From Sphingomonadales bacterium (GTDB lineage Bacteria > Pseudomonadota > Alphaproteobacteria > Sphingomonadales > Sphingomonadaceae), in assembly GCA_028871475.1 (NCBI GenBank), contig JAGWMZ010000004.1, positions 1-64,000 of the forward strand: DNA of 64,000 nucleotides. The letters are read 5' to 3'. Below, piece by piece: positions 1 to 64,000 of the stretch. Both the position numbers and the translations under genes were made by a program. Numbering within the stretch: position 1 is the first letter of the stretch; each line of letters begins with the position of its first letter. Under the pieces are notes generated by a model. It was not told where the DNA came from and ran no database searches. It saw only the letters and a list, made by a program, of their open reading frames with translations.

Positions 1-130
1 CAGGCATGAATGGGATAGCATGGCGCTGGCATGACTTGCCTGCGGCGCAGCGATGCTGGCGCAACGACCGGGTGCCACTGCCCTGGCCAAAAGAAAGGGA
101 GCGCGAGGGCGATGGCCCTCGCATCTTCTC
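1..130. repeat. Composite palindromic intergenic repeat, copy 1 (left part cut by window edge)
   Basis: B module GCCTGCGGCGCAGCGATGCTGGCGC then hairpin A GCGAGGGC-GATG-GCCCTCGC at 103-122. Confidence 0.85.
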
Positions 131-148
131 CTGACTATTCTTGTTTTC

Positions 149-886
149 ATGTTCAAACGAATCGCCCTTTTCGCCCTGATCCTCGCCACCCCTTTGGCCG
201 CAGCGCCTGCCCGTCACGTCGCTCGCACGCCGGCGCAACAGGCCAAATATGCACCTCCCCCTGCGATCCAGCTACAGGATGTGGAGCATGTGGTGCTGAC
301 GACCGACCTTGGCGACATCGTGCTGGAGCTGGACGGCAAGCATGCGCCGATCACCACGCTCAATTTCCTGCGCTATGCGGTGAGCAAGCGTTTTGACGGC
401 ATCGTGTTTTACCGCGCGATGCATCTGCCGTGGGGCACGCCGCCCAGCGGGCTGATCCAGGCGGGCACGCAGGGTGATCCGCGTCGGCTGCTGCCGCCCA
501 TCGCGCATGAGCCGACCACCGTGACAGGCGTGCATCACAAGGCGGGCGCGATCAGCATGGCGCGCTATGCGCCGGGCACGGCGACAGGCGATTTTTCCAT
601 TCTGCTCTCCGACATCGACGGGCTCGACGCCAATCCCAACGCCACAACGGATGATGACAAGGCCGGCTATGCCGCCTTTGGCCATGTGGTGAAGGGCATG
701 GATGTGGTGCGCCGCATTTTCGACGCGCCGCTGGACCCGGAGAAGGGGGAGGGCCTGATGAAGGGCCAGATGTTGGCGCAGCCGGTGAAAATCATCACCG
801 CGCGCCGCTGGGAAGGAGCATGGCCGGGCGATGCGGCGGCTTCTCCTGCCGCCTCGCCCGCTCCTTCGCCCGCCAAGGCGCCCTGA
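149..886 (+). CDS. Peptidylprolyl isomerase, cyclophilin type, with signal peptide
   Basis: ORF from MFKRIALFALILATPLAAAPA; cyclophilin-like motifs (TDLGDIVLELDGKHAPITTLNFLRY, FDGIVFYRAMH). The upstream part of the listed ORF lies in a repeat. Confidence 0.88.
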   Translation: MFKRIALFALILATPLAAAPARHVARTPAQQAKYAPPPAIQLQDVEHVVLTTDLGDIVLELDGKHAPITTLNFLRYAVSKRFDGIVFYRAMHLPWGTPPSGLIQAGTQGDPRRLLPPIAHEPTTVTGVHHKAGAISMARYAPGTATGDFSILLSDIDGLDANPNATTDDDKAGYAAFGHVVKGMDVVRRIFDAPLDPEKGEGLMKGQMLAQPVKIITARRWEGAWPGDAAASPAASPAPSPAKAP

Positions 887-2395
887 TCAGGCGAGCGGGG
901 CCTGCCGTCGATAGGAAAGGGCCTCGGCGATATGGGGGCGCGTGACCGATGGTGCATCGGCAAGATCGGCGATGGTGCGCGCCACGCGCAAAATGCGGGT
1001 GTAGCCGCGCGCCGACAGCTTTAGCCGCGTCGCGGCCTGCACCAACAGTGTCTGGCCGGCCTCATCGGGCGCGGCATGCTGGTCCAGCGCCTCGCCCGAC
1101 AGGTCGGCATTGTTGCGCATGGCGGTGCCCTGCAGGCGCTTGCGCTGGATGGCATGGGCACTGGCCACGCGGGCGGCCACCTGCTCGCTGCTTTCGGGCG
1201 TGGGTGCCATGGCCAGATCCATGGCGGAGACCGCATCGACCTCGACATGCAGGTCGATACGGTCGAGCAGCGGGCCTGACACCCGGCTCTGATAATCGGC
1301 GCCGCAGCGGGGTGCGCGGCTGCACCCCATGGCCGGGTCGCCCAGATGGCCGCAGCGGCAGGGGTTCATGGCCGCCACCAACTGGACGCGAGCGGGATAG
1401 GTGACATGGGCATGGGCGCGCGCCACGCTGATCTCGCCACTTTCGAGCGGTTGGCGCAGCGAATCGAGCACTGAGCGTTGGAATTCGGGCAGTTCGTCGA
1501 GAAACAGCACCCCGCGATGCGCCATGGAGACCTCACCGGGCCGGGCGCGCTGGCCGCCGCCGGTCATGGCGGCGATGCTGGCGGAATGATGCGGCGTGCG
1601 AAACGGGCGCGCGCGGGCGATGCGGCCGCCTTCCAGCGTGCCGCCGACCGAGGCGATCATCGAGACCTCCAGCGCCTCGCTCGCATCGAGCGGGGGCAGA
1701 ATGCCCGGCAGGCAGGCGGCCAACAGGCTCTTGCCCGCGCCCGGCGGGCCCACCATCAACAGATTATGCCCGCCAGCCGCCGCGATTTCCAGCGCGCGCC
1801 GGGCTGTCTCCTGACCTTTCACCTGGCGCAGATCGGGCCCCGGCGCGGCGGGCACTGTCTGCGCCATCGCGGGCACAGGCAGCACCGATGTGCCTTTGAG
1901 ATGCCCGAGCAGCGCCAGCAGGTCAGGGGCGGCCAGCACGGTGACATCGCCGGCCCAGCGCGCCTCGGCCCCTTGTGCGGCCGGGCAGATCAGGCTTTGC
2001 CCGGTTTCGCTGGCGTGGAGCGCGGCCAGCAACACGCCGGGCGAGGCCACAATGCGGCCATCCAGCGCCAGTTCGCCCACGGCCACGCAATCCTGCAAGC
2101 CCTCGCCATCGATCGCTTCCATCGCCGCCAGCAGGGCCAGGGCGATCGGCAGGTCATAATGCGAGCCTTCCTTGGGCAGGTCGGCGGGCGACAGGTTGAT
2201 CGTGATCCGCTTGGGCGGCAGGGCCAACCCCATCGCGGCCAGCGCCGCCTGCACCCGCTGGCGGCTTTCGGCCACGGCCTTGTCTGCCAGGCCGACCAGA
2301 TGAAAGCCGGGCAATCCTGCCGTGATCTGGCACTGCACCTCGACCTTGCGCGCTTCTACACCAAGATATGCGACCGTCGAGACGAGAGAAACCAA
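887..2395 (-). CDS. comM: YifB/ComM family Mg chelatase-like AAA ATPase
   Basis: MVSLVSTVAYLGVEARKVEVQCQITAGLPGFHLVGLADKAVAESRQRVQAAL; Walker A GPPGAGKS; typical C-terminal SARGYTRILRVARTIADL. Confidence 0.93.
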   Translation of the reverse strand: MVSLVSTVAYLGVEARKVEVQCQITAGLPGFHLVGLADKAVAESRQRVQAALAAMGLALPPKRITINLSPADLPKEGSHYDLPIALALLAAMEAIDGEGLQDCVAVGELALDGRIVASPGVLLAALHASETGQSLICPAAQGAEARWAGDVTVLAAPDLLALLGHLKGTSVLPVPAMAQTVPAAPGPDLRQVKGQETARRALEIAAAGGHNLLMVGPPGAGKSLLAACLPGILPPLDASEALEVSMIASVGGTLEGGRIARARPFRTPHHSASIAAMTGGGQRARPGEVSMAHRGVLFLDELPEFQRSVLDSLRQPLESGEISVARAHAHVTYPARVQLVAAMNPCRCGHLGDPAMGCSRAPRCGADYQSRVSGPLLDRIDLHVEVDAVSAMDLAMAPTPESSEQVAARVASAHAIQRKRLQGTAMRNNADLSGEALDQHAAPDEAGQTLLVQAATRLKLSARGYTRILRVARTIADLADAPSVTRPHIAEALSYRRQAPLA

Positions 2396-2454
2396 GGGAT
2401 TTGGCTTTCGTTTTTAAGAATGGTTTTTGTGAGATTAGGCAGGGATTTAAGAAA

Positions 2455-2675
2455 AGGAAAGATGCGAGGGCCATCGCCCTCGCGCTCCCGTGTGTTCGGA
2501 GACGGAAAGATCGTTTGAGCCTTAGCGCCAGCATCGCCGCGCCGCAGGCTGGAACAGGATAGCGCTGTGCCCGGAATTTCATGCCTGCGGCGCGGCGATG
2601 CTGGCGCAACAACCGGGTGCCACCACCCATGCCAAACTAAAGGGAGCGCGAGGGCGATGGCCCTCGCATCTTTCC
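2455..2675. repeat. Composite palindromic intergenic repeat, copy 2 (full)
   Basis: A' hairpin 2464-2483; B' 2525-2549; B 2583-2607 (perfect 25-bp inverted repeat); A hairpin 2648-2667. Confidence 0.92.
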
Positions 2676-2831
2676 TTTCTCTTCCTTTTTCCGAATCCCT
2701 TGACTCAATCGCCTCAAATCCATAATGGCCGCGCTTCACGAAATGGCATCCCTTGCGGGAGGCCTTTCAAAAGGTGTCACCGTCGTGGCGCCTGACCAGA
2801 TTTTGCTGATCCAGTTTTAAGGGTTACGACG

Positions 2832-2966
2832 ATGAAGCGCACTTTTCAGCCCAGCCGGCTTGTCCGTGCTCGCCGCCATGGTTTCCGCGCCCGCACTGCC
2901 ACGGTTGGCGGTCGCAAGGTGCTGGCCGCTCGCCGTGCGCGCGGTCGCAAGAAGCTGTCGGCCTGA
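2832..2966 (+). CDS. rpmH: 50S ribosomal protein L34
   Basis: [44 protein letters not shown], 44 aa; missing from the ORF track because of its size. Confidence 0.97.
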
Positions 2967-2993
2967 TCTGACGACAGCTTGAGGGCTCGCTTG

Positions 2994-3464
2994 ATGTCGG
3001 GCTCGCAGGATAGGACCGCGTCCGGGGGCGAGGAGCCTTTGGGCGCGGTTTCTTGTGTTGCGGCTTATGCGACGCCGCGCCTGCGCATATTGCAGAAGCG
3101 TTCGGATTTCGTTGCGGCCAACAGCGGTTTGCGCGTGGCGCGCGGCGGCGTGGTGTTGCTGGTGCGACCCAATGCCGATGCTGGCATGCGCTTTGGCATT
3201 ACGGTGACCAAGCGGATCGGCAATGCCGTGGTGCGCAACCGGATGAAGCGGCGTCTGCGCGCTCTGGTGCGCGAGATCCTTCCTGTTCATGGCCTTGCCG
3301 GGCATGATCATGTGCTGATCGGCCGCGAGAGCGGGGTGGAGCGCGATTTCGCCACCATGCGCGACGAATTGCTGACCGCGTTGGAGCGTGCCCGCGCCGG
3401 CAAGGGCGACCCGCCGCGCAAGCCGCGATCCGGCCCCCGTTCCGGCCAGAAGCCGAAGCGCTGA
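2994..3464 (+). CDS. rnpA: Ribonuclease P protein component
   Basis: RFGITVTKRIGNAVVRNRMKRRLRALVRE motif directly downstream of rpmH; the exact start is uncertain. Confidence 0.92.
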   Translation: MSGSQDRTASGGEEPLGAVSCVAAYATPRLRILQKRSDFVAANSGLRVARGGVVLLVRPNADAGMRFGITVTKRIGNAVVRNRMKRRLRALVREILPVHGLAGHDHVLIGRESGVERDFATMRDELLTALERARAGKGDPPRKPRSGPRSGQKPKR

Positions 3465-3469
3465 CCATC

Positions 3470-3682
3470 ATGCTGGCTCGCCTGCTCATCCTCATTGCAC
3501 GGTTCTGGCAGCTTGGCCCTTCGCGCATGATGCCGCCCACCTGCCGCTATGCGCCCAGTTGCAGCGAATATGCCATTATTGCGCTGCGGCGTTACGGCGC
3601 GATTAAGGGTGGATGGCTGGCGGCGAAGCGTCTATTGCGCTGCCATCCTTGGGGTGGGCACGGCTATGATCCCGTGCCCTAG
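3470..3682 (+). CDS. yidD: Membrane protein insertion efficiency factor YidD
   Basis: MMPPTCRYAPSCSEYAIIALRRYGAIKGGWLAAKRLLRCHPWGGHGYDPVP. Confidence 0.95.
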   Translation: MLARLLILIARFWQLGPSRMMPPTCRYAPSCSEYAIIALRRYGAIKGGWLAAKRLLRCHPWGGHGYDPVP

Positions 3683-3726
3683 CGCCCTATTCATTATCAT
3701 TCGATCAAACGCTTGGGGACCCCATC

Positions 3727-5541
3727 GTGAGTAAACAGCCGCAGAACCCGCAAAGCCAGCGCAAGATGATGCTGGCGATGTTGCTGGTGGGGGTCTTCCT
3801 GTTCATCTGGGATATGGGCATCCGCCATTTCTATCCCAATGCCGACAAGCCCAAGCCTGTGGCATCTGCCACGCCGACGCCCGCCGCCACGGTCAAGCCG
3901 ACGCGCGAGGGCGGCCTTGAGACAGTGGGCGACAGGCTGGTCGAGGCGCAAGATCTCAAGACTCAGCTGACCCGTCCGCGCGTGGCGATTGTCGCGCCGG
4001 GTCTGGTCGGTTCGATCAATCTGGCTGGCGGCGTGGTGGATGATCTGTCGCTGCCCGGCTATAAGGAAACGATCGACAAGAACAGCCCGGACGTGCGCCT
4101 CTATTCGCCCGCCGGCACCCCCGCGCAGCATTTCGCGCAGGTCGGCTGGGTCAATGCGCCCGCTGGCATCGCCCTGCCCGATGGCAACACCGTGTGGACC
4201 GCGCCCGCTGGCGCAAAGCTGACGCCGACGACGCCCGTCACGCTGAGTTGGGCCAACACCACCGGCCAGACCTTCACCCTGACCTATGCGATCGACAAGG
4301 ATTACATGATCACGGTGACGCAGAAGCTGGCCAATGCCGGTTCCGCGCCGCTCAAGGTGCAGCCCTTCGCGCTGATCAACCGCACCAGCAAGACGGCCAG
4401 CCAGGATGCATGGAACCTGCATTCGGGCCCCATCGCCAATCTTGATGAGTCGGTGAATTTCGGCCCCAGCTATGATTGCGCCCACAGCTTCTTCCTCGTG
4501 CATTGCACCAACCTGCAAAAGGCCGGGCAGATCGACAATGAGGGCACGCCCCAGTGGCTGGGCTTCACCGACATCTACTGGATGAGCGTGCTGGCCCCTG
4601 CCAATCCGCAGGGCGCCACCAGCGATTTCCGCTCGCTGGGCAATGATCTCTATCGCGCCGACGTGGTTTACCCCGCGCAGACCATCGCGCCGGGCAGCGC
4701 CCAGTCCACCACCACCCGCATCATCGCGGGCGCCAAGGACAATGCGATCCTCGACAAGTATGAGGCGCAGGGCATCAACAAGTTCAGCTATTCGATCGAC
4801 TGGGGCTGGTTCTGGTTCTTCGAAAAGCCAATCTTCGCCCTGCTGCGCACGCTGTTCCATCTGGTCGGCAATTTCGGCGTTGCAATCATGCTGCTGACCG
4901 CCATCGTGCGCGGCATCATGTTCCCCGTGGCCCAGCGCGGCTTTGCCAGCATGGCCGCCATGCGCGCCATCCAGCCCAAGGTGAAGGCGCTGCAGGAACG
5001 CTATAAGGACGACCGGGCCAAGCTTCAGGAAGAGACCATGAAGCTCTACAAGGAGGAGAAGGTCAATCCGCTCGCGGGCTGCCTGCCGATGTTCCTCCAG
5101 ATCCCGGTGTTCTTCGCGCTGTATAAGGTGCTGATGGTCTCCATCGGCATGCGCCACCAGCCCTTCGTGCTGTGGATCAGGGATCTCTCCGCGCCCGATC
5201 CGCTGCACATCCTGAACCTCTTCGGCCTGCTGCCCTTCACGCCGCCCTCCTTCCTGGGCATCGGCATTCTGGCGCTGATCCTGGGCTTCACCATGTGGCT
5301 CCAGTTCAAGCTCCAGCCCGCCGCGACCGACCCTGCCCAGCAGCAGATGATGTCGATCATGCCCTGGATGATGATGTTCATCATGGCGCCCTTCGCCTCG
5401 GGCCTGCTGATCTACTGGATCACCTCGAACCTGCTGACCGTGGCCCAGCAGAAGTACCTCTACTCGAAGCACCCCGGCATGCGGGCGGCGGTCGAGAAGG
5501 AACGCGAAGTGGTGGCCCGCGCCGCCAAGAGCAAGAAATGA
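3727..5541 (+). CDS. yidC: Membrane protein insertase YidC
   Basis: 604 aa; FRSLGNDLYRADVVYPAQTIAPG periplasmic domain and NPLAGCLPMFLQIPVFFALYKVL; syntenic with rpmH/rnpA/yidD. Confidence 0.97.
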   Translation: MSKQPQNPQSQRKMMLAMLLVGVFLFIWDMGIRHFYPNADKPKPVASATPTPAATVKPTREGGLETVGDRLVEAQDLKTQLTRPRVAIVAPGLVGSINLAGGVVDDLSLPGYKETIDKNSPDVRLYSPAGTPAQHFAQVGWVNAPAGIALPDGNTVWTAPAGAKLTPTTPVTLSWANTTGQTFTLTYAIDKDYMITVTQKLANAGSAPLKVQPFALINRTSKTASQDAWNLHSGPIANLDESVNFGPSYDCAHSFFLVHCTNLQKAGQIDNEGTPQWLGFTDIYWMSVLAPANPQGATSDFRSLGNDLYRADVVYPAQTIAPGSAQSTTTRIIAGAKDNAILDKYEAQGINKFSYSIDWGWFWFFEKPIFALLRTLFHLVGNFGVAIMLLTAIVRGIMFPVAQRGFASMAAMRAIQPKVKALQERYKDDRAKLQEETMKLYKEEKVNPLAGCLPMFLQIPVFFALYKVLMVSIGMRHQPFVLWIRDLSAPDPLHILNLFGLLPFTPPSFLGIGILALILGFTMWLQFKLQPAATDPAQQQMMSIMPWMMMFIMAPFASGLLIYWITSNLLTVAQQKYLYSKHPGMRAAVEKEREVVARAAKSKK

Positions 5542-6212
5542 CCCAGCCGCAGGAACAGGCGCCCGAACTCGACCCCGAGCTGGTCGAGCGGGCAAGGCGG
5601 CTCTTCTCGGGCCGGGTGGACTTCCTCCTCTCGGCCCCCGCGCTGAAATTCCTGCCCGACCCAGTGGTGCCCGAAGTGGCCTTCGCGGGGCGGTCGAATG
5701 TCGGCAAGTCGAGCCTGCTCAACGCCATCACCGGCCGCAAGTCGCTGGCGCGCACCTCGGTGACGCCGGGCCGTACGCAGGAGCTGAACTTCTTCGAGGT
5801 GGGCGGCATCGCGGGCGAACTGCCCGATTTCCGCCTCGTCGACATGCCGGGCTATGGTTTCGCCAAGGCCCCGCCCAAGGTGGTGGAGCAATGGCGCAAG
5901 CTGGTGCGTGAATTCCTGCGCGGGCGGGTGGTGCTCAAACGCTGCCTCGTGCTGATCGACAGCCGCCACGGCGTGAAGGATGTCGACCGCGACATGATGG
6001 AGATGCTCGACGGTTCGGCCGTGGGCTATCGCCTGGTGCTGACCAAGGCTGACAAGATCAAGGCAAGCGATCTGGAAGCTGTCCATGCCGCCACCGTTGC
6101 TGAGGCGCGCAAGCATTCGGCGGCCTTTCCGCAGGTCGCTATCACCTCCTCGGAAACCGGGCTGGGGGTGGAGGAACTGCGGGCGGCGGTTCTGGCGGAT
6201 GCTGAATTGTAA
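5538..6212 (+). CDS. engB: Ribosome biogenesis GTP-binding protein YihA/YsxC/EngB
   Basis: VAFAGRSNVGKSSLLNAITGRKSLARTSVTPGRTQELNFF, DMPGYGFAKAP; ATGA overlap with the yidC stop. Confidence 0.95.
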   Translation: MTQPQEQAPELDPELVERARRLFSGRVDFLLSAPALKFLPDPVVPEVAFAGRSNVGKSSLLNAITGRKSLARTSVTPGRTQELNFFEVGGIAGELPDFRLVDMPGYGFAKAPPKVVEQWRKLVREFLRGRVVLKRCLVLIDSRHGVKDVDRDMMEMLDGSAVGYRLVLTKADKIKASDLEAVHAATVAEARKHSAAFPQVAITSSETGLGVEELRAAVLADAEL

Positions 6213-6221
6213 GACGTAAGG

Positions 6222-6442
6222 CGAAGGTGCGAGGGCCATCGCCCTCGCGCTCCCTTTAGTTCGGATGGGGCAGTGGCACCTGGTCGTTGCGCTGGCATCG
6301 CTGCGCCGCAGGCTTTAAAATCTCACGCGCCGTGTTCTCGCTCTTTCTGCCTGCGGCGCGGCGATGCTGGCGCTAGGCTTCCCCTCTGCGCTTCCTCTCC
6401 AAACATCCGGGAGCGCGAGGGCGATGGCCCTCGCATCTTCTC
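6222..6442. repeat. Composite palindromic intergenic repeat, copy 3 (full)
   Basis: A' hairpin 6229-6248; B'/B inverted pair; A hairpin 6415-6434. Confidence 0.92.
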
Positions 6443-6502
6443 TTTTCTTCTTCCAGATAATCCCCTTTGTCCCGCCAAGAACCCCGGCTAGAACGGAGCG
6501 TG

Positions 6503-7474
6503 ATGCGTAACCCACGGACAAAGGCCCCTGAAATGACCCCCAAGACCCTGCACCGCACTTTGGCGACGATGACCACTGCGCTGGCCGGGATGCTGGCTTT
6601 CTCGGCCCAGCCTGTGCTGGCCTGGGGGGAGCTGGGTCATCGCACTGTGGGTGAGATCGCCTATGCCAATGTGAAGCCCGAGGTTCGCGCGCAGATCGAC
6701 GATCTGCTCAAGAATGCCGATGCGATGGGCACCCCGCTGTGCCCGCTCACGAATCTCAGCGATGCGGCGACTTATCCTGATTGTCTGCACGCCTATCAGT
6801 GGCGCTTTGCCTATACGTTTCCGTTCCATTATCAGGACATCGACATCGACAAGCCTTTCGACATCAAGGAAGGCTGTGCCAACAGCATTTGCGTCACCCA
6901 GCAGATCGCCCGTGACCGCCGCATTCTGGCCGATCGCAGCCTGAACGGGCCGACGCGAATGGAGGCGCTGATTTTCCTCACCCATTTCGTGGGTGACCTG
7001 CACCAGCCCCTGCACGCCGCCGAGCATGATCACGACGCGGGTGGCAACACCGTCATCGTCACCAATGTGCCCGCGCCTTCCTATACGCAGGCTGGCAATC
7101 CGCCCAAGGTGATCGACAATTCGTCCAAGCCGGCCAATCTGCACAGCGTGTGGGACACGGTGGTGGTCGAAAGGGCGCAAATGCTGGGCCACATGCCGCC
7201 GGTGCGCGCCTATAGCGAGGGTGACAAGGCCAAGATCGCCGGCGGTGAGGTGGCCGACTGGGCGCAGGAAAGCTGGAGCATGGCGCATGATCTGGTCTAT
7301 CCGCAGGCCTTTGCCCATGAGACCTCCGCCTCGGGCGCCCGGCCGGTGACGGTCACGCTGACGGATGCCGAGCTGGATCATGACGCCGATCTCGCCGCCA
7401 AGCGCATTCTGCAGGCGGGTCTGCGCCTTGCCCGCGTGCTGGATGAGGCGCTGGCCCCCGCGCCAAAGGATTGA
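6503..7474 (+). CDS. S1/P1 nuclease family protein, secreted
   Basis: Signal peptide then WGELGHRTVGEIAYANVKPEV, HFVGDLHQPLHAAEHDHDAGGN, NLHSVWDTVVV: zinc-ligand pattern of S1/P1 nucleases. Confidence 0.9.
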   Translation: MRNPRTKAPEMTPKTLHRTLATMTTALAGMLAFSAQPVLAWGELGHRTVGEIAYANVKPEVRAQIDDLLKNADAMGTPLCPLTNLSDAATYPDCLHAYQWRFAYTFPFHYQDIDIDKPFDIKEGCANSICVTQQIARDRRILADRSLNGPTRMEALIFLTHFVGDLHQPLHAAEHDHDAGGNTVIVTNVPAPSYTQAGNPPKVIDNSSKPANLHSVWDTVVVERAQMLGHMPPVRAYSEGDKAKIAGGEVADWAQESWSMAHDLVYPQAFAHETSASGARPVTVTLTDAELDHDADLAAKRILQAGLRLARVLDEALAPAPKD

Positions 7475-7526
7475 GGAAGGACCGCCGCCTCTTTCGGGGG
7501 GCGGGCGCATTTGCTAGGGGCAGATC

Positions 7527-8696
7527 ATGAACGAAATCGTCCAGCCCGCTGCCGTCTCCGCCGCTCTGGCCTCGGGCGATGTCACCTCGTTGGCCGAAGC
7601 GCTGATCGCCTGCCCCAGCGTGACACCCGCCGAAGGGCTGGTGTTCGATTGTCTCGAAGCCATGTTGCGGCCGCTGGGCTTTGACGTGCACCGCTTTGTG
7701 GCGGGCGCGGCGCCCGATGGCCCCGTGGAGAACATGTTTGCCATCCGGCGCGGCCCGGCGGGCAGCCGCCACTTCGCCTATGCCGGGCACCTCGACGTGG
7801 TGCCGCCCGGTGACGGCTGGACCAGCGCGCCCTTTGCTCCCGCGCGGCGGGGCGATTTGCTCTATGGTCGCGGCGCGGTGGACATGAAAGGTTCGATCGC
7901 GGCTTTTGTGGCAGCGATGGCCCGCGTTCCGGTCGAAGCGGGCACCGTCAGCCTGATCATCACCGGCGATGAGGAAGGTCCGGCCACCCATGGCACGCTC
8001 GCCATCATCGATCATATGCAGGCGGTGGGCGACATCCCCGATCTGTGCTTGGTGGGTGAGCCAACCAGCGTTCATCGCCTGGGCGACATGATCAAGGTCG
8101 GCCGGCGCGGCAGCGTCAACATCTGGTTCGAGGTTGAGGGCGTGCAGGGCCATGTTGCCTATCCCCATCTGGCCGACAATCCGCTGACCCGGCTCGTCGC
8201 GCTGCTGGGCGAGCTCAAGGGCCATGTGCTTGACGAGGGCACCGACTGGTTTCAGGCCAGCAATCTCGAGATCACCGATGTCGCCTGCGGCAATCCGGCC
8301 ACCAATGTCATCCCGCCGCGCGCCTCGGCTCGCGTCTCCATCCGCTTCAACGACCTGCACACCGGCCAGTCGCTGGCTGACTGGGCGCAGGAGGTCGCTG
8401 CGCGTCACGGCGCTACCGCCCGCCCGGTCATCTCGGGCGAGGCCTTCCTGACCCCGCCTGGGTGTTTCTCCGATCTGGTGGTCAGCGCGATCCGCGAGGA
8501 AACCGGCGTCGACCCGGACATTTCCACCAGCGGCGGCACCTCGGATGCCCGCTTCCTCAAAAACCTGTGCCCGGTGATCGAGTTCGGCCTGTGCAACGCC
8601 ACCATGCACAAGCGGGACGAGGCGGTTGCCATCGCCGATCTTGAGGCGCTGGAGCGGATTTTCGTGAAGATCACTCTCGCCGGGTTGCAGGGGTAA
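7527..8696 (+). CDS. dapE: Succinyl-diaminopimelate desuccinylase
   Basis: LIACPSVTPAEG, YAGHLDVVPPGDGWTSAPF, YGRGAVDMKGSIAAFVAA, ITGDEEGPATHGT. Confidence 0.95.
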   Translation: MNEIVQPAAVSAALASGDVTSLAEALIACPSVTPAEGLVFDCLEAMLRPLGFDVHRFVAGAAPDGPVENMFAIRRGPAGSRHFAYAGHLDVVPPGDGWTSAPFAPARRGDLLYGRGAVDMKGSIAAFVAAMARVPVEAGTVSLIITGDEEGPATHGTLAIIDHMQAVGDIPDLCLVGEPTSVHRLGDMIKVGRRGSVNIWFEVEGVQGHVAYPHLADNPLTRLVALLGELKGHVLDEGTDWFQASNLEITDVACGNPATNVIPPRASARVSIRFNDLHTGQSLADWAQEVAARHGATARPVISGEAFLTPPGCFSDLVVSAIREETGVDPDISTSGGTSDARFLKNLCPVIEFGLCNATMHKRDEAVAIADLEALERIFVKITLAGLQG

Positions 8697-8698
8697 AA

Positions 8699-8770
8699 GG
8701 GGAAAGTGCGAGCGCCATTGAGCGAGCTCTTGTCGCGAGCGACAAGCCGGGGCGTCCTTGCGTTCTCTTT
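8699..8770. repeat. Solo A-type repeat with palindromic loop, copy 4
   Basis: GTGCGAGCGCCATTGAGCGAGCTCTTGTCGC-GA-GCGACAAGCCGGGGCGTCCTTGCG. Confidence 0.75.
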
Positions 8771-8980
8771 ATGTCGGTCTAGGCATCCGCGCTGGCCATG
8801 TTTCGTATTTTTCTTGCGTGCTGCTCCTGGCAAACCTTCAAAAACCGTTGCCCCCTGCCACAGCCGGGCATGGCGGGGCATACGTCCTTTGCCGCCATTG
8901 CCGCTTGCCCCCTGCCTTGGTAGCAGGTGACATTGAACCATCCATGAGAAGCCCGGATCGATGGGCGTATGCGGGGGACC

Positions 8981-10291
8981 ATGGCGAAGCGGCTGACTTA
9001 TTATATATTGATTGCCCTGGTGGCCGGAATTGTCGTGGGCTACGGCCTGCATCAGGCCTTTGATCCCAAGGACCCGGTGCTCACCACCATCGCGGACATG
9101 TTGAAGCTGCTGCCCGACGTGTTCCTGCGGCTGATCAAGATGATCATCGCGCCGCTGATCATGGCCACCATCGTGACAGGCATCGCGGGTATGGGCGATT
9201 CGACCGCATTGGGCCGCATTGGCGCCAAGGCGCTGGCGTGGTTCATCACCTCCAGCGTCGTATCGTTGCTGCTGGGCATGGTGCTGGTCAATGCGTTTCA
9301 GCCCGGCGCTGGGCTGGCGCTGACCCCCGCCACCGGGCTGGGTGATCTGGCGACCAGCCAGCTCACCTTCCGCCATTTCATCATCGAGATTTTCCCGACC
9401 AGCGCGCTTGACGCCATGGCGCAGAACAATGTGTTGCAGCTTCTGGTCTTCTCGGTCTTCGCGGGTGTGGGCCTGTCGGCCATTGGCGAAAAGGGCCGCA
9501 TCGTCGTCGATTTCGCCGATGCCATCGTCACGCTGATGCTGCAGATCACCGGCTATGTCATGTCGGTCTCGCCGCTCGCCGTGTTTGGCGCCATGGCGGC
9601 GATTGTGGGGGTGAAGGGCCTTGGCATTCTGGCCACCTATGGCGTGCTGGTCACCGAGTTCTACGGCGGCCTCATCCTGCTGTGCCTGCTGACGCTGGGC
9701 GCTGGCGCGCTGTTTCTGGGCAAGCGCTCGCTCACCCTGTTCCGCTACATCCGCGAGCCGGTGCTGATCTCCTTCTCCACCGCCTCGTCCGAAGCCAGCC
9801 TGCCCAAGATGTTCGAGCAGCTCGACCGTTTTGGCGTGCCGCGCCGGGTTTCGGGCTTCGTGCTGCCGCTGGGCTATGCCTTCAACCTCACCGGCTCGAT
9901 GATGTATGCCAGCTTCGCCTCGATCTTCATCGCGCAGGCCTATGGCATCCATCTCTCCATCGGCACGCAGCTTCTCATGCTGCTCACGCTGATGGTCTCG
10001 TCCAAGGGGATTGCGGGCGTGCCGCGCGCATCGCTGGTGGTGATCGCCGCGACGCTGAACCAGTTCCACCTGCCGGTCGAGGGTATCGCCCTGCTGCTGG
10101 CGGTGGACACTTTCCTCGACATGGGGCGCAGCGCCACCAGCGTCCTTGGCAATGCCGTGGCCACCGCCATCGTGACGCGGACCGAGGGTATGCTCCAGCC
10201 GCTGATGGACCCGGAGGCCGAGCATCCCGCGGCGCCGCATGATACCGCGGAGCATGGGCTGCATGGGTTGAATGTCGATCCCAATCAGTAA
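8981..10291 (+). CDS. Dicarboxylate/amino acid:cation symporter (DAACS family)
   Basis: LPDVFLRLIKMIIAPLIMATIVTGIAGMGD and GYAFNLTGSMMYASFASIFIAQAYG; start could be 8969 or 8981. Confidence 0.9.
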   Translation: MAKRLTYYILIALVAGIVVGYGLHQAFDPKDPVLTTIADMLKLLPDVFLRLIKMIIAPLIMATIVTGIAGMGDSTALGRIGAKALAWFITSSVVSLLLGMVLVNAFQPGAGLALTPATGLGDLATSQLTFRHFIIEIFPTSALDAMAQNNVLQLLVFSVFAGVGLSAIGEKGRIVVDFADAIVTLMLQITGYVMSVSPLAVFGAMAAIVGVKGLGILATYGVLVTEFYGGLILLCLLTLGAGALFLGKRSLTLFRYIREPVLISFSTASSEASLPKMFEQLDRFGVPRRVSGFVLPLGYAFNLTGSMMYASFASIFIAQAYGIHLSIGTQLLMLLTLMVSSKGIAGVPRASLVVIAATLNQFHLPVEGIALLLAVDTFLDMGRSATSVLGNAVATAIVTRTEGMLQPLMDPEAEHPAAPHDTAEHGLHGLNVDPNQ

Positions 10292-10398
10292 GGGATGAAA
10301 GCATGGGGCGCCCAAGCCCCCTGCACCCCGGAACGTCTCCCGACGTGAAGGGAGCGGTGGGGGAGGGGCAGGGCAAACGTCCCGCCGCCGGAGGTTCT

Positions 10399-10524
10399 CA
10401 TGCCTGCGGCGCGGCGATGCTGGCGCTCGGGTTCGATCCTGCGCAATCTCACCGAAAGAAAGGGAGCGCGAGGGTGCCTCAGCGTGTCGCTCGCGACAAG
10501 CGCTCGCTTATGGCCCTCGCACCT
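10399..10524. repeat. Half element (B plus A with palindromic loop), copy 5
   Basis: GCCTGCGGCGCGGCGATGCTGGCGC then GCGAGGGTGCCTCAGCGTGTCGCTCGCGACAAGCGCTCGCTTATGGCCCTCGC; right end touches the nth stop. Confidence 0.85.
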
Positions 10525-11170
10525 ATCCCTTCTTCTTCTGCAAAACCTTATCCTTGAACCCGCACAGATCCATCACCGGGCAGCGCCAGCATTCCGGCTT
10601 GCGCGCCTTGCAGATATAGCGCCCGTGCAGGATCAGCCAGTGATGCGCCCCCACGCGAAAGGGGCCGGGCACCTTCTTCTCCAGTTGCTTTTCCACCGCT
10701 TCGGGCGTTTTGCCCTTGGCCAGCCCCGTGCGGTTGCCCACGCGGAAGATATGCGTATCGACCGCGAAGGTCTCCATGCCAAAGGCGCAGTTGAGCACCA
10801 CATTGGCCGTCTTGCGCCCCACGCCGGGCAGCGCCACCAACGCATCGCGGTCAGCCGGCACCTCACTGCCGTGTCGGTCCACCAGGATCTGCGCCATGGC
10901 CATCACATTGGCCGCCTTGGTGTTGAACAGGCCGATGGTCTTGATGTGATCCTTCAGCCCCTCGAGCCCTAGTTCGAGCATGTCCTGCGGAGTCTTCACG
11001 ATCTCGAACAGGGCGCGCGTTGCCTTGTTGACGCCGACATCGGTGGCCTGGGCGGACAGCGTCACCGCCACCAGCAACTGATAGGTGTTGCCGAATTCCA
11101 GCTCGGTCTGCGGGTCGGGGTTGCCCTCGGCCAGACGGCGGAAGAATTCGAAGATGTCGGCTTTTTTCAT
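10523..11170 (-). CDS. nth: Endonuclease III
   Basis: LVAVTLSAQATDVGVNKATRALFEIVKTPQDML, LPGVGRKTANVVLNCAFGMETFAVDTHIFRV, FeS Cys cluster near the C-terminus. Confidence 0.96.
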   Translation of the reverse strand: MKKADIFEFFRRLAEGNPDPQTELEFGNTYQLLVAVTLSAQATDVGVNKATRALFEIVKTPQDMLELGLEGLKDHIKTIGLFNTKAANVMAMAQILVDRHGSEVPADRDALVALPGVGRKTANVVLNCAFGMETFAVDTHIFRVGNRTGLAKGKTPEAVEKQLEKKVPGPFRVGAHHWLILHGRYICKARKPECWRCPVMDLCGFKDKVLQKKKG

Positions 11171-11195
11171 TTGGTGGGGTGTAGAAGGTTGAAGG

Positions 11196-11402
11196 GGAAA
11201 GTGCGAGGGCCATCGCCCTCGTGCTCCCTTTAATGTGGCCAGCGTAGTGGCGCCCGGTCATTACGCCAGCATCGCCGCGCCGTGGACACGCAGTGCTGCC
11301 GTTTCCGGCCTGCGGCGCGGCGATGCTGGCATTTGGCGGCCCATCTGCGCTTCCCTCTCCAACCGAAAGGGAGCGCGAGGGCGATGGCCCTCGCATCTTG
11401 TC
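11196..11402. repeat. Composite palindromic intergenic repeat, copy 6 (full)
   Basis: A' at about 11203-11222, B'/B pair, A at 11375-11394. Confidence 0.9.
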
Positions 11403-11407
11403 TTTTC

Positions 11408-12136
11408 TTACAACCCCAGCACTTCCCTCATCCCATAGCGTCCCGGCTTCTGACCGATCAGCCACAGCGCCCCTTTCAGCGCGCCGCGTGCAAAGATCCC
11501 GCGGTTTTCCGCCAGATGCGAAAACGCCAGCCTTTCATTGTCGGCCAGGAAATGCACCGTGTGGTCGCCCGCCACACTTCCGCCGCGCAGGGCGGCGAAA
11601 CCGATGGTCCCGGCCTCGCGCTTGCCGGTAATGCCGTCGCGCCCGCGCACGGCATGGTCAGCCAGGGCGATCTGGCGCCCGCGCGCGGCGGCTTCGCCCA
11701 GCAGCAGCGCCGTGCCGGAGGGAGCATCGACCTTCATGCGGTGGTGGGTTTCGACGATCTCGATGTCCCAGTCCTCGCCAAGGCGCTTTGCGGCTTCCTC
11801 GACCAGATATGCCAGCATGTTGACACCCAGCGAGGTGTTGCCGGTCTGCAGCACGGCGATCGTGTCGCTGGCGTGGTCGATCAGCCAGTGGTGGCGCTCT
11901 TCAAGGCCGGTGGTGCCGATGAGGATGGGTTTTCCGGCGGCGACGGCTGCGTCGAGATTGCCTTCCAGCGCGGCGGGGGAAGAGAAGTCGATCAGCACGT
12001 CGCTGGCGGCGGCGAGCGCTTCCACATCGCCGTCCCGGTCGATGCCGCCGGCGACGGTATGCCCGCTTGCGTGCAGCGCCTCGGCGATGGCCCGCCCCAT
12101 GCGTCCTTCGCTGCCGATGATGCCGATGTTTGCCAT
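11408..12136 (-). CDS. dapB: 4-hydroxy-tetrahydrodipicolinate reductase
   Basis: MANIGIIGSEGRMGRAIAEALH, GTTGLEERH, ETHHRMKVDAPSGTALLLGEAAA; start trimmed from the longer listed ORF. Confidence 0.95.
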   Translation of the reverse strand: MANIGIIGSEGRMGRAIAEALHASGHTVAGGIDRDGDVEALAAASDVLIDFSSPAALEGNLDAAVAAGKPILIGTTGLEERHHWLIDHASDTIAVLQTGNTSLGVNMLAYLVEEAAKRLGEDWDIEIVETHHRMKVDAPSGTALLLGEAAARGRQIALADHAVRGRDGITGKREAGTIGFAALRGGSVAGDHTVHFLADNERLAFSHLAENRGIFARGALKGALWLIGQKPGRYGMREVLGL

Positions 12137-12220
12137 ATGCTCTCTCCACTCGCCTGAAGCCGAGCCATGGCCTGAGGCGGAGAGGTTGGCAAGGCGGGGC
12201 TTTGCAGGCACACCGGCGCC

Positions 12221-12931
12221 ATGGCCCAGATCCGCAACATCCTTATCCTGACCGGCGCCGGCATCAGCGCCGAGAGCGGCATCCGCACCTTTCGCGCCAG
12301 CGATGGATTGTGGGAGGATCATCGCATCGAGGATGTGGCGACGCCCGAGGGTTTCGCGCGGGACCCGGTGCTGGTCCATCGTTTTTATGATGCGCGGCGG
12401 ACAGGGGCGCTGGCAGCGCAGCCCAATGCGGCGCATCTGGCGCTGGCCCGGCTGGAGCGGGAATGGGCGCAGGCCGCTCGGGGCAGCGTCACGCTGGTCA
12501 CCCAGAATGTCGATGACCTGCATGGGCGGGCGGGCAGCAAGGGGCTGATTCACATGCATGGCGAACTGGCCAGCGCATGGTGCGCCGCCTGCGACGCGCG
12601 GCACCGCTGGATGGGAACGCTGATCGACGCCCCCGCCTGCCCGGCCTGCGGCAAAGCGGCGCTGCGGCCTGACATCGTGTGGTTCGGCGAAATGCCCTAT
12701 CGCATGGAGGAGATCTATGCCGCCCTGCGCGAGGCTGATCTCTTCGTGTCGATCGGCACCTCAGGGGCGGTCTATCCGGCGGCAGGCTTCGTGCGCGCCG
12801 CGCGTGAGGTCGGCGCGCGATGCCTCGAACTCAATCTGGAGCGGTCGGAGGGATCACGCTGGTTCCATGAAACCCGGCTCGGCATGGCGGGGCAACTGGT
12901 GCCTGCCTGGGTGGAGGAGATGCTAGGCTGA
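12221..12931 (+). CDS. cobB: NAD-dependent deacylase, sirtuin class III
   Basis: ILILTGAGISAESGIRTFRASDGLWEDHRIEDVATPEGF, TQNVDDLHGRAGS, HMHGEL, two Cys pairs. Confidence 0.94.
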   Translation: MAQIRNILILTGAGISAESGIRTFRASDGLWEDHRIEDVATPEGFARDPVLVHRFYDARRTGALAAQPNAAHLALARLEREWAQAARGSVTLVTQNVDDLHGRAGSKGLIHMHGELASAWCAACDARHRWMGTLIDAPACPACGKAALRPDIVWFGEMPYRMEEIYAALREADLFVSIGTSGAVYPAAGFVRAAREVGARCLELNLERSEGSRWFHETRLGMAGQLVPAWVEEMLG

Positions 12932-13708
12932 GCAGCCCTGGCAGGCCGGATCCTTGGGCTGGGCGAAGGGGCGCAGCGAAGGTGCCAGCCCGTCCACCAC
13001 CAGCACCTTGCCCCATTGCGGGTCAGAGAGAGAGGGCCCGCCAAAGCCCGCGCCCACGCCTGCGGCATTCAGGATGATGCGGATGGCGCTCATCGCCGCC
13101 ATGGTGCCCACCATGCCGACAAAGGCGCCCAGCACGCCATCGGCGGCGCATGTGTCGCAGTCGGTCGCGTCGAAAGCATCGCCGACATAGCAGCGATAGC
13201 AGGCATGGCCGGGCAGATGCCCCGCGAAATTGGCCACCTGCCCCTGAAACCGCCCGACAGCCGCGCTGGTGAGGGGGATGCCCAGCGCCACGCAGGCATC
13301 GGAAACGGCAAGGCGGGTGGCGAAATTGTCGCAGCCATCCAGCACCAGCGTGGGGGTGCCGAGCAGTGCCTTGGCATTGTCGGCGGTGATGCGCGCGGCA
13401 TGGGTGGTGACGGTGATGGCAGGGTCGAAACGCGCGATCCAGCGCGCGGCGGCCTGCGCCTTGCCGGTGCCGATGTCTCCCGTCGCGAAGATCGTCTGGC
13501 GCTGAAGATTGCTCTCCTCGACCACGTCATCGTCGATGAGAGTGAAGGCACCCACGCCCGCCGCCGCCAGATATTGCAGGGCTGGCGAGCCGATGCCGCC
13601 GCAGCCCACCATGGTGATGTGGGCCTGTGCCAAGGCCATTTGTCCCGCGCCGCCGACTTCGGGAAGGACAATGTGGCGGGCGAAGCGGTTCAGGCGGTCG
13701 GGGGTCAT
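12923..13708 (-). CDS. ThiF/MoeB/HesA family sulfur-carrier adenylyltransferase
   Basis: MTPDRLNRFARHIVLPEVGGAGQMALAQAHITMVGCGGIGSPALQYLAAAGVGAFTLIDDD, CYRCYVGD, CDTCAADGVLG. Confidence 0.92.
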   Translation of the reverse strand: MTPDRLNRFARHIVLPEVGGAGQMALAQAHITMVGCGGIGSPALQYLAAAGVGAFTLIDDDVVEESNLQRQTIFATGDIGTGKAQAAARWIARFDPAITVTTHAARITADNAKALLGTPTLVLDGCDNFATRLAVSDACVALGIPLTSAAVGRFQGQVANFAGHLPGHACYRCYVGDAFDATDCDTCAADGVLGAFVGMVGTMAAMSAIRIILNAAGVGAGFGGPSLSDPQWGKVLVVDGLAPSLRPFAQPKDPACQGCSA

Positions 13709-13729
13709 GCGAGGGGATTTAGGGGAAGA

Positions 13730-13953
13730 AAAGGGAAGATGCGAGGGCCATCGCCCTCGCGCTCCCTTTATTTCGGAGAGGGTGGTGGCACCCAATCATC
13801 GCGCCCGCCTCGCTGCGCCGCAGGCTTGAATCGGAGAGAGTGTGTCTGGTGTTTCAAGCCTGCGGCGCGGCGATGCGCGCGCTGTGGGTAAGTTTGTGCG
13901 CAAAGGTGGGCATTCAAGGGAGCGCGAGGGTGATGACCCTCGCACTTATCCCT
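13730..13953. repeat. Composite palindromic intergenic repeat, copy 7 (full)
   Basis: A' 13741-13760; A 13924-13943 with paired change GCGAGGGT-GATG-ACCCTCGC. Confidence 0.9.
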
Positions 13954-13997
13954 TTATTCTTCACCACTTGTCCACAGCCCGTAAACAGGCTTGTCCC

Positions 13998-15524
13998 TCA
14001 GCTTTCCAACTGACGCAGCAGCGAGCGCACATCGCCATCCATATCGGCATCGCGCGTGCGCAGATCCTCGATCAGCCGCACAGCGTGGATCACCGTCGAA
14101 TGGTCGCGTCCGCCGAATTTACGCCCGATTTCGGGGTAGGAACGCGGGGTGAGCACTTTGGAGAGATACATCGCCACCTGGCGCGGACGCACCACGGCGC
14201 GCGCCCGGCGCTTGGACGACATTTCCGTTCGGTCCACGCGGTAGAACTGGCAGACCGTGCGCTGGATCTCGTCGATGGTGATGCGCTTGCGGTTGGCGCT
14301 GAGAATATCCGTGAGCTGGTCCTCGGCCAGCGCCAGCGAGACCGGCTGGCCGGTCAACTGGGCATAGGCGATCAGCTTGTTGAGGCCGCCGACCAGCTCG
14401 CGCACATTGCGGTTGATGGTGCGGGCGAGGAATTCGATGACATCGGCAGGCACGGCCGTTGGCGAGGAAAAGCGCGTCAGGCGGTTCTCCAGGATCGAGC
14501 GGCGCAGTTCGATGTCAGCGGGCTGGATGTCGGCGACGAGACCCATCGAGAGGCGCGAGAGGAGGCGCTGCTCCACGCCGTCGAGCGCCTGGGGCGCGCG
14601 ATCGGCGGCGAAGACGAGGCGTTTGCCTTCGCCCAGCAGCGAATCGATCGTGTAGAGCAGTTCCTCCTGCGCGCTGGCCTTGCCGATGATGAACTGGATA
14701 TCGTCCACCAGCAGCAGGTCGAAGCCGCGCAGGCGGGCCTTGAACTCGATGGTCTGGTTCTGGCGCAGGGCCTGCACGAACTCGACCATGAACCGCTCGG
14801 CCGAGCAGTAGAAGATGCGCGCGCGCGGATGGTTGGCGAGGAAGGCATGGCCGATAGCATGCATCAGATGCGTCTTGCCCTGCCCCGTGGCGGCCTTGAG
14901 ATAGAGCGGCGAGAACTGGGGTTGTTCGAGCGCCGACATGCGCTGGGCGGCATTGGCGGCCAGCACATTCGACGTGCCGGTGACAAAGCTGGCGAAGGTC
15001 AGCGAGGGATCAAGGCCAATCGAGGCGAGACCCAGCGTATCAGTGACCACGCTCGCCACTTCGCCCACCGAAACGCCATGCGCCGGCGAGGGCGCCCGCT
15101 GAACGCGGTCATTGGCCGGCGCCGGGTCGCGGGTCAGACGCAGCTCGGGCATGGCGCGGCGGCCGGGGTGGACCGAGATGCGGACATGGCGCACGTCACG
15201 CGTGATCTTCCAGGCCAGTGTCAGCCGGTCGGCAAAGCGGTCGGCCACCCAATTGGCGGAAAATTCGGTGGGCAGATAGAGGTCGAGCGTGCCGGTCTCC
15301 TTGCAAAAGCCGCCCAGTTGGATCGGCTTGATCCACTGGTTGAACAATTGCTGGCCCAGATCCTTGCGCAGGCCAAGGCTGATATCAGCCCAGTCCGCCG
15401 CCAGATCGACCGCATCCTGATCTTCCGCATTGGCAGGTGCGTTTGCCTTCCTGCCCGGCGCCGCGTCGGCGCGCCGCCCACCCCACATGTTTCCTGTCAC
15501 CCGCTGATGCTCCCGATCCGACAT
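13998..15524 (-). CDS. dnaA: Chromosomal replication initiator protein DnaA
   Basis: NPSLTFASFVTGTSNVLA-like region, YLKAATGQGKTHLMHAIGH, C-terminal GRDHSTVIHAVRLIEDL; start chosen at MSDREHQRV (15536 is also possible). Confidence 0.96.
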   Translation of the reverse strand: MSDREHQRVTGNMWGGRRADAAPGRKANAPANAEDQDAVDLAADWADISLGLRKDLGQQLFNQWIKPIQLGGFCKETGTLDLYLPTEFSANWVADRFADRLTLAWKITRDVRHVRISVHPGRRAMPELRLTRDPAPANDRVQRAPSPAHGVSVGEVASVVTDTLGLASIGLDPSLTFASFVTGTSNVLAANAAQRMSALEQPQFSPLYLKAATGQGKTHLMHAIGHAFLANHPRARIFYCSAERFMVEFVQALRQNQTIEFKARLRGFDLLLVDDIQFIIGKASAQEELLYTIDSLLGEGKRLVFAADRAPQALDGVEQRLLSRLSMGLVADIQPADIELRRSILENRLTRFSSPTAVPADVIEFLARTINRNVRELVGGLNKLIAYAQLTGQPVSLALAEDQLTDILSANRKRITIDEIQRTVCQFYRVDRTEMSSKRRARAVVRPRQVAMYLSKVLTPRSYPEIGRKFGGRDHSTVIHAVRLIEDLRTRDADMDGDVRSLLRQLES

Positions 15525-15933
15525 TATCCGTACCACACCCGACCAAGTTCACAGCCCACGATTACTCATGCCTCCTTAGACCCTTCGCGCACCGGCAAAA
15601 CGCGCTGACCCCATGCCGCAAATACTTCTCCGTCCCGCCCATGGCGGGCGGGGGGATGGTCCTGCGTCGAGATCCGTTTTGCCGCCCAAGATGCCCCTCG
15701 GTTCGGGCACAGCCTGTGCAGCTGCCCCGATCACCCCCCGATCGGACATCCAGATGGTCAAGTCTGCATGAAGCCCCGAGCCGTGTATGCCCGGGGCAGA
15801 GGGCGATCTATGGACGAGTTTGGGGTCAGAGCAAGGGTCGTCCTGCAAAATTTTTGAAATAAATCACCTTGACAGGCCACAGGTGGCGCAAATCTCACGT
15901 TGGCGCATTAAAGCACTGATTCAAGGAGATAAA

Positions 15934-15987
15934 ATGTGGAAGATTTTTGACAAAACCTCCCGAATCGCGGGATTTCCAGCACTTTAG
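15934..15987 (+). CDS. Putative 17-aa micropeptide MWKIFDKTSRIAGFPAL
   Basis: Strong Shine-Dalgarno AAGGAGATAAA directly before ATG; intergenic between dnaA and rpsT. Coding status unproven. Confidence 0.35.
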   Translation: MWKIFDKTSRIAGFPAL

Positions 15988-16028
15988 GTCAGCCGGCTGC
16001 GCCTCGCGTCAAACCGTTTTGGTGAGCA

Positions 16029-16066
16029 CAGAAAAAGCCGACGGGAGATTCCCATCGGCTTGTTTC
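16029..16066 (-). terminator. Rho-independent terminator of rpsT, possibly bidirectional
   Basis: Minus strand reads AAGCCGATGGGA-ATC-TCCCGTCGGCTTTTTCT; plus strand reads GCCGACGGGA...TCCCATCGGCTTGTTT. Confidence 0.75.
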
Positions 16067-16155
16067 CGAGAAGCTACTTAAGCAATCGCCTCTGACCGCC
16101 CTCTGGCCGGCGACTCGCCTTCAGGTGAGTCGCCCCGGAGCGGGCTGTTCCCGGC

Positions 16156-16419
16156 TCAGGCCAGGCCGGCAACCGCCTTGCTCAGACGCGACATCTTGCG
16201 CGCCACGGTGTTCTTGTGCAGCACGCCGCGGGCCACGCCACGGGCCAGCTCGGGCTGGGCCTCGTGGAGGGCGGCAGCGGCCGCGGTCTTATCACCACCG
16301 GCGATGGCGGCTTCGACCTTCTTCACGAAGGTGCGGATGCGCGAAAGGCGGGCACCATTGATCTCAGCGCGCTTCTCGTTGCGGCGGAGGCGCTTGCGGG
16401 CTTGCGGCGTATTGGCCAT
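16156..16419 (-). CDS. rpsT: 30S ribosomal protein S20
   Basis: [64 protein letters not shown]. Confidence 0.97.
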
Positions 16420-16580
16420 GTCTATCCTCAAACTGGCCAGAACGGCCGAAAATGCTGCGAAAATCATGAATGGGGCCCGATGCCGCGAGGCACAGGCCGC
16501 CTTGAAGGCAGGGCCCTTAGCGAGGGGTTGGCGAATCGTCAAGCGAAGAGACGCTCATCCCCGGCAATCAGCGCCGGGAA

Positions 16581-17417
16581 TCAGCGTTGGCAGGCCGGAC
16601 ACCAGAAACTCGAACGCCCCCCTTGTACCACGCGCGCGATGGAGGCGCCACAGCCCGGTGTCAGACAGGCGTCGCCCTCGCGCCCATAGACGCGCCAGTT
16701 GGCGGCAAAATAGCCAAGCTCGCCATTGGGCTGCGCATAATCGCGGATGGTCGAGCCGCCCGCGAGAATCGATTCGGAGAGAACATCGCGAATGGCCGGC
16801 ACCAGCCGCGCCAGCTCCGCCCGTTTTACCTTCCCACCCGGCCGCAAGGGGCTGACACCCGCGCGGTGCAGCGCCTCGCAGACATAGATGTTGCCCAGCC
16901 CTGCCACGATGCCCTGATCGAGCAGCAACACCTTGACCGGCCCCAGCCGCCCCTTCAGCGCCGCTGCCAGATGCGCGACCGACAGCGCCTCGCCCAGAGG
17001 TTCCGGCCCCAGCGCGGCAAAGGCGGGCCACAGCCTCAGCGCGTCGGTCGGCACAAGGTCCACCGAGCCGAAGCGCCGCGCATCATTGAGCGCCAGTACC
17101 GCGCTGGCCAGATCGCCCTCCGCCTGGGTGGTGAGCACCAGATGGTCGTGTTTCTCCAGCGCATCGGGCTCGATTCGCCAGCGGCCGGACATCCCCAGAT
17201 GGAAGACCATCGTCACATCGCGGTCGGTATGGACCAGCCCATATTTCGCCCGCCGCGACAGGCCGGTGATGCGCGCGCCCGTCAGCGTCTGGGCCAGATC
17301 GGGCGGGAAGGGGCGGCGCAATCCTTCACGGCGGACCTCGACGCGCGCGATGCGGCGGTCCTGCAGATAGGTGGAAAGGCCGCGGATGGTGGTTTCGACT
17401 TCGGGAAGCTCTGGCAT
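16581..17417 (-). CDS. mutM: Formamidopyrimidine-DNA glycosylase
   Basis: MPELPEVETTIRGLSTYL, LLLDQGIVAGLGNIYVCEALHRAGVSP, C-terminal zinc finger CLTPGCGASIARVVQGGRSSFWCPACQR. Confidence 0.97.
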   Translation of the reverse strand: MPELPEVETTIRGLSTYLQDRRIARVEVRREGLRRPFPPDLAQTLTGARITGLSRRAKYGLVHTDRDVTMVFHLGMSGRWRIEPDALEKHDHLVLTTQAEGDLASAVLALNDARRFGSVDLVPTDALRLWPAFAALGPEPLGEALSVAHLAAALKGRLGPVKVLLLDQGIVAGLGNIYVCEALHRAGVSPLRPGGKVKRAELARLVPAIRDVLSESILAGGSTIRDYAQPNGELGYFAANWRVYGREGDACLTPGCGASIARVVQGGRSSFWCPACQR

Positions 17418-17430
17418 GGGGGTTATGTAA

Positions 17431-17515
17431 GAAGAGAAAAGGGAAAGTGCGAGCGCCATAAGCGTGCGCTTGCCGCACGCGACAAGCTGGGGCGCCCTCG
17501 CACTTGCGCCTTTTC
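17431..17515. repeat. Solo A-type repeat with palindromic loop, copy 8
   Basis: GTGCGAGCGCCATAAGCGTGCGCTTGCCGCACGCGACAAGCTGGGGCGCCCTCGCAC. Confidence 0.75.
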
Positions 17516-17558
17516 TCCCCCTTTGCTCCTTCGGCCAAATTCCCTAAGGCACTCCACC

Positions 17559-18320
17559 ATGACCGACAGCGCCCCGAACGAACCCCAGACCGCTTCCTTT
17601 GGATATGAGGAGGTGGCCATTGACGAGAAGGTCGCCCGTGTGGGGGAGGTCTTCTCCAGCGTGGCGAAGAAATATGACATCATGAATGATGCGATGTCGG
17701 GCGGCTTGCACCGGGTCTGGAAGGATCGTTTCGTGCGCGCGGTGAAGCCTCAGCCGCATGAGCAGATCCTCGACATGGCGGGCGGCACGGGCGACATCGC
17801 GTTCCGCATGGCCAAGCGCGGCGCCAACATCACCGTGTCGGACATCAATCAGGACATGCTCGATGTCGGCATGGAGCGGGCACCCAAAAAGCTGGGCGAG
17901 AGAGCCCAAACCCTCACCTGGAGCCGCCAGAACGCCGAGGAACTGACGTTCGAGAGCCGCAGCTTCGATGCCTACACCATCGCCTTTGGCATCCGCAACG
18001 TCACCCGCATCGACAAGGCGCTGGCCGAGGCGCATCGCGTTTTGCGCTTTGGCGGGCGTTTCTTCTGCCTTGAATTCTCCACCACCACCTGGCCGGGTTT
18101 CAAGGAGGTCTATGACGCCTACTCCCACAAGCTGGTGCCGCAGATCGGGCAAATGATTGCGGGCGATGAGGCGAGCTACCGCTATCTCATCGAATCGATC
18201 CGCCGCTTCCCGCCCATGCCCGCGTTCGAGGGCATGATCCGCGCCGCCGGCTTCACCCAGACGAAGGTGGAGCCGATCATGGGCGGTCTGGTGGCGATCC
18301 ATTCGGGCTGGAAGGCCTGA
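17559..18320 (+). CDS. ubiE: Demethylmenaquinone/2-methoxy-6-polyprenyl-1,4-benzoquinol methyltransferase
   Basis: VFSSVAKKYDIMNDAMSGGLHRVWKDRFV, ILDMAGGTGDIAFRMAKRGA, FGIRNVTRIDKALAEAHRVLRFGGRFFCLEFS. Confidence 0.96.
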   Translation: MTDSAPNEPQTASFGYEEVAIDEKVARVGEVFSSVAKKYDIMNDAMSGGLHRVWKDRFVRAVKPQPHEQILDMAGGTGDIAFRMAKRGANITVSDINQDMLDVGMERAPKKLGERAQTLTWSRQNAEELTFESRSFDAYTIAFGIRNVTRIDKALAEAHRVLRFGGRFFCLEFSTTTWPGFKEVYDAYSHKLVPQIGQMIAGDEASYRYLIESIRRFPPMPAFEGMIRAAGFTQTKVEPIMGGLVAIHSGWKA

Positions 18321-18324
18321 TCCC

Positions 18325-19872
18325 TTGGCGACATCCCTGACGCATATCGCGCGGCTGCTCAGCTGGGGCCGCATTCTGGCCCGCCATGGCGCGCTGCGCA
18401 TCATCGAGGATGCGCCCGCCACGCCGGGCCCGGTGCGCCGCCTGTGCCGCATCGCGCGCTTTGGCGCCCGCGTGCCGGCCGTGCCCGATTATGCCGGGGC
18501 CTTCCGCGCCATCGGTCCTGCCGCCATCAAGCTGGGCCAGACGCTGGCCACCCGCCCCGATCTGGTGGGCGACGACGCCGCGCATAATCTGCTGGCCTTG
18601 CAGGACAGCCTGCCCCCGGTGCCTTTCGCTGCCATTCGCGCGGAAATCGAGAATGCCTTTGGCCGCCCGGTGAGCGATCTCTTCGCTGAGATCGAGGAGG
18701 AGCCGGTGGGCGCGGCTTCCATCGCGCAGGTCCATCGCGGGCGGCTGCATGATGGCAGGCCGGTGGCGATCAAGGTGCTGCGCCCGGGCATTCGCGACAA
18801 ATTTGCCCATGACATATCCACCTATGAATGGGCGGCAGCGCATCTGGAGGCGTTGGGCGGCGAGGCAGGGCGTCTGCGCCCGCGCCTCATCATCGCCAAT
18901 TTCCGCCGCTGGACCCTGCGCGAGCTGGACCTGCGCCGCGAGGCGGCCTCCTCGAGCGAGCTGGCCAATGTGATGGCCGGGGTCGAGCATTACCGCGTGC
19001 CCACCATCGACTGGGACCGCACCTGTGGCCGCGTGCTGACGATGGAATGGATCGACGGCATCAAGGTGAGCGACCATGCCGCCCTGCGTGCCGCCGGGCA
19101 TGATCTGCCCGATCTGGCGCGCCGTCTGGTCATCGCCTTTCTGACGCAGGCAATCCATGCTGGCTATTTCCATGCCGACATGCATCAGGGCAATCTTTTC
19201 ATCCAGGCCGATGGCACCATCGCCGCCATCGATTTTGGCATCATGGGCCGCATCAACCGGCAGGCGCGCGTCTGGCTGGGCGAGATTCTCCATGGCCTCA
19301 CCACCGGCAATTACCGCCGCGTGGCGGAAATCCATTTCGAGGCGCAATATGTGCCCTCCTATCACTCGGTGGAAGAGTTCGCGACCGCCCTGCGCGCGGT
19401 GGGCGAGCCGATGCGCGGCAAGCCGGTGAAGGACCTCTCGGTCGGCCAGATGCTCGACGGGCTCTTTGCCATCACGCGCGATTTCGACATGGTGACCCAG
19501 CCGCATCTGCTGCTGCTGCAAAAGACCATGGTGATGGTGGAGGGGCTGGCCACCAGCCTCGACCCTGACATCAACATGTGGAATGTGTCCGGCCCCTTCG
19601 TCTCGGCCTGGATGCGCGACGAGCTGGGCCCCGAGGCCGCCATTGCCGAGCGCGCGCAGGGGGTCATGAAGACGCTGCGCCGCCTGCCCGAGGTGATCGA
19701 CCAGCTCGAAAACATGGTGCCCAAAAAGGGCGCCGCCCCCGAACCGCCCCCGCTGCCCGAGATCACGCTGATGTGGAGCGGTGGTCAACGCAACCTTATC
19801 CGTTTTGCCACATATGTGGTCGCCGCTCTGGCAGGAGGTCTGGCGACGTGGATGGTGACGGCCTGGCACTGA
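18325..19872 (+). CDS. ubiB: Ubiquinone biosynthesis regulatory kinase UbiB
   Basis: GPAAIKLGQTLATRPDLVGDD, EEEPVGAASIAQVHRG, FHADMHQGNLFIQADGTIAAIDFGIMGRI; TTG start. Confidence 0.95.
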   Translation: MATSLTHIARLLSWGRILARHGALRIIEDAPATPGPVRRLCRIARFGARVPAVPDYAGAFRAIGPAAIKLGQTLATRPDLVGDDAAHNLLALQDSLPPVPFAAIRAEIENAFGRPVSDLFAEIEEEPVGAASIAQVHRGRLHDGRPVAIKVLRPGIRDKFAHDISTYEWAAAHLEALGGEAGRLRPRLIIANFRRWTLRELDLRREAASSSELANVMAGVEHYRVPTIDWDRTCGRVLTMEWIDGIKVSDHAALRAAGHDLPDLARRLVIAFLTQAIHAGYFHADMHQGNLFIQADGTIAAIDFGIMGRINRQARVWLGEILHGLTTGNYRRVAEIHFEAQYVPSYHSVEEFATALRAVGEPMRGKPVKDLSVGQMLDGLFAITRDFDMVTQPHLLLLQKTMVMVEGLATSLDPDINMWNVSGPFVSAWMRDELGPEAAIAERAQGVMKTLRRLPEVIDQLENMVPKKGAAPEPPPLPEITLMWSGGQRNLIRFATYVVAALAGGLATWMVTAWH

Positions 19873-19898
19873 CGGCATGGCCCGGGCGGCCCCCGGCG

Positions 19899-21008
19899 AT
19901 GTGGGACCGCTTTGGTCACTGGCCGCGCATCCGCGCATTGGCGGGGCTGGTCGCGCTGGTGCTGATGCTGGCGGCCAGCGCGATCGTGCCGCTGACGGTC
20001 GGCCATGGCGAGGTGGCGCGGCCCGCCGCCATGACCGCGTCAGCCGGGCCGCTCGCCACGCGGGGGCGCGATGCCGATCTGGCGCTGTATGACCGTGTGA
20101 TCGCCCGCCTTCGTCGGGGCGAGCCCTATTACCCCGTCGTCGCGCAGGAACAGCGCCGCGGCCATTATCCCCTGCGTCCCGGTCTTGCCGTGCGCCTGCC
20201 GACGCTGGCGGTGATCGAGGCGGCCATTGGGGGCGGGACGCAGGGCCTTGTGCTGACCATCCTCGCTCTGGCCCTGATGCTGGGCGTGGTGGCCGCATGG
20301 TGGGGGCGGCTGGGGCAGGAGGGGTGCAGCCCGGCGCAGCGGCGGATGGGCACGGCTCTGATGTTTCTGGGCGCCTCGCTGGGGCTCAATCGCTATTTCT
20401 TCGTGCTGCATGAATTGTGGGCGGGCATGCTGCTGGCGTTGGCGCTGGGGTTGCATCGCCCGGGTCAGGGGCGATGGCGTGGGGCATGGCTTGCCGCCGC
20501 GCTGGCATTGGCCATTCGTGAGCATAGCCTGCCTTTTGTGCTGTTGATGATGGTCATGGCGTTCTGGCGCCGGGAGTGGCGCGAGGGGGCGGCCTGGGGC
20601 GCGCTGATCGCGCTGTTCGGCGTGGGCCTCGCATGGCATCTGCACCGTGTCGCCGCAGTCACAATGCCAGGTGACCCGCTGGGGCCGAGCTGGTTTGCCA
20701 TGCGCGGGCTGGCGGGTTGGCTCTCCAATGTGGTGCTGTCCTCAAACCTGCGCTTTCTGCCCCACTGGCTGGCCGGGCCGCTGGTGGTCGCCATGATGCT
20801 GGGCTGGGCGGGATGGCGCAGTGCCTGCGGTGCCACCGCGACGCTGCTCTTTCTCGGCTATGGGCTGCTCTTCATGGTGGCGGGGCGCGATGACAATTTC
20901 TACTGGGGCCTGATGATTGCGCCGGCCATGGTCGTGGGGCTGGCTTTTGCGCCCATGGCGGGCGCTGGCCTGTGGCGGGCTGTCTGGATCGGGGGCAGGG
21001 GGTTTTAG
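19899..21008 (+). CDS. Polytopic membrane protein of unknown function (GT-C-like architecture)
   Basis: MWDRFGHWPRIRALAGLVALVLML...; many hydrophobic segments; DADLALYDRVIARLRRGEPYYPVVAQEQRRGHYPLRP loop. Confidence 0.7.
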   Translation: MWDRFGHWPRIRALAGLVALVLMLAASAIVPLTVGHGEVARPAAMTASAGPLATRGRDADLALYDRVIARLRRGEPYYPVVAQEQRRGHYPLRPGLAVRLPTLAVIEAAIGGGTQGLVLTILALALMLGVVAAWWGRLGQEGCSPAQRRMGTALMFLGASLGLNRYFFVLHELWAGMLLALALGLHRPGQGRWRGAWLAAALALAIREHSLPFVLLMMVMAFWRREWREGAAWGALIALFGVGLAWHLHRVAAVTMPGDPLGPSWFAMRGLAGWLSNVVLSSNLRFLPHWLAGPLVVAMMLGWAGWRSACGATATLLFLGYGLLFMVAGRDDNFYWGLMIAPAMVVGLAFAPMAGAGLWRAVWIGGRGF

Positions 21009-21032
21009 GGAAGATTGGCGGCAAGCGCGGGC

Positions 21033-21140
21033 TTAGAGCGAACTCCGTTCCGATTGCATAGGACGGATCGCTCCAGTTTTTTGTTTTACCGCGTTTTCGC
21101 AAGTCACCAGATGATTCCATCTGGTTCGAAAACGCTCTAA
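21033..21140. repeat. 108-bp MITE-like element with 8-bp terminal inverted repeats
   Basis: Ends TTAGAGCG ... CGCTCTAA; internal hairpin CCAGATG-ATTC-CATCTGG; noncoding. Confidence 0.55.
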
Positions 21141-21189
21141 TGGCCCTCACATCTTCTCTTTTCCTCTTCCCCCCGCTAGAACCGCGCGC

Positions 21190-22377
21190 ATGCACGGCAA
21201 ACGCATTCTCCTCATCATCGGCGGCGGCATCGCGGCCTATAAATCCTGTGAGCTGATCCGGCTGATCCGCCGTGCCGGCGGCGAGGTGACCTGCGTGCTG
21301 ACCGAGGGCGGCAGCCATTTCGTCACCGCCATGACGCTGGCCGCTTTGAGCGAAAACCCCGTTCACACCACGCTGTGGGATTTGAGGAACGAGGTCGAGA
21401 TGGGGCATATCCAGCTCTCGCGTCAGGCCGATCTGGTGGTGGTCTGCCCGGCGACCGCCAATATGCTGGCCAAGATGGCGGCAGGCATCGCCGATGATCT
21501 GGCAACGACGCTGATTCTGGCGACGGACAAGCCGGTGCTGGCGGTGCCAGCGATGAATGTGCGCATGTGGCTGAACGCGGCGACCCAGGCCAATGTGGCG
21601 ACGCTGCGCGGGCGCGCTATCACGGTGATCGACCCTGAAGATGGTGCGATGGCCTGCGGCGAATATGGCCCGGGCCGCCTGCCCGAGCCGCCCCAGGTGC
21701 TTGATGCCATCCGTGCGGCACTGCGTGAGCCGGGACCGCTGACGGGGCGCCATGTGCTGGTGACGGCAGGCCCAACGCATGAGGCGATCGACCCGGTGCG
21801 CTACATCGCCAATCGGTCGAGCGGGTTGCAGGGCTTTGCCATTGCCGAGGCCGCCGCGCAGGCGGGGGCGCGGGTGACACTGGTGGCCGGGCCGGTGACC
21901 CTGCCCACGCCGTTCGGGGTGACTCGGGTGAACGTCGAAAGTGCGCGCGAGATGGCAGCCGCTGTCGATGCCGCGCAGGGTGTTGACGCCGCCGTGATGG
22001 TCGCCGCCGTGGCGGATTGGCATGTGGCGGGCGCGCCTGACCGCAAGATCAAGAAGGATGGCTCCGGCCAGCCACCGGCGTTGGTGCTGGTGGAGAACCC
22101 CGATATTCTGGCCACTTTATGCGCCTCGCCCCGCCGGCCCCGGCTGGTGGTGGGCTTTGCCGCTGAAACCCATGATGTGATCGCCCATGCCAAGGCCAAG
22201 TTGGCCCGCAAGGGCGCCGACTGGATCGTGGCCAATGATGTTTCTGGCGATGTGATGGGGGGCAGCCGCAATGCCGTCCATATCGTGTCCGCAGGTGGGG
22301 TGGAAAACATCCCAGAAGCGCCCAAACACGCCATTGCCGCTGCCCTTATCGAAAGGATTGCCCGTGCACTCGACTGA
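21190..22377 (+). CDS. coaBC: Bifunctional phosphopantothenoylcysteine decarboxylase/phosphopantothenate-cysteine ligase
   Basis: [70 protein letters not shown]. Confidence 0.96.
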
Positions 22378-22834
22378 CCCCGTTCCCCTGCGTGTGATGC
22401 GCCTGCCCCATGGTGAGGGGCTGCCGTTGCCCGCCTATGCCACCAGCGGGGCGGCGGGCATGGATGTGGTCTCGGCGGAGGATGTGACCATCGCGCCGGG
22501 CGCCCGCTATGCGGTGGCCACCGGGCTGGCGGTGGCCATTCCCCATGGGTTCGAAATTCAGGTCCGCCCGCGCTCGGGCCTTGCGCTCAAGCACGGGATT
22601 ACCGTGCCCAACGCGCCGGGCACCATCGATTCGGACTATCGCGGGGAGGTGAAGGCGATCCTCATCAACCATGGCACCGAGCCCTTCGAGATTCGGCGTG
22701 GTGACCGGGTGGCTCAGCTTGTTGTGGCGCCGGTGGTGTTGGGAAGCTGGATGGAAGTCGCCGAACTGAACGCCACCGCGCGGGGCGAGGGTGGTTTCGG
22801 GTCGACTGGTGGCGTGGTTTCGCTGGGGAATTAA
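22364..22834 (+). CDS. dut: Deoxyuridine 5'-triphosphate nucleotidohydrolase
   Basis: [70 protein letters not shown] start inside the coaBC 3' end. Confidence 0.95.
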
Positions 22835-22840
22835 GACAAA

Positions 22841-23060
22841 GGGGAAGGTGCGAGGGCCATCGCCCTCGCGCTCCCTTTATTTCGGTGAGGGCGGCGGCGC
22901 CCGATCGTTGCGCCTGCATCGCCGCGCCGCAGGCAGAAGCCCATGACGCAGTGCTATCGTTTCCCTGCCTGCGGCGCGGCGATGCTGGCACTTTGGTGTG
23001 GCCCAGCACGACCTGGCCAAACTAACGGGAGCGCGAGGGCGATGGCCCTCGCATCTTCCT
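22841..23060. repeat. Composite palindromic intergenic repeat, copy 9 (full)
   Basis: A' 22850-22869; B'/B; A 23033-23052. Confidence 0.92.
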
Positions 23061-23070
23061 CTCCATTTTC

Positions 23071-24090
23071 TTACCCGCGAACCAAACCCAAGGCATCATA
23101 AGTAGCGGCCAAAGTTGGCGCCGCCGCCGCGCGCGCTTTTTCGGCGCCCTTGTGCAGGATGGCGTCCAAAGCGCTGCGATCCTGCTTCAGCTCAACAAAC
23201 CGGGCGTTGATCGGCGCCAGCTTCTCGACAAGCAGTTCACCCAACGCAGGCTTGAAGGCGCCAAAGCCCTTACCGCCGAAATCGCCCAGCACAGCGTCGA
23301 CCGTGGTGCCGGCCATGGCGGCATAGATGCCCACCAGATTGCGCGCCTCGGCGCGGTCGGCCAGGCCGGCGGCTTCGGAGGGCAGGGGCTCAGGGTCGGT
23401 CTTGGCCTTTTTCACCTTGTTCATGATGGTGTCGGCATCATCGACGAGGTTGATGCGGCTCATGTCCGACGGGTCCGACTTCGACATTTTGGAGCCGCCG
23501 TCGCGCAGGCTCATGATGCGCGCGGCGGCGGGCGGAATGATCGGATCGGGCAGGGTGAAGAGCGGCTTGTCCTCGGCGCAGAAGTCGTTGTTGAACTTCT
23601 GCGCAATGTCGCGGGCCAGTTCCAGATGCTGCTTCTGGTCCTCGCCCACGGGCACATGGGTGGCTTGATAGAGCAGCACGTCGGCGGCCTGCAGCACCGG
23701 ATAGGTGAAGAGCGCGACCGAGACCGAATCGCGGTTCTTGCCCGCCTTGTCCTTGAACTGGGTCATGCGGCTGAGCCAGCCCATGCGCGCCGTGCCGTTG
23801 AGCAGCCATTGCAGCTCGGCATGGGCGGGCACCTGCGTCTGGTTGAACAGGGTGGAGCGATCAGGGTCCACGCCGCAGGCGACCAGAGCCGCCACCATCT
23901 CGCGCGTGCCGGCCGACAGGGTGGCCGGGTCATGCGGCATGGAAATGGCGTGGAGGTCGGCCAGGAAATAGAAGCATTCGCCGCCATTGGCTGCGGCATC
24001 GTCCTGCATCGCCACCCAGTTGCGGATCGCCCCCAGATAGTTGCCGAGGTGGAGATTGCCCGTGGGCTGGATGCCGGAAACGATACGCAT
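23071..24090 (-). CDS. trpS: Tryptophanyl-tRNA synthetase
   Basis: [59 protein letters not shown]. Confidence 0.97.
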
Positions 24091-24111
24091 GATGCTCACT
24101 CTTCGTTGAAA

Positions 24112-25677
24112 TTACGCGCGGCGCCGTTTGAGCAGCGCCAGATCGGCGCGGGTAAAGGCGCCCAGCGCGATCGTGGCGACGCCATAGACGCAAACCCCCG
24201 CGCCGACCAGAGCGCCCATGGCGGCGACCCGCACATACCAGAAACCGTGCGTATAGGGCATCAGATGGTCCTCACCGGCCAGCAGCAGCCCTCCCATGAC
24301 CAGCGAGGCCAGCGTGAGGCGCCACCAGCGGCGCTTGAGCCGGGCATCCATGGCGAAATGCCCGCGTTTCACCAGCGTGGTGTAGAGCAGCACGACGTTG
24401 AGCGTGGAGGACAGCGCGGTGGCCAGCGGCGGGCCCATATGCTTGAGCGGCAGGATCAGTGCGAGGTTCAGCACCAGATTGGCGGCGATGGAGATCATCG
24501 CAAAGCGCACCGGCGTTTTCGTGTCATGCCGCGCGTAAAAACCAGGGGTGAGCACCTTCACCAGAATATAGCTGGGCACGCCGACCGAATAACACGCCAG
24601 CGCCTGCGCCGTGAAATGGGTGGCGAGCGGGCCATAGCGGCCATAGCCGAAGAGCGTTGCGGCTATCGGTTCGCCGCAGAAGACCAGCCCCATGGCGGCG
24701 GGCAGGGTGAGGAACAGGGCGATTTCCAGCCCACGGTTCTGCGTGTCCATGGCGCCCGCCTCATCGCCGGACGAGAGCTGGCGGCTGATGGTGGGCAGCA
24801 GCACCGTGCCCAGCGCAATGCCGATGAGGCCGAGCGGCAATTGGCTCAGGCGGTCGGCCATGTAGATATAGGTGACGCTGCCATGGTCGAGCAGGCTGGC
24901 TGCCAGCATGGTCGAGATGACGAGGTTGAACTGTTGGGCCCCGGCCCCGGCGGCGGCGGGCCAGATCAGCTTGAGAAGCTGCTTGACGTCCACCGTCAGG
25001 CGCGGCCAGCGCGGGCGCAGCGACACGCCATTGCGCCATGCCGCATGGCCCACCCAGGCCAGTTGCAGCGCGCCCGCGATGGTGACGGCCAGTGCCTGGT
25101 TGCGCGCCGTGACCATCGGGTTTTGCGAATGGAAGAACAGCAGCGCGACAATCAGCGTCAGATTGAGCAGGATGGGGGCCGCCGCATTGACCCAGAACTT
25201 GTGCATGGAATTGAGGATGCCGCCCAGCAGGCTGACCAGCGAGATCAGCATGAGATAGGGGATCGTCAGGCGAGAGAGGGTGACGGCAAAGGCGAACTGG
25301 TCATGCGAAACGCCGTTGAACCCGCCCGAGAGGGCCTGCGTCACCGGCCATGCCAGTGCTTCGAGCACCAGCGTCATGATGACCAGCACGGGCAGCAGCA
25401 CGCTGAAGGCAGCTTCGGCAAAATCCAGCCCGGCCGACAGGCCGCGCCCTTCCGGGTCGGCCACCTTCTGGTTGAACATGGGGATGAAGGCGCTGGCAAA
25501 GGCCCCTTCGGCAAACAGCGCGCGGAACATGTTGGGCAGGCGAAACGCCACCAGAAAGGCGTCGGAGGCAAAGCCCGCGCCCACCACCCGCGCAAAGAGC
25601 GAATCACGCATCAGCCCCAGCACGCGGCTGGCCAGCGTCAGGCCGCCGATCGTGCCTGTCGCTTTCAGCAAATTCAT
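24112..25677 (-). CDS. murJ: Lipid II flippase MurJ
   Basis: MNLLKATGTIGGLTLASRVLGLMRDSLFARVVGAGFASDAFLVAFRLPNMFRALFAEGAFASAFIPMF. Confidence 0.97.
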   Translation of the reverse strand: MNLLKATGTIGGLTLASRVLGLMRDSLFARVVGAGFASDAFLVAFRLPNMFRALFAEGAFASAFIPMFNQKVADPEGRGLSAGLDFAEAAFSVLLPVLVIMTLVLEALAWPVTQALSGGFNGVSHDQFAFAVTLSRLTIPYLMLISLVSLLGGILNSMHKFWVNAAAPILLNLTLIVALLFFHSQNPMVTARNQALAVTIAGALQLAWVGHAAWRNGVSLRPRWPRLTVDVKQLLKLIWPAAAGAGAQQFNLVISTMLAASLLDHGSVTYIYMADRLSQLPLGLIGIALGTVLLPTISRQLSSGDEAGAMDTQNRGLEIALFLTLPAAMGLVFCGEPIAATLFGYGRYGPLATHFTAQALACYSVGVPSYILVKVLTPGFYARHDTKTPVRFAMISIAANLVLNLALILPLKHMGPPLATALSSTLNVVLLYTTLVKRGHFAMDARLKRRWWRLTLASLVMGGLLLAGEDHLMPYTHGFWYVRVAAMGALVGAGVCVYGVATIALGAFTRADLALLKRRRA

Positions 25678-25744
25678 CGCAAGCGTCCCTCAGCGCCGGG
25701 GGCGGGGTAACAGGGCCGGGGCGTGGCTGCCCCGGCCCGAGGCA

Positions 25745-26260
25745 TCAGGCGTGGCCGGCAGGCTCGGCCGTGGCGATGTCGGGCTCGCCATTCTGTTCGG
25801 CATGCTGTTGTAATTGCTGGAAATAAAGCGCGCCGAAGTCGACAGGTTCCAGCAGCAGCGGCGCAAAGCCGGCATCGCGCACGGCATCGGCCAGCACGCG
25901 GCGGGCGAAGGGGAACATCAGGCGCGGGGCCTCGGCAAAGACGAAGGCATGCATTTGCGCCTCGTCCAGCCCGCGCATGCCGATCAGGGCGGCGAAGGTC
26001 AGGTCGACGATATAGGCGGTGCCGGTTTCATGCTTGGCTGTCAGCGTGATCTTGAGTTCGGCCTCATGCACCTCGGGCTGGATGATGCGCGCGGCGATGT
26101 TGAACTGGATGTCCATCTGGGGTTGATCGGTCCACTGGAATGCTTCGGGCGCATTCGGGTTCTCGACCGACAAATCCTTGACATACTGCGAAATAACGCC
26201 AGCCGAGGGCTGGGTGTCTTCGAGCTTCAGGCTGGAGGTGACGGTGCCATCATCGGCCAT
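25745..26260 (-). CDS. secB: Protein-export chaperone SecB
   Basis: SQYVKDLSVENPNAPEAFQW, AYIVDLTFAALIGMRGLDEAQMHAFVFAEAPRLMFPFARRVLADAVRDAGF. Confidence 0.96.
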   Translation of the reverse strand: MADDGTVTSSLKLEDTQPSAGVISQYVKDLSVENPNAPEAFQWTDQPQMDIQFNIAARIIQPEVHEAELKITLTAKHETGTAYIVDLTFAALIGMRGLDEAQMHAFVFAEAPRLMFPFARRVLADAVRDAGFAPLLLEPVDFGALYFQQLQQHAEQNGEPDIATAEPAGHA

Positions 26261-26602
26261 GGGACTTCACGCTTTCTGTTTCTGGGCCCGGCGCAAGCCT
26301 GTTGCGCGGGGCAGGTCGAACGGTCTGATGACCGGGCTTGGGCCGATCCTCTTGGGCAGAGCGCCTAGCATCTGGCCGGACGCCCCGCAACCGGCTGGCC
26401 CGGCCAGCGGTCAGATGGGGGCGGGCCGCCGCAAAAACAGCCCCCTCCCGCTCTCCCCGCGATCTGGGCCCCTCATTTGCCACGGCATGACGAAAAAAAT
26501 ACCCCGAAAGTCTCATGCATGCGTTGTTCATTTGTGTTCGCTACCTATCTGTAGCATGATCATTCACCGGTTCCGGCCCGATTATGGCATGCCGGGCCCG
26601 CT

Positions 26603-27355
26603 GTGCTAAATTGGACAAAGCTTGTGACCGTCGAAATCGTCATCCTGGCCATTCTGGCGGCCGCTCTGGGGCTCAAGCTCTATTCCGTGCTCGGCCGCCG
26701 TGCCGAGCATGGTGACGAACAGCCCCAGCGTGAGCCGATGCAGGGCCGTTTCGATGCCCAGAGCCCCACCTCGCAGGGCAGCGGGCAGGCCAATGCCAAC
26801 CAGTCGGGTCAGGGCCAGTCGAACCCGCCGCGGCTGGGTGAGCGCCGGGATGAGCCTGCCGCCGCAGGCGCCGTACGCACGCGCGAACCGCTCTCGGTGC
26901 TGCCCACGGTGGAGCGCGGCCTGCGCGAGATCATCGCGGTTGACCGCCGTTTCGATCCTCATGCCTTTCTGGAAGGCGCGCGCGGAGCCTATGGCATCGT
27001 GCTCTCGGCCTTCTGGCGCGGTGACAAGGACGAGATCGCCAAGCTGTGTGATGCCGAGGTTTCGGCCGGTTTCGCCGCCGCCATCGACGCCCGCCTCGCC
27101 GCCGGTGAGGTGATCGACAACCGTCTGGTCCGCCTCAACGAGGTGGTGATCACCGGCGCGGAGTATGAGGCACCCTTCGCGCGGATCACCGTGCGTTTTG
27201 TGGCCGATATTGCCGCCATCACCCGCGATGCGCAGGGCCATGTCGTGGCCGGTTCGCTGCATGACGCGATCGAGGCGCGCGATGTGTGGACCTTCCGCCG
27301 CAACATCAATTCCGCCGATCCTGACTGGCTGCTCGACGAAACCGACGAAGCGTAA
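26603..27355 (+). CDS. Tim44/TimA domain-containing protein
   Basis: N-terminal TM, low-complexity linker, then FDPHAFLEGARGAYGIVLSAFWRGDKDEIAKLCD; typical position between secB and mltA; GTG start. Confidence 0.87.
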   Translation: MLNWTKLVTVEIVILAILAAALGLKLYSVLGRRAEHGDEQPQREPMQGRFDAQSPTSQGSGQANANQSGQGQSNPPRLGERRDEPAAAGAVRTREPLSVLPTVERGLREIIAVDRRFDPHAFLEGARGAYGIVLSAFWRGDKDEIAKLCDAEVSAGFAAAIDARLAAGEVIDNRLVRLNEVVITGAEYEAPFARITVRFVADIAAITRDAQGHVVAGSLHDAIEARDVWTFRRNINSADPDWLLDETDEA

Positions 27356-27370
27356 GCGGAGCCGATTTCC

Positions 27371-28627
27371 ATGATGGCAAGGCTGGGTTCGCAGGGCATG
27401 CGCGTGGCGTTTGCCCTGCTGGCGGCAACGGCGCTGGCGGCGTGCGGACGTATCATCCCTGAAGGACGCGGGCCCCAGGCGCTGCCACCAGCGCCGGTGC
27501 AGACCGCGCCGGTTGCTCCGCCCGCGCCGCCGCCACCCGCCAATGCGCTGGTCGCCGGTGTTCATGCCGGGCCATCGCTGTCCAGCCTTGGGCTGACCTC
27601 GGCGACGGCGGCGCCGGCCTTGCAGGCTTTCCGCCTGTCCTGCCCCAAATTGCTGACGCGCAACGATGCCAGCGGGCTGACGGTGCGGGACGACTGGCAG
27701 GGCGCCTGCACTGCGGCCAATGACTGGCCCGTCGAGGATGCGGCCAATTTCTTCGCCAATTATTTCGGCACGGTCACGGTGGGCAGCGGCGCTGCCTTTG
27801 TCACTGGCTATTATGAGCCTGAAATCGCGGGCAGCCGCACCCATATCCCCGGCTATGACGTGCCGATCTACGGCATGCCCGCCGATCTGGTCCATGCCCG
27901 CCCCGGTGACGCGCCGGTCAAGTCCAACGGCCAGACGCCCTTTGGCCGCTATGACGAGAATGGGCAGTTCGTGCCCTATTATGAACGCGCCCAGATCGAG
28001 GATGGCCAGCTCGGCGGTCAGAACCTCGAAATCGCCTGGGCGGCCGATCCGGTCGAGTTCTTCTTCCTGCAGGTGCAGGGCTCGGGCCGTTTGCGCGCGC
28101 CCGATGGCACGGTGATGCGCATTGGCTATGCCGGCGACAACGGGCAGAATTACACCAACATCGGCGCGCTGATGCGCCAGCAAGGGCTGATCGGCACCGG
28201 GCCCGGCCAATATCCGGGCTCGATGCAGGGCATCATCGCCTATATCCGCGACCATCCCGAGGAAGGCCGCGCGCTGATGCGGCAGAACAAGAGCTGGGTC
28301 TTCTTCCGCGAACTGACCGGCGCCGGGCCGATCGGCGCGATGGGCGTGGCGGTGAAGCCCCATGTCAGCGTGGCGGCCGATCCGCTGTTCGTGCCGCTGG
28401 GCGCGCCGGTGTTCCTGTCGATGGACCCCGCGCTGGCGGGAGCGACTCAGGCCAATGGGTTGTGGATCGCGCAGGATACGGGCGGGGCCATCAAGGGAGC
28501 GAATCGCTTCGACAGTTTCTGGGGTGCGGGCGATGACGCGCGCCGCATCGCGGGTGGCCTGTCGGGCCATGGCACCGCAACCCTGCTGTTGCCGCGCGGC
28601 AGTCTGGCGCGGCTGGGCCTGCGATGA
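27371..28627 (+). CDS. mltA: Membrane-bound lytic murein transglycosylase A
   Basis: FFANYFGTVTVGSGAAFVTGYYEPEIAGSRTH, VEFFFLQVQGSGRLRAPDGTVMRIGYAGDNGQNYTNIG, WIAQDTGGAIKGANRFDSFWGAGDDA. Confidence 0.95.
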   Translation: MMARLGSQGMRVAFALLAATALAACGRIIPEGRGPQALPPAPVQTAPVAPPAPPPPANALVAGVHAGPSLSSLGLTSATAAPALQAFRLSCPKLLTRNDASGLTVRDDWQGACTAANDWPVEDAANFFANYFGTVTVGSGAAFVTGYYEPEIAGSRTHIPGYDVPIYGMPADLVHARPGDAPVKSNGQTPFGRYDENGQFVPYYERAQIEDGQLGGQNLEIAWAADPVEFFFLQVQGSGRLRAPDGTVMRIGYAGDNGQNYTNIGALMRQQGLIGTGPGQYPGSMQGIIAYIRDHPEEGRALMRQNKSWVFFRELTGAGPIGAMGVAVKPHVSVAADPLFVPLGAPVFLSMDPALAGATQANGLWIAQDTGGAIKGANRFDSFWGAGDDARRIAGGLSGHGTATLLLPRGSLARLGLR

Positions 28628-29217
28628 AGGGGCCGGGCCGGGCGGGTTTCCGGCCAGCCCATCGGGTGCGCAGCCTGACGCCGGAAGAGGCCGCGCTCTG
28701 GGCCAAGCTGGCCGAGACGGTCACCCCGCTTGAACCGCGCCGCCGCGCCGCCCCCGTCGCCCAGCCGCTGGCGATCGAGGCTGCGGTTCCCCCCGCGCCG
28801 CCCAAAAGGGTCAAGGGCCGCGTGCCGCCGCCCCTGCCGCCTGCGCCGCCGCCCGCCGCACCGGCCCGCCCGCTCGACCGTCATGGGCTGGATGCCGGAT
28901 GGGACAAAAGGTTGGCCAAGGGTCAGGTGGCGCCCGACTTCAGCCTCGACCTCCATGGCTTCACGCTGGATGAGGCCTATGCGCGGCTGGACGATGGCCT
29001 GACGCTGGCACGATCGCAGGGCGCGCGGCTGGTGTTGCTGGTGACGGGGCGGCCAAGGCCGCAGAACGGGCCCTCCTCACGCGGGGTGATCCGGGCCCGT
29101 GTCGCCGACTGGCTGGCGCTGGGTCCGCATGGCAGCGCGATCGCCGCCGTGCGCGGTGCCCATGTCCGCCACGGCGGGGCGGGGGCGCTGTATATCATTC
29201 TGAAAAGGCAGCGTTGA
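28624..29217 (+). CDS. Smr/MutS2 domain protein
   Basis: DLHGFTLDEAYARLDDGLTLARSQGARLVLLVTGRPRPQNGPSSRGVIRARVADWL; 4-nt overlap with mltA. Confidence 0.9.
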   Translation: MKGPGRAGFRPAHRVRSLTPEEAALWAKLAETVTPLEPRRRAAPVAQPLAIEAAVPPAPPKRVKGRVPPPLPPAPPPAAPARPLDRHGLDAGWDKRLAKGQVAPDFSLDLHGFTLDEAYARLDDGLTLARSQGARLVLLVTGRPRPQNGPSSRGVIRARVADWLALGPHGSAIAAVRGAHVRHGGAGALYIILKRQR

Positions 29218-29358
29218 TCGCCGCGGAATCATTTCGTCGCATCGCTTCATTCAACCCCTGTTCAGTCGTATCGCGCTAGGGCACAAGGCGCTAGGATCTG
29301 CGCCCGTGACTGGCTGGGGAGGATAGGCCCCGGGCGTCAACTGCGGAGGACAAAGATA

Positions 29359-30075
29359 ATGAATGGTGTCGCGCGTAATCGATTTTCGCGCATGGCCGGC
29401 GCTGCCATGGCGGGCCTGCTGGTGCTTGGCCTGTCAGCCTGTGACAATGGGTTCAACAGCAAGGTCACGCGCTTTGCGACGCAGTTGCCCGCCCCACAGG
29501 GGCAGAGCTTTGCCATTGTCGCGGATGATCCGTCGCTGGCCGGCGGGATCGAGTTTGGCCAATATGCCGGGCTGGTCGCGCAGAAGCTGAACAAGCTGGG
29601 TTATGCCCAGGCGCAGAGCCCTGAGGCAGCCAGCCTGATCGTCCATTTCGGCTATGGCGTGGACAAGGGCCGCCAGATCGTCAGCAGCACCGGCTTTGCC
29701 GATCCCTATTTCGGCCCGTGGCGCGGTTATCGCGGTTTTGGCTATGGCGGCTGGGGCCCGTATGGCGGTGGCTGGGGTGGCTGGGGCGGTCGCGCCTGGG
29801 GGTATGGTTGGTATGATCCCTGGATGAACGACATCGACGTCTCGACCGTCTATACCAGCGACATCACGCTCAAGATCGACGACAAGGCCACCTCGCGTCG
29901 CCTGTTCGAGGGCAAGGCGCAGGCTGCCTCGGCGTCGGACCATCTGAGCTATCTGGTGCCCAACCTGATCGACGCGATGTTCACCGGCTTCCCGGGCAAT
30001 TCGGGCGAGACGCTCAAGATCACCATCGCGCCGGAAAAGACGACGGTGAAGAAAGTGGATGTGAAGGGGCCGTAA
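29359..30075 (+). CDS. DUF4136-like lipoprotein with Gly/Trp-rich insert
   Basis: Lipobox region LLVLGLSAC; GSAD-type repeat-poor fold with FGYGGWGPYGGGWGGWGGRAWGYGWYDPW insert. Confidence 0.7.
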   Translation: MNGVARNRFSRMAGAAMAGLLVLGLSACDNGFNSKVTRFATQLPAPQGQSFAIVADDPSLAGGIEFGQYAGLVAQKLNKLGYAQAQSPEAASLIVHFGYGVDKGRQIVSSTGFADPYFGPWRGYRGFGYGGWGPYGGGWGGWGGRAWGYGWYDPWMNDIDVSTVYTSDITLKIDDKATSRRLFEGKAQAASASDHLSYLVPNLIDAMFTGFPGNSGETLKITIAPEKTTVKKVDVKGP

Positions 30076-30103
30076 GCCTCTCGGCAAAACCTTGAACAGC
30101 ACT

Positions 30104-30141
30104 GGCGCCTCGGTCCTGCAGGGACCGGGGCGCTTTTGTGT
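30104..30141 (+). terminator. Rho-independent terminator
   Basis: GCGCCTCGGTCC-TGCA-GGGACCGGGGCGC then TTTTGTGT, directly after the DUF4136-like gene. Confidence 0.8.
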
Positions 30142-30159
30142 CTGGATCAGGGCTGGGGC

Positions 30160-32394
30160 TCAGGGGCGGGGCAGGGTGAGGGTGTTGACCGCCTCGGGCG
30201 CATCATGCAGCCGCAGATAAAGTGAACCATCGACCGGACGCGGCACGATGATCGACAAGCCGGGATAGCCTTCGGGCACGCTGATGGCGCCGTCGAAATC
30301 CTTTTTTGCGGACAGCGATGCCAGCAGATAGAGCCCCTCGGCCGAAAGAGTGCAGGGGGCGTTGCTTGGCGGTGTGGCACTTGCGGTTGTGGCACTTGCC
30401 GGGGGTCCCTTCGTCGCCGCTCCAGTCACCCCAGCTGTGCTTGCCGCCGGGCAGATCATCTGCGTGATGCGCGGCAGGCGCACCAGCGTGCCCAGTGCCA
30501 GCCAGTCCCCGGCAACCCCGGCACGCACCACGCGGGCGCGCAGTGGCCCATAGGCCGAAGCGCCCAGCGCCTGGGCCGGGGTCAGGCTGGCGATCACCAC
30601 CGAGGGATCGACAAGGGTGAGGCCATTGCCGGGCGTCAGCCGGGTCATCGCATCGCCCGTGGCGGTGGCGACCTCCACACTGTCACGCGGCCCGAAGCGG
30701 TCGTTGCCCCGCGCCTTCAGCGTAAAGCTGAAGCGGGCATCGGCAGGAATTTCATCCGGGCTACCCAGCGAGATGGTCGCGGCTTGCGGCTGATCGGCAT
30801 GGGGGCGCTGGATGTTGCGGGCGATGATGTCGGCGGCGGGTTGCGGGGTTTTGGGGGGCGGCGTGATGGTGACATGCGCCGGCGCCGTGCCCTGCGGCCC
30901 GGTGATGGTCAGCGTGATGGGGGCAGTCTTGTCACGCCCGCTCTCTTTCGCGGTGAAGGTGATGGCCAGCTCATCCGCGCCGCCGGCTTTCCAACTGAGC
31001 GGCACGGCGGTGCCATCGCCGGTGCTGGCCGTGACCGTGGCGACACAGGCGGCCGGCGCGCCGGTCAGGCTCAGCGTGCCATCGCCCTTGTTCGGGCCGG
31101 ATTGCTGCCATTGCCAGCGGCCGGGAAGGTCGAGCGTGACATCGGGGCCTGTGAAGGGGTCAAAGCCCCAATGGCCCTGCACCTTCCCATGCAGCGGGCC
31201 TGCGGACAGCGCCGGCAGGGTGGCGGGAAAGGCGATCGCCAACCCGCCACGCGGGGCATCGGGGGTGAGCGGCAGGTCGATGCCGGGCGCCCCCACCGGT
31301 TCGAGGCGGATCTCGAGATCGCGCGCATAGGCCGTGGCATAGAGCAGCGGCGCGCTGGCCATCGGCAGCACTTGCGATGCGCCGCCGAAGCACGGGGCGA
31401 CCGCGGCATTGGCCAGATGCAGATCGGGCGGTTTGCCGGGCCTGATCGGCGGCAGCGCGGCCATCAGCACCGATTTGGGATTGGCAAAGGAGGGCGGCGT
31501 GTTGAGCGCCAGCGCCAGCCTGTCGCCATGCGGGGCGCCCAGCGCGGGGATGTATTGGTATCTGGCCGTGTGCATTGCGCCGAAGATGCCGATGATCTCA
31601 TGCACGGCGCTGATATAGGGGCTGAAATAGCCAAGGCCGGCGGCGGGCGTGGCGCTGACGCTCAGGGCCAGATCCGTCGCCGCGCCTGACAGGCTGGAGG
31701 TGCTGCTGCTGTCATCGCCGCCCAGCACGGCGGATTGTTTTGCATCCATCAGGCAGGCGGCCTGCACCTCGGCGGGGCGTTGCAGGCAGGCATCGTTGAT
31801 CTTGATATGCAGGCTCTGGGCAATGGCCGGGGCCAGATGGGCCAGCGTATCGGGCGCGCTGGCCGAAATGTGGCGGATGGCGGCCAGATAGGCATCATAG
31901 CGGCTGCGGTCGAGCGATGCCTGCTCCAGATCCTGCGCCGCGCGGACGAAGGCGCCGGGGCGCGCCTGCACCGCATCGCGCAGGGTCTTTTCATCGCCCC
32001 CCGTTTCCGGCGCCAAAAACAGGGCGAGATGCTGCGCCCCGGCGGGCACGGTGAGGGTGATCGGCCCGCCGCCATGGCCCGCCTTTTTCCAGCTTTGCGA
32101 TGTCTTGAACCATTTGCCGGGCGGCGGATTGGTGGGATCGCGCAGGAAAGCGGCGACCAGCAGATAATGCGCGGTCTGGTCGGCGGGCAGCAGCGCCTCG
32201 ACCTTCACCTTGTCACCCGGCGCCAGTTGCGGCACGGCGCCGATAGGCAGGGTGATGCCTTCGCGCGTAATGCTGACGCGCAGGTCCGGCCCGGCCAGAT
32301 CGAAGGCGGGCGTGTCGGCATGGGCGGGGACGGCCAGGGGCAGGGCCATCGCAAGGGCGAGGCTGGCGCTGTGGGCGAGGAGCTTGCGGGTCAT
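30160..32394 (-). CDS. Large predicted secreted protein of unknown function (744 aa)
   Basis: MTRKLLAHSASLALAMALPLAVPAHA signal peptide; long intact ORF, no motif I recognise. Confidence 0.75.
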   Translation of the reverse strand: MTRKLLAHSASLALAMALPLAVPAHADTPAFDLAGPDLRVSITREGITLPIGAVPQLAPGDKVKVEALLPADQTAHYLLVAAFLRDPTNPPPGKWFKTSQSWKKAGHGGGPITLTVPAGAQHLALFLAPETGGDEKTLRDAVQARPGAFVRAAQDLEQASLDRSRYDAYLAAIRHISASAPDTLAHLAPAIAQSLHIKINDACLQRPAEVQAACLMDAKQSAVLGGDDSSSTSSLSGAATDLALSVSATPAAGLGYFSPYISAVHEIIGIFGAMHTARYQYIPALGAPHGDRLALALNTPPSFANPKSVLMAALPPIRPGKPPDLHLANAAVAPCFGGASQVLPMASAPLLYATAYARDLEIRLEPVGAPGIDLPLTPDAPRGGLAIAFPATLPALSAGPLHGKVQGHWGFDPFTGPDVTLDLPGRWQWQQSGPNKGDGTLSLTGAPAACVATVTASTGDGTAVPLSWKAGGADELAITFTAKESGRDKTAPITLTITGPQGTAPAHVTITPPPKTPQPAADIIARNIQRPHADQPQAATISLGSPDEIPADARFSFTLKARGNDRFGPRDSVEVATATGDAMTRLTPGNGLTLVDPSVVIASLTPAQALGASAYGPLRARVVRAGVAGDWLALGTLVRLPRITQMICPAASTAGVTGAATKGPPASATTASATPPSNAPCTLSAEGLYLLASLSAKKDFDGAISVPEGYPGLSIIVPRPVDGSLYLRLHDAPEAVNTLTLPRP

Positions 32395-32565
32395 GGCATT
32401 CCGGCGAAAGCGGGCAAAGGATGGTTCTGACTAGAGCGCGCTGCCCTTACCCTTCATGAATGGATGGGGCGCGGGGGAGGTTCCAAGGCTGATTTTGCGC
32501 CTTTCTTCCCGCGCAATTCTGATACGATGGCCTTTCAAACCCCTGCCGGAGGCCGCATTTCCGCC

Positions 32566-33012
32566 ATGCGCTATTTCCTCGACACGGAATTCAACGGATT
32601 TGGCGGGGCGCTGATCGCCATCGCGCTGGCGCCCGAGGATGCGGCGCGCGAACCGTTTTACGAGGTCATGGCCTGCCCCGACCCGACGCCATGGGTGGCG
32701 ACCAATGTTCTGCCCGTGCTGGGCAAGGCGCCGACGGCGCGGGTGGAGGTGGCCAGCCGCTTTGCCCATTATCTCCTGCATGATGCCCAGCCCCTGCTGG
32801 TGGCGGACTGGCCCGAGGACATCGCCCATGCCGCCAATCTGCTGATCACCGGGCCGGGGCGAATGAAGCCGGTGCGTGCCTTGCGCTTTGAACTGGTGGA
32901 CCCCGATGTGATGGGCTGGCCCGTGCCCAGCGCGATGCCGCACAATGCCTGCCATGATGCACAGGCCCTGCGCGCCACGGTGTTGGCGCATGAGGCCCGC
33001 ATGGCCGGCTGA
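32566..33012 (+). CDS. 3'-5' exoribonuclease-like protein
   Basis: MRYFLDTEFNGFGGALIAIALAPED...HNACHDAQALRATVLAHEA; DxE start and late HNAxxDA motif suggest a DEDD fold. Confidence 0.65.
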   Translation: MRYFLDTEFNGFGGALIAIALAPEDAAREPFYEVMACPDPTPWVATNVLPVLGKAPTARVEVASRFAHYLLHDAQPLLVADWPEDIAHAANLLITGPGRMKPVRALRFELVDPDVMGWPVPSAMPHNACHDAQALRATVLAHEARMAG

Positions 33013-33088
33013 GCGATTGCCGCGCGGGGCGGGCTTGTGTAGGGGCGGGGGCTGTTTCCAGCGCCCTTTCCCGAGTGAGGCCATCGCC

Positions 33089-33772
33089 ATGCAGACACGA
33101 GACTTGATCGGAACGGCGCAGGTGCCCGGCGGCGCGGAGCTGACGCTTTACCGGCGCGGGGGCGATTACATGATCGTCATGGGCCATAATGAGCTGATGA
33201 GCAGCCGGATGAGCGGTTCGGAAGAGGCGCTGGCCAATATGACCATCACGCGCCTTGGCCCGCGCGCGGAGCGCGATGGCGACGCGCATCTGCTGATCGG
33301 TGGCTATGGCATGGGCTTTACCCTGCGCGCTGCGCTGGCGGCCCTTGGCCCCAGGGGGCGCGTGACGGTGGCCGAACTGGTGCCCGAGATCATCGAATGG
33401 GCGCGTGGGCCGATGGAGGAGCTGGCGGCGGGCTGCCTTGAAGACCCGCGGGTGACGCTGGTGCAGCGCGATGTGGCCGAGGTGATCGCGGCGGGGCAGG
33501 GCAGCTATGACGCCATTTTGCTCGATGTCGACAATGGGCCCGATGGTATCGTCCACCCCGGCAATGAGCGGCTCTATTCCGAAAAGGGCCTGCGCGCGGC
33601 GATCCGCGCGCTGACGCCGGGGGGCGTGCTGGCGATCTGGTCGGCGGGCCCTGATGATGCCTTCAAGCGGCGGCTGATCAAATCCGGCCTGATGGTGGAT
33701 GAAGTGGGCGTGCGGGCGCGCAGCAATGGCAAGGGGCCGCGTCACATCATCTGGTTCGCGCAGAAGCCGTAA
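33089..33772 (+). CDS. Spermidine synthase-like methyltransferase-fold protein
   Basis: HLLIGGYGMGFTLRAALAALGPRGRVTVAELVPEIIEWARGPMEELA, YDAILLDVDNGPDGIVH. Confidence 0.82.
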   Translation: MQTRDLIGTAQVPGGAELTLYRRGGDYMIVMGHNELMSSRMSGSEEALANMTITRLGPRAERDGDAHLLIGGYGMGFTLRAALAALGPRGRVTVAELVPEIIEWARGPMEELAAGCLEDPRVTLVQRDVAEVIAAGQGSYDAILLDVDNGPDGIVHPGNERLYSEKGLRAAIRALTPGGVLAIWSAGPDDAFKRRLIKSGLMVDEVGVRARSNGKGPRHIIWFAQKP

Positions 33773-33782
33773 CGCCTCGGCC

Positions 33783-35528
33783 TCACGAGGCGGTGGGTTC
33801 GGTGATGATCTGGTCATGGGCGGCGCGGATGTTGCCCGATTCGATCTGGATCTTGAGTCGCTCGCGGTCGCGCGCGCGGTACATGTCCTCGGCATGGTTG
33901 ATGGCATCGATGCTTACGCCCAGATCCTCCAGCGCGAAACGGGCCATCTTCACCGCCGATTCCAGAAGCTCGCGCACCACGCGCCGGGCGGGTGATCGCT
34001 TCAGCCGGATCAGCGCGCGCCGGTCATAGGCGCGGACATAGAGGGCCGCTTTCGGAAAGGCCTGGGCGACGGCTTCGATATGGGGCACGTCCAGCTGCTC
34101 GCCATCGAGGCAGAAGAGGATGAGCGCGGCATCATCAGCGCCAGCCTGCCGCAACAGGTCCAGCCGCGTGCCGTCACCGAAATAGACCTTGGCGCCGAAA
34201 CTGCCGGCGATGTCGATCATCTCGATGTCCTTGTCGATCAGCGTCACCGAGATTTCGCTGGCCAGCAGCATCTGCGCCACCGTCTGGCCAAAGCGGCCAT
34301 AGCCCACGACGATGGCGGTGGCATGGTCGGCATCCTGCGGTCCCTCGCGCTCGCCCTGCACCTTGGCGGCCTCGCGGCGCAGCGGTTTGGTCAGCGCCAT
34401 CAGGAAAGGGGTGGTGGCCATCGAGACCGTGACGATGGCGCCGAACAGGCTGGCGGCATCGGGCTTGATGAGGAAGGCGTTCTGCGCCTGGGTGAAGAGC
34501 ACGAAGCCGAATTCGCCCCCCTGGCTGAGCAACAGTCCCAGCGCCAGCGCCCCGCGCCAGCTCATACGGAAGGCGAGACCAATGAGGAAGATGACCAGCG
34601 TTTTGACCAGCACCAGCGCGCAGGCCATGGCCATGACGAAGAGCGGGCGCTCGGCAATGGCATGCAGGTTCAGCACCATGCCGACGGTGAGGAAGAAGAG
34701 GCCGAGCAGGATCGAGCGGAAGGGTTCGACGTCAGCTTCCAGCTCATGGCGATAGGGCGAATCGGCCAGCATCACGCCGGCGACGAAGGCGCCGAGGGCT
34801 GTGGAGAGGCCCAGCGCCTCCATCACGGCGGCAGCGGCCATGACGGTGAAAAGCGCCGCCACGATGAACATCTCGCGCTCGCCAAGGTTGCCGATGAGGC
34901 GAAACAGGGGCCGGATGAGATAGCGCCCGGCCAGGATCAGCCCCGCCACCGCCAGCACCGTCATCAACGCCAGTTTCCAGCCGGGCGGGCCGCCGGCATC
35001 AGCCGGGTTGCGGCTCATTGTGGCGATGATGGTGATGAGCGGGATGATCGAGAGGTCCTGAAACAGCAGGATGGCAAAGGTCCGCTCGCCAAAGGGGGTG
35101 CGCATCCGGCCCGAGGCCTGCAGCATGGGCAGCACCTGCGCGGTGGAGGAGAGCGCCAGCGGCAGGCCCAGCGCCAGCGCGGCCGTGGCTGAAAAGCCGG
35201 TCGAGAGCCAGATCATCCCCGCCAGCGCCAGCCCGCAGAGCGTGACCTGCAAAAGGCCAAGGCCCAGAATGTCGCGCTTCATCCGCCACAGGCGCGACGG
35301 GTTCAGCTCCAGCCCGACGAGGAAAAGCAGCAGGGTGATGCCCAGTTCGGCCAGCCCCATCTTCTGGTCCGCCTGGCCGACAAGGCCGAGCACCTGCGGC
35401 CCCACCACCGCGCCCGCCACCAGATAGCCCAGCGTGGCGCCCAGCCCCAGCCGCCGGAACACCAGCACGAAAACCATGGCAAAGCCGAGCAGCAGAAAAC
35501 CGTCGTGAAGCAGGGAAGGTTGGGTCAT
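33783..35528 (-). CDS. Monovalent cation:proton antiporter-2 (KefB/KefC-like) with TrkA-N domain
   Basis: MTQPSLLHDGFLLLGFAMVFVLVFRRLGLGATLGYLVAGAVVGPQVLGLV; C-terminal IVVGYGRFGQTVAQMLLASEISVTLIDKD. Confidence 0.92.
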   Translation of the reverse strand: MTQPSLLHDGFLLLGFAMVFVLVFRRLGLGATLGYLVAGAVVGPQVLGLVGQADQKMGLAELGITLLLFLVGLELNPSRLWRMKRDILGLGLLQVTLCGLALAGMIWLSTGFSATAALALGLPLALSSTAQVLPMLQASGRMRTPFGERTFAILLFQDLSIIPLITIIATMSRNPADAGGPPGWKLALMTVLAVAGLILAGRYLIRPLFRLIGNLGEREMFIVAALFTVMAAAAVMEALGLSTALGAFVAGVMLADSPYRHELEADVEPFRSILLGLFFLTVGMVLNLHAIAERPLFVMAMACALVLVKTLVIFLIGLAFRMSWRGALALGLLLSQGGEFGFVLFTQAQNAFLIKPDAASLFGAIVTVSMATTPFLMALTKPLRREAAKVQGEREGPQDADHATAIVVGYGRFGQTVAQMLLASEISVTLIDKDIEMIDIAGSFGAKVYFGDGTRLDLLRQAGADDAALILFCLDGEQLDVPHIEAVAQAFPKAALYVRAYDRRALIRLKRSPARRVVRELLESAVKMARFALEDLGVSIDAINHAEDMYRARDRERLKIQIESGNIRAAHDQIITEPTAS

Positions 35529-35676
35529 TGAGTGGTCGGGGCCCCTTTCGCGGTTGCAGTGTAGCGGCTTGGGCGCGGGGGGCAAATGGGCGATCGCAGC
35601 TTTTGCCCGGTCCTTGCAACAGGGCGCGGGCACCCCACATCATCGCCACCCCCTTCGGCCACCATGGTGCAAAGCC

Positions 35677-36666
35677 TTGTTTCGCAAACGCACGTCCAAC
35701 CGTTATTACACCGGCCCCATCAGCGATCATTTCAACGGCAGGCATTTTTCCAATCCGCTGCCCACCCCCGGCAAGGGCCTGCGCGCTGTGATGCGCTGGC
35801 GCTTCACGTCAAAATCCGCGCGCTGGCCCGATGCGGTGCCCATCACGCCGGTGTGCCCGCAACCGGCAAGCGAGGCCACGCGCGTCACCATCGTAGGCCA
35901 TGCCACGGTGTTGATCCAGACCGGCGGGCTCAACATCGTGACCGATCCGGTGTGGTCGCAGCGAGCCAGCCCGGTCCATTATGCAGGGCCCAGGCGGGTG
36001 TGCCCGCCCGGTGTTGCCTTTGACGATCTGCCGTGCATTGACGTGATCCTGCTCAGCCACAATCATTACGACCATCTCGACAAGGTGACGATCACGCGAC
36101 TGGTCGAGCGCGACAATCCGCGCATCATCACGCCGCTGGGCAATGATTACATCGTGCAGGATGCCGCGCCCTGGGCCCGGGTCGAAGCCGGCGACTGGTG
36201 GGACGATTTCACGCTGGCCCCCGGTATCGAGGCCAGCATCGTGCCCGCACAGCACTGGTCCTCGCGTGGACTCTCGGATGCCCGCATGGCGCTGTGGGGC
36301 GGTTTCATGCTGCGCACGCGCGATGCGCTGATCTATTTTGCCGGAGACACGGCCTATGGCGATGGCGGCATCTTTCGAGCCTTGCGCCAGCGCTATGGCT
36401 CGCCCGATCTGGCGCTCATTCCCATTGGCGCCTATGCGCCGCGCTGGTTCATGAAGGATCAGCACACCGATCCCGATGAGTCAGTGCAGATCCTGCTCGA
36501 TCTCGATGCGCGCGCGGCCATCGGCCTGCATTGGGGTGTGTTTCAGCTCAGTGACGAGGGACGCGATGAGCCGCGCGACGAACTGGCCCTGGCGCTGGCC
36601 CAACGCCAGATCCTGCCCGACCGCTTCATCGCGGCCGAGCCGGGGCATGTGTGGGATCTGGCCTGA
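35677..36666 (+). CDS. MBL-fold metallohydrolase, NAPE-PLD-like
   Basis: NRYYTGPISDHFNGRHFSNP N-terminus, VGHATVLIQTGGLNIVTDPVWSQRASP, LLSHNHYDHLD, YFAGDTAYGDG; TTG start inferred. Confidence 0.87.
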   Translation: MFRKRTSNRYYTGPISDHFNGRHFSNPLPTPGKGLRAVMRWRFTSKSARWPDAVPITPVCPQPASEATRVTIVGHATVLIQTGGLNIVTDPVWSQRASPVHYAGPRRVCPPGVAFDDLPCIDVILLSHNHYDHLDKVTITRLVERDNPRIITPLGNDYIVQDAAPWARVEAGDWWDDFTLAPGIEASIVPAQHWSSRGLSDARMALWGGFMLRTRDALIYFAGDTAYGDGGIFRALRQRYGSPDLALIPIGAYAPRWFMKDQHTDPDESVQILLDLDARAAIGLHWGVFQLSDEGRDEPRDELALALAQRQILPDRFIAAEPGHVWDLA

Positions 36667-36672
36667 TCGGCC

Positions 36673-37707
36673 TCAGCCCTGAAATGTCCAGGCCAGTGTC
36701 TCGCCGGCATGGAAGGGCACCACAGCGGTGTCGCCTTCGCCAATCACGGCAGGCACCGCCACGCCGGTCTTGCTCAGTGTGATGGTGCCTTCGTTGACGG
36801 GCAGGCCGTAGAAGCGCGGGCCGTTCAGGCTGGCAAAGCCCTCGAAATGGGGCAGGGCGCCATCCTCGTCGAACACCTGGCAGTAGCTTTCCAGCGCGAA
36901 GGGCGCGTTGAAAATGCCCGCGCAGCCGCAGGAGGTTTCCTTGCGCGCGACATTGTGCGGCGCACTGTCGGTACCGAGGAAAAACTTGGGCGAGCCCGAG
37001 GTGACCGCCTTGCGCACGGCGAGGCGATGGTGCTCGCGCTTGGCCACCGGCAGGCAATAGGCATGCGGGCGGATGCCGCCATCGAAAATGGCGTTGCGGT
37101 TGATGATCATGTGCTGGGGCGTGACGGTGGCGGCGACAGTCTCCCCCCCGGCCAGCACGAAATCGGCCGCCTCAGCCGTGGTGATATGTTCGAGCACCAC
37201 CTTCAGCTCGGGATAATCCGACACCAGCGGGGTCAGGATACGCTCGATGAAGACGGCCTCGCGGTCGAAGATGTCCACCGCCCTGTCGGTCACCTCGCCA
37301 TGGATGAGCAGCGGCATGCCGATGCGCTGAATCGTGTCGAGCACCTTGGTCATCTTGCGGATGTCGGTGACGCCATGGGCCGAATTGGTGGTGGCATGGG
37401 CCGGGTAGAGCTTGGCGGCGGTGAAGACCCCTTCGCCGTGCCCGCGCGCGATCTCTTCCGCATCGATGCCATCGGTGAGATAGCAGACCATCAGCGGGGT
37501 GAAATCGCGCCCTTTGGGCAGGGCGGCCATGATCCGCTCGCGATAGGCCAAGGCCGCCGCCACGGTGGTGACCGGCGGGGTCAGGTTGGGCATCACGATG
37601 GCGCGGGCGAACTGGCGCGCGGTATAATCGGCCACGGCGGCCAGCATGGCGCCATCGCGCAGGTGAACGTGCCAGTCGTCGGGGCGGCGGATGGTGATGG
37701 TGGTCAT
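36673..37707 (-). CDS. pyrC: Dihydroorotase
   Basis: [72 protein letters not shown]. Confidence 0.97.
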
Positions 37708-37778
37708 GGGCCAGTCCCCTAACGCGCCACGCGGCGGATCGCCAGCCGGATTCGACGGATTTCGGCCTGACGGCGCCC

Positions 37779-38312
37779 TCAGGGCAGGGCGATGGCCAGA
37801 AGGCGGATCTGCGCCACCGCGCTCGACGAGATCTGCACTGTGTAATGGCCGGGCTTCAGCGTAAAATCGACCATCTTGCGGATGCCCGAACAATCCGGCC
37901 CATGCGCGTGGGCGATGGAGCGCTGCGCCCCATCCTGCCCCACCACATCCAGCCAGGCCGCCGCGCTGAGCGCGATGCGATAGGTGCCCGTTTTGGCAAT
38001 ATCGAGCGACAGCACGCCGCCATGGCTGGTCGCCTCGCCGCTTTTGGCCGGCGGCAGGAGAAAATGCAGCGATGGGGTGGGCAGCAGGGCAAGCTGCGCG
38101 GCACGGCCCAGCGTCACGGTGGGGGCATGGGCGCCATCGGCCCCGGCGGCAAGCGGGGCTGGCCTCGCCCATGGCGCCAGCGCGCCGGCGGGGGCAATGG
38201 GGGCCGGGCAGGCGGGGGCGGCTGACGCAGCCATGGAACCTTGCTCGGCCATGGCGGGCGCGGACAGCATCAGCCCCGTCGCCAGCAGGCAAAGCTTTGT
38301 TTTGATGCGCAT
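37779..38312 (-). CDS. Secreted hypothetical protein, homopolysaccharide-export-type beta domain unassigned
   Basis: [24 protein letters not shown] signal peptide; [29 protein letters not shown]. Confidence 0.65.
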
Positions 38313-38484
38313 GGCGGCCATTCCCTCACCAGATGAGCGACCTTTGTAACCCGCCACCGAACAAAGACCAGAGTTCAGGCAAAAAAGGCCCCCGACATTG
38401 GTCGCAAAAGGGGCTACTTTAGGATGTGGCCGCCTTGCCTTGGCGCGCAACCGGGCGCACTTCGCCGTGAACAGAACATCCTGA

Positions 38485-40020
<1,536 letters not shown>

Positions 40021-40030
40021 GGGTTTGAAG

Positions 40031-40110
40031 AAAAAGGGAAGGTGCGAGGGCGCCCTAGCTTGTCGCTCGCGACAAGCGCTCGCTTAGTGGCCTCGCATCT
40101 TTCTTTCCCT
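40031..40110. repeat. Solo A-type repeat with palindromic loop, copy 10
   Basis: GTGCGAGGGCGCCCTAGCTTGTCGC-TC-GCGACAAGCGCTCGCTTAGTGGCCTCGCATC. Confidence 0.75.
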
Positions 40111-40147
40111 TCTTGCCTCACCGCCTTCTTCCCTGCAAACCCACCCC

Positions 40148-40891
40148 ATGATCCTGCTCAGCGACGAATTCACCGACCTGGCCATCCATGATGGCGTGAT
40201 GCGCACCCATATCTTCCGCCCGGCGGCGGAGGGGCAATTCCCCGGCGTGGTGCTTTTTTCCGAGATTTATCAGGTAACGGCGCCCATCCGCCGGCTGGCG
40301 GCCTTCATTGCGGGCCATGGCTATGTCGTCGCCGTGCCCGAGGTCTATCATGAATATGAGACGCCCGGCACGGTGCTGGCCTATGACCAGCCGGGCACGG
40401 AACGTGGCAATGCGTTGAAGATCGAGAAGCCGGTGGCCGGCTATGACGCCGATGCCCGCGCCGTGCTCGATTATCTGGCGACGCACCCTTCGTGTAATGG
40501 CCGTCTGGCCACGGCGGGTGTGTGCCTTGGCGGCCATCTGGCTTTGCGCGGGGCGTTGGACCCGCGTGTGGCGGCAGCCGCCTGTTTCTACCCCACCGAT
40601 GTGCATGGCGGCACGCTGGGGCAGGGCAAGAGCGATGACACGCTGGCGCGGCTGGCGGAGCTGAAGGCGCAGGCGCTGTTCGTCTGGGGGCGGCAGGACC
40701 CGCATGTGCCCTTTGCCGGGCGCGAGGTGATCCGCGCGCGGCTGGAGGCGGTGGAGGCGCGCTATGAGTGGCATGAGGTGAACGGCGCCCATGCCTTCCT
40801 GCGCGACGAGGGCTATCGCTATGACCCGGAACTTTTCGTGCAGACGACCGGCTGGATGCTGAGCCTGTTCGCGCGGGTGCTGCGCCGGTAG
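40148..40891 (+). CDS. Dienelactone hydrolase family protein
   Basis: GVVLFSEIYQVTAPIRRLAAFIAGHGYVVAVPEVYHE, TAGVCLGGHLALRGALDPRVAAAACFYPTDVH, NGAHAFLRDEGYRYDPE. Confidence 0.9.
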   Translation: MILLSDEFTDLAIHDGVMRTHIFRPAAEGQFPGVVLFSEIYQVTAPIRRLAAFIAGHGYVVAVPEVYHEYETPGTVLAYDQPGTERGNALKIEKPVAGYDADARAVLDYLATHPSCNGRLATAGVCLGGHLALRGALDPRVAAAACFYPTDVHGGTLGQGKSDDTLARLAELKAQALFVWGRQDPHVPFAGREVIRARLEAVEARYEWHEVNGAHAFLRDEGYRYDPELFVQTTGWMLSLFARVLRR

Positions 40892-40966
40892 GAGTCTGGG
40901 GTATTTGCGCAATTGGCGCGGCTGGCGGGGCGTGCATGGTGTGCGGGTCTGATCGAGAGGTATTCC

Positions 40967-42607
40967 ATGCGCCAGCGCCTGCTTTCCGCCCTAGCCCTTG
41001 CCAGCGTGACGGGCGGCGGCCTGCTTGCTGATGCCACTGCAAGCGCTCAGACTTTCTCGACCCCGTCAGCCGTTCCCCCGCCCGGCGAAGCGCCCAAGGT
41101 CAGTGCCTTGTGGGCGGTGGTGCGCGAGCTGGCCGACGACAGCTATCAGGGGCGCGGGGCAGGTTCACCCGGTTATGACCGTGCGGCGGCATGGCTGGTG
41201 AAGCAACTGACCGCGATGGGCTTGCAACCGGCAGGCACGAAGGGTTTCTATCAGCCGGTCGATCTCGTGGCGCAAAGCTTTGACACCGCCGCCAGCCATG
41301 CGGCGCTGATCGGCCCATCGGCCATGGTGCCGCTTTCCGTGCCGCAAGACATCTATTTTCGCGGCGGCCATGCCATGCCGGTGGATCTGAACGCGCCTAT
41401 CATCTTTGCGGGCTATGGCCTGTCCATGCCCGATGTCGGCTATGATGATTTTGCCGACATTGATGTGAAGGGCAAAATCGTCGTCGTGCTGCCCGGCGGG
41501 CCGGAGTCGATTTCGGGCGCGCGCAAGTCGAATGCCCGCAGCGAGGTGGCCGGGCTGTTGGCGCGGCGCGGGGCGCTGGGGCTGATCCAGCTTTCGACGC
41601 CCAAGCAGACCGAAATTCCATGGGCGCGGCAGGTGAGCGGCTCCTCGCGCGCCTCGTTGATGCTCAGCGACGGTGGCTTGCGCGATGTTTCTGCGCCCTT
41701 CCTCGCCGGCGCTCTCAACCCCGAGAAGGCCGAGGCGCTGCTGGCAGGGTCGGGCCACAGTTTTGCCGAACTGGCCGCTCTGGCAGATAGCGGGGCGAAG
41801 CTGCCCCATTTCGATCTGGCCACCCGCCTCTCCACCCATGTCGTGACCACACGCAAGCTGCTGCACAGCGCCAACATCGTTGCCCGCCTGCCCGGCAGCG
41901 ATCCGGTGCTGTCCAAGCAAGTCGTTGTCGTCTCGGCCCATCTCGACGGGCTTGGCGTGGGCACGCCGGTGAAGGGCGATGCCATCTACAATGGCGCGCT
42001 TGACAATGCGGTTGGCGTGGCCAGCGCCCTGACCATCGCCCGCGACCTCAAATCGGGCAAGCGCCCGCGCCGCAGCGTGCTCTTCCTTTTCCCCACCGCC
42101 GAGGAAGGCGGTCTGCTCGGCTCGCGCTATTTCGCCATGCGGCCCAGCGTGCCAAAGACAAGCATCGTGGCCGACATCAACTTCGACATGCCGCTGCCGA
42201 TCTTCCCGCTTACCAGCGTGACGCCCATCGGCTATGAGGAAAGCTCTCTGGGCAAGGTTGCCGCCGCCGTGTCCGACAAGATGGGCCTGCCCATCGTGCC
42301 AGACCCCTTTCCCGACCGTCGCGTCTTCATCCGCTCTGACCAATATAGTTTCATCAAGGCCGGCGTGCCCTCGCTGTTCATGAAGCTGGGCTTCAAGCGC
42401 GATACGCCCGAGGCGGTGGTCGAGCATGACTGGCGCGCCAACATCTACCATTCCCCGCGCGATGATGGAAACCAGCCGGTGATCCGCCCGGTGGCAGCCG
42501 CTTTTGCGGATTACGTGACTGCCGTGGTGCGGCGCGTCGCCAATGAAACGGCACGGCCGACATGGAATGCAGATAGCTATTTCGCGCGGTTTGCGGGGAA
42601 GAAATGA
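40967..42607 (+). CDS. M28 family metallopeptidase with signal peptide
   Basis: VVVVSAHLDGLGVG, YNGALDNAVGVASALTIARDL, LFLFPTAEEGGLLGSRYFA. Confidence 0.92.
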   Translation: MRQRLLSALALASVTGGGLLADATASAQTFSTPSAVPPPGEAPKVSALWAVVRELADDSYQGRGAGSPGYDRAAAWLVKQLTAMGLQPAGTKGFYQPVDLVAQSFDTAASHAALIGPSAMVPLSVPQDIYFRGGHAMPVDLNAPIIFAGYGLSMPDVGYDDFADIDVKGKIVVVLPGGPESISGARKSNARSEVAGLLARRGALGLIQLSTPKQTEIPWARQVSGSSRASLMLSDGGLRDVSAPFLAGALNPEKAEALLAGSGHSFAELAALADSGAKLPHFDLATRLSTHVVTTRKLLHSANIVARLPGSDPVLSKQVVVVSAHLDGLGVGTPVKGDAIYNGALDNAVGVASALTIARDLKSGKRPRRSVLFLFPTAEEGGLLGSRYFAMRPSVPKTSIVADINFDMPLPIFPLTSVTPIGYEESSLGKVAAAVSDKMGLPIVPDPFPDRRVFIRSDQYSFIKAGVPSLFMKLGFKRDTPEAVVEHDWRANIYHSPRDDGNQPVIRPVAAAFADYVTAVVRRVANETARPTWNADSYFARFAGKK

Positions 42608-42835
42608 AAGAGAAGGTGCGAGGGCCATCGCCCTCGCGCTCCTTTTTGTTTGGAGAGGGACTGCCGGGCCGAAGCATAGCGCCAGCATCGCCGCGCCGCA
42701 GGCAGGAAGAACGAAGGCGCAGCGCTGGGGGCATGAAAGCCTGCGGCGCGGCCAACTCAGCGCTTTGGCCGAACCCTGCACACAACGCCGACATCTAAAG
42801 GGAGCGCGAGGGCGATGGCCCTCGCACTTATCGCT
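42608..42835. repeat. Composite palindromic intergenic repeat, copy 11 (full, right B module decayed)
   Basis: A' 42618-42637; B' intact; right B reads GCCTGCGGCGCGGCCAACTCAGCGC; A 42806-42825. Confidence 0.9.
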
Positions 42836-42841
42836 TCCTTC

Positions 42842-45166
42842 TTACTTCCCCAAAGACATCGAGAAAGGCCGCGCCGAAAGCGCAGCGCCCCATGCCTTGT
42901 TCGGCTGGGCCTGCATGGTGAAATGCAACTCGCCCCCGGCACGCACTTGTGCATCGGTGATATAGGTCACGTTGAGCGGCTTTCCGTTGAGCGTCACCGA
43001 GCCGACGTAGGGATGCGCGTCCGACAGGCCATCGGTCACCACGGTGAAGTGGTTGCCGTTGGGCAGGGTGATGGTGGCGCGCGACACGAAGGGCCGCCCG
43101 ATGACATATTGGTTCGAGCCGGGCGCGACGGGGTAGAAGCCAAGGCCGGTGAACACCAGCCATGCTGACATCTGGCCAAGGTCGTCGTTACCGGCAAGGC
43201 CATCGGGGGTGGGCTTGTACTGGCTCTCGACAATCTGCTTCAGGCGGGCCTGGGTGCGCCATGGGGCGCCGGCATAGGTGTAGAGATAGGCGACGTGATG
43301 GCTGGGCTCATTGCCGTGGATATATTGGCCGATGAGACCCGCGATATCCTCGGCGTGGCTGTAATCCACCTTGGAGTTGTCGAAATCGAACATGGCGTCG
43401 AGCTTGGCGATGGCCTTGGCATCCCCGCCCAGGATCTTGAACAGCCCTGCCTGATCCTGCGGGGCGAACCAGCTGTATTGCCAGGCATTGCCCTCGGTAT
43501 AGTCCGAACCATAGTTGATGGCGGTGGGGTCGAAGGGGGTGCGGAAGCTGCCATCCGCCTTGCGGGCGCGCAGCCAGCCTGATTTGGCATCGAAGCTGTT
43601 GCGCCAGTAGGAGGCGCGCTTTTCGAAGGTGTCAGCAATGTCGGTGCGGCCCATGGCGCGGGCCATGCGCGAGATCGTCCAGTCGTCGAAGGCATATTCG
43701 ACGGTTTTGGAGGCCGCTTCCGGCTCGCGGTCGATGGGGACGTAGCCCAGCTTCATATAGTCGCCCAGGCCACCATATTGGGCGTGGGTAGCGCTGGCGA
43801 CCATGGCATCCAGAGCGGCATTGGCGTCAAAGCCCTTGATGCCCTTCAGATAAGCGTCCGCGATCACCGGCACGGCGTGATAGCCGATCATGCACCATGT
43901 CTCACGCCCGGCGAATTGCCAGATGGGCAGGATGCCATCGGGGCTTTCCTGCTGGCTGGCGACCAGCGAATTGACGACATCGGCGGTGGTCTGCTCGGGC
44001 TGGATGAGAGTGAGCAGCGGATGCTCGGCGCGGAATGTATCCCACAGCGAGAAGGTGGAGCGGAAGGTAAAGCCCCTGGCCAGATGGACCTGATCGTCCG
44101 GCCCGCGATAGCGGCCATCGGCATCGCTCCACACGCTGGGCGCCAGCAGGGCATGGTAAAGTGCGGTGTAGAGGTTGCGGCGCATGGTCTCGGGCGCCTC
44201 GATCTGCACGGCGCCCAGCGCCTTGCCCCAAGCGGCCTCGCTGGCGGCGCGGATGGCGTCGAAATCGCCCGGCTCGCTGGCGAGATTGGCGATGGCGCCA
44301 TTCTCGTCCACGCCTGACAGCGCGACCTTCACCTCCAGCGGGCCCTTGATCTGGCCGAAATCAAGGCTGGCCTCCAGCGCCTTGCCCAGCTTTTCGGAAA
44401 GGTCGGCATCGGTGCGGCCCGGCCCTTTGAAGCCACGATAGGGCACGTTGGTGTCGCGGTCGATCAACTCATGGCCGAGGAGCGGCGCGGAAAAGCGCAT
44501 GGCGAAATCGAGCTTGCGCCCCGGCGCCCAGCCGCGCGTTTCGCGAAAGCCGGTGAGCGTGCCATCGGGATGCAGATGCAGGCCCGACCACAGCACTTTG
44601 CCCGGATAGTTGTAGAGCGAGGTTCGCAGGTCGATCACCAGCCGCGCCCGTGCGCCGGGCTGGAAGGTGTAGCGGTGGACGCCAACGCGCGTGCCGGCGG
44701 TCATTTCGGCGCGGATTCCCGTATCGGCAAGGGTGACGGCGTAATAGCCGGGGTGGGCCACCTCGCTCTCATGCGAAAAGCGGCTGCGATAGCCCGACCC
44801 CGGCACTTTGGGATCACCCGGATCGAGTTTCACCTCGCCCACTTGCGGCATGACCAGAATGTCGCCCAGATCCGAATGGCCCGCGCCCGAAAAATGGGTA
44901 TGCGAAAAGCCCTGAATGGTGGGGTCGGAATAGCGATAGCCCGCCGCATGGCTGTAACAGGCGCGGATTTCACAACTCGTGTCGGTATCGGGCGAAAGCT
45001 GCACCATGCCGAAGGGCGCGCTGGCACCGGGGAAGGTATGACCTTCGCCGCCCGTGCCGACCATCGGGTCGGCGGCCTCGCTGGGGCTGGGCCCCTGTGC
45101 GTGAAGCGCCAGAGGAGAGCAGGACAGGACGAGGGCCAGAGCGGCGCGCAAGGGGGAGCGAAGCAT
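42842..45166 (-). CDS. GH92 family glycosidase (alpha-1,2-mannosidase type)
   Basis: Signal peptide; DPMVGTGGEGHTFPGASAPFGMVQLSPDT, GFSHTHFSGAGHSDLGDILVMPQ, GNDDLGQMSAWLVFTGLGFYPVAPGSNQYVIGRPF. Confidence 0.95.
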   Translation of the reverse strand: MLRSPLRAALALVLSCSPLALHAQGPSPSEAADPMVGTGGEGHTFPGASAPFGMVQLSPDTDTSCEIRACYSHAAGYRYSDPTIQGFSHTHFSGAGHSDLGDILVMPQVGEVKLDPGDPKVPGSGYRSRFSHESEVAHPGYYAVTLADTGIRAEMTAGTRVGVHRYTFQPGARARLVIDLRTSLYNYPGKVLWSGLHLHPDGTLTGFRETRGWAPGRKLDFAMRFSAPLLGHELIDRDTNVPYRGFKGPGRTDADLSEKLGKALEASLDFGQIKGPLEVKVALSGVDENGAIANLASEPGDFDAIRAASEAAWGKALGAVQIEAPETMRRNLYTALYHALLAPSVWSDADGRYRGPDDQVHLARGFTFRSTFSLWDTFRAEHPLLTLIQPEQTTADVVNSLVASQQESPDGILPIWQFAGRETWCMIGYHAVPVIADAYLKGIKGFDANAALDAMVASATHAQYGGLGDYMKLGYVPIDREPEAASKTVEYAFDDWTISRMARAMGRTDIADTFEKRASYWRNSFDAKSGWLRARKADGSFRTPFDPTAINYGSDYTEGNAWQYSWFAPQDQAGLFKILGGDAKAIAKLDAMFDFDNSKVDYSHAEDIAGLIGQYIHGNEPSHHVAYLYTYAGAPWRTQARLKQIVESQYKPTPDGLAGNDDLGQMSAWLVFTGLGFYPVAPGSNQYVIGRPFVSRATITLPNGNHFTVVTDGLSDAHPYVGSVTLNGKPLNVTYITDAQVRAGGELHFTMQAQPNKAWGAALSARPFSMSLGK

Positions 45167-45204
45167 GGGGGCGGTTTGTAAGCCGTCCCCGCGCCACTGT
45201 CCAA

Positions 45205-46535
45205 TCAGGCGATCAGCGCATCCGCCAAAGTGCCATCATGATAGCGGGCCTCGTCCAGCAGCCCTTCGCGGCGGGCGACCAGCGTGGGGATGAGGATCTG
45301 CCCGGCGACATTGGTGGCGGTGCGTCCCATGTCGAGAATGGGGTCGATGGCGAGCAACAGCCCCACGCCTTCCAGCGGCAGGCCCAGCGTGGAGAGGGTG
45401 AGGGTGAGCATCACCACCGCGCCTGTCACCCCCGCCGTGGCGGCCGAGCCCAGCACCGAGACGGCGACGATCAGTCCATATTGCAGCGGCGCCAGCGTGA
45501 TGCCGTAGAACTGCGCGATGAAGATGGCGGCAATGGCGGGATAGACCGCGGCGCAACCATCCATCTTGGTGGTGGCGGCAATCGGCACGGCAAAGGAGGC
45601 ATAGGCGCGCGGCACGCCCAGCTCCTCGGCGGCGACTTCGGCCAGCGGCAGGGCCGCAGCGGAGGAGCGCGAGACGAAGGCAAGCTGGATGGCAGGCCAT
45701 GCCTTGGCATAGAAGCGGCGCGGCGAAAGCCCATGGGCCGCCAGCAGCGAGGGATAGACCACGCCCACCACCAGCGCGAGGCCAAGGTAGAGCGCGCCGG
45801 CAAACAGGCCCAGACGCGACAGCGTGTCCCAGCCATATTGCACCACGGCATTGCCGATCAGCGCCGCTGTGCCGATGGGTGCAAGGCGGATCACCCAGCC
45901 CAGCAGTTTGCGCAGCACCACCAGCAGGTCCGCCGTCCAGCCCAGAAAGCGCTGGCCTGCCTCACCCGAATGCAGCGCTGCGCTGCCCACCGCCAGAGCG
46001 ATGACGACCACTTGCAGGATGTTGAAATCCACCCCCGTGCTGGCCGCGCCATTGGCCAGTTTGGTGGTGGCGACAAGGCCAAGCATGTTGGCCGGGATCA
46101 GCCCCTTGATGAAATCGAGCCAACTGCCCACCGTGTGGGGCTGGGCTGCCTCGCTGGCGATGGCCCCGCTGTGCAGGCCGGGTTGCAGGCCAAGGCCCAG
46201 CGCAATGCCGATGGACACGGCGATGAGCGCGGTGATGGCAAACCACAGGAAGGTCTGCGCCGCCAGCCGCGCGGCATTGTTCAACTCACCCAGCCGTGCC
46301 ACGCTGGCCACGATGGCGGCAAACACCAGCGGCGCCACGGTGGCGCGCAGCAGGGTGATGAAGCTCGACCCCATCAGATTGAGCGCGACCGCCAGCGGAT
46401 GTGTCTTGTCGCCCGGCAAGGCGCCGGTTGCCCGTGCCAGCAGGCCCAGCGCCAGACCAATGCCGATGGCCGCCGCGATCTGCAAGGCAAAGCCGCGCCG
46501 TGGCGGCCGGGAGGGGGACAGGGTGGTCTGGGTCA
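45205..46535 (-). CDS. Dicarboxylate/amino acid:cation symporter (DAACS family)
   Basis: LMGSSFITLLRATVAPLVFAAIVASVARLGE, FVSRSSAAALPLAEVAAEELGVPRAYASFAVPIAATTKMDGCAAVYPAIAAIFIAQ; GTG start proposed at 46535. Confidence 0.9.
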
Positions 46536-47140
46536 CGTCAGGCTCCGGGGGGGGGGGAGGGGTGAGAGCGCATATGGGAGGCAGGTGATCACAATCCCAG
46601 CCTCTGCCAGAAGGCATCGGCGGTGACGCTGGCCTCCGGGCGGGAGGGACGGGTTTCGCCATGCCACCATGAGGGGTGCGGTAGGGGAGGGATTGTGCCC
46701 GACCTTGCTGCCGGGCGGCGGGGAAAATCGGGCTGGCGAGACATCAGTCGGTTCCTTGTCTTGCGGCTTCCGGAAGCCGTCTGGTGTCGTGTCGATCCCT
46801 GGAATAATATTGATAAGGCAGTATTTATCGTCACTGACGGTGGCGGGCGCGGGGCCCGTCTGGCCGAACTGCTTCGCGTCCATCCGGCACGGGACAGGAA
46901 GGGGGGCGTCGGATCAGAGGTCTAATCACTACTAATAAAGTAGAGTTTTGTCCCGCAAGCCTTGCTGAGGGTCTGCCAAGAAATTCTATGTCCGAAAGGC
47001 CCCGCTCAAACCACCTCTTTGCCGGTTTCAACAAACTCTAGCCCGCCGCTTGGCATTCAGGGATTGAGCCGACCGGCCAAAGCTGATTATGCAGGGGGCA
47101 TGGTTGCTTTTCTTCAACCCTTGCCCCTACGGTTTGCCCG

Positions 47141-47839
47141 GTGACGCGCCGCGCGCTCATCATCCGCCATGTGCCGCATGAAGGCGTTGCGGGCTATCGT
47201 GCGCCGATCGAGGAGGCTGGCTATGAGATTGACCGGATCGACGTGACCGATCCCGGCTTCTCCTCGGTGGATCTGCGCGAACCGGATCTGCTGATCATGA
47301 TGGGCGGGCCGATGGCGGTCTATGAGCAGGCGCAATATCCCTGGATCGCCTGCCAGCTGCGCCGACTGGCGCGGCGGCTCGAGGCGAACCGACCGACTCT
47401 GGGCGTCTGCCTTGGCGCGCAGATGATGGCCGCTGCCATGGGCGCGCAGGTCTATGCCGGGCCCGCCATAGAGGTCGGTTTCCACCCCGTCAGTCTGCGC
47501 GAAGAACCCGGCCCCTTGCGGCATCTTGACGGTGTGCCGGTGCTGCACTGGCATGGCGACACATTCCATATGCCTGACGATGTCGAATGGCTGGCCTCCA
47601 GTCCGCTCTATCCGCATCAGGCCTTTCGGCGCGGGGGCAATGTGCTGGCCCTGCAGTTTCATGCCGAAATGGGGCTGGACCCGCGTTTCGAGGCGTGGAT
47701 CGAACAATGGCCCGAGGCGATCGCCGAGGCGGGCAGCACCGAACAGGCGATGCGCGAGGCGCATGCCCGCCATGGTCCCGGCGCGGTGGCGGCCGGGCAG
47801 GCGATGATCCGCGAATGGCTGGCCGGGCTGGAGCACTGA
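47141..47839 (+). CDS. Type 1 glutamine amidotransferase
   Basis: PDLLIMMGGPMAVYEQAQYPWIACQLRRL, TLGVCLGAQMMAAAMGAQVYAGP, LALQFHAEMG; GTG start. Confidence 0.92.
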   Translation: MTRRALIIRHVPHEGVAGYRAPIEEAGYEIDRIDVTDPGFSSVDLREPDLLIMMGGPMAVYEQAQYPWIACQLRRLARRLEANRPTLGVCLGAQMMAAAMGAQVYAGPAIEVGFHPVSLREEPGPLRHLDGVPVLHWHGDTFHMPDDVEWLASSPLYPHQAFRRGGNVLALQFHAEMGLDPRFEAWIEQWPEAIAEAGSTEQAMREAHARHGPGAVAAGQAMIREWLAGLEH

Positions 47840-48032
47840 GCCGGATTGACCCGGCGATGGAGCCGGGCACGGGTGGGGGAACCAAAGCCCGCGCCGTTCA
47901 TTCCAGATCAGAGGCCGCAGGAACCGGCCGGACCTGTCACCATGACGAGCGGTGAGCTTTATGGATGCGCGCAAACGTCAGGACGAATGGTGGAGCGCCA
48001 AAGGTCCGCTGTCAGCGACAGCAGTGGCCCGA

Positions 48033-48527
48033 TCAGTCGCGCATGGCGAGGCGGGTAGGGTCCTTGGCGGGAGCATCGCTGTAGATGAAGCCATAGGCCG
48101 GGGCAGCGCGCATGCCCAGCGCGTGGATGGGCGCGTACCAGACGCGGACCTGGCTCCAGTCGCCCTTTTCGGACACGTCCTCGGCGAGGGCAGCGTGCTC
48201 GATCATGCCGGGGCGCGACCAGTTTGCATGGTCGAGCAGGACATGACGCTCATCGACCACCTTGCTGACGGTTGCGACATGGCCCGAGGGCATCGCACGG
48301 GTCGCGCGGAAGGCCAGAACCGAGCCGACGCGGGGCGTTTCGCCACGGGCGTAGACACCGGCGGCCTGTGCCCACCAGCCACCAGCCGCGCCGAAGAGCG
48401 AGATGCCTGACACTTCGCGAGCATAGGGAGCGCACTGGGTATGGGCCTGGGCCGGAGCGGCCACCGCCAGAACTGCGGTTCCCGAGGCAATGATGGCAAT
48501 GTTGCGCAGATTTTTGATCGCAGACAT
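48033..48527 (-). CDS. CHAP domain-containing secreted protein
   Basis: QCAPYAREVSGISLFGAAGGWWAQAAGVYARGETPRVGSVLAFRATRAMPSGHVATVSKVVDERHVLLDHANW. Confidence 0.88.
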   Translation of the reverse strand: MSAIKNLRNIAIIASGTAVLAVAAPAQAHTQCAPYAREVSGISLFGAAGGWWAQAAGVYARGETPRVGSVLAFRATRAMPSGHVATVSKVVDERHVLLDHANWSRPGMIEHAALAEDVSEKGDWSQVRVWYAPIHALGMRAAPAYGFIYSDAPAKDPTRLAMRD

Positions 48528-48792
48528 GAATTTGCGCAGCACGCCCAATTCCCTTGATGAACCACCGACCCCCGGCGATGTCCATAGTCGTAGCGGGCTT
48601 GTGCGGCGCAGCACACCCCCGGGCAGGGGCAGTCATCGTGTTTGAACAACGGTTCATCGGCTCGTCGAAACGAGTTGTGGAATGCGGTGTGGCGCCCTTG
48701 CCGCACTCGCCCTGCCGGGCGTGGCCGCAATGCCACATGCGTGCCGGCACATCTGCTTCCCATCACCGGAACCATGCGGCAAGACCTGTGAC

Positions 48793-49212
48793 ATGATGCA
48801 GGCCACCACCAGATTCGACATCGCCACTCATGGCCCGTCCCTCACCGAGTTCACCCGCGAAGTGGCCCGGTGGCTGGAGCGGCAAGGCATCGAAACCGGC
48901 CTGTTGACACTGTTTTGCCGGCATACGTCAGCCTCGCTGCTGATCCAGGAAAATGCCTCGGACGCGGTGCAGCAAGACCTGCTGGCCTATTTCGCGCGAA
49001 TCGCGCCGGAAGGGCGAGGGCTCTATGCCCATGATGATGAGGGCCCCGATGACATGCCCGCCCATCTGCGCACGGCGCTCACCCAGGTCAGCCTGTCGAT
49101 CCCTGTGGTCGACGGGCGCATGGTGCTGGGAACATGGCAGGGGATCTATCTCTTCGAACACCGGCGCGGCGGGCAGCGGCGGCAGGTGGTCGCGCATCTG
49201 ATCGGGGACTGA
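48793..49212 (+). CDS. YjbQ family protein (secondary thiamine-phosphate synthase enzyme family)
   Basis: TLFCRHTSASLLIQENASDAVQQDLLAYFARIAP, GPDDMPAHLRTALTQVSLSIPVVDGRMVLGTWQGIYLFEHR. Confidence 0.93.
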   Translation: MMQATTRFDIATHGPSLTEFTREVARWLERQGIETGLLTLFCRHTSASLLIQENASDAVQQDLLAYFARIAPEGRGLYAHDDEGPDDMPAHLRTALTQVSLSIPVVDGRMVLGTWQGIYLFEHRRGGQRRQVVAHLIGD

Positions 49213-49257
49213 AGGGTGGGATGACGCAGGGGGCACCCTGTGCCGGCTCTTCCCGTC

Positions 49258-49911
49258 CTAAAAATCAACCTCCAGTTCCTCGATCTCTTCGGGCTCGGCC
49301 CTGGCGGCCTCCACCCATTGCTTCATCGGCGCCCATTCGGCGATCGTTGCGCAATAGGCCGCGCTTGGTGCCGACAGTTTGACCGCATAGGTGATGAAGC
49401 GGGTGGTCACCGGGGCATACATGGCATCGGCGATGGTGGGCGCCGCGCCAAACAGGAAGGGCCCGCCATAGGTCGAGAGACATTCCTGCCAGATCGCCTC
49501 GATCCGCTCGATGTCGGGGCGGGCGCCGGAAAAGACCGGGAAGCTGTCATGCCGCATCTTCAGATTCATCGGCAGGGCAGAGCGCAGATTGGTGAAGCCG
49601 GAATGGATCTCGCCCGAGATCGAGCGGCAATGGGCACGCGCCACCCGGTCCTGCGGCAGCATATGCGCCTTGGGGAAAGTCTCGTTCAGATATTCCGCGA
49701 TGGCCAGCGTGTCCCACACGCTCGCCCCGTCATGCGTCAGGCGCGGCACCAGCACGGAGGGGCTGAGCAGCAGCAGTTCGGCGCGGTTGGCGGCATCATT
49801 GGCGACGCGCTGCTCCGCCACTTCCAGTCCGGCGAGCTGGCACATCAGCCATCCGCGCAGGGACCAGGCCGAATAGGTCTTGCTCGAAATCGTCAGCGTC
49901 GCGCGATCCAT
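49258..49911 (-). CDS. Glutathione S-transferase family protein
   Basis: MDRATLTISSKTYSAWSLRGWLMCQLAGLEVAEQRV, VPRLTHDGASVWDTLAIAEYLNETFPKAHMLPQDRVARAHCRSISGEIHSGF. Confidence 0.92.
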   Translation of the reverse strand: MDRATLTISSKTYSAWSLRGWLMCQLAGLEVAEQRVANDAANRAELLLLSPSVLVPRLTHDGASVWDTLAIAEYLNETFPKAHMLPQDRVARAHCRSISGEIHSGFTNLRSALPMNLKMRHDSFPVFSGARPDIERIEAIWQECLSTYGGPFLFGAAPTIADAMYAPVTTRFITYAVKLSAPSAAYCATIAEWAPMKQWVEAARAEPEEIEELEVDF

Positions 49912-50097
49912 GGGGCCCCTCCCTTGCTGCGCTGCAAGGGTGACAGGGACGCAGGGGCATTGCAAGCAGAAGCAGGCTTGCTTTCCGTCATGATGCAGCG
50001 CAGCATGGATGGTATGCGGCGAAGGCAGATCGGCGCGGCATGGGCGGATGGGCGCGGGGCTCTGCCGGCTGTGTCCGTCCCGCCGCGGGGGTATGGC

Positions 50098-51318
50098 ATG
50101 CTGTACAGCGCGTATCAGACATTCTGCGATGCTCTTGAACCGTCTCGCCGGGCTGCCGGCATGGCGCTCTCGATGCGCGGCGCCCCATGGATGGCCGATT
50201 TTCAGGTGCCATGGATGCGCCGGATGCTGGCGCTGGCCGATGGCTATGGTCTGGCCGCCATCACCCACAAACGCCCGCCCTTCTACATCGATTCCGTCGA
50301 TTGCGGGAACGCGCGCGTCGCGGTGGTGGAGGAGGAAACGCTGACCCTGCCCTTTGGCCGGCTGATCCATTTCGCCAAGCCCGACATCGTCACGCCCCAG
50401 CCCAGGATGCTGGTGGTGGCGCCGCTCTCGGGCCATTTTGCCACACTGCTGCGCGGGACGGTGCAGACGCTGCTGCGTGACCATGACGTCTATATCACCG
50501 ACTGGGCCAATGCGCGCGATGTGCCGATGAGCGCCGGGCGTTTCGGCGTGGATGAGTATGTCGATTACGTCATCCGCTTCATTCAGGAATTGGGGCCACG
50601 CTCGCATGTGCTCGCCGTGTGCCAGCCCTGCGTGCCGGTGCTGGCGGCGGTGGCGGTGATGGCGGCGCGAAACGACCCGCTGCAGCCGCGCAGCATGACG
50701 CTGATGGGCGGGCCGGTGGATGTGCGCGAATCGCCCACCGCGGTCAATCATCTGGCCACATCGAAGCCCATGCGCTGGTTCGAGGACAATCTCATCTCGA
50801 CCGTGCCCGGGCGTCATGGTGGCGCGGGGCGCAAGGTCTATCCTGGTTTCATGCAGCTGACCGCTTTCATGTCGATGAATCTGGGGCGCCATTTCGCCCA
50901 GTTCCGCAAATTCTACCAGCATCTGGCCGATGATGAGCCGCGGGACGCTGCGCGCATTCGCGACTTTTACGAGGAATATATGGCCGTGCTCGACCTGACC
51001 GCCGAGTTCTATCTCGAAACGGTCGAGCAGATCTTTCAGCGGGCTTCCCTTGCGCGCGGCGAAATGCGCCACCACGGGGTCAAGGTCGATTGCGGGGCGA
51101 TCCGGCGCACCGCCCTGCTGACGGTGGAGGGCGAGCGCGACGACATTTGCGGCGTGGGCCAGACAGCGGCGGCGCATCACCTGTGTTCCAGCCTGCGCCC
51201 GCATCTCAAACGCCATCACCTGCAGCCCGGCGTGGGCCATTATGGCGTCTTCTCAGGCTCCAAATGGGAGCGTCAGGTCTATCCTCAGGTCCGCTCGCTG
51301 GTGCTGGCGGTCAGTTAG
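50098..51318 (+). CDS. Polyhydroxyalkanoate depolymerase, intracellular
   Basis: MLYSAYQTFCDALEPSRRAAGMALSMRGAPWMADFQVPWMRRMLAL, YITDWANARDVPMSAGRFGVDEYVDYVIRFIQELG. Confidence 0.94.
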   Translation: MLYSAYQTFCDALEPSRRAAGMALSMRGAPWMADFQVPWMRRMLALADGYGLAAITHKRPPFYIDSVDCGNARVAVVEEETLTLPFGRLIHFAKPDIVTPQPRMLVVAPLSGHFATLLRGTVQTLLRDHDVYITDWANARDVPMSAGRFGVDEYVDYVIRFIQELGPRSHVLAVCQPCVPVLAAVAVMAARNDPLQPRSMTLMGGPVDVRESPTAVNHLATSKPMRWFEDNLISTVPGRHGGAGRKVYPGFMQLTAFMSMNLGRHFAQFRKFYQHLADDEPRDAARIRDFYEEYMAVLDLTAEFYLETVEQIFQRASLARGEMRHHGVKVDCGAIRRTALLTVEGERDDICGVGQTAAAHHLCSSLRPHLKRHHLQPGVGHYGVFSGSKWERQVYPQVRSLVLAVS

Positions 51319-53096
51319 CCTCCCTGCTGCGCCACATCTGGCAGGCGGGCCTGAAACAGCCCCCGCTCGGCCAGTCGCGTGCCCAGCCCATCATCGGAGG
51401 TCAGGCTGATCAGCCAGGGCGAGGCCAGCAGGCCGATCGTCAGCGGGGAAAGCCACAGCGCCGTCACCGGATCGATCCATGCGGTCGCGGCAAATCCCAG
51501 CCCCAGCAGGAGATGATCGCGCAGATCGGGCAGGATGGCGTGCAGGGGGATGCGCTGCGCCTCGCGGTTCTGCGTGTGCCAGCCGGAAGGGCGGCCCAGC
51601 AGCAGGCCGACCAGCGCCTTGGTCTGCATCAGCATGGCATTGGGCGCCAGCAGCATGGCGAGCACCACCTCCACCAGCACCGAACGGATCGCGCGGGACC
51701 AGCCGCCAAAGCCGCGCCGCCGTTCACCGTCGGACAGCATCCAGATCAGCCCCATCAGCTTGGGGCCAAAGAGCAGCACCACGGTCAGCGCCAGCACGCC
51801 GGGCGGAGAGGCCTGCGGCAGGCTGTCATCATCGGTGATGCCGACCTGCGCAATGGTGGCGAGCAGCAGCAGCAGCCAGCCGGGCGAGGTGAGATAGGCC
51901 GTCGCGCCGATCAGCAGATGCAACCGGCTGGCCATCGACAGGCCCGAGGCGCCCAGCAGGCGCAGATGCTGCAGGTTGCCCTGCATCCAGCGGCGGTCGC
52001 GAATGGCATTGTCGATGATGGTGGGCGGAAACTCCTCATAGCTGCCCGCGATCATCACCATATGCACCGCCCAGCCGCGCCGCCGCAGCAGCGCCGATTC
52101 CACCATGTCATGGCTGAGGATATGGCCGCCAAAGGGGGGCTTGCCGGGCAGTTCGGGCAGGCCGCAGCTTTCGGCAAAGGCGCGGGTGCGCAAAATGGCG
52201 TTATGGCCCCAGAAATTGGCCTCCGAGCCGGACCACCACAGCAGCCCCGCCGAGGCGATGGGGCCATAGGCCTCGCTGGCAAAGCGCATCCAGCGCTGGA
52301 ACAGCGTGTGGGCGCCGGTGATCATCGGTACGCTTTGCAGCAGCCCCAGCGAAGGCCGCGCCTCCATGATCGAGGCCAGCCCCACGATGGCCTGCCCGCT
52401 CATCATGCTGTCAGCGTCGAGCACCAGCATGCATTCATAGGCCGCGCCAAAGCGGCGTACCCATTCGGCTACATTGCCGGGCTTGCGGGCGATGTTCTTC
52501 TCGCGCCGCCGGTAATAGAGCGGGATCGGGGACGCCATGGCGGCGGCTTCCCATGCGGCGCGCTCCTGCGCGCCATGCTCGGCACTGGAATCGCTCAGGA
52601 TGAAGAAGTCGATGTGGCTCTCGCCGCCTGCCGCATGGATCGAGGCGGTCATCGCGCGCACCCGGCCGAACACGCCCTCCACGCTTTCGTTATAGACCGG
52701 CATCAGCACGGCGGTGCGTTTTCTGAGCGCAGGCAGCGTGCCGGGCACGGGGGCAAAGCCGGGATGGGCGCCGCTCATCAATTGGATGAAGCCGATGGTG
52801 GAGGAGACAAAGCCAAAGGCCAGCCACGAAAACAGCGGCACGAAGAAGAGCAGCAGCACGATGTCAAACACATCGAGCCCATTGGCCGACATAGCCGCGC
52901 GTACCTCGCTGGAGGCCGCCAGCGCCAGCACGGCGGTGAGCGAGACGAGCAGCAACCGCTTGACCACCAGCCCATGCGGGCGTGTTGCCACCTCGCGCAC
53001 GGCGGGTGGAATGCCGTCGAGCTGCTGGATCGGCATGTCCAGCGGCGCCTCTTCCGGCAATGGGCGGGGCAGGGCGTTCACATGCGTTCCCATCAT
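51315..53096 (-). CDS. opgH: Glucans biosynthesis glucosyltransferase MdoH/OpgH
   Basis: TAVLMPVYNESVEGVFGRVRAMTASI, FFILSDSSAEHG, YYRRREKNIARKPGNVAEWVRRFGAAYECMLVLDADSMMSGQAIVGL, QRRWMQGNLQHL-like motif. Confidence 0.95.
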   Translation of the reverse strand: MMGTHVNALPRPLPEEAPLDMPIQQLDGIPPAVREVATRPHGLVVKRLLLVSLTAVLALAASSEVRAAMSANGLDVFDIVLLLFFVPLFSWLAFGFVSSTIGFIQLMSGAHPGFAPVPGTLPALRKRTAVLMPVYNESVEGVFGRVRAMTASIHAAGGESHIDFFILSDSSAEHGAQERAAWEAAAMASPIPLYYRRREKNIARKPGNVAEWVRRFGAAYECMLVLDADSMMSGQAIVGLASIMEARPSLGLLQSVPMITGAHTLFQRWMRFASEAYGPIASAGLLWWSGSEANFWGHNAILRTRAFAESCGLPELPGKPPFGGHILSHDMVESALLRRRGWAVHMVMIAGSYEEFPPTIIDNAIRDRRWMQGNLQHLRLLGASGLSMASRLHLLIGATAYLTSPGWLLLLLATIAQVGITDDDSLPQASPPGVLALTVVLLFGPKLMGLIWMLSDGERRRGFGGWSRAIRSVLVEVVLAMLLAPNAMLMQTKALVGLLLGRPSGWHTQNREAQRIPLHAILPDLRDHLLLGLGFAATAWIDPVTALWLSPLTIGLLASPWLISLTSDDGLGTRLAERGLFQARLPDVAQQGG

Positions 53097-54643
53097 GACT
53101 TGGCGGTGATGATCACCGTTTCGCTCAATGCGTCCGGGCCGCGTTTGAGGAACAGGCGGAATTCGGGACGGGGCAGGCTGGCGGCGCGGACATCCATCGT
53201 CACGCGCCAGCGATGGCCCTGCCCGGCAATGACGCGCACCGTTCTGGTGAGCAATGCCGATGGCGGCACGTCGGTCACGGCTTCGATGGTGTTGGCAGGG
53301 TCCGGGCTGCCCGGCACATCGCTGGCAAAGTCGATGACATAGCGCGTGACCCCGGCGATCGGGTCGCCGCCCGGCACGCCGCCGGGGCCCGTGAAGACAT
53401 GGATGCAGCGGGCGTTCTGGTCCTTTTGCGTGCCCGCCATGGGCTCATGGGCATTCCAGTGCAGGCGATAGGCGAGATCACGGCGCACACCCGCACGCGC
53501 CGGCGTATCGCTCATCCACCATGCGGCGATGTTGTCGACCGTTTCGGAAATCGACGGGAAGGCGAAGAGATTGACCGCCCCCGCCCCCCAGTCGCCCAAT
53601 GGCTCAACCCAGAGCGAGGGGCGGCGGTTATACCAGCTCATGTCGTCCTGATAATGGTCGAAGTCCTGGTCGCGCTGCAACAGGCCAAAGCCCTTCACAT
53701 GGTCGGCGCGGAAGGCGTTGGTGGTCGGATGTTTCACGCTCCATTCCGGGTTCGACAGCGGATACCAGATGCGCTCGCCCGTGCCGGTGATGATGGCCAG
53801 ACCGTCACTGTCATGCACCTCGCGGCGCCAGTCGGCGCGGTGGTCGCTCTCGCCATAGAGGAACATGCTGGTCATGGGTGCCAGGCCCAGCCGGGCGATG
53901 TCGCGCCGGGGGAAGAGCGCGGCGCGAATGTCCTGCACCATGCCATCGGCCATGCGCCGCGTGTCCATCTCGAAGGCGCCGGCGATCGAGGGGCCATCGA
54001 GCAGGCAGGAGATGATCAGCCGGTCCTGCCCTCCCGCCGATCCCTTGTCCTCGATCCAGAAATCGGTGAAATCGGGGAATTCCTCGCTATGGTCGACCCC
54101 GGTGTTGATGCCGACCGCGCGGGCCGAGAGGCCATATTGCCCCTTGCCCCCCTCGGCGCGGAAATAGGAGGCGCCAAGATAGGCCAGCCAGTCGGCATGG
54201 CCATCGGGGTAGAGCACGCGAAAACCCGCCGGATCGACCCCGCCATGGTCGCCAAAGAGCCCGTGGGTATCGACCAGCGCGCGGGCCTGCCCGTTTTCGA
54301 CGATGTTGATGCCCACCGCTTGCTGCGCGATGCCCATGCGGGTGGGAAACAGGCGGACATGGCCGGGCAGCGCCTCGGCCTGGCCGAAGGTCAGCCGCAC
54401 ATGGGCGTCGAAATCCGCCACGGCGGCGCGCGAGGGCGGGCGGGGCGTGTAGGGGCGCCGCGCGGTGTTGCGCGCGCGCTCGACCAGAACATCCCACGTA
54501 AAACGGGAAGGGGGGCCATAACGCCCGGCAGGCGCCGCCTTCAGCCCGCCCGGCAGGGCCAGCGTGGCGGTGAGCAGGGCGATCAGCCGGCTGGCGTCGC
54601 GACGCGACAGCGCTGAACATGCGCGAGTGTCATTCATGGGCAT
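53093..54643 (-). CDS. opgG: Glucan biosynthesis protein OpgG/OpgD family, twin-arginine signal
   Basis: SRRDASRLIALLTATLALPGG Tat-like signal; FTWDVLVERARNTARRPYTPRPPS, GPPSRF; RLGLAPMTSMFLYGESDHRADWRREVHDSDGLAI; ATGA overlap with opgH. opgG versus opgD not resolved. Confidence 0.9.
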   Translation of the reverse strand: MPMNDTRACSALSRRDASRLIALLTATLALPGGLKAAPAGRYGPPSRFTWDVLVERARNTARRPYTPRPPSRAAVADFDAHVRLTFGQAEALPGHVRLFPTRMGIAQQAVGINIVENGQARALVDTHGLFGDHGGVDPAGFRVLYPDGHADWLAYLGASYFRAEGGKGQYGLSARAVGINTGVDHSEEFPDFTDFWIEDKGSAGGQDRLIISCLLDGPSIAGAFEMDTRRMADGMVQDIRAALFPRRDIARLGLAPMTSMFLYGESDHRADWRREVHDSDGLAIITGTGERIWYPLSNPEWSVKHPTTNAFRADHVKGFGLLQRDQDFDHYQDDMSWYNRRPSLWVEPLGDWGAGAVNLFAFPSISETVDNIAAWWMSDTPARAGVRRDLAYRLHWNAHEPMAGTQKDQNARCIHVFTGPGGVPGGDPIAGVTRYVIDFASDVPGSPDPANTIEAVTDVPPSALLTRTVRVIAGQGHRWRVTMDVRAASLPRPEFRLFLKRGPDALSETVIITAKS

Positions 54644-54668
54644 GATCCATCCAACGCGCCAGGCGCGG

Positions 54669-55862
54669 TCAAGGTTTCCCCGCCGGACTCGACGCTCCTG
54701 CCTGAGCCGGCGATGAATGGCGCCAGCCGGTGATGACCTGCGCGCCCGGGCTCAGCGTCTCGGCAATCACCTCGGTGCGCTTGCCGTCGCTGGCCTCCAC
54801 CGCCACGGGGATCTGGCGCGGCTGATTGTCACTCCCCAGCAGCCAGACGGCATTGCCCGCCCGCTTGCCCGGCGGGGCGAAGGCCAGCGCGCTGTCGGGC
54901 ACCAGCAGCACGTTCTTGCGCGCCGGCATATCGATGTCGACCGTTACGGCCATGCCGGGGTGCAGCGGGGCGGCAGGGCCATCGAGCGTGAGGATCGCCA
55001 TGCGCTGCCCGTCGCCGCTGGCGGGCGCCGCCTCGATATGGTCGAGCGTGGCGCCGCGCGGGCCGTCCGACAGGGCCGGGGCCAGCACGCGCGCTTTGGC
55101 ATGGGGGGCGATGCGCATGGCCTGCGCGGCGGTGACGGGCACGCTGACGGTGAGGCGATCGGTGTTGGTGGCGAGGGTAAAGAGCGGCGTGCCTGCGGTG
55201 ACCTGCTGGCCGGGGGTGACCAGCCGCGCCACCACCGCGCCGGCAAAGGGCGCCACCACCGAAGCACGCGCCGCCCGCACCTGAGCCGAGCGGATCACCG
55301 CCTCGTCGGCGCTGGCTTTGGCGTTGGCGCTGGAGAGGGCAACACTGGCGCGGGCGACATCGGCACGCGCGCCTTCCATTTCATTGAGCGAGGGGGCGCG
55401 GTGCTGCGAACGGCGCCAGACATTCTCATAGCGGTCGAGCTTTGCGGTCGCCTCGGCCAGAGCGATGCGCGCGCGGTCCGCCTCGCTCTCATCCTGCGCC
55501 AGCGTGGCGCGCGCCTGCGCCACATCGGCCAGCAGGGCGGTGTCATCCATCCTCGCCAGCACCTGTCCGGCGGCAACGGGGCCATCTGCCGGGCCCGGAA
55601 CCGCCAGCACAAGGCCGTCCTGCTCGGCGCGCAGATCCGTCTCGCCCGCGCCATGCAGCGTGCCGTGCAGCGAGAGCGTGGGCGTCACATCGCCCCGCTC
55701 GACCGAGGCGGTGTAATAGGGCAGGTCCGGCCCGTTGAGAAAACGCATTAGCAGCATGAAGGCCACGCCGATGGCCAGCACCAGCGCGACCAGACTGGCC
55801 CAGGCAAAACCGGCGCGGCGCGGCGTGGCGCCGAGAAAGGCGTCGAGTTCAGGGCTGGTCAC
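54669..55862 (-). CDS. HlyD/MacA-type periplasmic adaptor subunit
   Basis: N-terminal TM; VERGDVTPTLSLHGTLHG; coiled-coil hairpin; VVAPFAGAVVARLVTPGQQVTAGTPLFTLA; VLLVPDSALAF. Confidence 0.88.
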   Translation of the reverse strand: MTSPELDAFLGATPRRAGFAWASLVALVLAIGVAFMLLMRFLNGPDLPYYTASVERGDVTPTLSLHGTLHGAGETDLRAEQDGLVLAVPGPADGPVAAGQVLARMDDTALLADVAQARATLAQDESEADRARIALAEATAKLDRYENVWRRSQHRAPSLNEMEGARADVARASVALSSANAKASADEAVIRSAQVRAARASVVAPFAGAVVARLVTPGQQVTAGTPLFTLATNTDRLTVSVPVTAAQAMRIAPHAKARVLAPALSDGPRGATLDHIEAAPASGDGQRMAILTLDGPAAPLHPGMAVTVDIDMPARKNVLLVPDSALAFAPPGKRAGNAVWLLGSDNQPRQIPVAVEASDGKRTEVIAETLSPGAQVITGWRHSSPAQAGASSPAGKP

Positions 55863-57042
55863 ACACGGCTCCCGACGGGGTGGGCGTTAGGGCGGTGGCA
55901 TCCCAGCCCAGACCCTGCGCGTGCCACAGGGCGACCGTGGTGCCAGCCAGCGCCGCGCGCGCGTCGATCTGGCGTTCCTGCGCGGCCAGCGCGGCGCCTT
56001 CGGCGACATAGAGCGTCGCGAAACTTTCAGTGCCGGCGCGATAGGCCAGGCGCGCGTCGGATTGGACCCTGAGCGCGAGCGCCATGCTCTGGGCGATGGG
56101 GGCAAGGCGTGACTGGGCGGTGGCCAGAGCCGCGGCGGCCTGGGTGATTTCGGCCTGGGCCCGGGTGCTGGCGGCGCGCCATTGGGCGATTTCTGGCGTG
56201 GCGGGCAGGTTTGTGTCGGCCAGTTGATGATCGAGCCGGTCCTGCGTCCATTTCATCTGCGCCAGACGGGCGGCGATGCGCAGTTGCAGCGCCTTCACAT
56301 CGGCGCGGTGCGACAGGTCGCGCGGGGCATCATCGGCCTTGATGTCGAGATCGGGCAGGCGGGGGGCGGATTTGAGCCTGTCGTTCAGCTCTTCGGCGGT
56401 CAGCCCGGTCAGGCGGGCGAGTGTGGCGATCGCATCGCCGAGATGGCCGCGTGCCGTCGCCACGCTGCTTTCGTCCAATCCGGTGATGACATCGGCCATG
56501 TCGCCATCAAGTGCGGGCACCAGTCCGGCCTCGCGGCGGTAGCGGGCGATCTCGCCATTGTCGCGCAAGGGGGCCAGCGCCGCTTCGCGCAGGGTGATGC
56601 GCTCCTGCCAGCGGCGCGCGTCAATATAGGCCAGCGCGATCCGGATCGCGAGGGCCTCGCGCGCGCGCACCATCACATAGCTGTCGGCTCCCAGATCCTC
56701 GGGCGTGTCATGCGGGCCGACCAGACGGGCCAGCCGTGCCTTGATCCTGTGGTTCTGCACGGCCTGCGCGCGCTGGGCCAGTGCCTCGGCCCGGCATTGC
56801 AGATCGGCATCGTGCTGCAGCCCCTGTTCGATCAACGCGCCGAGCAGCGGGTCATGCGCGGCGTCCCACCAGGGCGCCTGCGGGGCGCTGATGTCGGGCG
56901 AGAGATGCAACGGCGCCGGTCCGGAACGGTTCACCCCGACGCAGCCACCGCAGGCGATCACCAGTGCCAGCGGCACCAGTGCCGCGCGCCATCGGCGCCG
57001 CAAAGGAGGGTGCGGAAAGGACAGTGGGGGGGATATGGTCAC
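55849..57042 (-). CDS. TolC/outer-membrane-factor family lipoprotein
   Basis: Lipobox LVIACGGC; YDARW-type helical region (AYIDARRWQERITLREAAL, YRREAGLVPALDGDMADVITGL); GTG start proposed (ATG 57084 also possible). Confidence 0.75.
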   Translation of the reverse strand: MTISPPLSFPHPPLRRRWRAALVPLALVIACGGCVGVNRSGPAPLHLSPDISAPQAPWWDAAHDPLLGALIEQGLQHDADLQCRAEALAQRAQAVQNHRIKARLARLVGPHDTPEDLGADSYVMVRAREALAIRIALAYIDARRWQERITLREAALAPLRDNGEIARYRREAGLVPALDGDMADVITGLDESSVATARGHLGDAIATLARLTGLTAEELNDRLKSAPRLPDLDIKADDAPRDLSHRADVKALQLRIAARLAQMKWTQDRLDHQLADTNLPATPEIAQWRAASTRAQAEITQAAAALATAQSRLAPIAQSMALALRVQSDARLAYRAGTESFATLYVAEGAALAAQERQIDARAALAGTTVALWHAQGLGWDATALTPTPSGAVCDQP

Positions 57043-57121
57043 GCCCCCTGCTACCAAAAAATGCCGATGAGGCAATCTTAACAAAGCGCAAGCCGGTCAT
57101 CACCGGGCCGGACAGGCCGGA

Positions 57122-57520
57122 TCAATGCAGGGTAACGGATTGTTTTTTAGGTCGATAGTGCATCAGGCGCGGCAGAATGACATGCAGTGCGGCCAATGCG
57201 ACAGCCGCCCCGGCGGTGTCGGCCAGCCAGTCATGCCAGTCGCAATCGCGCGCCAGGCCCGGGCTGGCCTGGGCCACCTCGATCAGCGCGCCCAGAAAGG
57301 ACAGATGTTCCAGCAATTGCCAGCCCTTGATGCGCATGAAACCCAGCCGCGCCATGGCCGCCAGCGCGCCAAACGCCGTGAAATGCTCGATCTTGTCGCC
57401 ATAGGGCAGATTGTCGAGCGCGACCTGGGGCGGGTGGGGCGTGAGGGTCAGGTAAAGAACCGCGATGGTCAGCAGCGCCAGCAGGCCGCGCGCGATAGTC
57501 TTGATCTGGTCGAGATGCAT
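57122..57520 (-). CDS. VanZ family-like small membrane protein
   Basis: LTLTPHPPQVALDNLPYGDKIEHFTAFGALAAMARLGF, EVAQASPGLARDCDWHDWLADTAGAAVALA. Confidence 0.78.
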   Translation of the reverse strand: MHLDQIKTIARGLLALLTIAVLYLTLTPHPPQVALDNLPYGDKIEHFTAFGALAAMARLGFMRIKGWQLLEHLSFLGALIEVAQASPGLARDCDWHDWLADTAGAAVALAALHVILPRLMHYRPKKQSVTLH

Positions 57521-57610
57521 GGAACACCGATAAGGGAAGGCAGAGAGCGTGATGAACGAAGAACCTCTGTGCGCCAAGCTCCTTCTTGGGCGTTAACCAT
57601 AAGATGTGGT

Positions 57611-57643
57611 GCACAAAAGGGCGAGGCATCGCTGCCCCGCCCT
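57611..57643 (-). terminator. Rho-independent terminator
   Basis: Minus strand GGGCGGGGCA-GCGA-TGCCTCGCCC then TTTTGTG, just downstream of the 58492..57668 gene. Confidence 0.7.
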
Positions 57644-57667
57644 GTCGTTGCATCAGCCAGTGGCCGA

Positions 57668-58492
57668 TCAGCGGCGCCAGCCGTGGCCGCCATGCCAATC
57701 GCGACCACCGTGCCAGTCGCGATCACCACGCCAGCCGGGACCGGCGCGCCAGTGGCGGTAATAAAAGTCATGATAGGGGTAGGGGCGATAGACCCAGCCG
57801 CCGTCGATAAACACCCAGGGGCGATACCAGGTGGGGGCGGCATAGTAGTAACCGGCTGGCTGATAGCCCCATGCCGGCGCATCGCGGCGCACCACGAAGC
57901 CGGGAGGGCAGCCCGGGCTGGTTTCGCCGCCCGTGGAGCTGGCAACTGCCGCACCGCCCACCGCGCCGACAGCCGCACCGGCCAGGACGCCGGCACCGCG
58001 ATCATGGCGCCCGCCCAGCGCGCCGCCGATCAGCGCACCCAGAATGCCGCCGACAGCCGCGCCGCCCGCCACATTGCCGCGCGACTTGACGCAGTTGTTG
58101 CGGGCCCAGGACTCGGCGTTCTGGGCATAGATGCGGTCCTGCGCGGCGTATTGCTGTTCATCAGGGCCGGCGGCATAGCCGGGCGGGGGCGGCGGAGGGC
58201 GCGTGCCGTCATAACCGCTGGGGGCTTCGGGTTCGGGTGGCGGGGGCGGATTGCGGTAATCCTGCCCGTTGGGCTGACCCTGATAGGGCTGGCCGGGATA
58301 GGCCTGCCCCTGATTATACTGGCCTTGGTTATATTGACCCTGGTTGTATTGGCCCTGATCATATTGCGGCTGACCATAGGCTTGCGCCATGGCGACACCC
58401 GGGAGGATGGGGCCCGCCGTCATGGCCAGCGCGCCGCCGGCAAGGACGATGGTCTTGATGCTCTTGCGCCCTGGGCGGTTGGAAGTGGTCAT
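57668..58492 (-). CDS. Glycine-zipper protein with N-terminal Q/Y/N/G tandem repeats
   Basis: MTTSNRPGRKSIKTIVLAGGALAMTAGPILPGVAMAQ signal; GQYNQGQYNQGQYNQG repeats; GGAAVGGILGALIGGALGGRHDRGAGVLAGAAVGAVGGAAVA glycine zipper; RcnB-like basic C-terminus. Confidence 0.8.
   Translation of the reverse strand: MTTSNRPGRKSIKTIVLAGGALAMTAGPILPGVAMAQAYGQPQYDQGQYNQGQYNQGQYNQGQAYPGQPYQGQPNGQDYRNPPPPPEPEAPSGYDGTRPPPPPPGYAAGPDEQQYAAQDRIYAQNAESWARNNCVKSRGNVAGGAAVGGILGALIGGALGGRHDRGAGVLAGAAVGAVGGAAVASSTGGETSPGCPPGFVVRRDAPAWGYQPAGYYYAAPTWYRPWVFIDGGWVYRPYPYHDFYYRHWRAGPGWRGDRDWHGGRDWHGGHGWRR
58308..58372 (-). repeat. Tandem 15-bp repeat encoding QYNQG/QYDQG units
   Basis: Plus strand shows repeated (a/t)attg(a/g)ccctggtt(a/g)t units within the glycine-zipper gene. 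Confidence 0.75.
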
Positions 58493-59143
58493 GGAAACTC
58501 TCCGTAGCCTCGATGCTGTCTTGTTACGTCCGGCTTGCTGAATGCAGTCTGACCCTGCCGTTGTCCTGCTGGCAGCCTTGTCCGGTCGGCGTTCGTGCCC
58601 GGTTCCGGTTTGGCTGGTGCCACGGAGACGCAGGGTGGGCAAGTAAACTTGCGTGGCATGCCGCCGGGCAGCGCATGGCGCAGGCGGGCATGAGAGGAAA
58701 AGGTGGAAACGCGTCCTTTTCCGTAAGCGTCATCAGATTGCGTGGGCGCGCTTGGGTAAGATGCAGTGCCATAGATGGCCGATTTGGCGTTTTTTTGAAT
58801 TATGGCATGCCAATATGGCTTTGAGATGAAATGGAGATTCGATTTATAATATTCCAATATGGTTTGCCAGTATTAGCTTTTGCCCCTTAATGGTTCTTTT
58901 GTGAGGTGCGGCATGGCCAACATAGCTATGCAGAGAATTTGTTGTTGTGATTCTGAGCGCTGAATTTCTTCTCTTTTCTGTTGGTTAGGTCGATGGTTGC
59001 AAAATGTGCAAAAGGTGCAACGGGAATGGCAATTGAGGGCTTCCTGCAGATCCCATATGTTGCAATGCACAAGATACGAAGAACCAAGATCGCCGGATGC
59101 TAGAAGGCAATCTCACCTTCGACCAACGTAAAGGGAAATTGCC

Positions 59144-59434
59144 ATGTTCAAGACCGTTTTCGCCGCTGCCGCCCTGTTCGCCCTTCCCGCCGTTGCTTCG
59201 GCTGAAGCTGCCCCCAAGCAGTCCTTCTCGTATGACGGCGTCGACTACGCCTACACCGTCGAAACCAAGGGTGACGTGCGCATCCTGAAGGGCACCGCTG
59301 AAAAGGGCAGCGTTCCTTTCGAACTGCGCGTGGCCAAGGGTGACGTGTCGGGCTATATCAACAACGCTCCGGTGTCCTTCTCGCTGCGCGACGTGCAGCC
59401 GCTGAATGCCAAGCTGCTGGTTGCCGTCCGCTAA
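59144..59434 (+). CDS. Small secreted hypothetical protein (96 aa)
   Basis: MFKTVFAAAALFALPAVASAEA signal peptide; good intact ORF with downstream terminator. Confidence 0.8.
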   Translation: MFKTVFAAAALFALPAVASAEAAPKQSFSYDGVDYAYTVETKGDVRILKGTAEKGSVPFELRVAKGDVSGYINNAPVSFSLRDVQPLNAKLLVAVR

Positions 59435-59461
59435 GACGCAATGCCAGCTTCTGGCCCATCA

Positions 59462-59501
59462 AAAAGGGCGGATGGGATAGACCCATCCGCCCTTTTGTTT
59501 T
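59462..59501 (+). terminator. Rho-independent terminator
   Basis: GGGCGGATGGG-ATAGA-CCCATCCGCCC then TTTTGTTTTG; perfect 11-bp stem. Confidence 0.92.
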
Positions 59502-59608
59502 GTGCGCCGCACAAAACGAGCCGAACATGTCACCACAGGCGCATGGCATCTGCCGGGCGCAAGCCAAAGAGCCGGTGACGCAAGCCCTCGGCCCTTTGCA
59601 ACACCCGC

Positions 59609-61492
<1,884 letters not shown>

Positions 61493-61924
61493 TCAGGAAA
61501 AACGAAAAGCGGCGCCGAGCGTCAGCGCCAGGCCAAGCAGCAGGGTGGCCAGCGCCCAGCCCTTCTGGAAACGGCCCAGCGCGCGAGGCCAGAGGTGGGA
61601 ATAGAGGTCGCAGGCAGCCATGATGATCAGCGCCTCGATGATCATGAGGAGACCCAGCGCCTTCATGACGCGGGCAAGCCAGTCATCGGGCCCCCAGGGG
61701 TTGGCTAGCAACAGCACGGCGCCGATCGCGATCTCGACGAGGCCGCAGAGCATCTGCTGCATCGGGCTGCCGGTCAGTTCCCTGACCATGGTCTGCCATA
61801 GGCCGGGGCGGCGCAGCGCGCCGATTCCCACCGCGATCAACACGAGACCCATCAGCAGCGCGCTCCACGCCGTGGGGTCAAGCCAGACTGTCTGCATGAG
61901 GTCTCTCCCTCCAATGCCGGTCAC
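61493..61924 (-). CDS. Small multi-pass membrane protein of unknown function
   Basis: SALLMGLVLIAVGIGALRRPGLWQTMVRELTGSPMQQMLCGLVEIAIGAVLLLANPWGP...; about 4 TM; alternative start 61897. Lies between the TPP riboswitch and thiC. Confidence 0.8.
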   Translation of the reverse strand: MTGIGGRDLMQTVWLDPTAWSALLMGLVLIAVGIGALRRPGLWQTMVRELTGSPMQQMLCGLVEIAIGAVLLLANPWGPDDWLARVMKALGLLMIIEALIIMAACDLYSHLWPRALGRFQKGWALATLLLGLALTLGAAFRFS

Positions 61925-61984
61925 CTTGGGGTACGGGCGGAGGAAAAGCGGGCCGGATCGAATCTAAGGCTGTCACACCAGACC

Positions 61985-62080
61985 GGCACTCCCTCCCTAC
62001 GCCCGTATTAGCGGGTTCAGGTTCAGCGGGTCGCAGGGTGCAAAACCTGCCTCTCAGCCCATGCGGGCTCCCCGGGGAAA
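61985..62080 (-). promoter_or_regulatory. TPP riboswitch (THI element)
   Basis: Minus strand: GGGGAGCCCGCATGGGCTGAGAGGCAGGTTTTGCACCCTGCGACCCGCTGAACCTGAACCCGCTAATACGGGCGTAGGGAGGGAGTG; CTGAGAG, CTGAACCTGA, TAATACxxGCGTAGGGA signatures. Confidence 0.95.
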
Positions 62081-62208
62081 CTGGGTGCAGGATAGGCCTG
62101 TGTCGCTGGCTTGTCCAGTTCGCTTTGTCGCCCTTGCCCGCCCTGCCTGATGGGGAAGCAAACCCGATCGCTGCTTGCTGCCCCCAAGGCAAACACGTAA
62201 ACCGCCCT

Positions 62209-63492
62209 ATGATGAAGGGGCGCCACGCAGATATTGCCATCCTGGGGGGTGGTCTGGCCGGAGGTCTGACGGCGCTGGCGCTGGCGGCGCTGCGCCCCGA
62301 TCTGCGCGTGCTGGTGATCGAGGCCGGGCAGACCTGTGGCGGCAACCATATCTGGTCCTTTTTTGACAGTGATATCGCCAAAGAGGATCGCTGGCTCGTC
62401 GAACCCCTGCTCGTCGCCCGGTGGAGCAGCCACAGCGTGCGTTTTGCCCGAGGCGATCGCACGCTGCCGATCGGATATGCCTCGATCACCGGGACACAAC
62501 TCGACGCCGTGCTGGACAGCGTATTGCCGCAGGGGGCCATCCTGCGCGGCTGCCCGGTGGTTGCGGTCGGCCCCGGCCATGCTGAGCTGGCCGATGGACG
62601 GCGGATCGAGGCTGGCGCGGTGATTGACGCAAGGGGCGCCGGCCACTTCCCGGGGCTTGTCGGCGGCTGGCAGAAATTCGTCGGGCAAAGGCTGCGCACC
62701 GGGCCGCACGGGATCACCGCCCCCATCATCATGGATGCCACCGTCGCCCAGCATGACGGCTATCGCTTCATCTATGTGCTGCCGCTGAGCGATGACACGC
62801 TCTTTGTCGAGGACACCTATTATTCCTCAAGTCCCGCGATCGACCGCGATCGTCTGGCCGGGCGCATTGCCGATTATGTCCGCGCGCTTGGCCTCGCGGT
62901 CGATGTGATGGGCGAGGAGCAGGGTTGCCTGCCCGTGGTGGCCGGGGGCGATGGTGAGGCCTTTCTGAATGCCGGGGGGCAGAGCGGGGTGGCGCGCATC
63001 GGCGCGCGGGCGGGCCTGTTTCACCCGCTCACCTCCTATTCACTGCCCAGCGCCGTGACCATGGCGCTGGCCATCGCTCGCGCGTCGTCTTTCGCGCCCG
63101 AGGCGCTCACCGCTTTGTGTGAGCAGGCCGCGCGGCAGCATTGGCGCGCTGGCACCTATTTCCGCCTGCTGGCCCGCATGATGTTTGCCGCCGGCCCGCC
63201 GGACCAGCGCCATCGCATCTTCGCGCGTTTCTATGCGCAGGGCGAGGGGTTGATCGCCCGTTTCTACGCCGGGCGCATGACCATGTGGGACCGGGCCCGC
63301 CTGCTGATCGGCAAGCCACCCGTGCCGTTGCGCGGGGCCATGGCGGCGTTGCTGGGCGGCGGCGCACCGCTTGCCGCGCTGGGCGCGCCCGATGGATCTG
63401 CCTTGCCTCTTGATGCGCAGCCTCCCATGCGGGATATATCGGTTTCTGCTTCCCCGCCATCCGCATCCCTTGCCTCTGGAGAGCCTGCATAA
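62209..63492 (+). CDS. crtY: Lycopene beta-cyclase
   Basis: HADIAILGGGLAGGLTALALAALRPDLRVLVIEAGQTCGGNHIWSFFDSDI, YVLPLSDDTLFVEDTYYSSSP, GLFHPLTSYSLPSAV. Confidence 0.95.
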   Translation: MMKGRHADIAILGGGLAGGLTALALAALRPDLRVLVIEAGQTCGGNHIWSFFDSDIAKEDRWLVEPLLVARWSSHSVRFARGDRTLPIGYASITGTQLDAVLDSVLPQGAILRGCPVVAVGPGHAELADGRRIEAGAVIDARGAGHFPGLVGGWQKFVGQRLRTGPHGITAPIIMDATVAQHDGYRFIYVLPLSDDTLFVEDTYYSSSPAIDRDRLAGRIADYVRALGLAVDVMGEEQGCLPVVAGGDGEAFLNAGGQSGVARIGARAGLFHPLTSYSLPSAVTMALAIARASSFAPEALTALCEQAARQHWRAGTYFRLLARMMFAAGPPDQRHRIFARFYAQGEGLIARFYAGRMTMWDRARLLIGKPPVPLRGAMAALLGGGAPLAALGAPDGSALPLDAQPPMRDISVSASPPSASLASGEPA

Positions 63493-64000
63493 TGAAACGC
63501 GCCTGCATCATCGGCGCCGGCTTTGGTGGCCTGGCTCTGGCCATACGCCTGCAATCCGCGGGCATCGCCACGACGCTGGTGGAAGCGCGCGACAAGCCGG
63601 GCGGCCGCGCCTATGTGTGGCAGCGCGATGGCCACACCTTCGACGCCGGCCCCACCGTCATCACCGATCCGGCCTGCCTTGAGGAATTGTGGGCGCTGTC
63701 GGGCAACCGTCTGTCCGCCGATGTCGACCTCATGCCGGTGATGCCCTTTTACCGCCTGCACTGGAACGACGGCACCCATTTCGACTACTCTAATGATGAA
63801 GCCCAGCTGCGCGCCGAAATCGCCCGTGTGGCCCCGACCGATCTCGCCGGATATGAGGATTTCCTCGATTATGCCTCGGGCGTCTATCAGGAAGGCTATG
63901 TGAAGCTGGGCCATGTGCCCTTCCTCGATTTTTCCAGCATGGTGAAGGCGGCCCCCGCGCTGATCCGTTATCAGGCGTGGCGCAGCGTCTATTCCGTGGT
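63492..64000 (+). CDS. crtI: Phytoene desaturase, partial (runs off window end)
   Basis: MKRACIIGAGFGGLALAIRLQSAGIATTLVEARDKPGGRAYVWQRDGHTFDAGPTVITDPACLEELW; TAATG overlap with the crtY stop; not in the supplied ORF track. Confidence 0.95.
   Translation, partial: MKRACIIGAGFGGLALAIRLQSAGIATTLVEARDKPGGRAYVWQRDGHTFDAGPTVITDPACLEELWALSGNRLSADVDLMPVMPFYRLHWNDGTHFDYSNDEAQLRAEIARVAPTDLAGYEDFLDYASGVYQEGYVKLGHVPFLDFSSMVKAAPALIRYQAWRSVYSV

Follow-up and report, generated by a model that had tools for sequence, protein, structure and literature searches.

A Novosphingobium repeat built from two facing hairpins looks, and probably works, like a REP dimer

The window analyzed here, a stretch of 64,000 nucleotides that forms positions 1 to 64000 of contig C24 in a 4.97-Mb, 92-contig Novosphingobium assembly, contains rnpA (2979–3464), dnaA (13998–15488) and a recurrent intergenic element. 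The original prediction had listed six full copies (2455, 6222, 11196, 13730, 22841 and 42608) and one cut by the window edge, and all of these are present. The cut copy is a right half on the forward strand (1–141; B 38–48, A core 97–123, pyrimidine tail), the contig starting inside the repeat. The full element at 2446–2686 (A′ core 2463–2489, A core 2642–2668) separates a Mg-chelatase-like gene (ChlI family) from rnpA and is the sole divergent-gap case. Those at 6211–6453 (A′ 6228–6254, A 6409–6435) and 11185–11413 (A′ 11202–11228, A 11369–11395) occupy tandem gaps, the former after a GTPase gene, at a site also occupied in N. rosa, and the latter between an endonuclease III-like gene and dapB. 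The element at 13723–13962 (A′ 13740–13766, A 13918–13944) lies at the dnaA 3′ end and has a compensated stem (GGGT/ACCC). Two others fill convergent gaps: 22835–23070 (A′ 22849–22875, A 23027–23053), between a dUTPase gene and a tRNA synthetase (W/Y) gene, and 42600–42844 (A′ 42617–42643, A 42800–42826; arm types I and II), between an M28 peptidase gene and a GH92 gene. Previously overlooked were a half element (10400–10520), a remnant (21140) and three type-2 hairpins (8700, 17449 and 40044). We annotate the half element, B-spacer-A with an inner type-2 hairpin in its A loop, at 10400–10540 on the forward strand, the type-2 elements at 8696–8765 (outer arms GTGCGAG..., inner CTTGTCGCGAGCGACAAG), 17440–17515 and 40036–40105, and the A-hairpin remnant at 21140–21170; N. 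rosa and the near-complete relative G108 carry a full element at the sites of both the first type-2 element and the remnant. Scanning the window against Rfam gave no match for the repeat, the sole match being a TPP riboswitch elsewhere (61977–62084, reverse strand, 72.3 bits).

A full element reads A′-arm-B′-centre-B-arm-A and contains two hairpins with GGGAGC heads pointing inward; the module order predicted earlier (A′-spacer-B′-centre-B-spacer-A) is seen in the named copies, as is the mirrored pair of spacers near 6270 and near 60. The outer unit is a hairpin with an 8-bp stem and a fixed head, GGGAGC-GCGAGGGC-GATG-GCCCTCGC-A, and the bases preceding the head are mostly TAAA or AAAA. Paired hairpins (-+ orientation, heads inward) are separated by ∼178 to 187 bp, and outside each lies a pyrimidine tract of ∼18 nt, the first 12 nt of which are 93% pyrimidine and 53% T, not a strong T run. 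The centre is the palindrome GCCTGCGGCGC, the B core, between mosaic arms. Across 62 halves, conservation is 98.8% for the A core, 98.4% for the B core, and 69% for the spacer. At least three arm types (I, II, and III) are variously combined, and with 12 I-I, 11 I-II, and 4 other full elements in this genome, about half having two different arm types, the repeat is a mosaic rather than a sequence with fixed arms. The earlier description, an imperfect palindrome whose arms span about 95 bp, thus holds for elements with arms of the same type and fails for the others (I-II 11, others 4).

Related hairpins were also observed. A second hairpin family, CTTGTCGCgaGCGACAAG, sits inside the loop of the same outer stem at 8700, 10468, 17449, and 40044 of the window, and sequence related to 10460–10535 recurs many times in N. 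rosa at 83 to 92% identity. Three loci (L131:2525, L148:4053, and L123:3780) share the layout with another outer stem (GCAGGGGG / CCGGGGGG) and another head, CCCCCG replacing GCTCCC. In genome G134, direct tandem copies with a CCGAGGG stem and different arms are spaced at 169 bp (L293:683–1046); this version is a parallel family that shares the GGGAGC head.

The claim that the sequence is a high-copy family was borne out in the whole genome, which holds at least 70 copies of the ∼200-base repeat. The outer hairpin core GGGAGCGCGAGGGCGATGGCCCTCGCA gave 105 matches at up to three mismatches and the reversed-pattern control none, and a covariance model of the half element (99 positions, covering B-spacer-A) detected at least 146. 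None of 102 A cores falls within a called gene, in agreement with the intergenic location assigned to every copy. The window's contig has the most places of any contig in the list of A-core matches, and it and three others (C25, C42, and C75) start at or within a copy, as expected if repeats break assembly. Among 150 congeneric genomes, 64 carry the core, with the bulk in a few and 0 to 6 copies in most others; counts reach 92 in G108, 167 in G134, 186 in N. rosa NBRC 15208 (G030), and 200 in N. profundi EaN21-2 (G144). A family-wide search of 201 genomes from 96 genera found one other positive genus, with three copies whose stems are compensated. The repeat family is nearly restricted to Novosphingobium and is abundant in only a few of its species. 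A phage or plasmid origin was rejected, as viral contigs contained no exact core and the plasmid search gave one weak core match.

In G108, copies are concentrated on the origin side of the main chromosome. Of the 97 listed places with a plausible hairpin, the 4.16-Mb C1, which makes up 58% of the genome, has 94 and other replicons have 3. Of 92 elements, 54 are no more than 500 kb from an end of C1, against an expectation of 22 (P ∼ 1e-12), and sampled GC skew places the origin on the element-rich side and the terminus near 2 Mb.

Stem covariation was examined in copies picked by the head and 5′ arm, the distal 3′ arm being used solely to assign length classes. Pairing at the variable inner stem position is intact in all 196 copies (shuffled mean, 176.0), and all four Watson-Crick combinations (C:G, T:A, G:C, and A:T) occur there. 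In a second class, which has a TAA loop, the two inner positions are paired in 56 and 54 of 57, and in other species the hairpin GGGAGC-CCGAGGGC-GATG-GCCCTCGG has its outer pair flipped from G:C to C:G. Of 81 elements compared (own genome and N. rosa), 30 have identical alleles in both hairpins (shuffled mean, 33), and among the 52 with any uncommon allele, only 1 is matched. Selection on the long palindrome was therefore rejected, since outer hairpins within an element match no more than chance. Because stems are compensated, yet the two hairpins of one element are unmatched, the maintained unit is the local hairpin and not the 220-bp palindrome. Heterodimer preference is not claimed, the N. 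rosa loci having been picked by the common allele. Folded as RNA, one window element reaches −170.7 kcal/mol (z −14.2 versus shuffles) and another −137.5 kcal/mol (z −8.5 versus shuffles); the stem pairing fits RNA and single-stranded DNA alike and does not separate them.

Placement relative to genes, called with a purpose-built gene caller, was scored in 560 kb of sequence from the window's genome around elements, with a minimum gap length of 30 bp. An element is present in 44 of the 70 convergent gaps, in 23 of the 199 tandem ones, and in 1 of the 84 divergent ones. These fractions are inflated by sampling around elements, which does not explain the contrast between gap classes (convergent excess, P = 7e-21; divergent deficit, P = 5e-8). 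The classified elements of N. rosa comprise 27 convergent, 18 tandem, and no divergent cases. Where a core faces a gene 3′ end, its outer edge is a median of 16 nt away, and in convergent gaps the element occupies almost the entire gap, leaving scant room for another terminator. A GC-rich hairpin with a T-rich tract at gene 3′ ends (the tail composition given above) has the anatomy of an intrinsic terminator, and a terminator scan flagged several window copies. From sequence, the element is probably a two-way transcription stop between the tail ends of genes. One report (PMC3733652) places REPs, including those of the sphingomonad S. wittichii, between convergent and unidirectional genes near 3′ ends and, where genes converge, less than 20 bp from each of the two 3′ ends.

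Comparison with relatives revealed both shared sites and gain or loss. Of 12 element sites of our genome with both flanks found, N. rosa has an element at 11; in the reverse direction, the figure is 10 of 15. Both counts are biased toward shared sites, since N. rosa loci were selected by the presence of an exact core. N. rosa has an element (L084:4212–4460) where the corresponding locus here (L145) has none, and G108 has one (L288:9910–10270) between two genes whose ends overlap in our window (12870–12990). At one clean site, comparing G108 (C1:203470–203712) with window 12870–12990, no target-site duplication was seen. A bare hairpin at L160:8135 corresponds to a full N. rosa element at the same site; such a hairpin would be left if an element lost the DNA between its two direct GCGAGGGC repeats. 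Elements also mark chromosome rearrangement: the synteny breaks to G108 and N. rosa in window 4000–23900 both fall on elements (13730 and 22841), and in N. rosa two junctions (L031 and L032) that join parts of our L160 and L123 bear elements. Recombination between copies would be a simple reading of these rearrangements.

In six low-copy Novosphingobium genomes, inverted exact cores with heads inward enclose 1.6 to 2.7 kb of foreign-looking sequence (L163, L164, L165, L166, L168, and L175), with a GC content of 0.46 to 0.56 versus 0.58 to 0.63. The inserts encode, among other products, a frameshifted Drt2 reverse transcriptase (L163:3344–5457; padloc 9e-89), ParA and a SIR2 protein (L166:3449–5923), an HNH protein (L168), and a DUF6119 protein (L175). 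Single cores adjoin a PDC-S49 protein (L173:1758–4107; 1.9e-189) and a type VI retron RT (L179:1–1986; 9e-48). Several core-bordered inserts are at uvrA-argG, where inserts of ∼1.5 to 3 kb between uvrA and an uncharacterized HTH-like gene vary across Novosphingobium (L218 to L257). Testing this site in 40 genomes gave variable inserts with or without cores, the cores being present in ∼10; our genome and N. rosa have core hairpins there and no such cargo. As uvrA-argG inserts occur in many species without a core, cores are not required, and a role as obligatory cassette boundary was rejected. It is doubtful that the inward-facing hairpins double as gene-cassette boundaries or landing pads; the inserts could equally well have gone into an old element, and a link between cores and the inserted defence genes of low-copy species is possible, though unproven. 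If true, REP-like hairpins would be an entry route for single defence genes into chromosomes, often at the uvrA-argG hotspot.

The REP-associated RAYT proposed in the original prediction was sought as PF01797 (Y1_Tnp). None was found in our genome (G000) or in six other high-copy genomes (G030, G108, G134, G144, G002, and G087); the search was positive in E. coli and other controls, and the domain is present in some low- or zero-copy genomes (G003, G021, G025, G029, and G047). There is thus no cognate RAYT in the tested high-copy genomes now, and a RAYT was rejected as mobilizer; no other mobilizer was found. The RAYT may have been lost, a different enzyme may be at work, or recombination may have spread the copies. 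The HTH-like gene beside the core was rejected as a source, as it accompanies the core mainly at uvrA-argG and has no Pfam match.

The inverted ends with fixed inward orientation, the length of ∼200 bp, and the presence or absence between species are also what would be seen of a MITE that has the A hairpins as terminal inverted repeats and depends on an ordinary DDE transposase supplied from elsewhere. However, the one clean site shows no evident target-site duplication, both ends are compensated hairpins in their own right and the two are unmatched, solitary ends are common, and no autonomous relative with the same ends was recognized; we consider a MITE unlikely. Alternatively, a host terminator of one sequence type could have been multiplied by gene conversion and local duplication instead of transposition. 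The 3′-end position and pyrimidine tail agree with this, as do sites largely common to N. rosa and the headless simple hairpins with the same stem in some convergent gaps (L160:8135 and others), but termination needs neither a conserved B core nor inward heads, most congeners have near zero copies, and a full element occupies the site of genes that overlap in our genome, which makes this account improbable as well.

If the element were neither a terminator nor a DNA element but a structured RNA, either cis-regulatory or small, its very stable fold and hairpin covariation would be accounted for. Such an origin is hard to credit, given that Rfam has no match, reverse-complement symmetry yields the same structure on both strands, the spacer is only 69% conserved, and the position is after genes, not before them. 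We favor, as fairly likely, a non-autonomous REP-type (REPIN-like) family that has spread in a few lineages and now sits mainly at 3′ ends as half-terminators or RNA stabilizers. Two GGGAGC-headed hairpins joined head to head across a mosaic spacer would, as a non-autonomous unit, have multiplied in a few lineages by past transposition, through some mobilizing activity, and its copies would now be retained mainly at gene 3′ ends. Each hairpin with its outward pyrimidine tract may then form half of a two-way intrinsic terminator, or a 3′-end RNA stabilizer, for convergent genes.

The likeness to REP, BIME, and REPIN repeats drawn in the original prediction stands for the hairpins, the conserved unpaired head, the inverted dimers, the mosaic spacers, the copy number, and the 3′-end placement, and fails for the RAYT and the head tag. 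As in REPs and REPINs, a short GC-rich palindrome recurs in high copy between genes, forms inverted dimers of fixed spacing (∼178–187 bp apart), shows compensatory stem changes (196/196), and lies between convergent or unidirectional genes (44 convergent, 23 tandem, and 1 divergent). The head is GGGAGC and neither GT(A/G)G nor a GTAG/CGTC tag, and a cognate RAYT is absent. With REP-dimer or REPIN architecture and these two departures from defining features, the family is best filed as a new RAYT-less, GGGAG-headed variant of REP dimers and not as a member of the GTAG or CGTC super-families; the Novosphingobium repeat looks, and probably works, like a REP dimer. The view that it is not a named family was upheld by Rfam, and no published description was found in the partial set of article texts covered. 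A concrete question, how dimers multiply without the usual enzyme, is raised by a REP-type family whose head differs and whose high-copy genomes, as far as tested, all lack a RAYT; closely related sequenced species offer copy numbers from 0 to ∼200. For annotation, the repeat accounts for spurious 'GSARAMALA' reading frames and for contig ends in Novosphingobium.

Among known systems, the GTAG/CGTC REP super-families, as presented in the text of PMC3733652, share short GC-rich hairpins, an unpaired conserved tag, head-to-head dimers and heterodimers, structured variable spacers, and 3′-end placement; the GGGAGC tag, neither GTAG nor CGTC, sets our family apart from the sequences given in that text. 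P. fluorescens REPINs (Bertels and Rainey 2011, PMC3116915) likewise consist of two inverted REPs and a spacer, are extragenic and in high copy, and can fold into one long hairpin, but have a RAYT in the same genome, which the Novosphingobium repeat lacks. The P. putida REP TGTGGGAGCGGGCgTGCCCGCGAA (Nunvar et al. 2010, PMC2817692) also has GGGAGC at the hairpin foot and differs in its GTGG head, cognate RAYT, and stem sequence. BIMEs, which are mosaic REP arrays, resemble our elements in the mosaic of recurring modules (arm types I, II, and III) and the 169-bp tandem copies of G134, although the elements of our genome are single dimers and not arrays. Bidirectional intrinsic terminators similarly place a GC-rich hairpin beside a pyrimidine tract between convergent genes, whereas the Novosphingobium element is much longer and has a conserved B core and paired, inward-headed hairpins.
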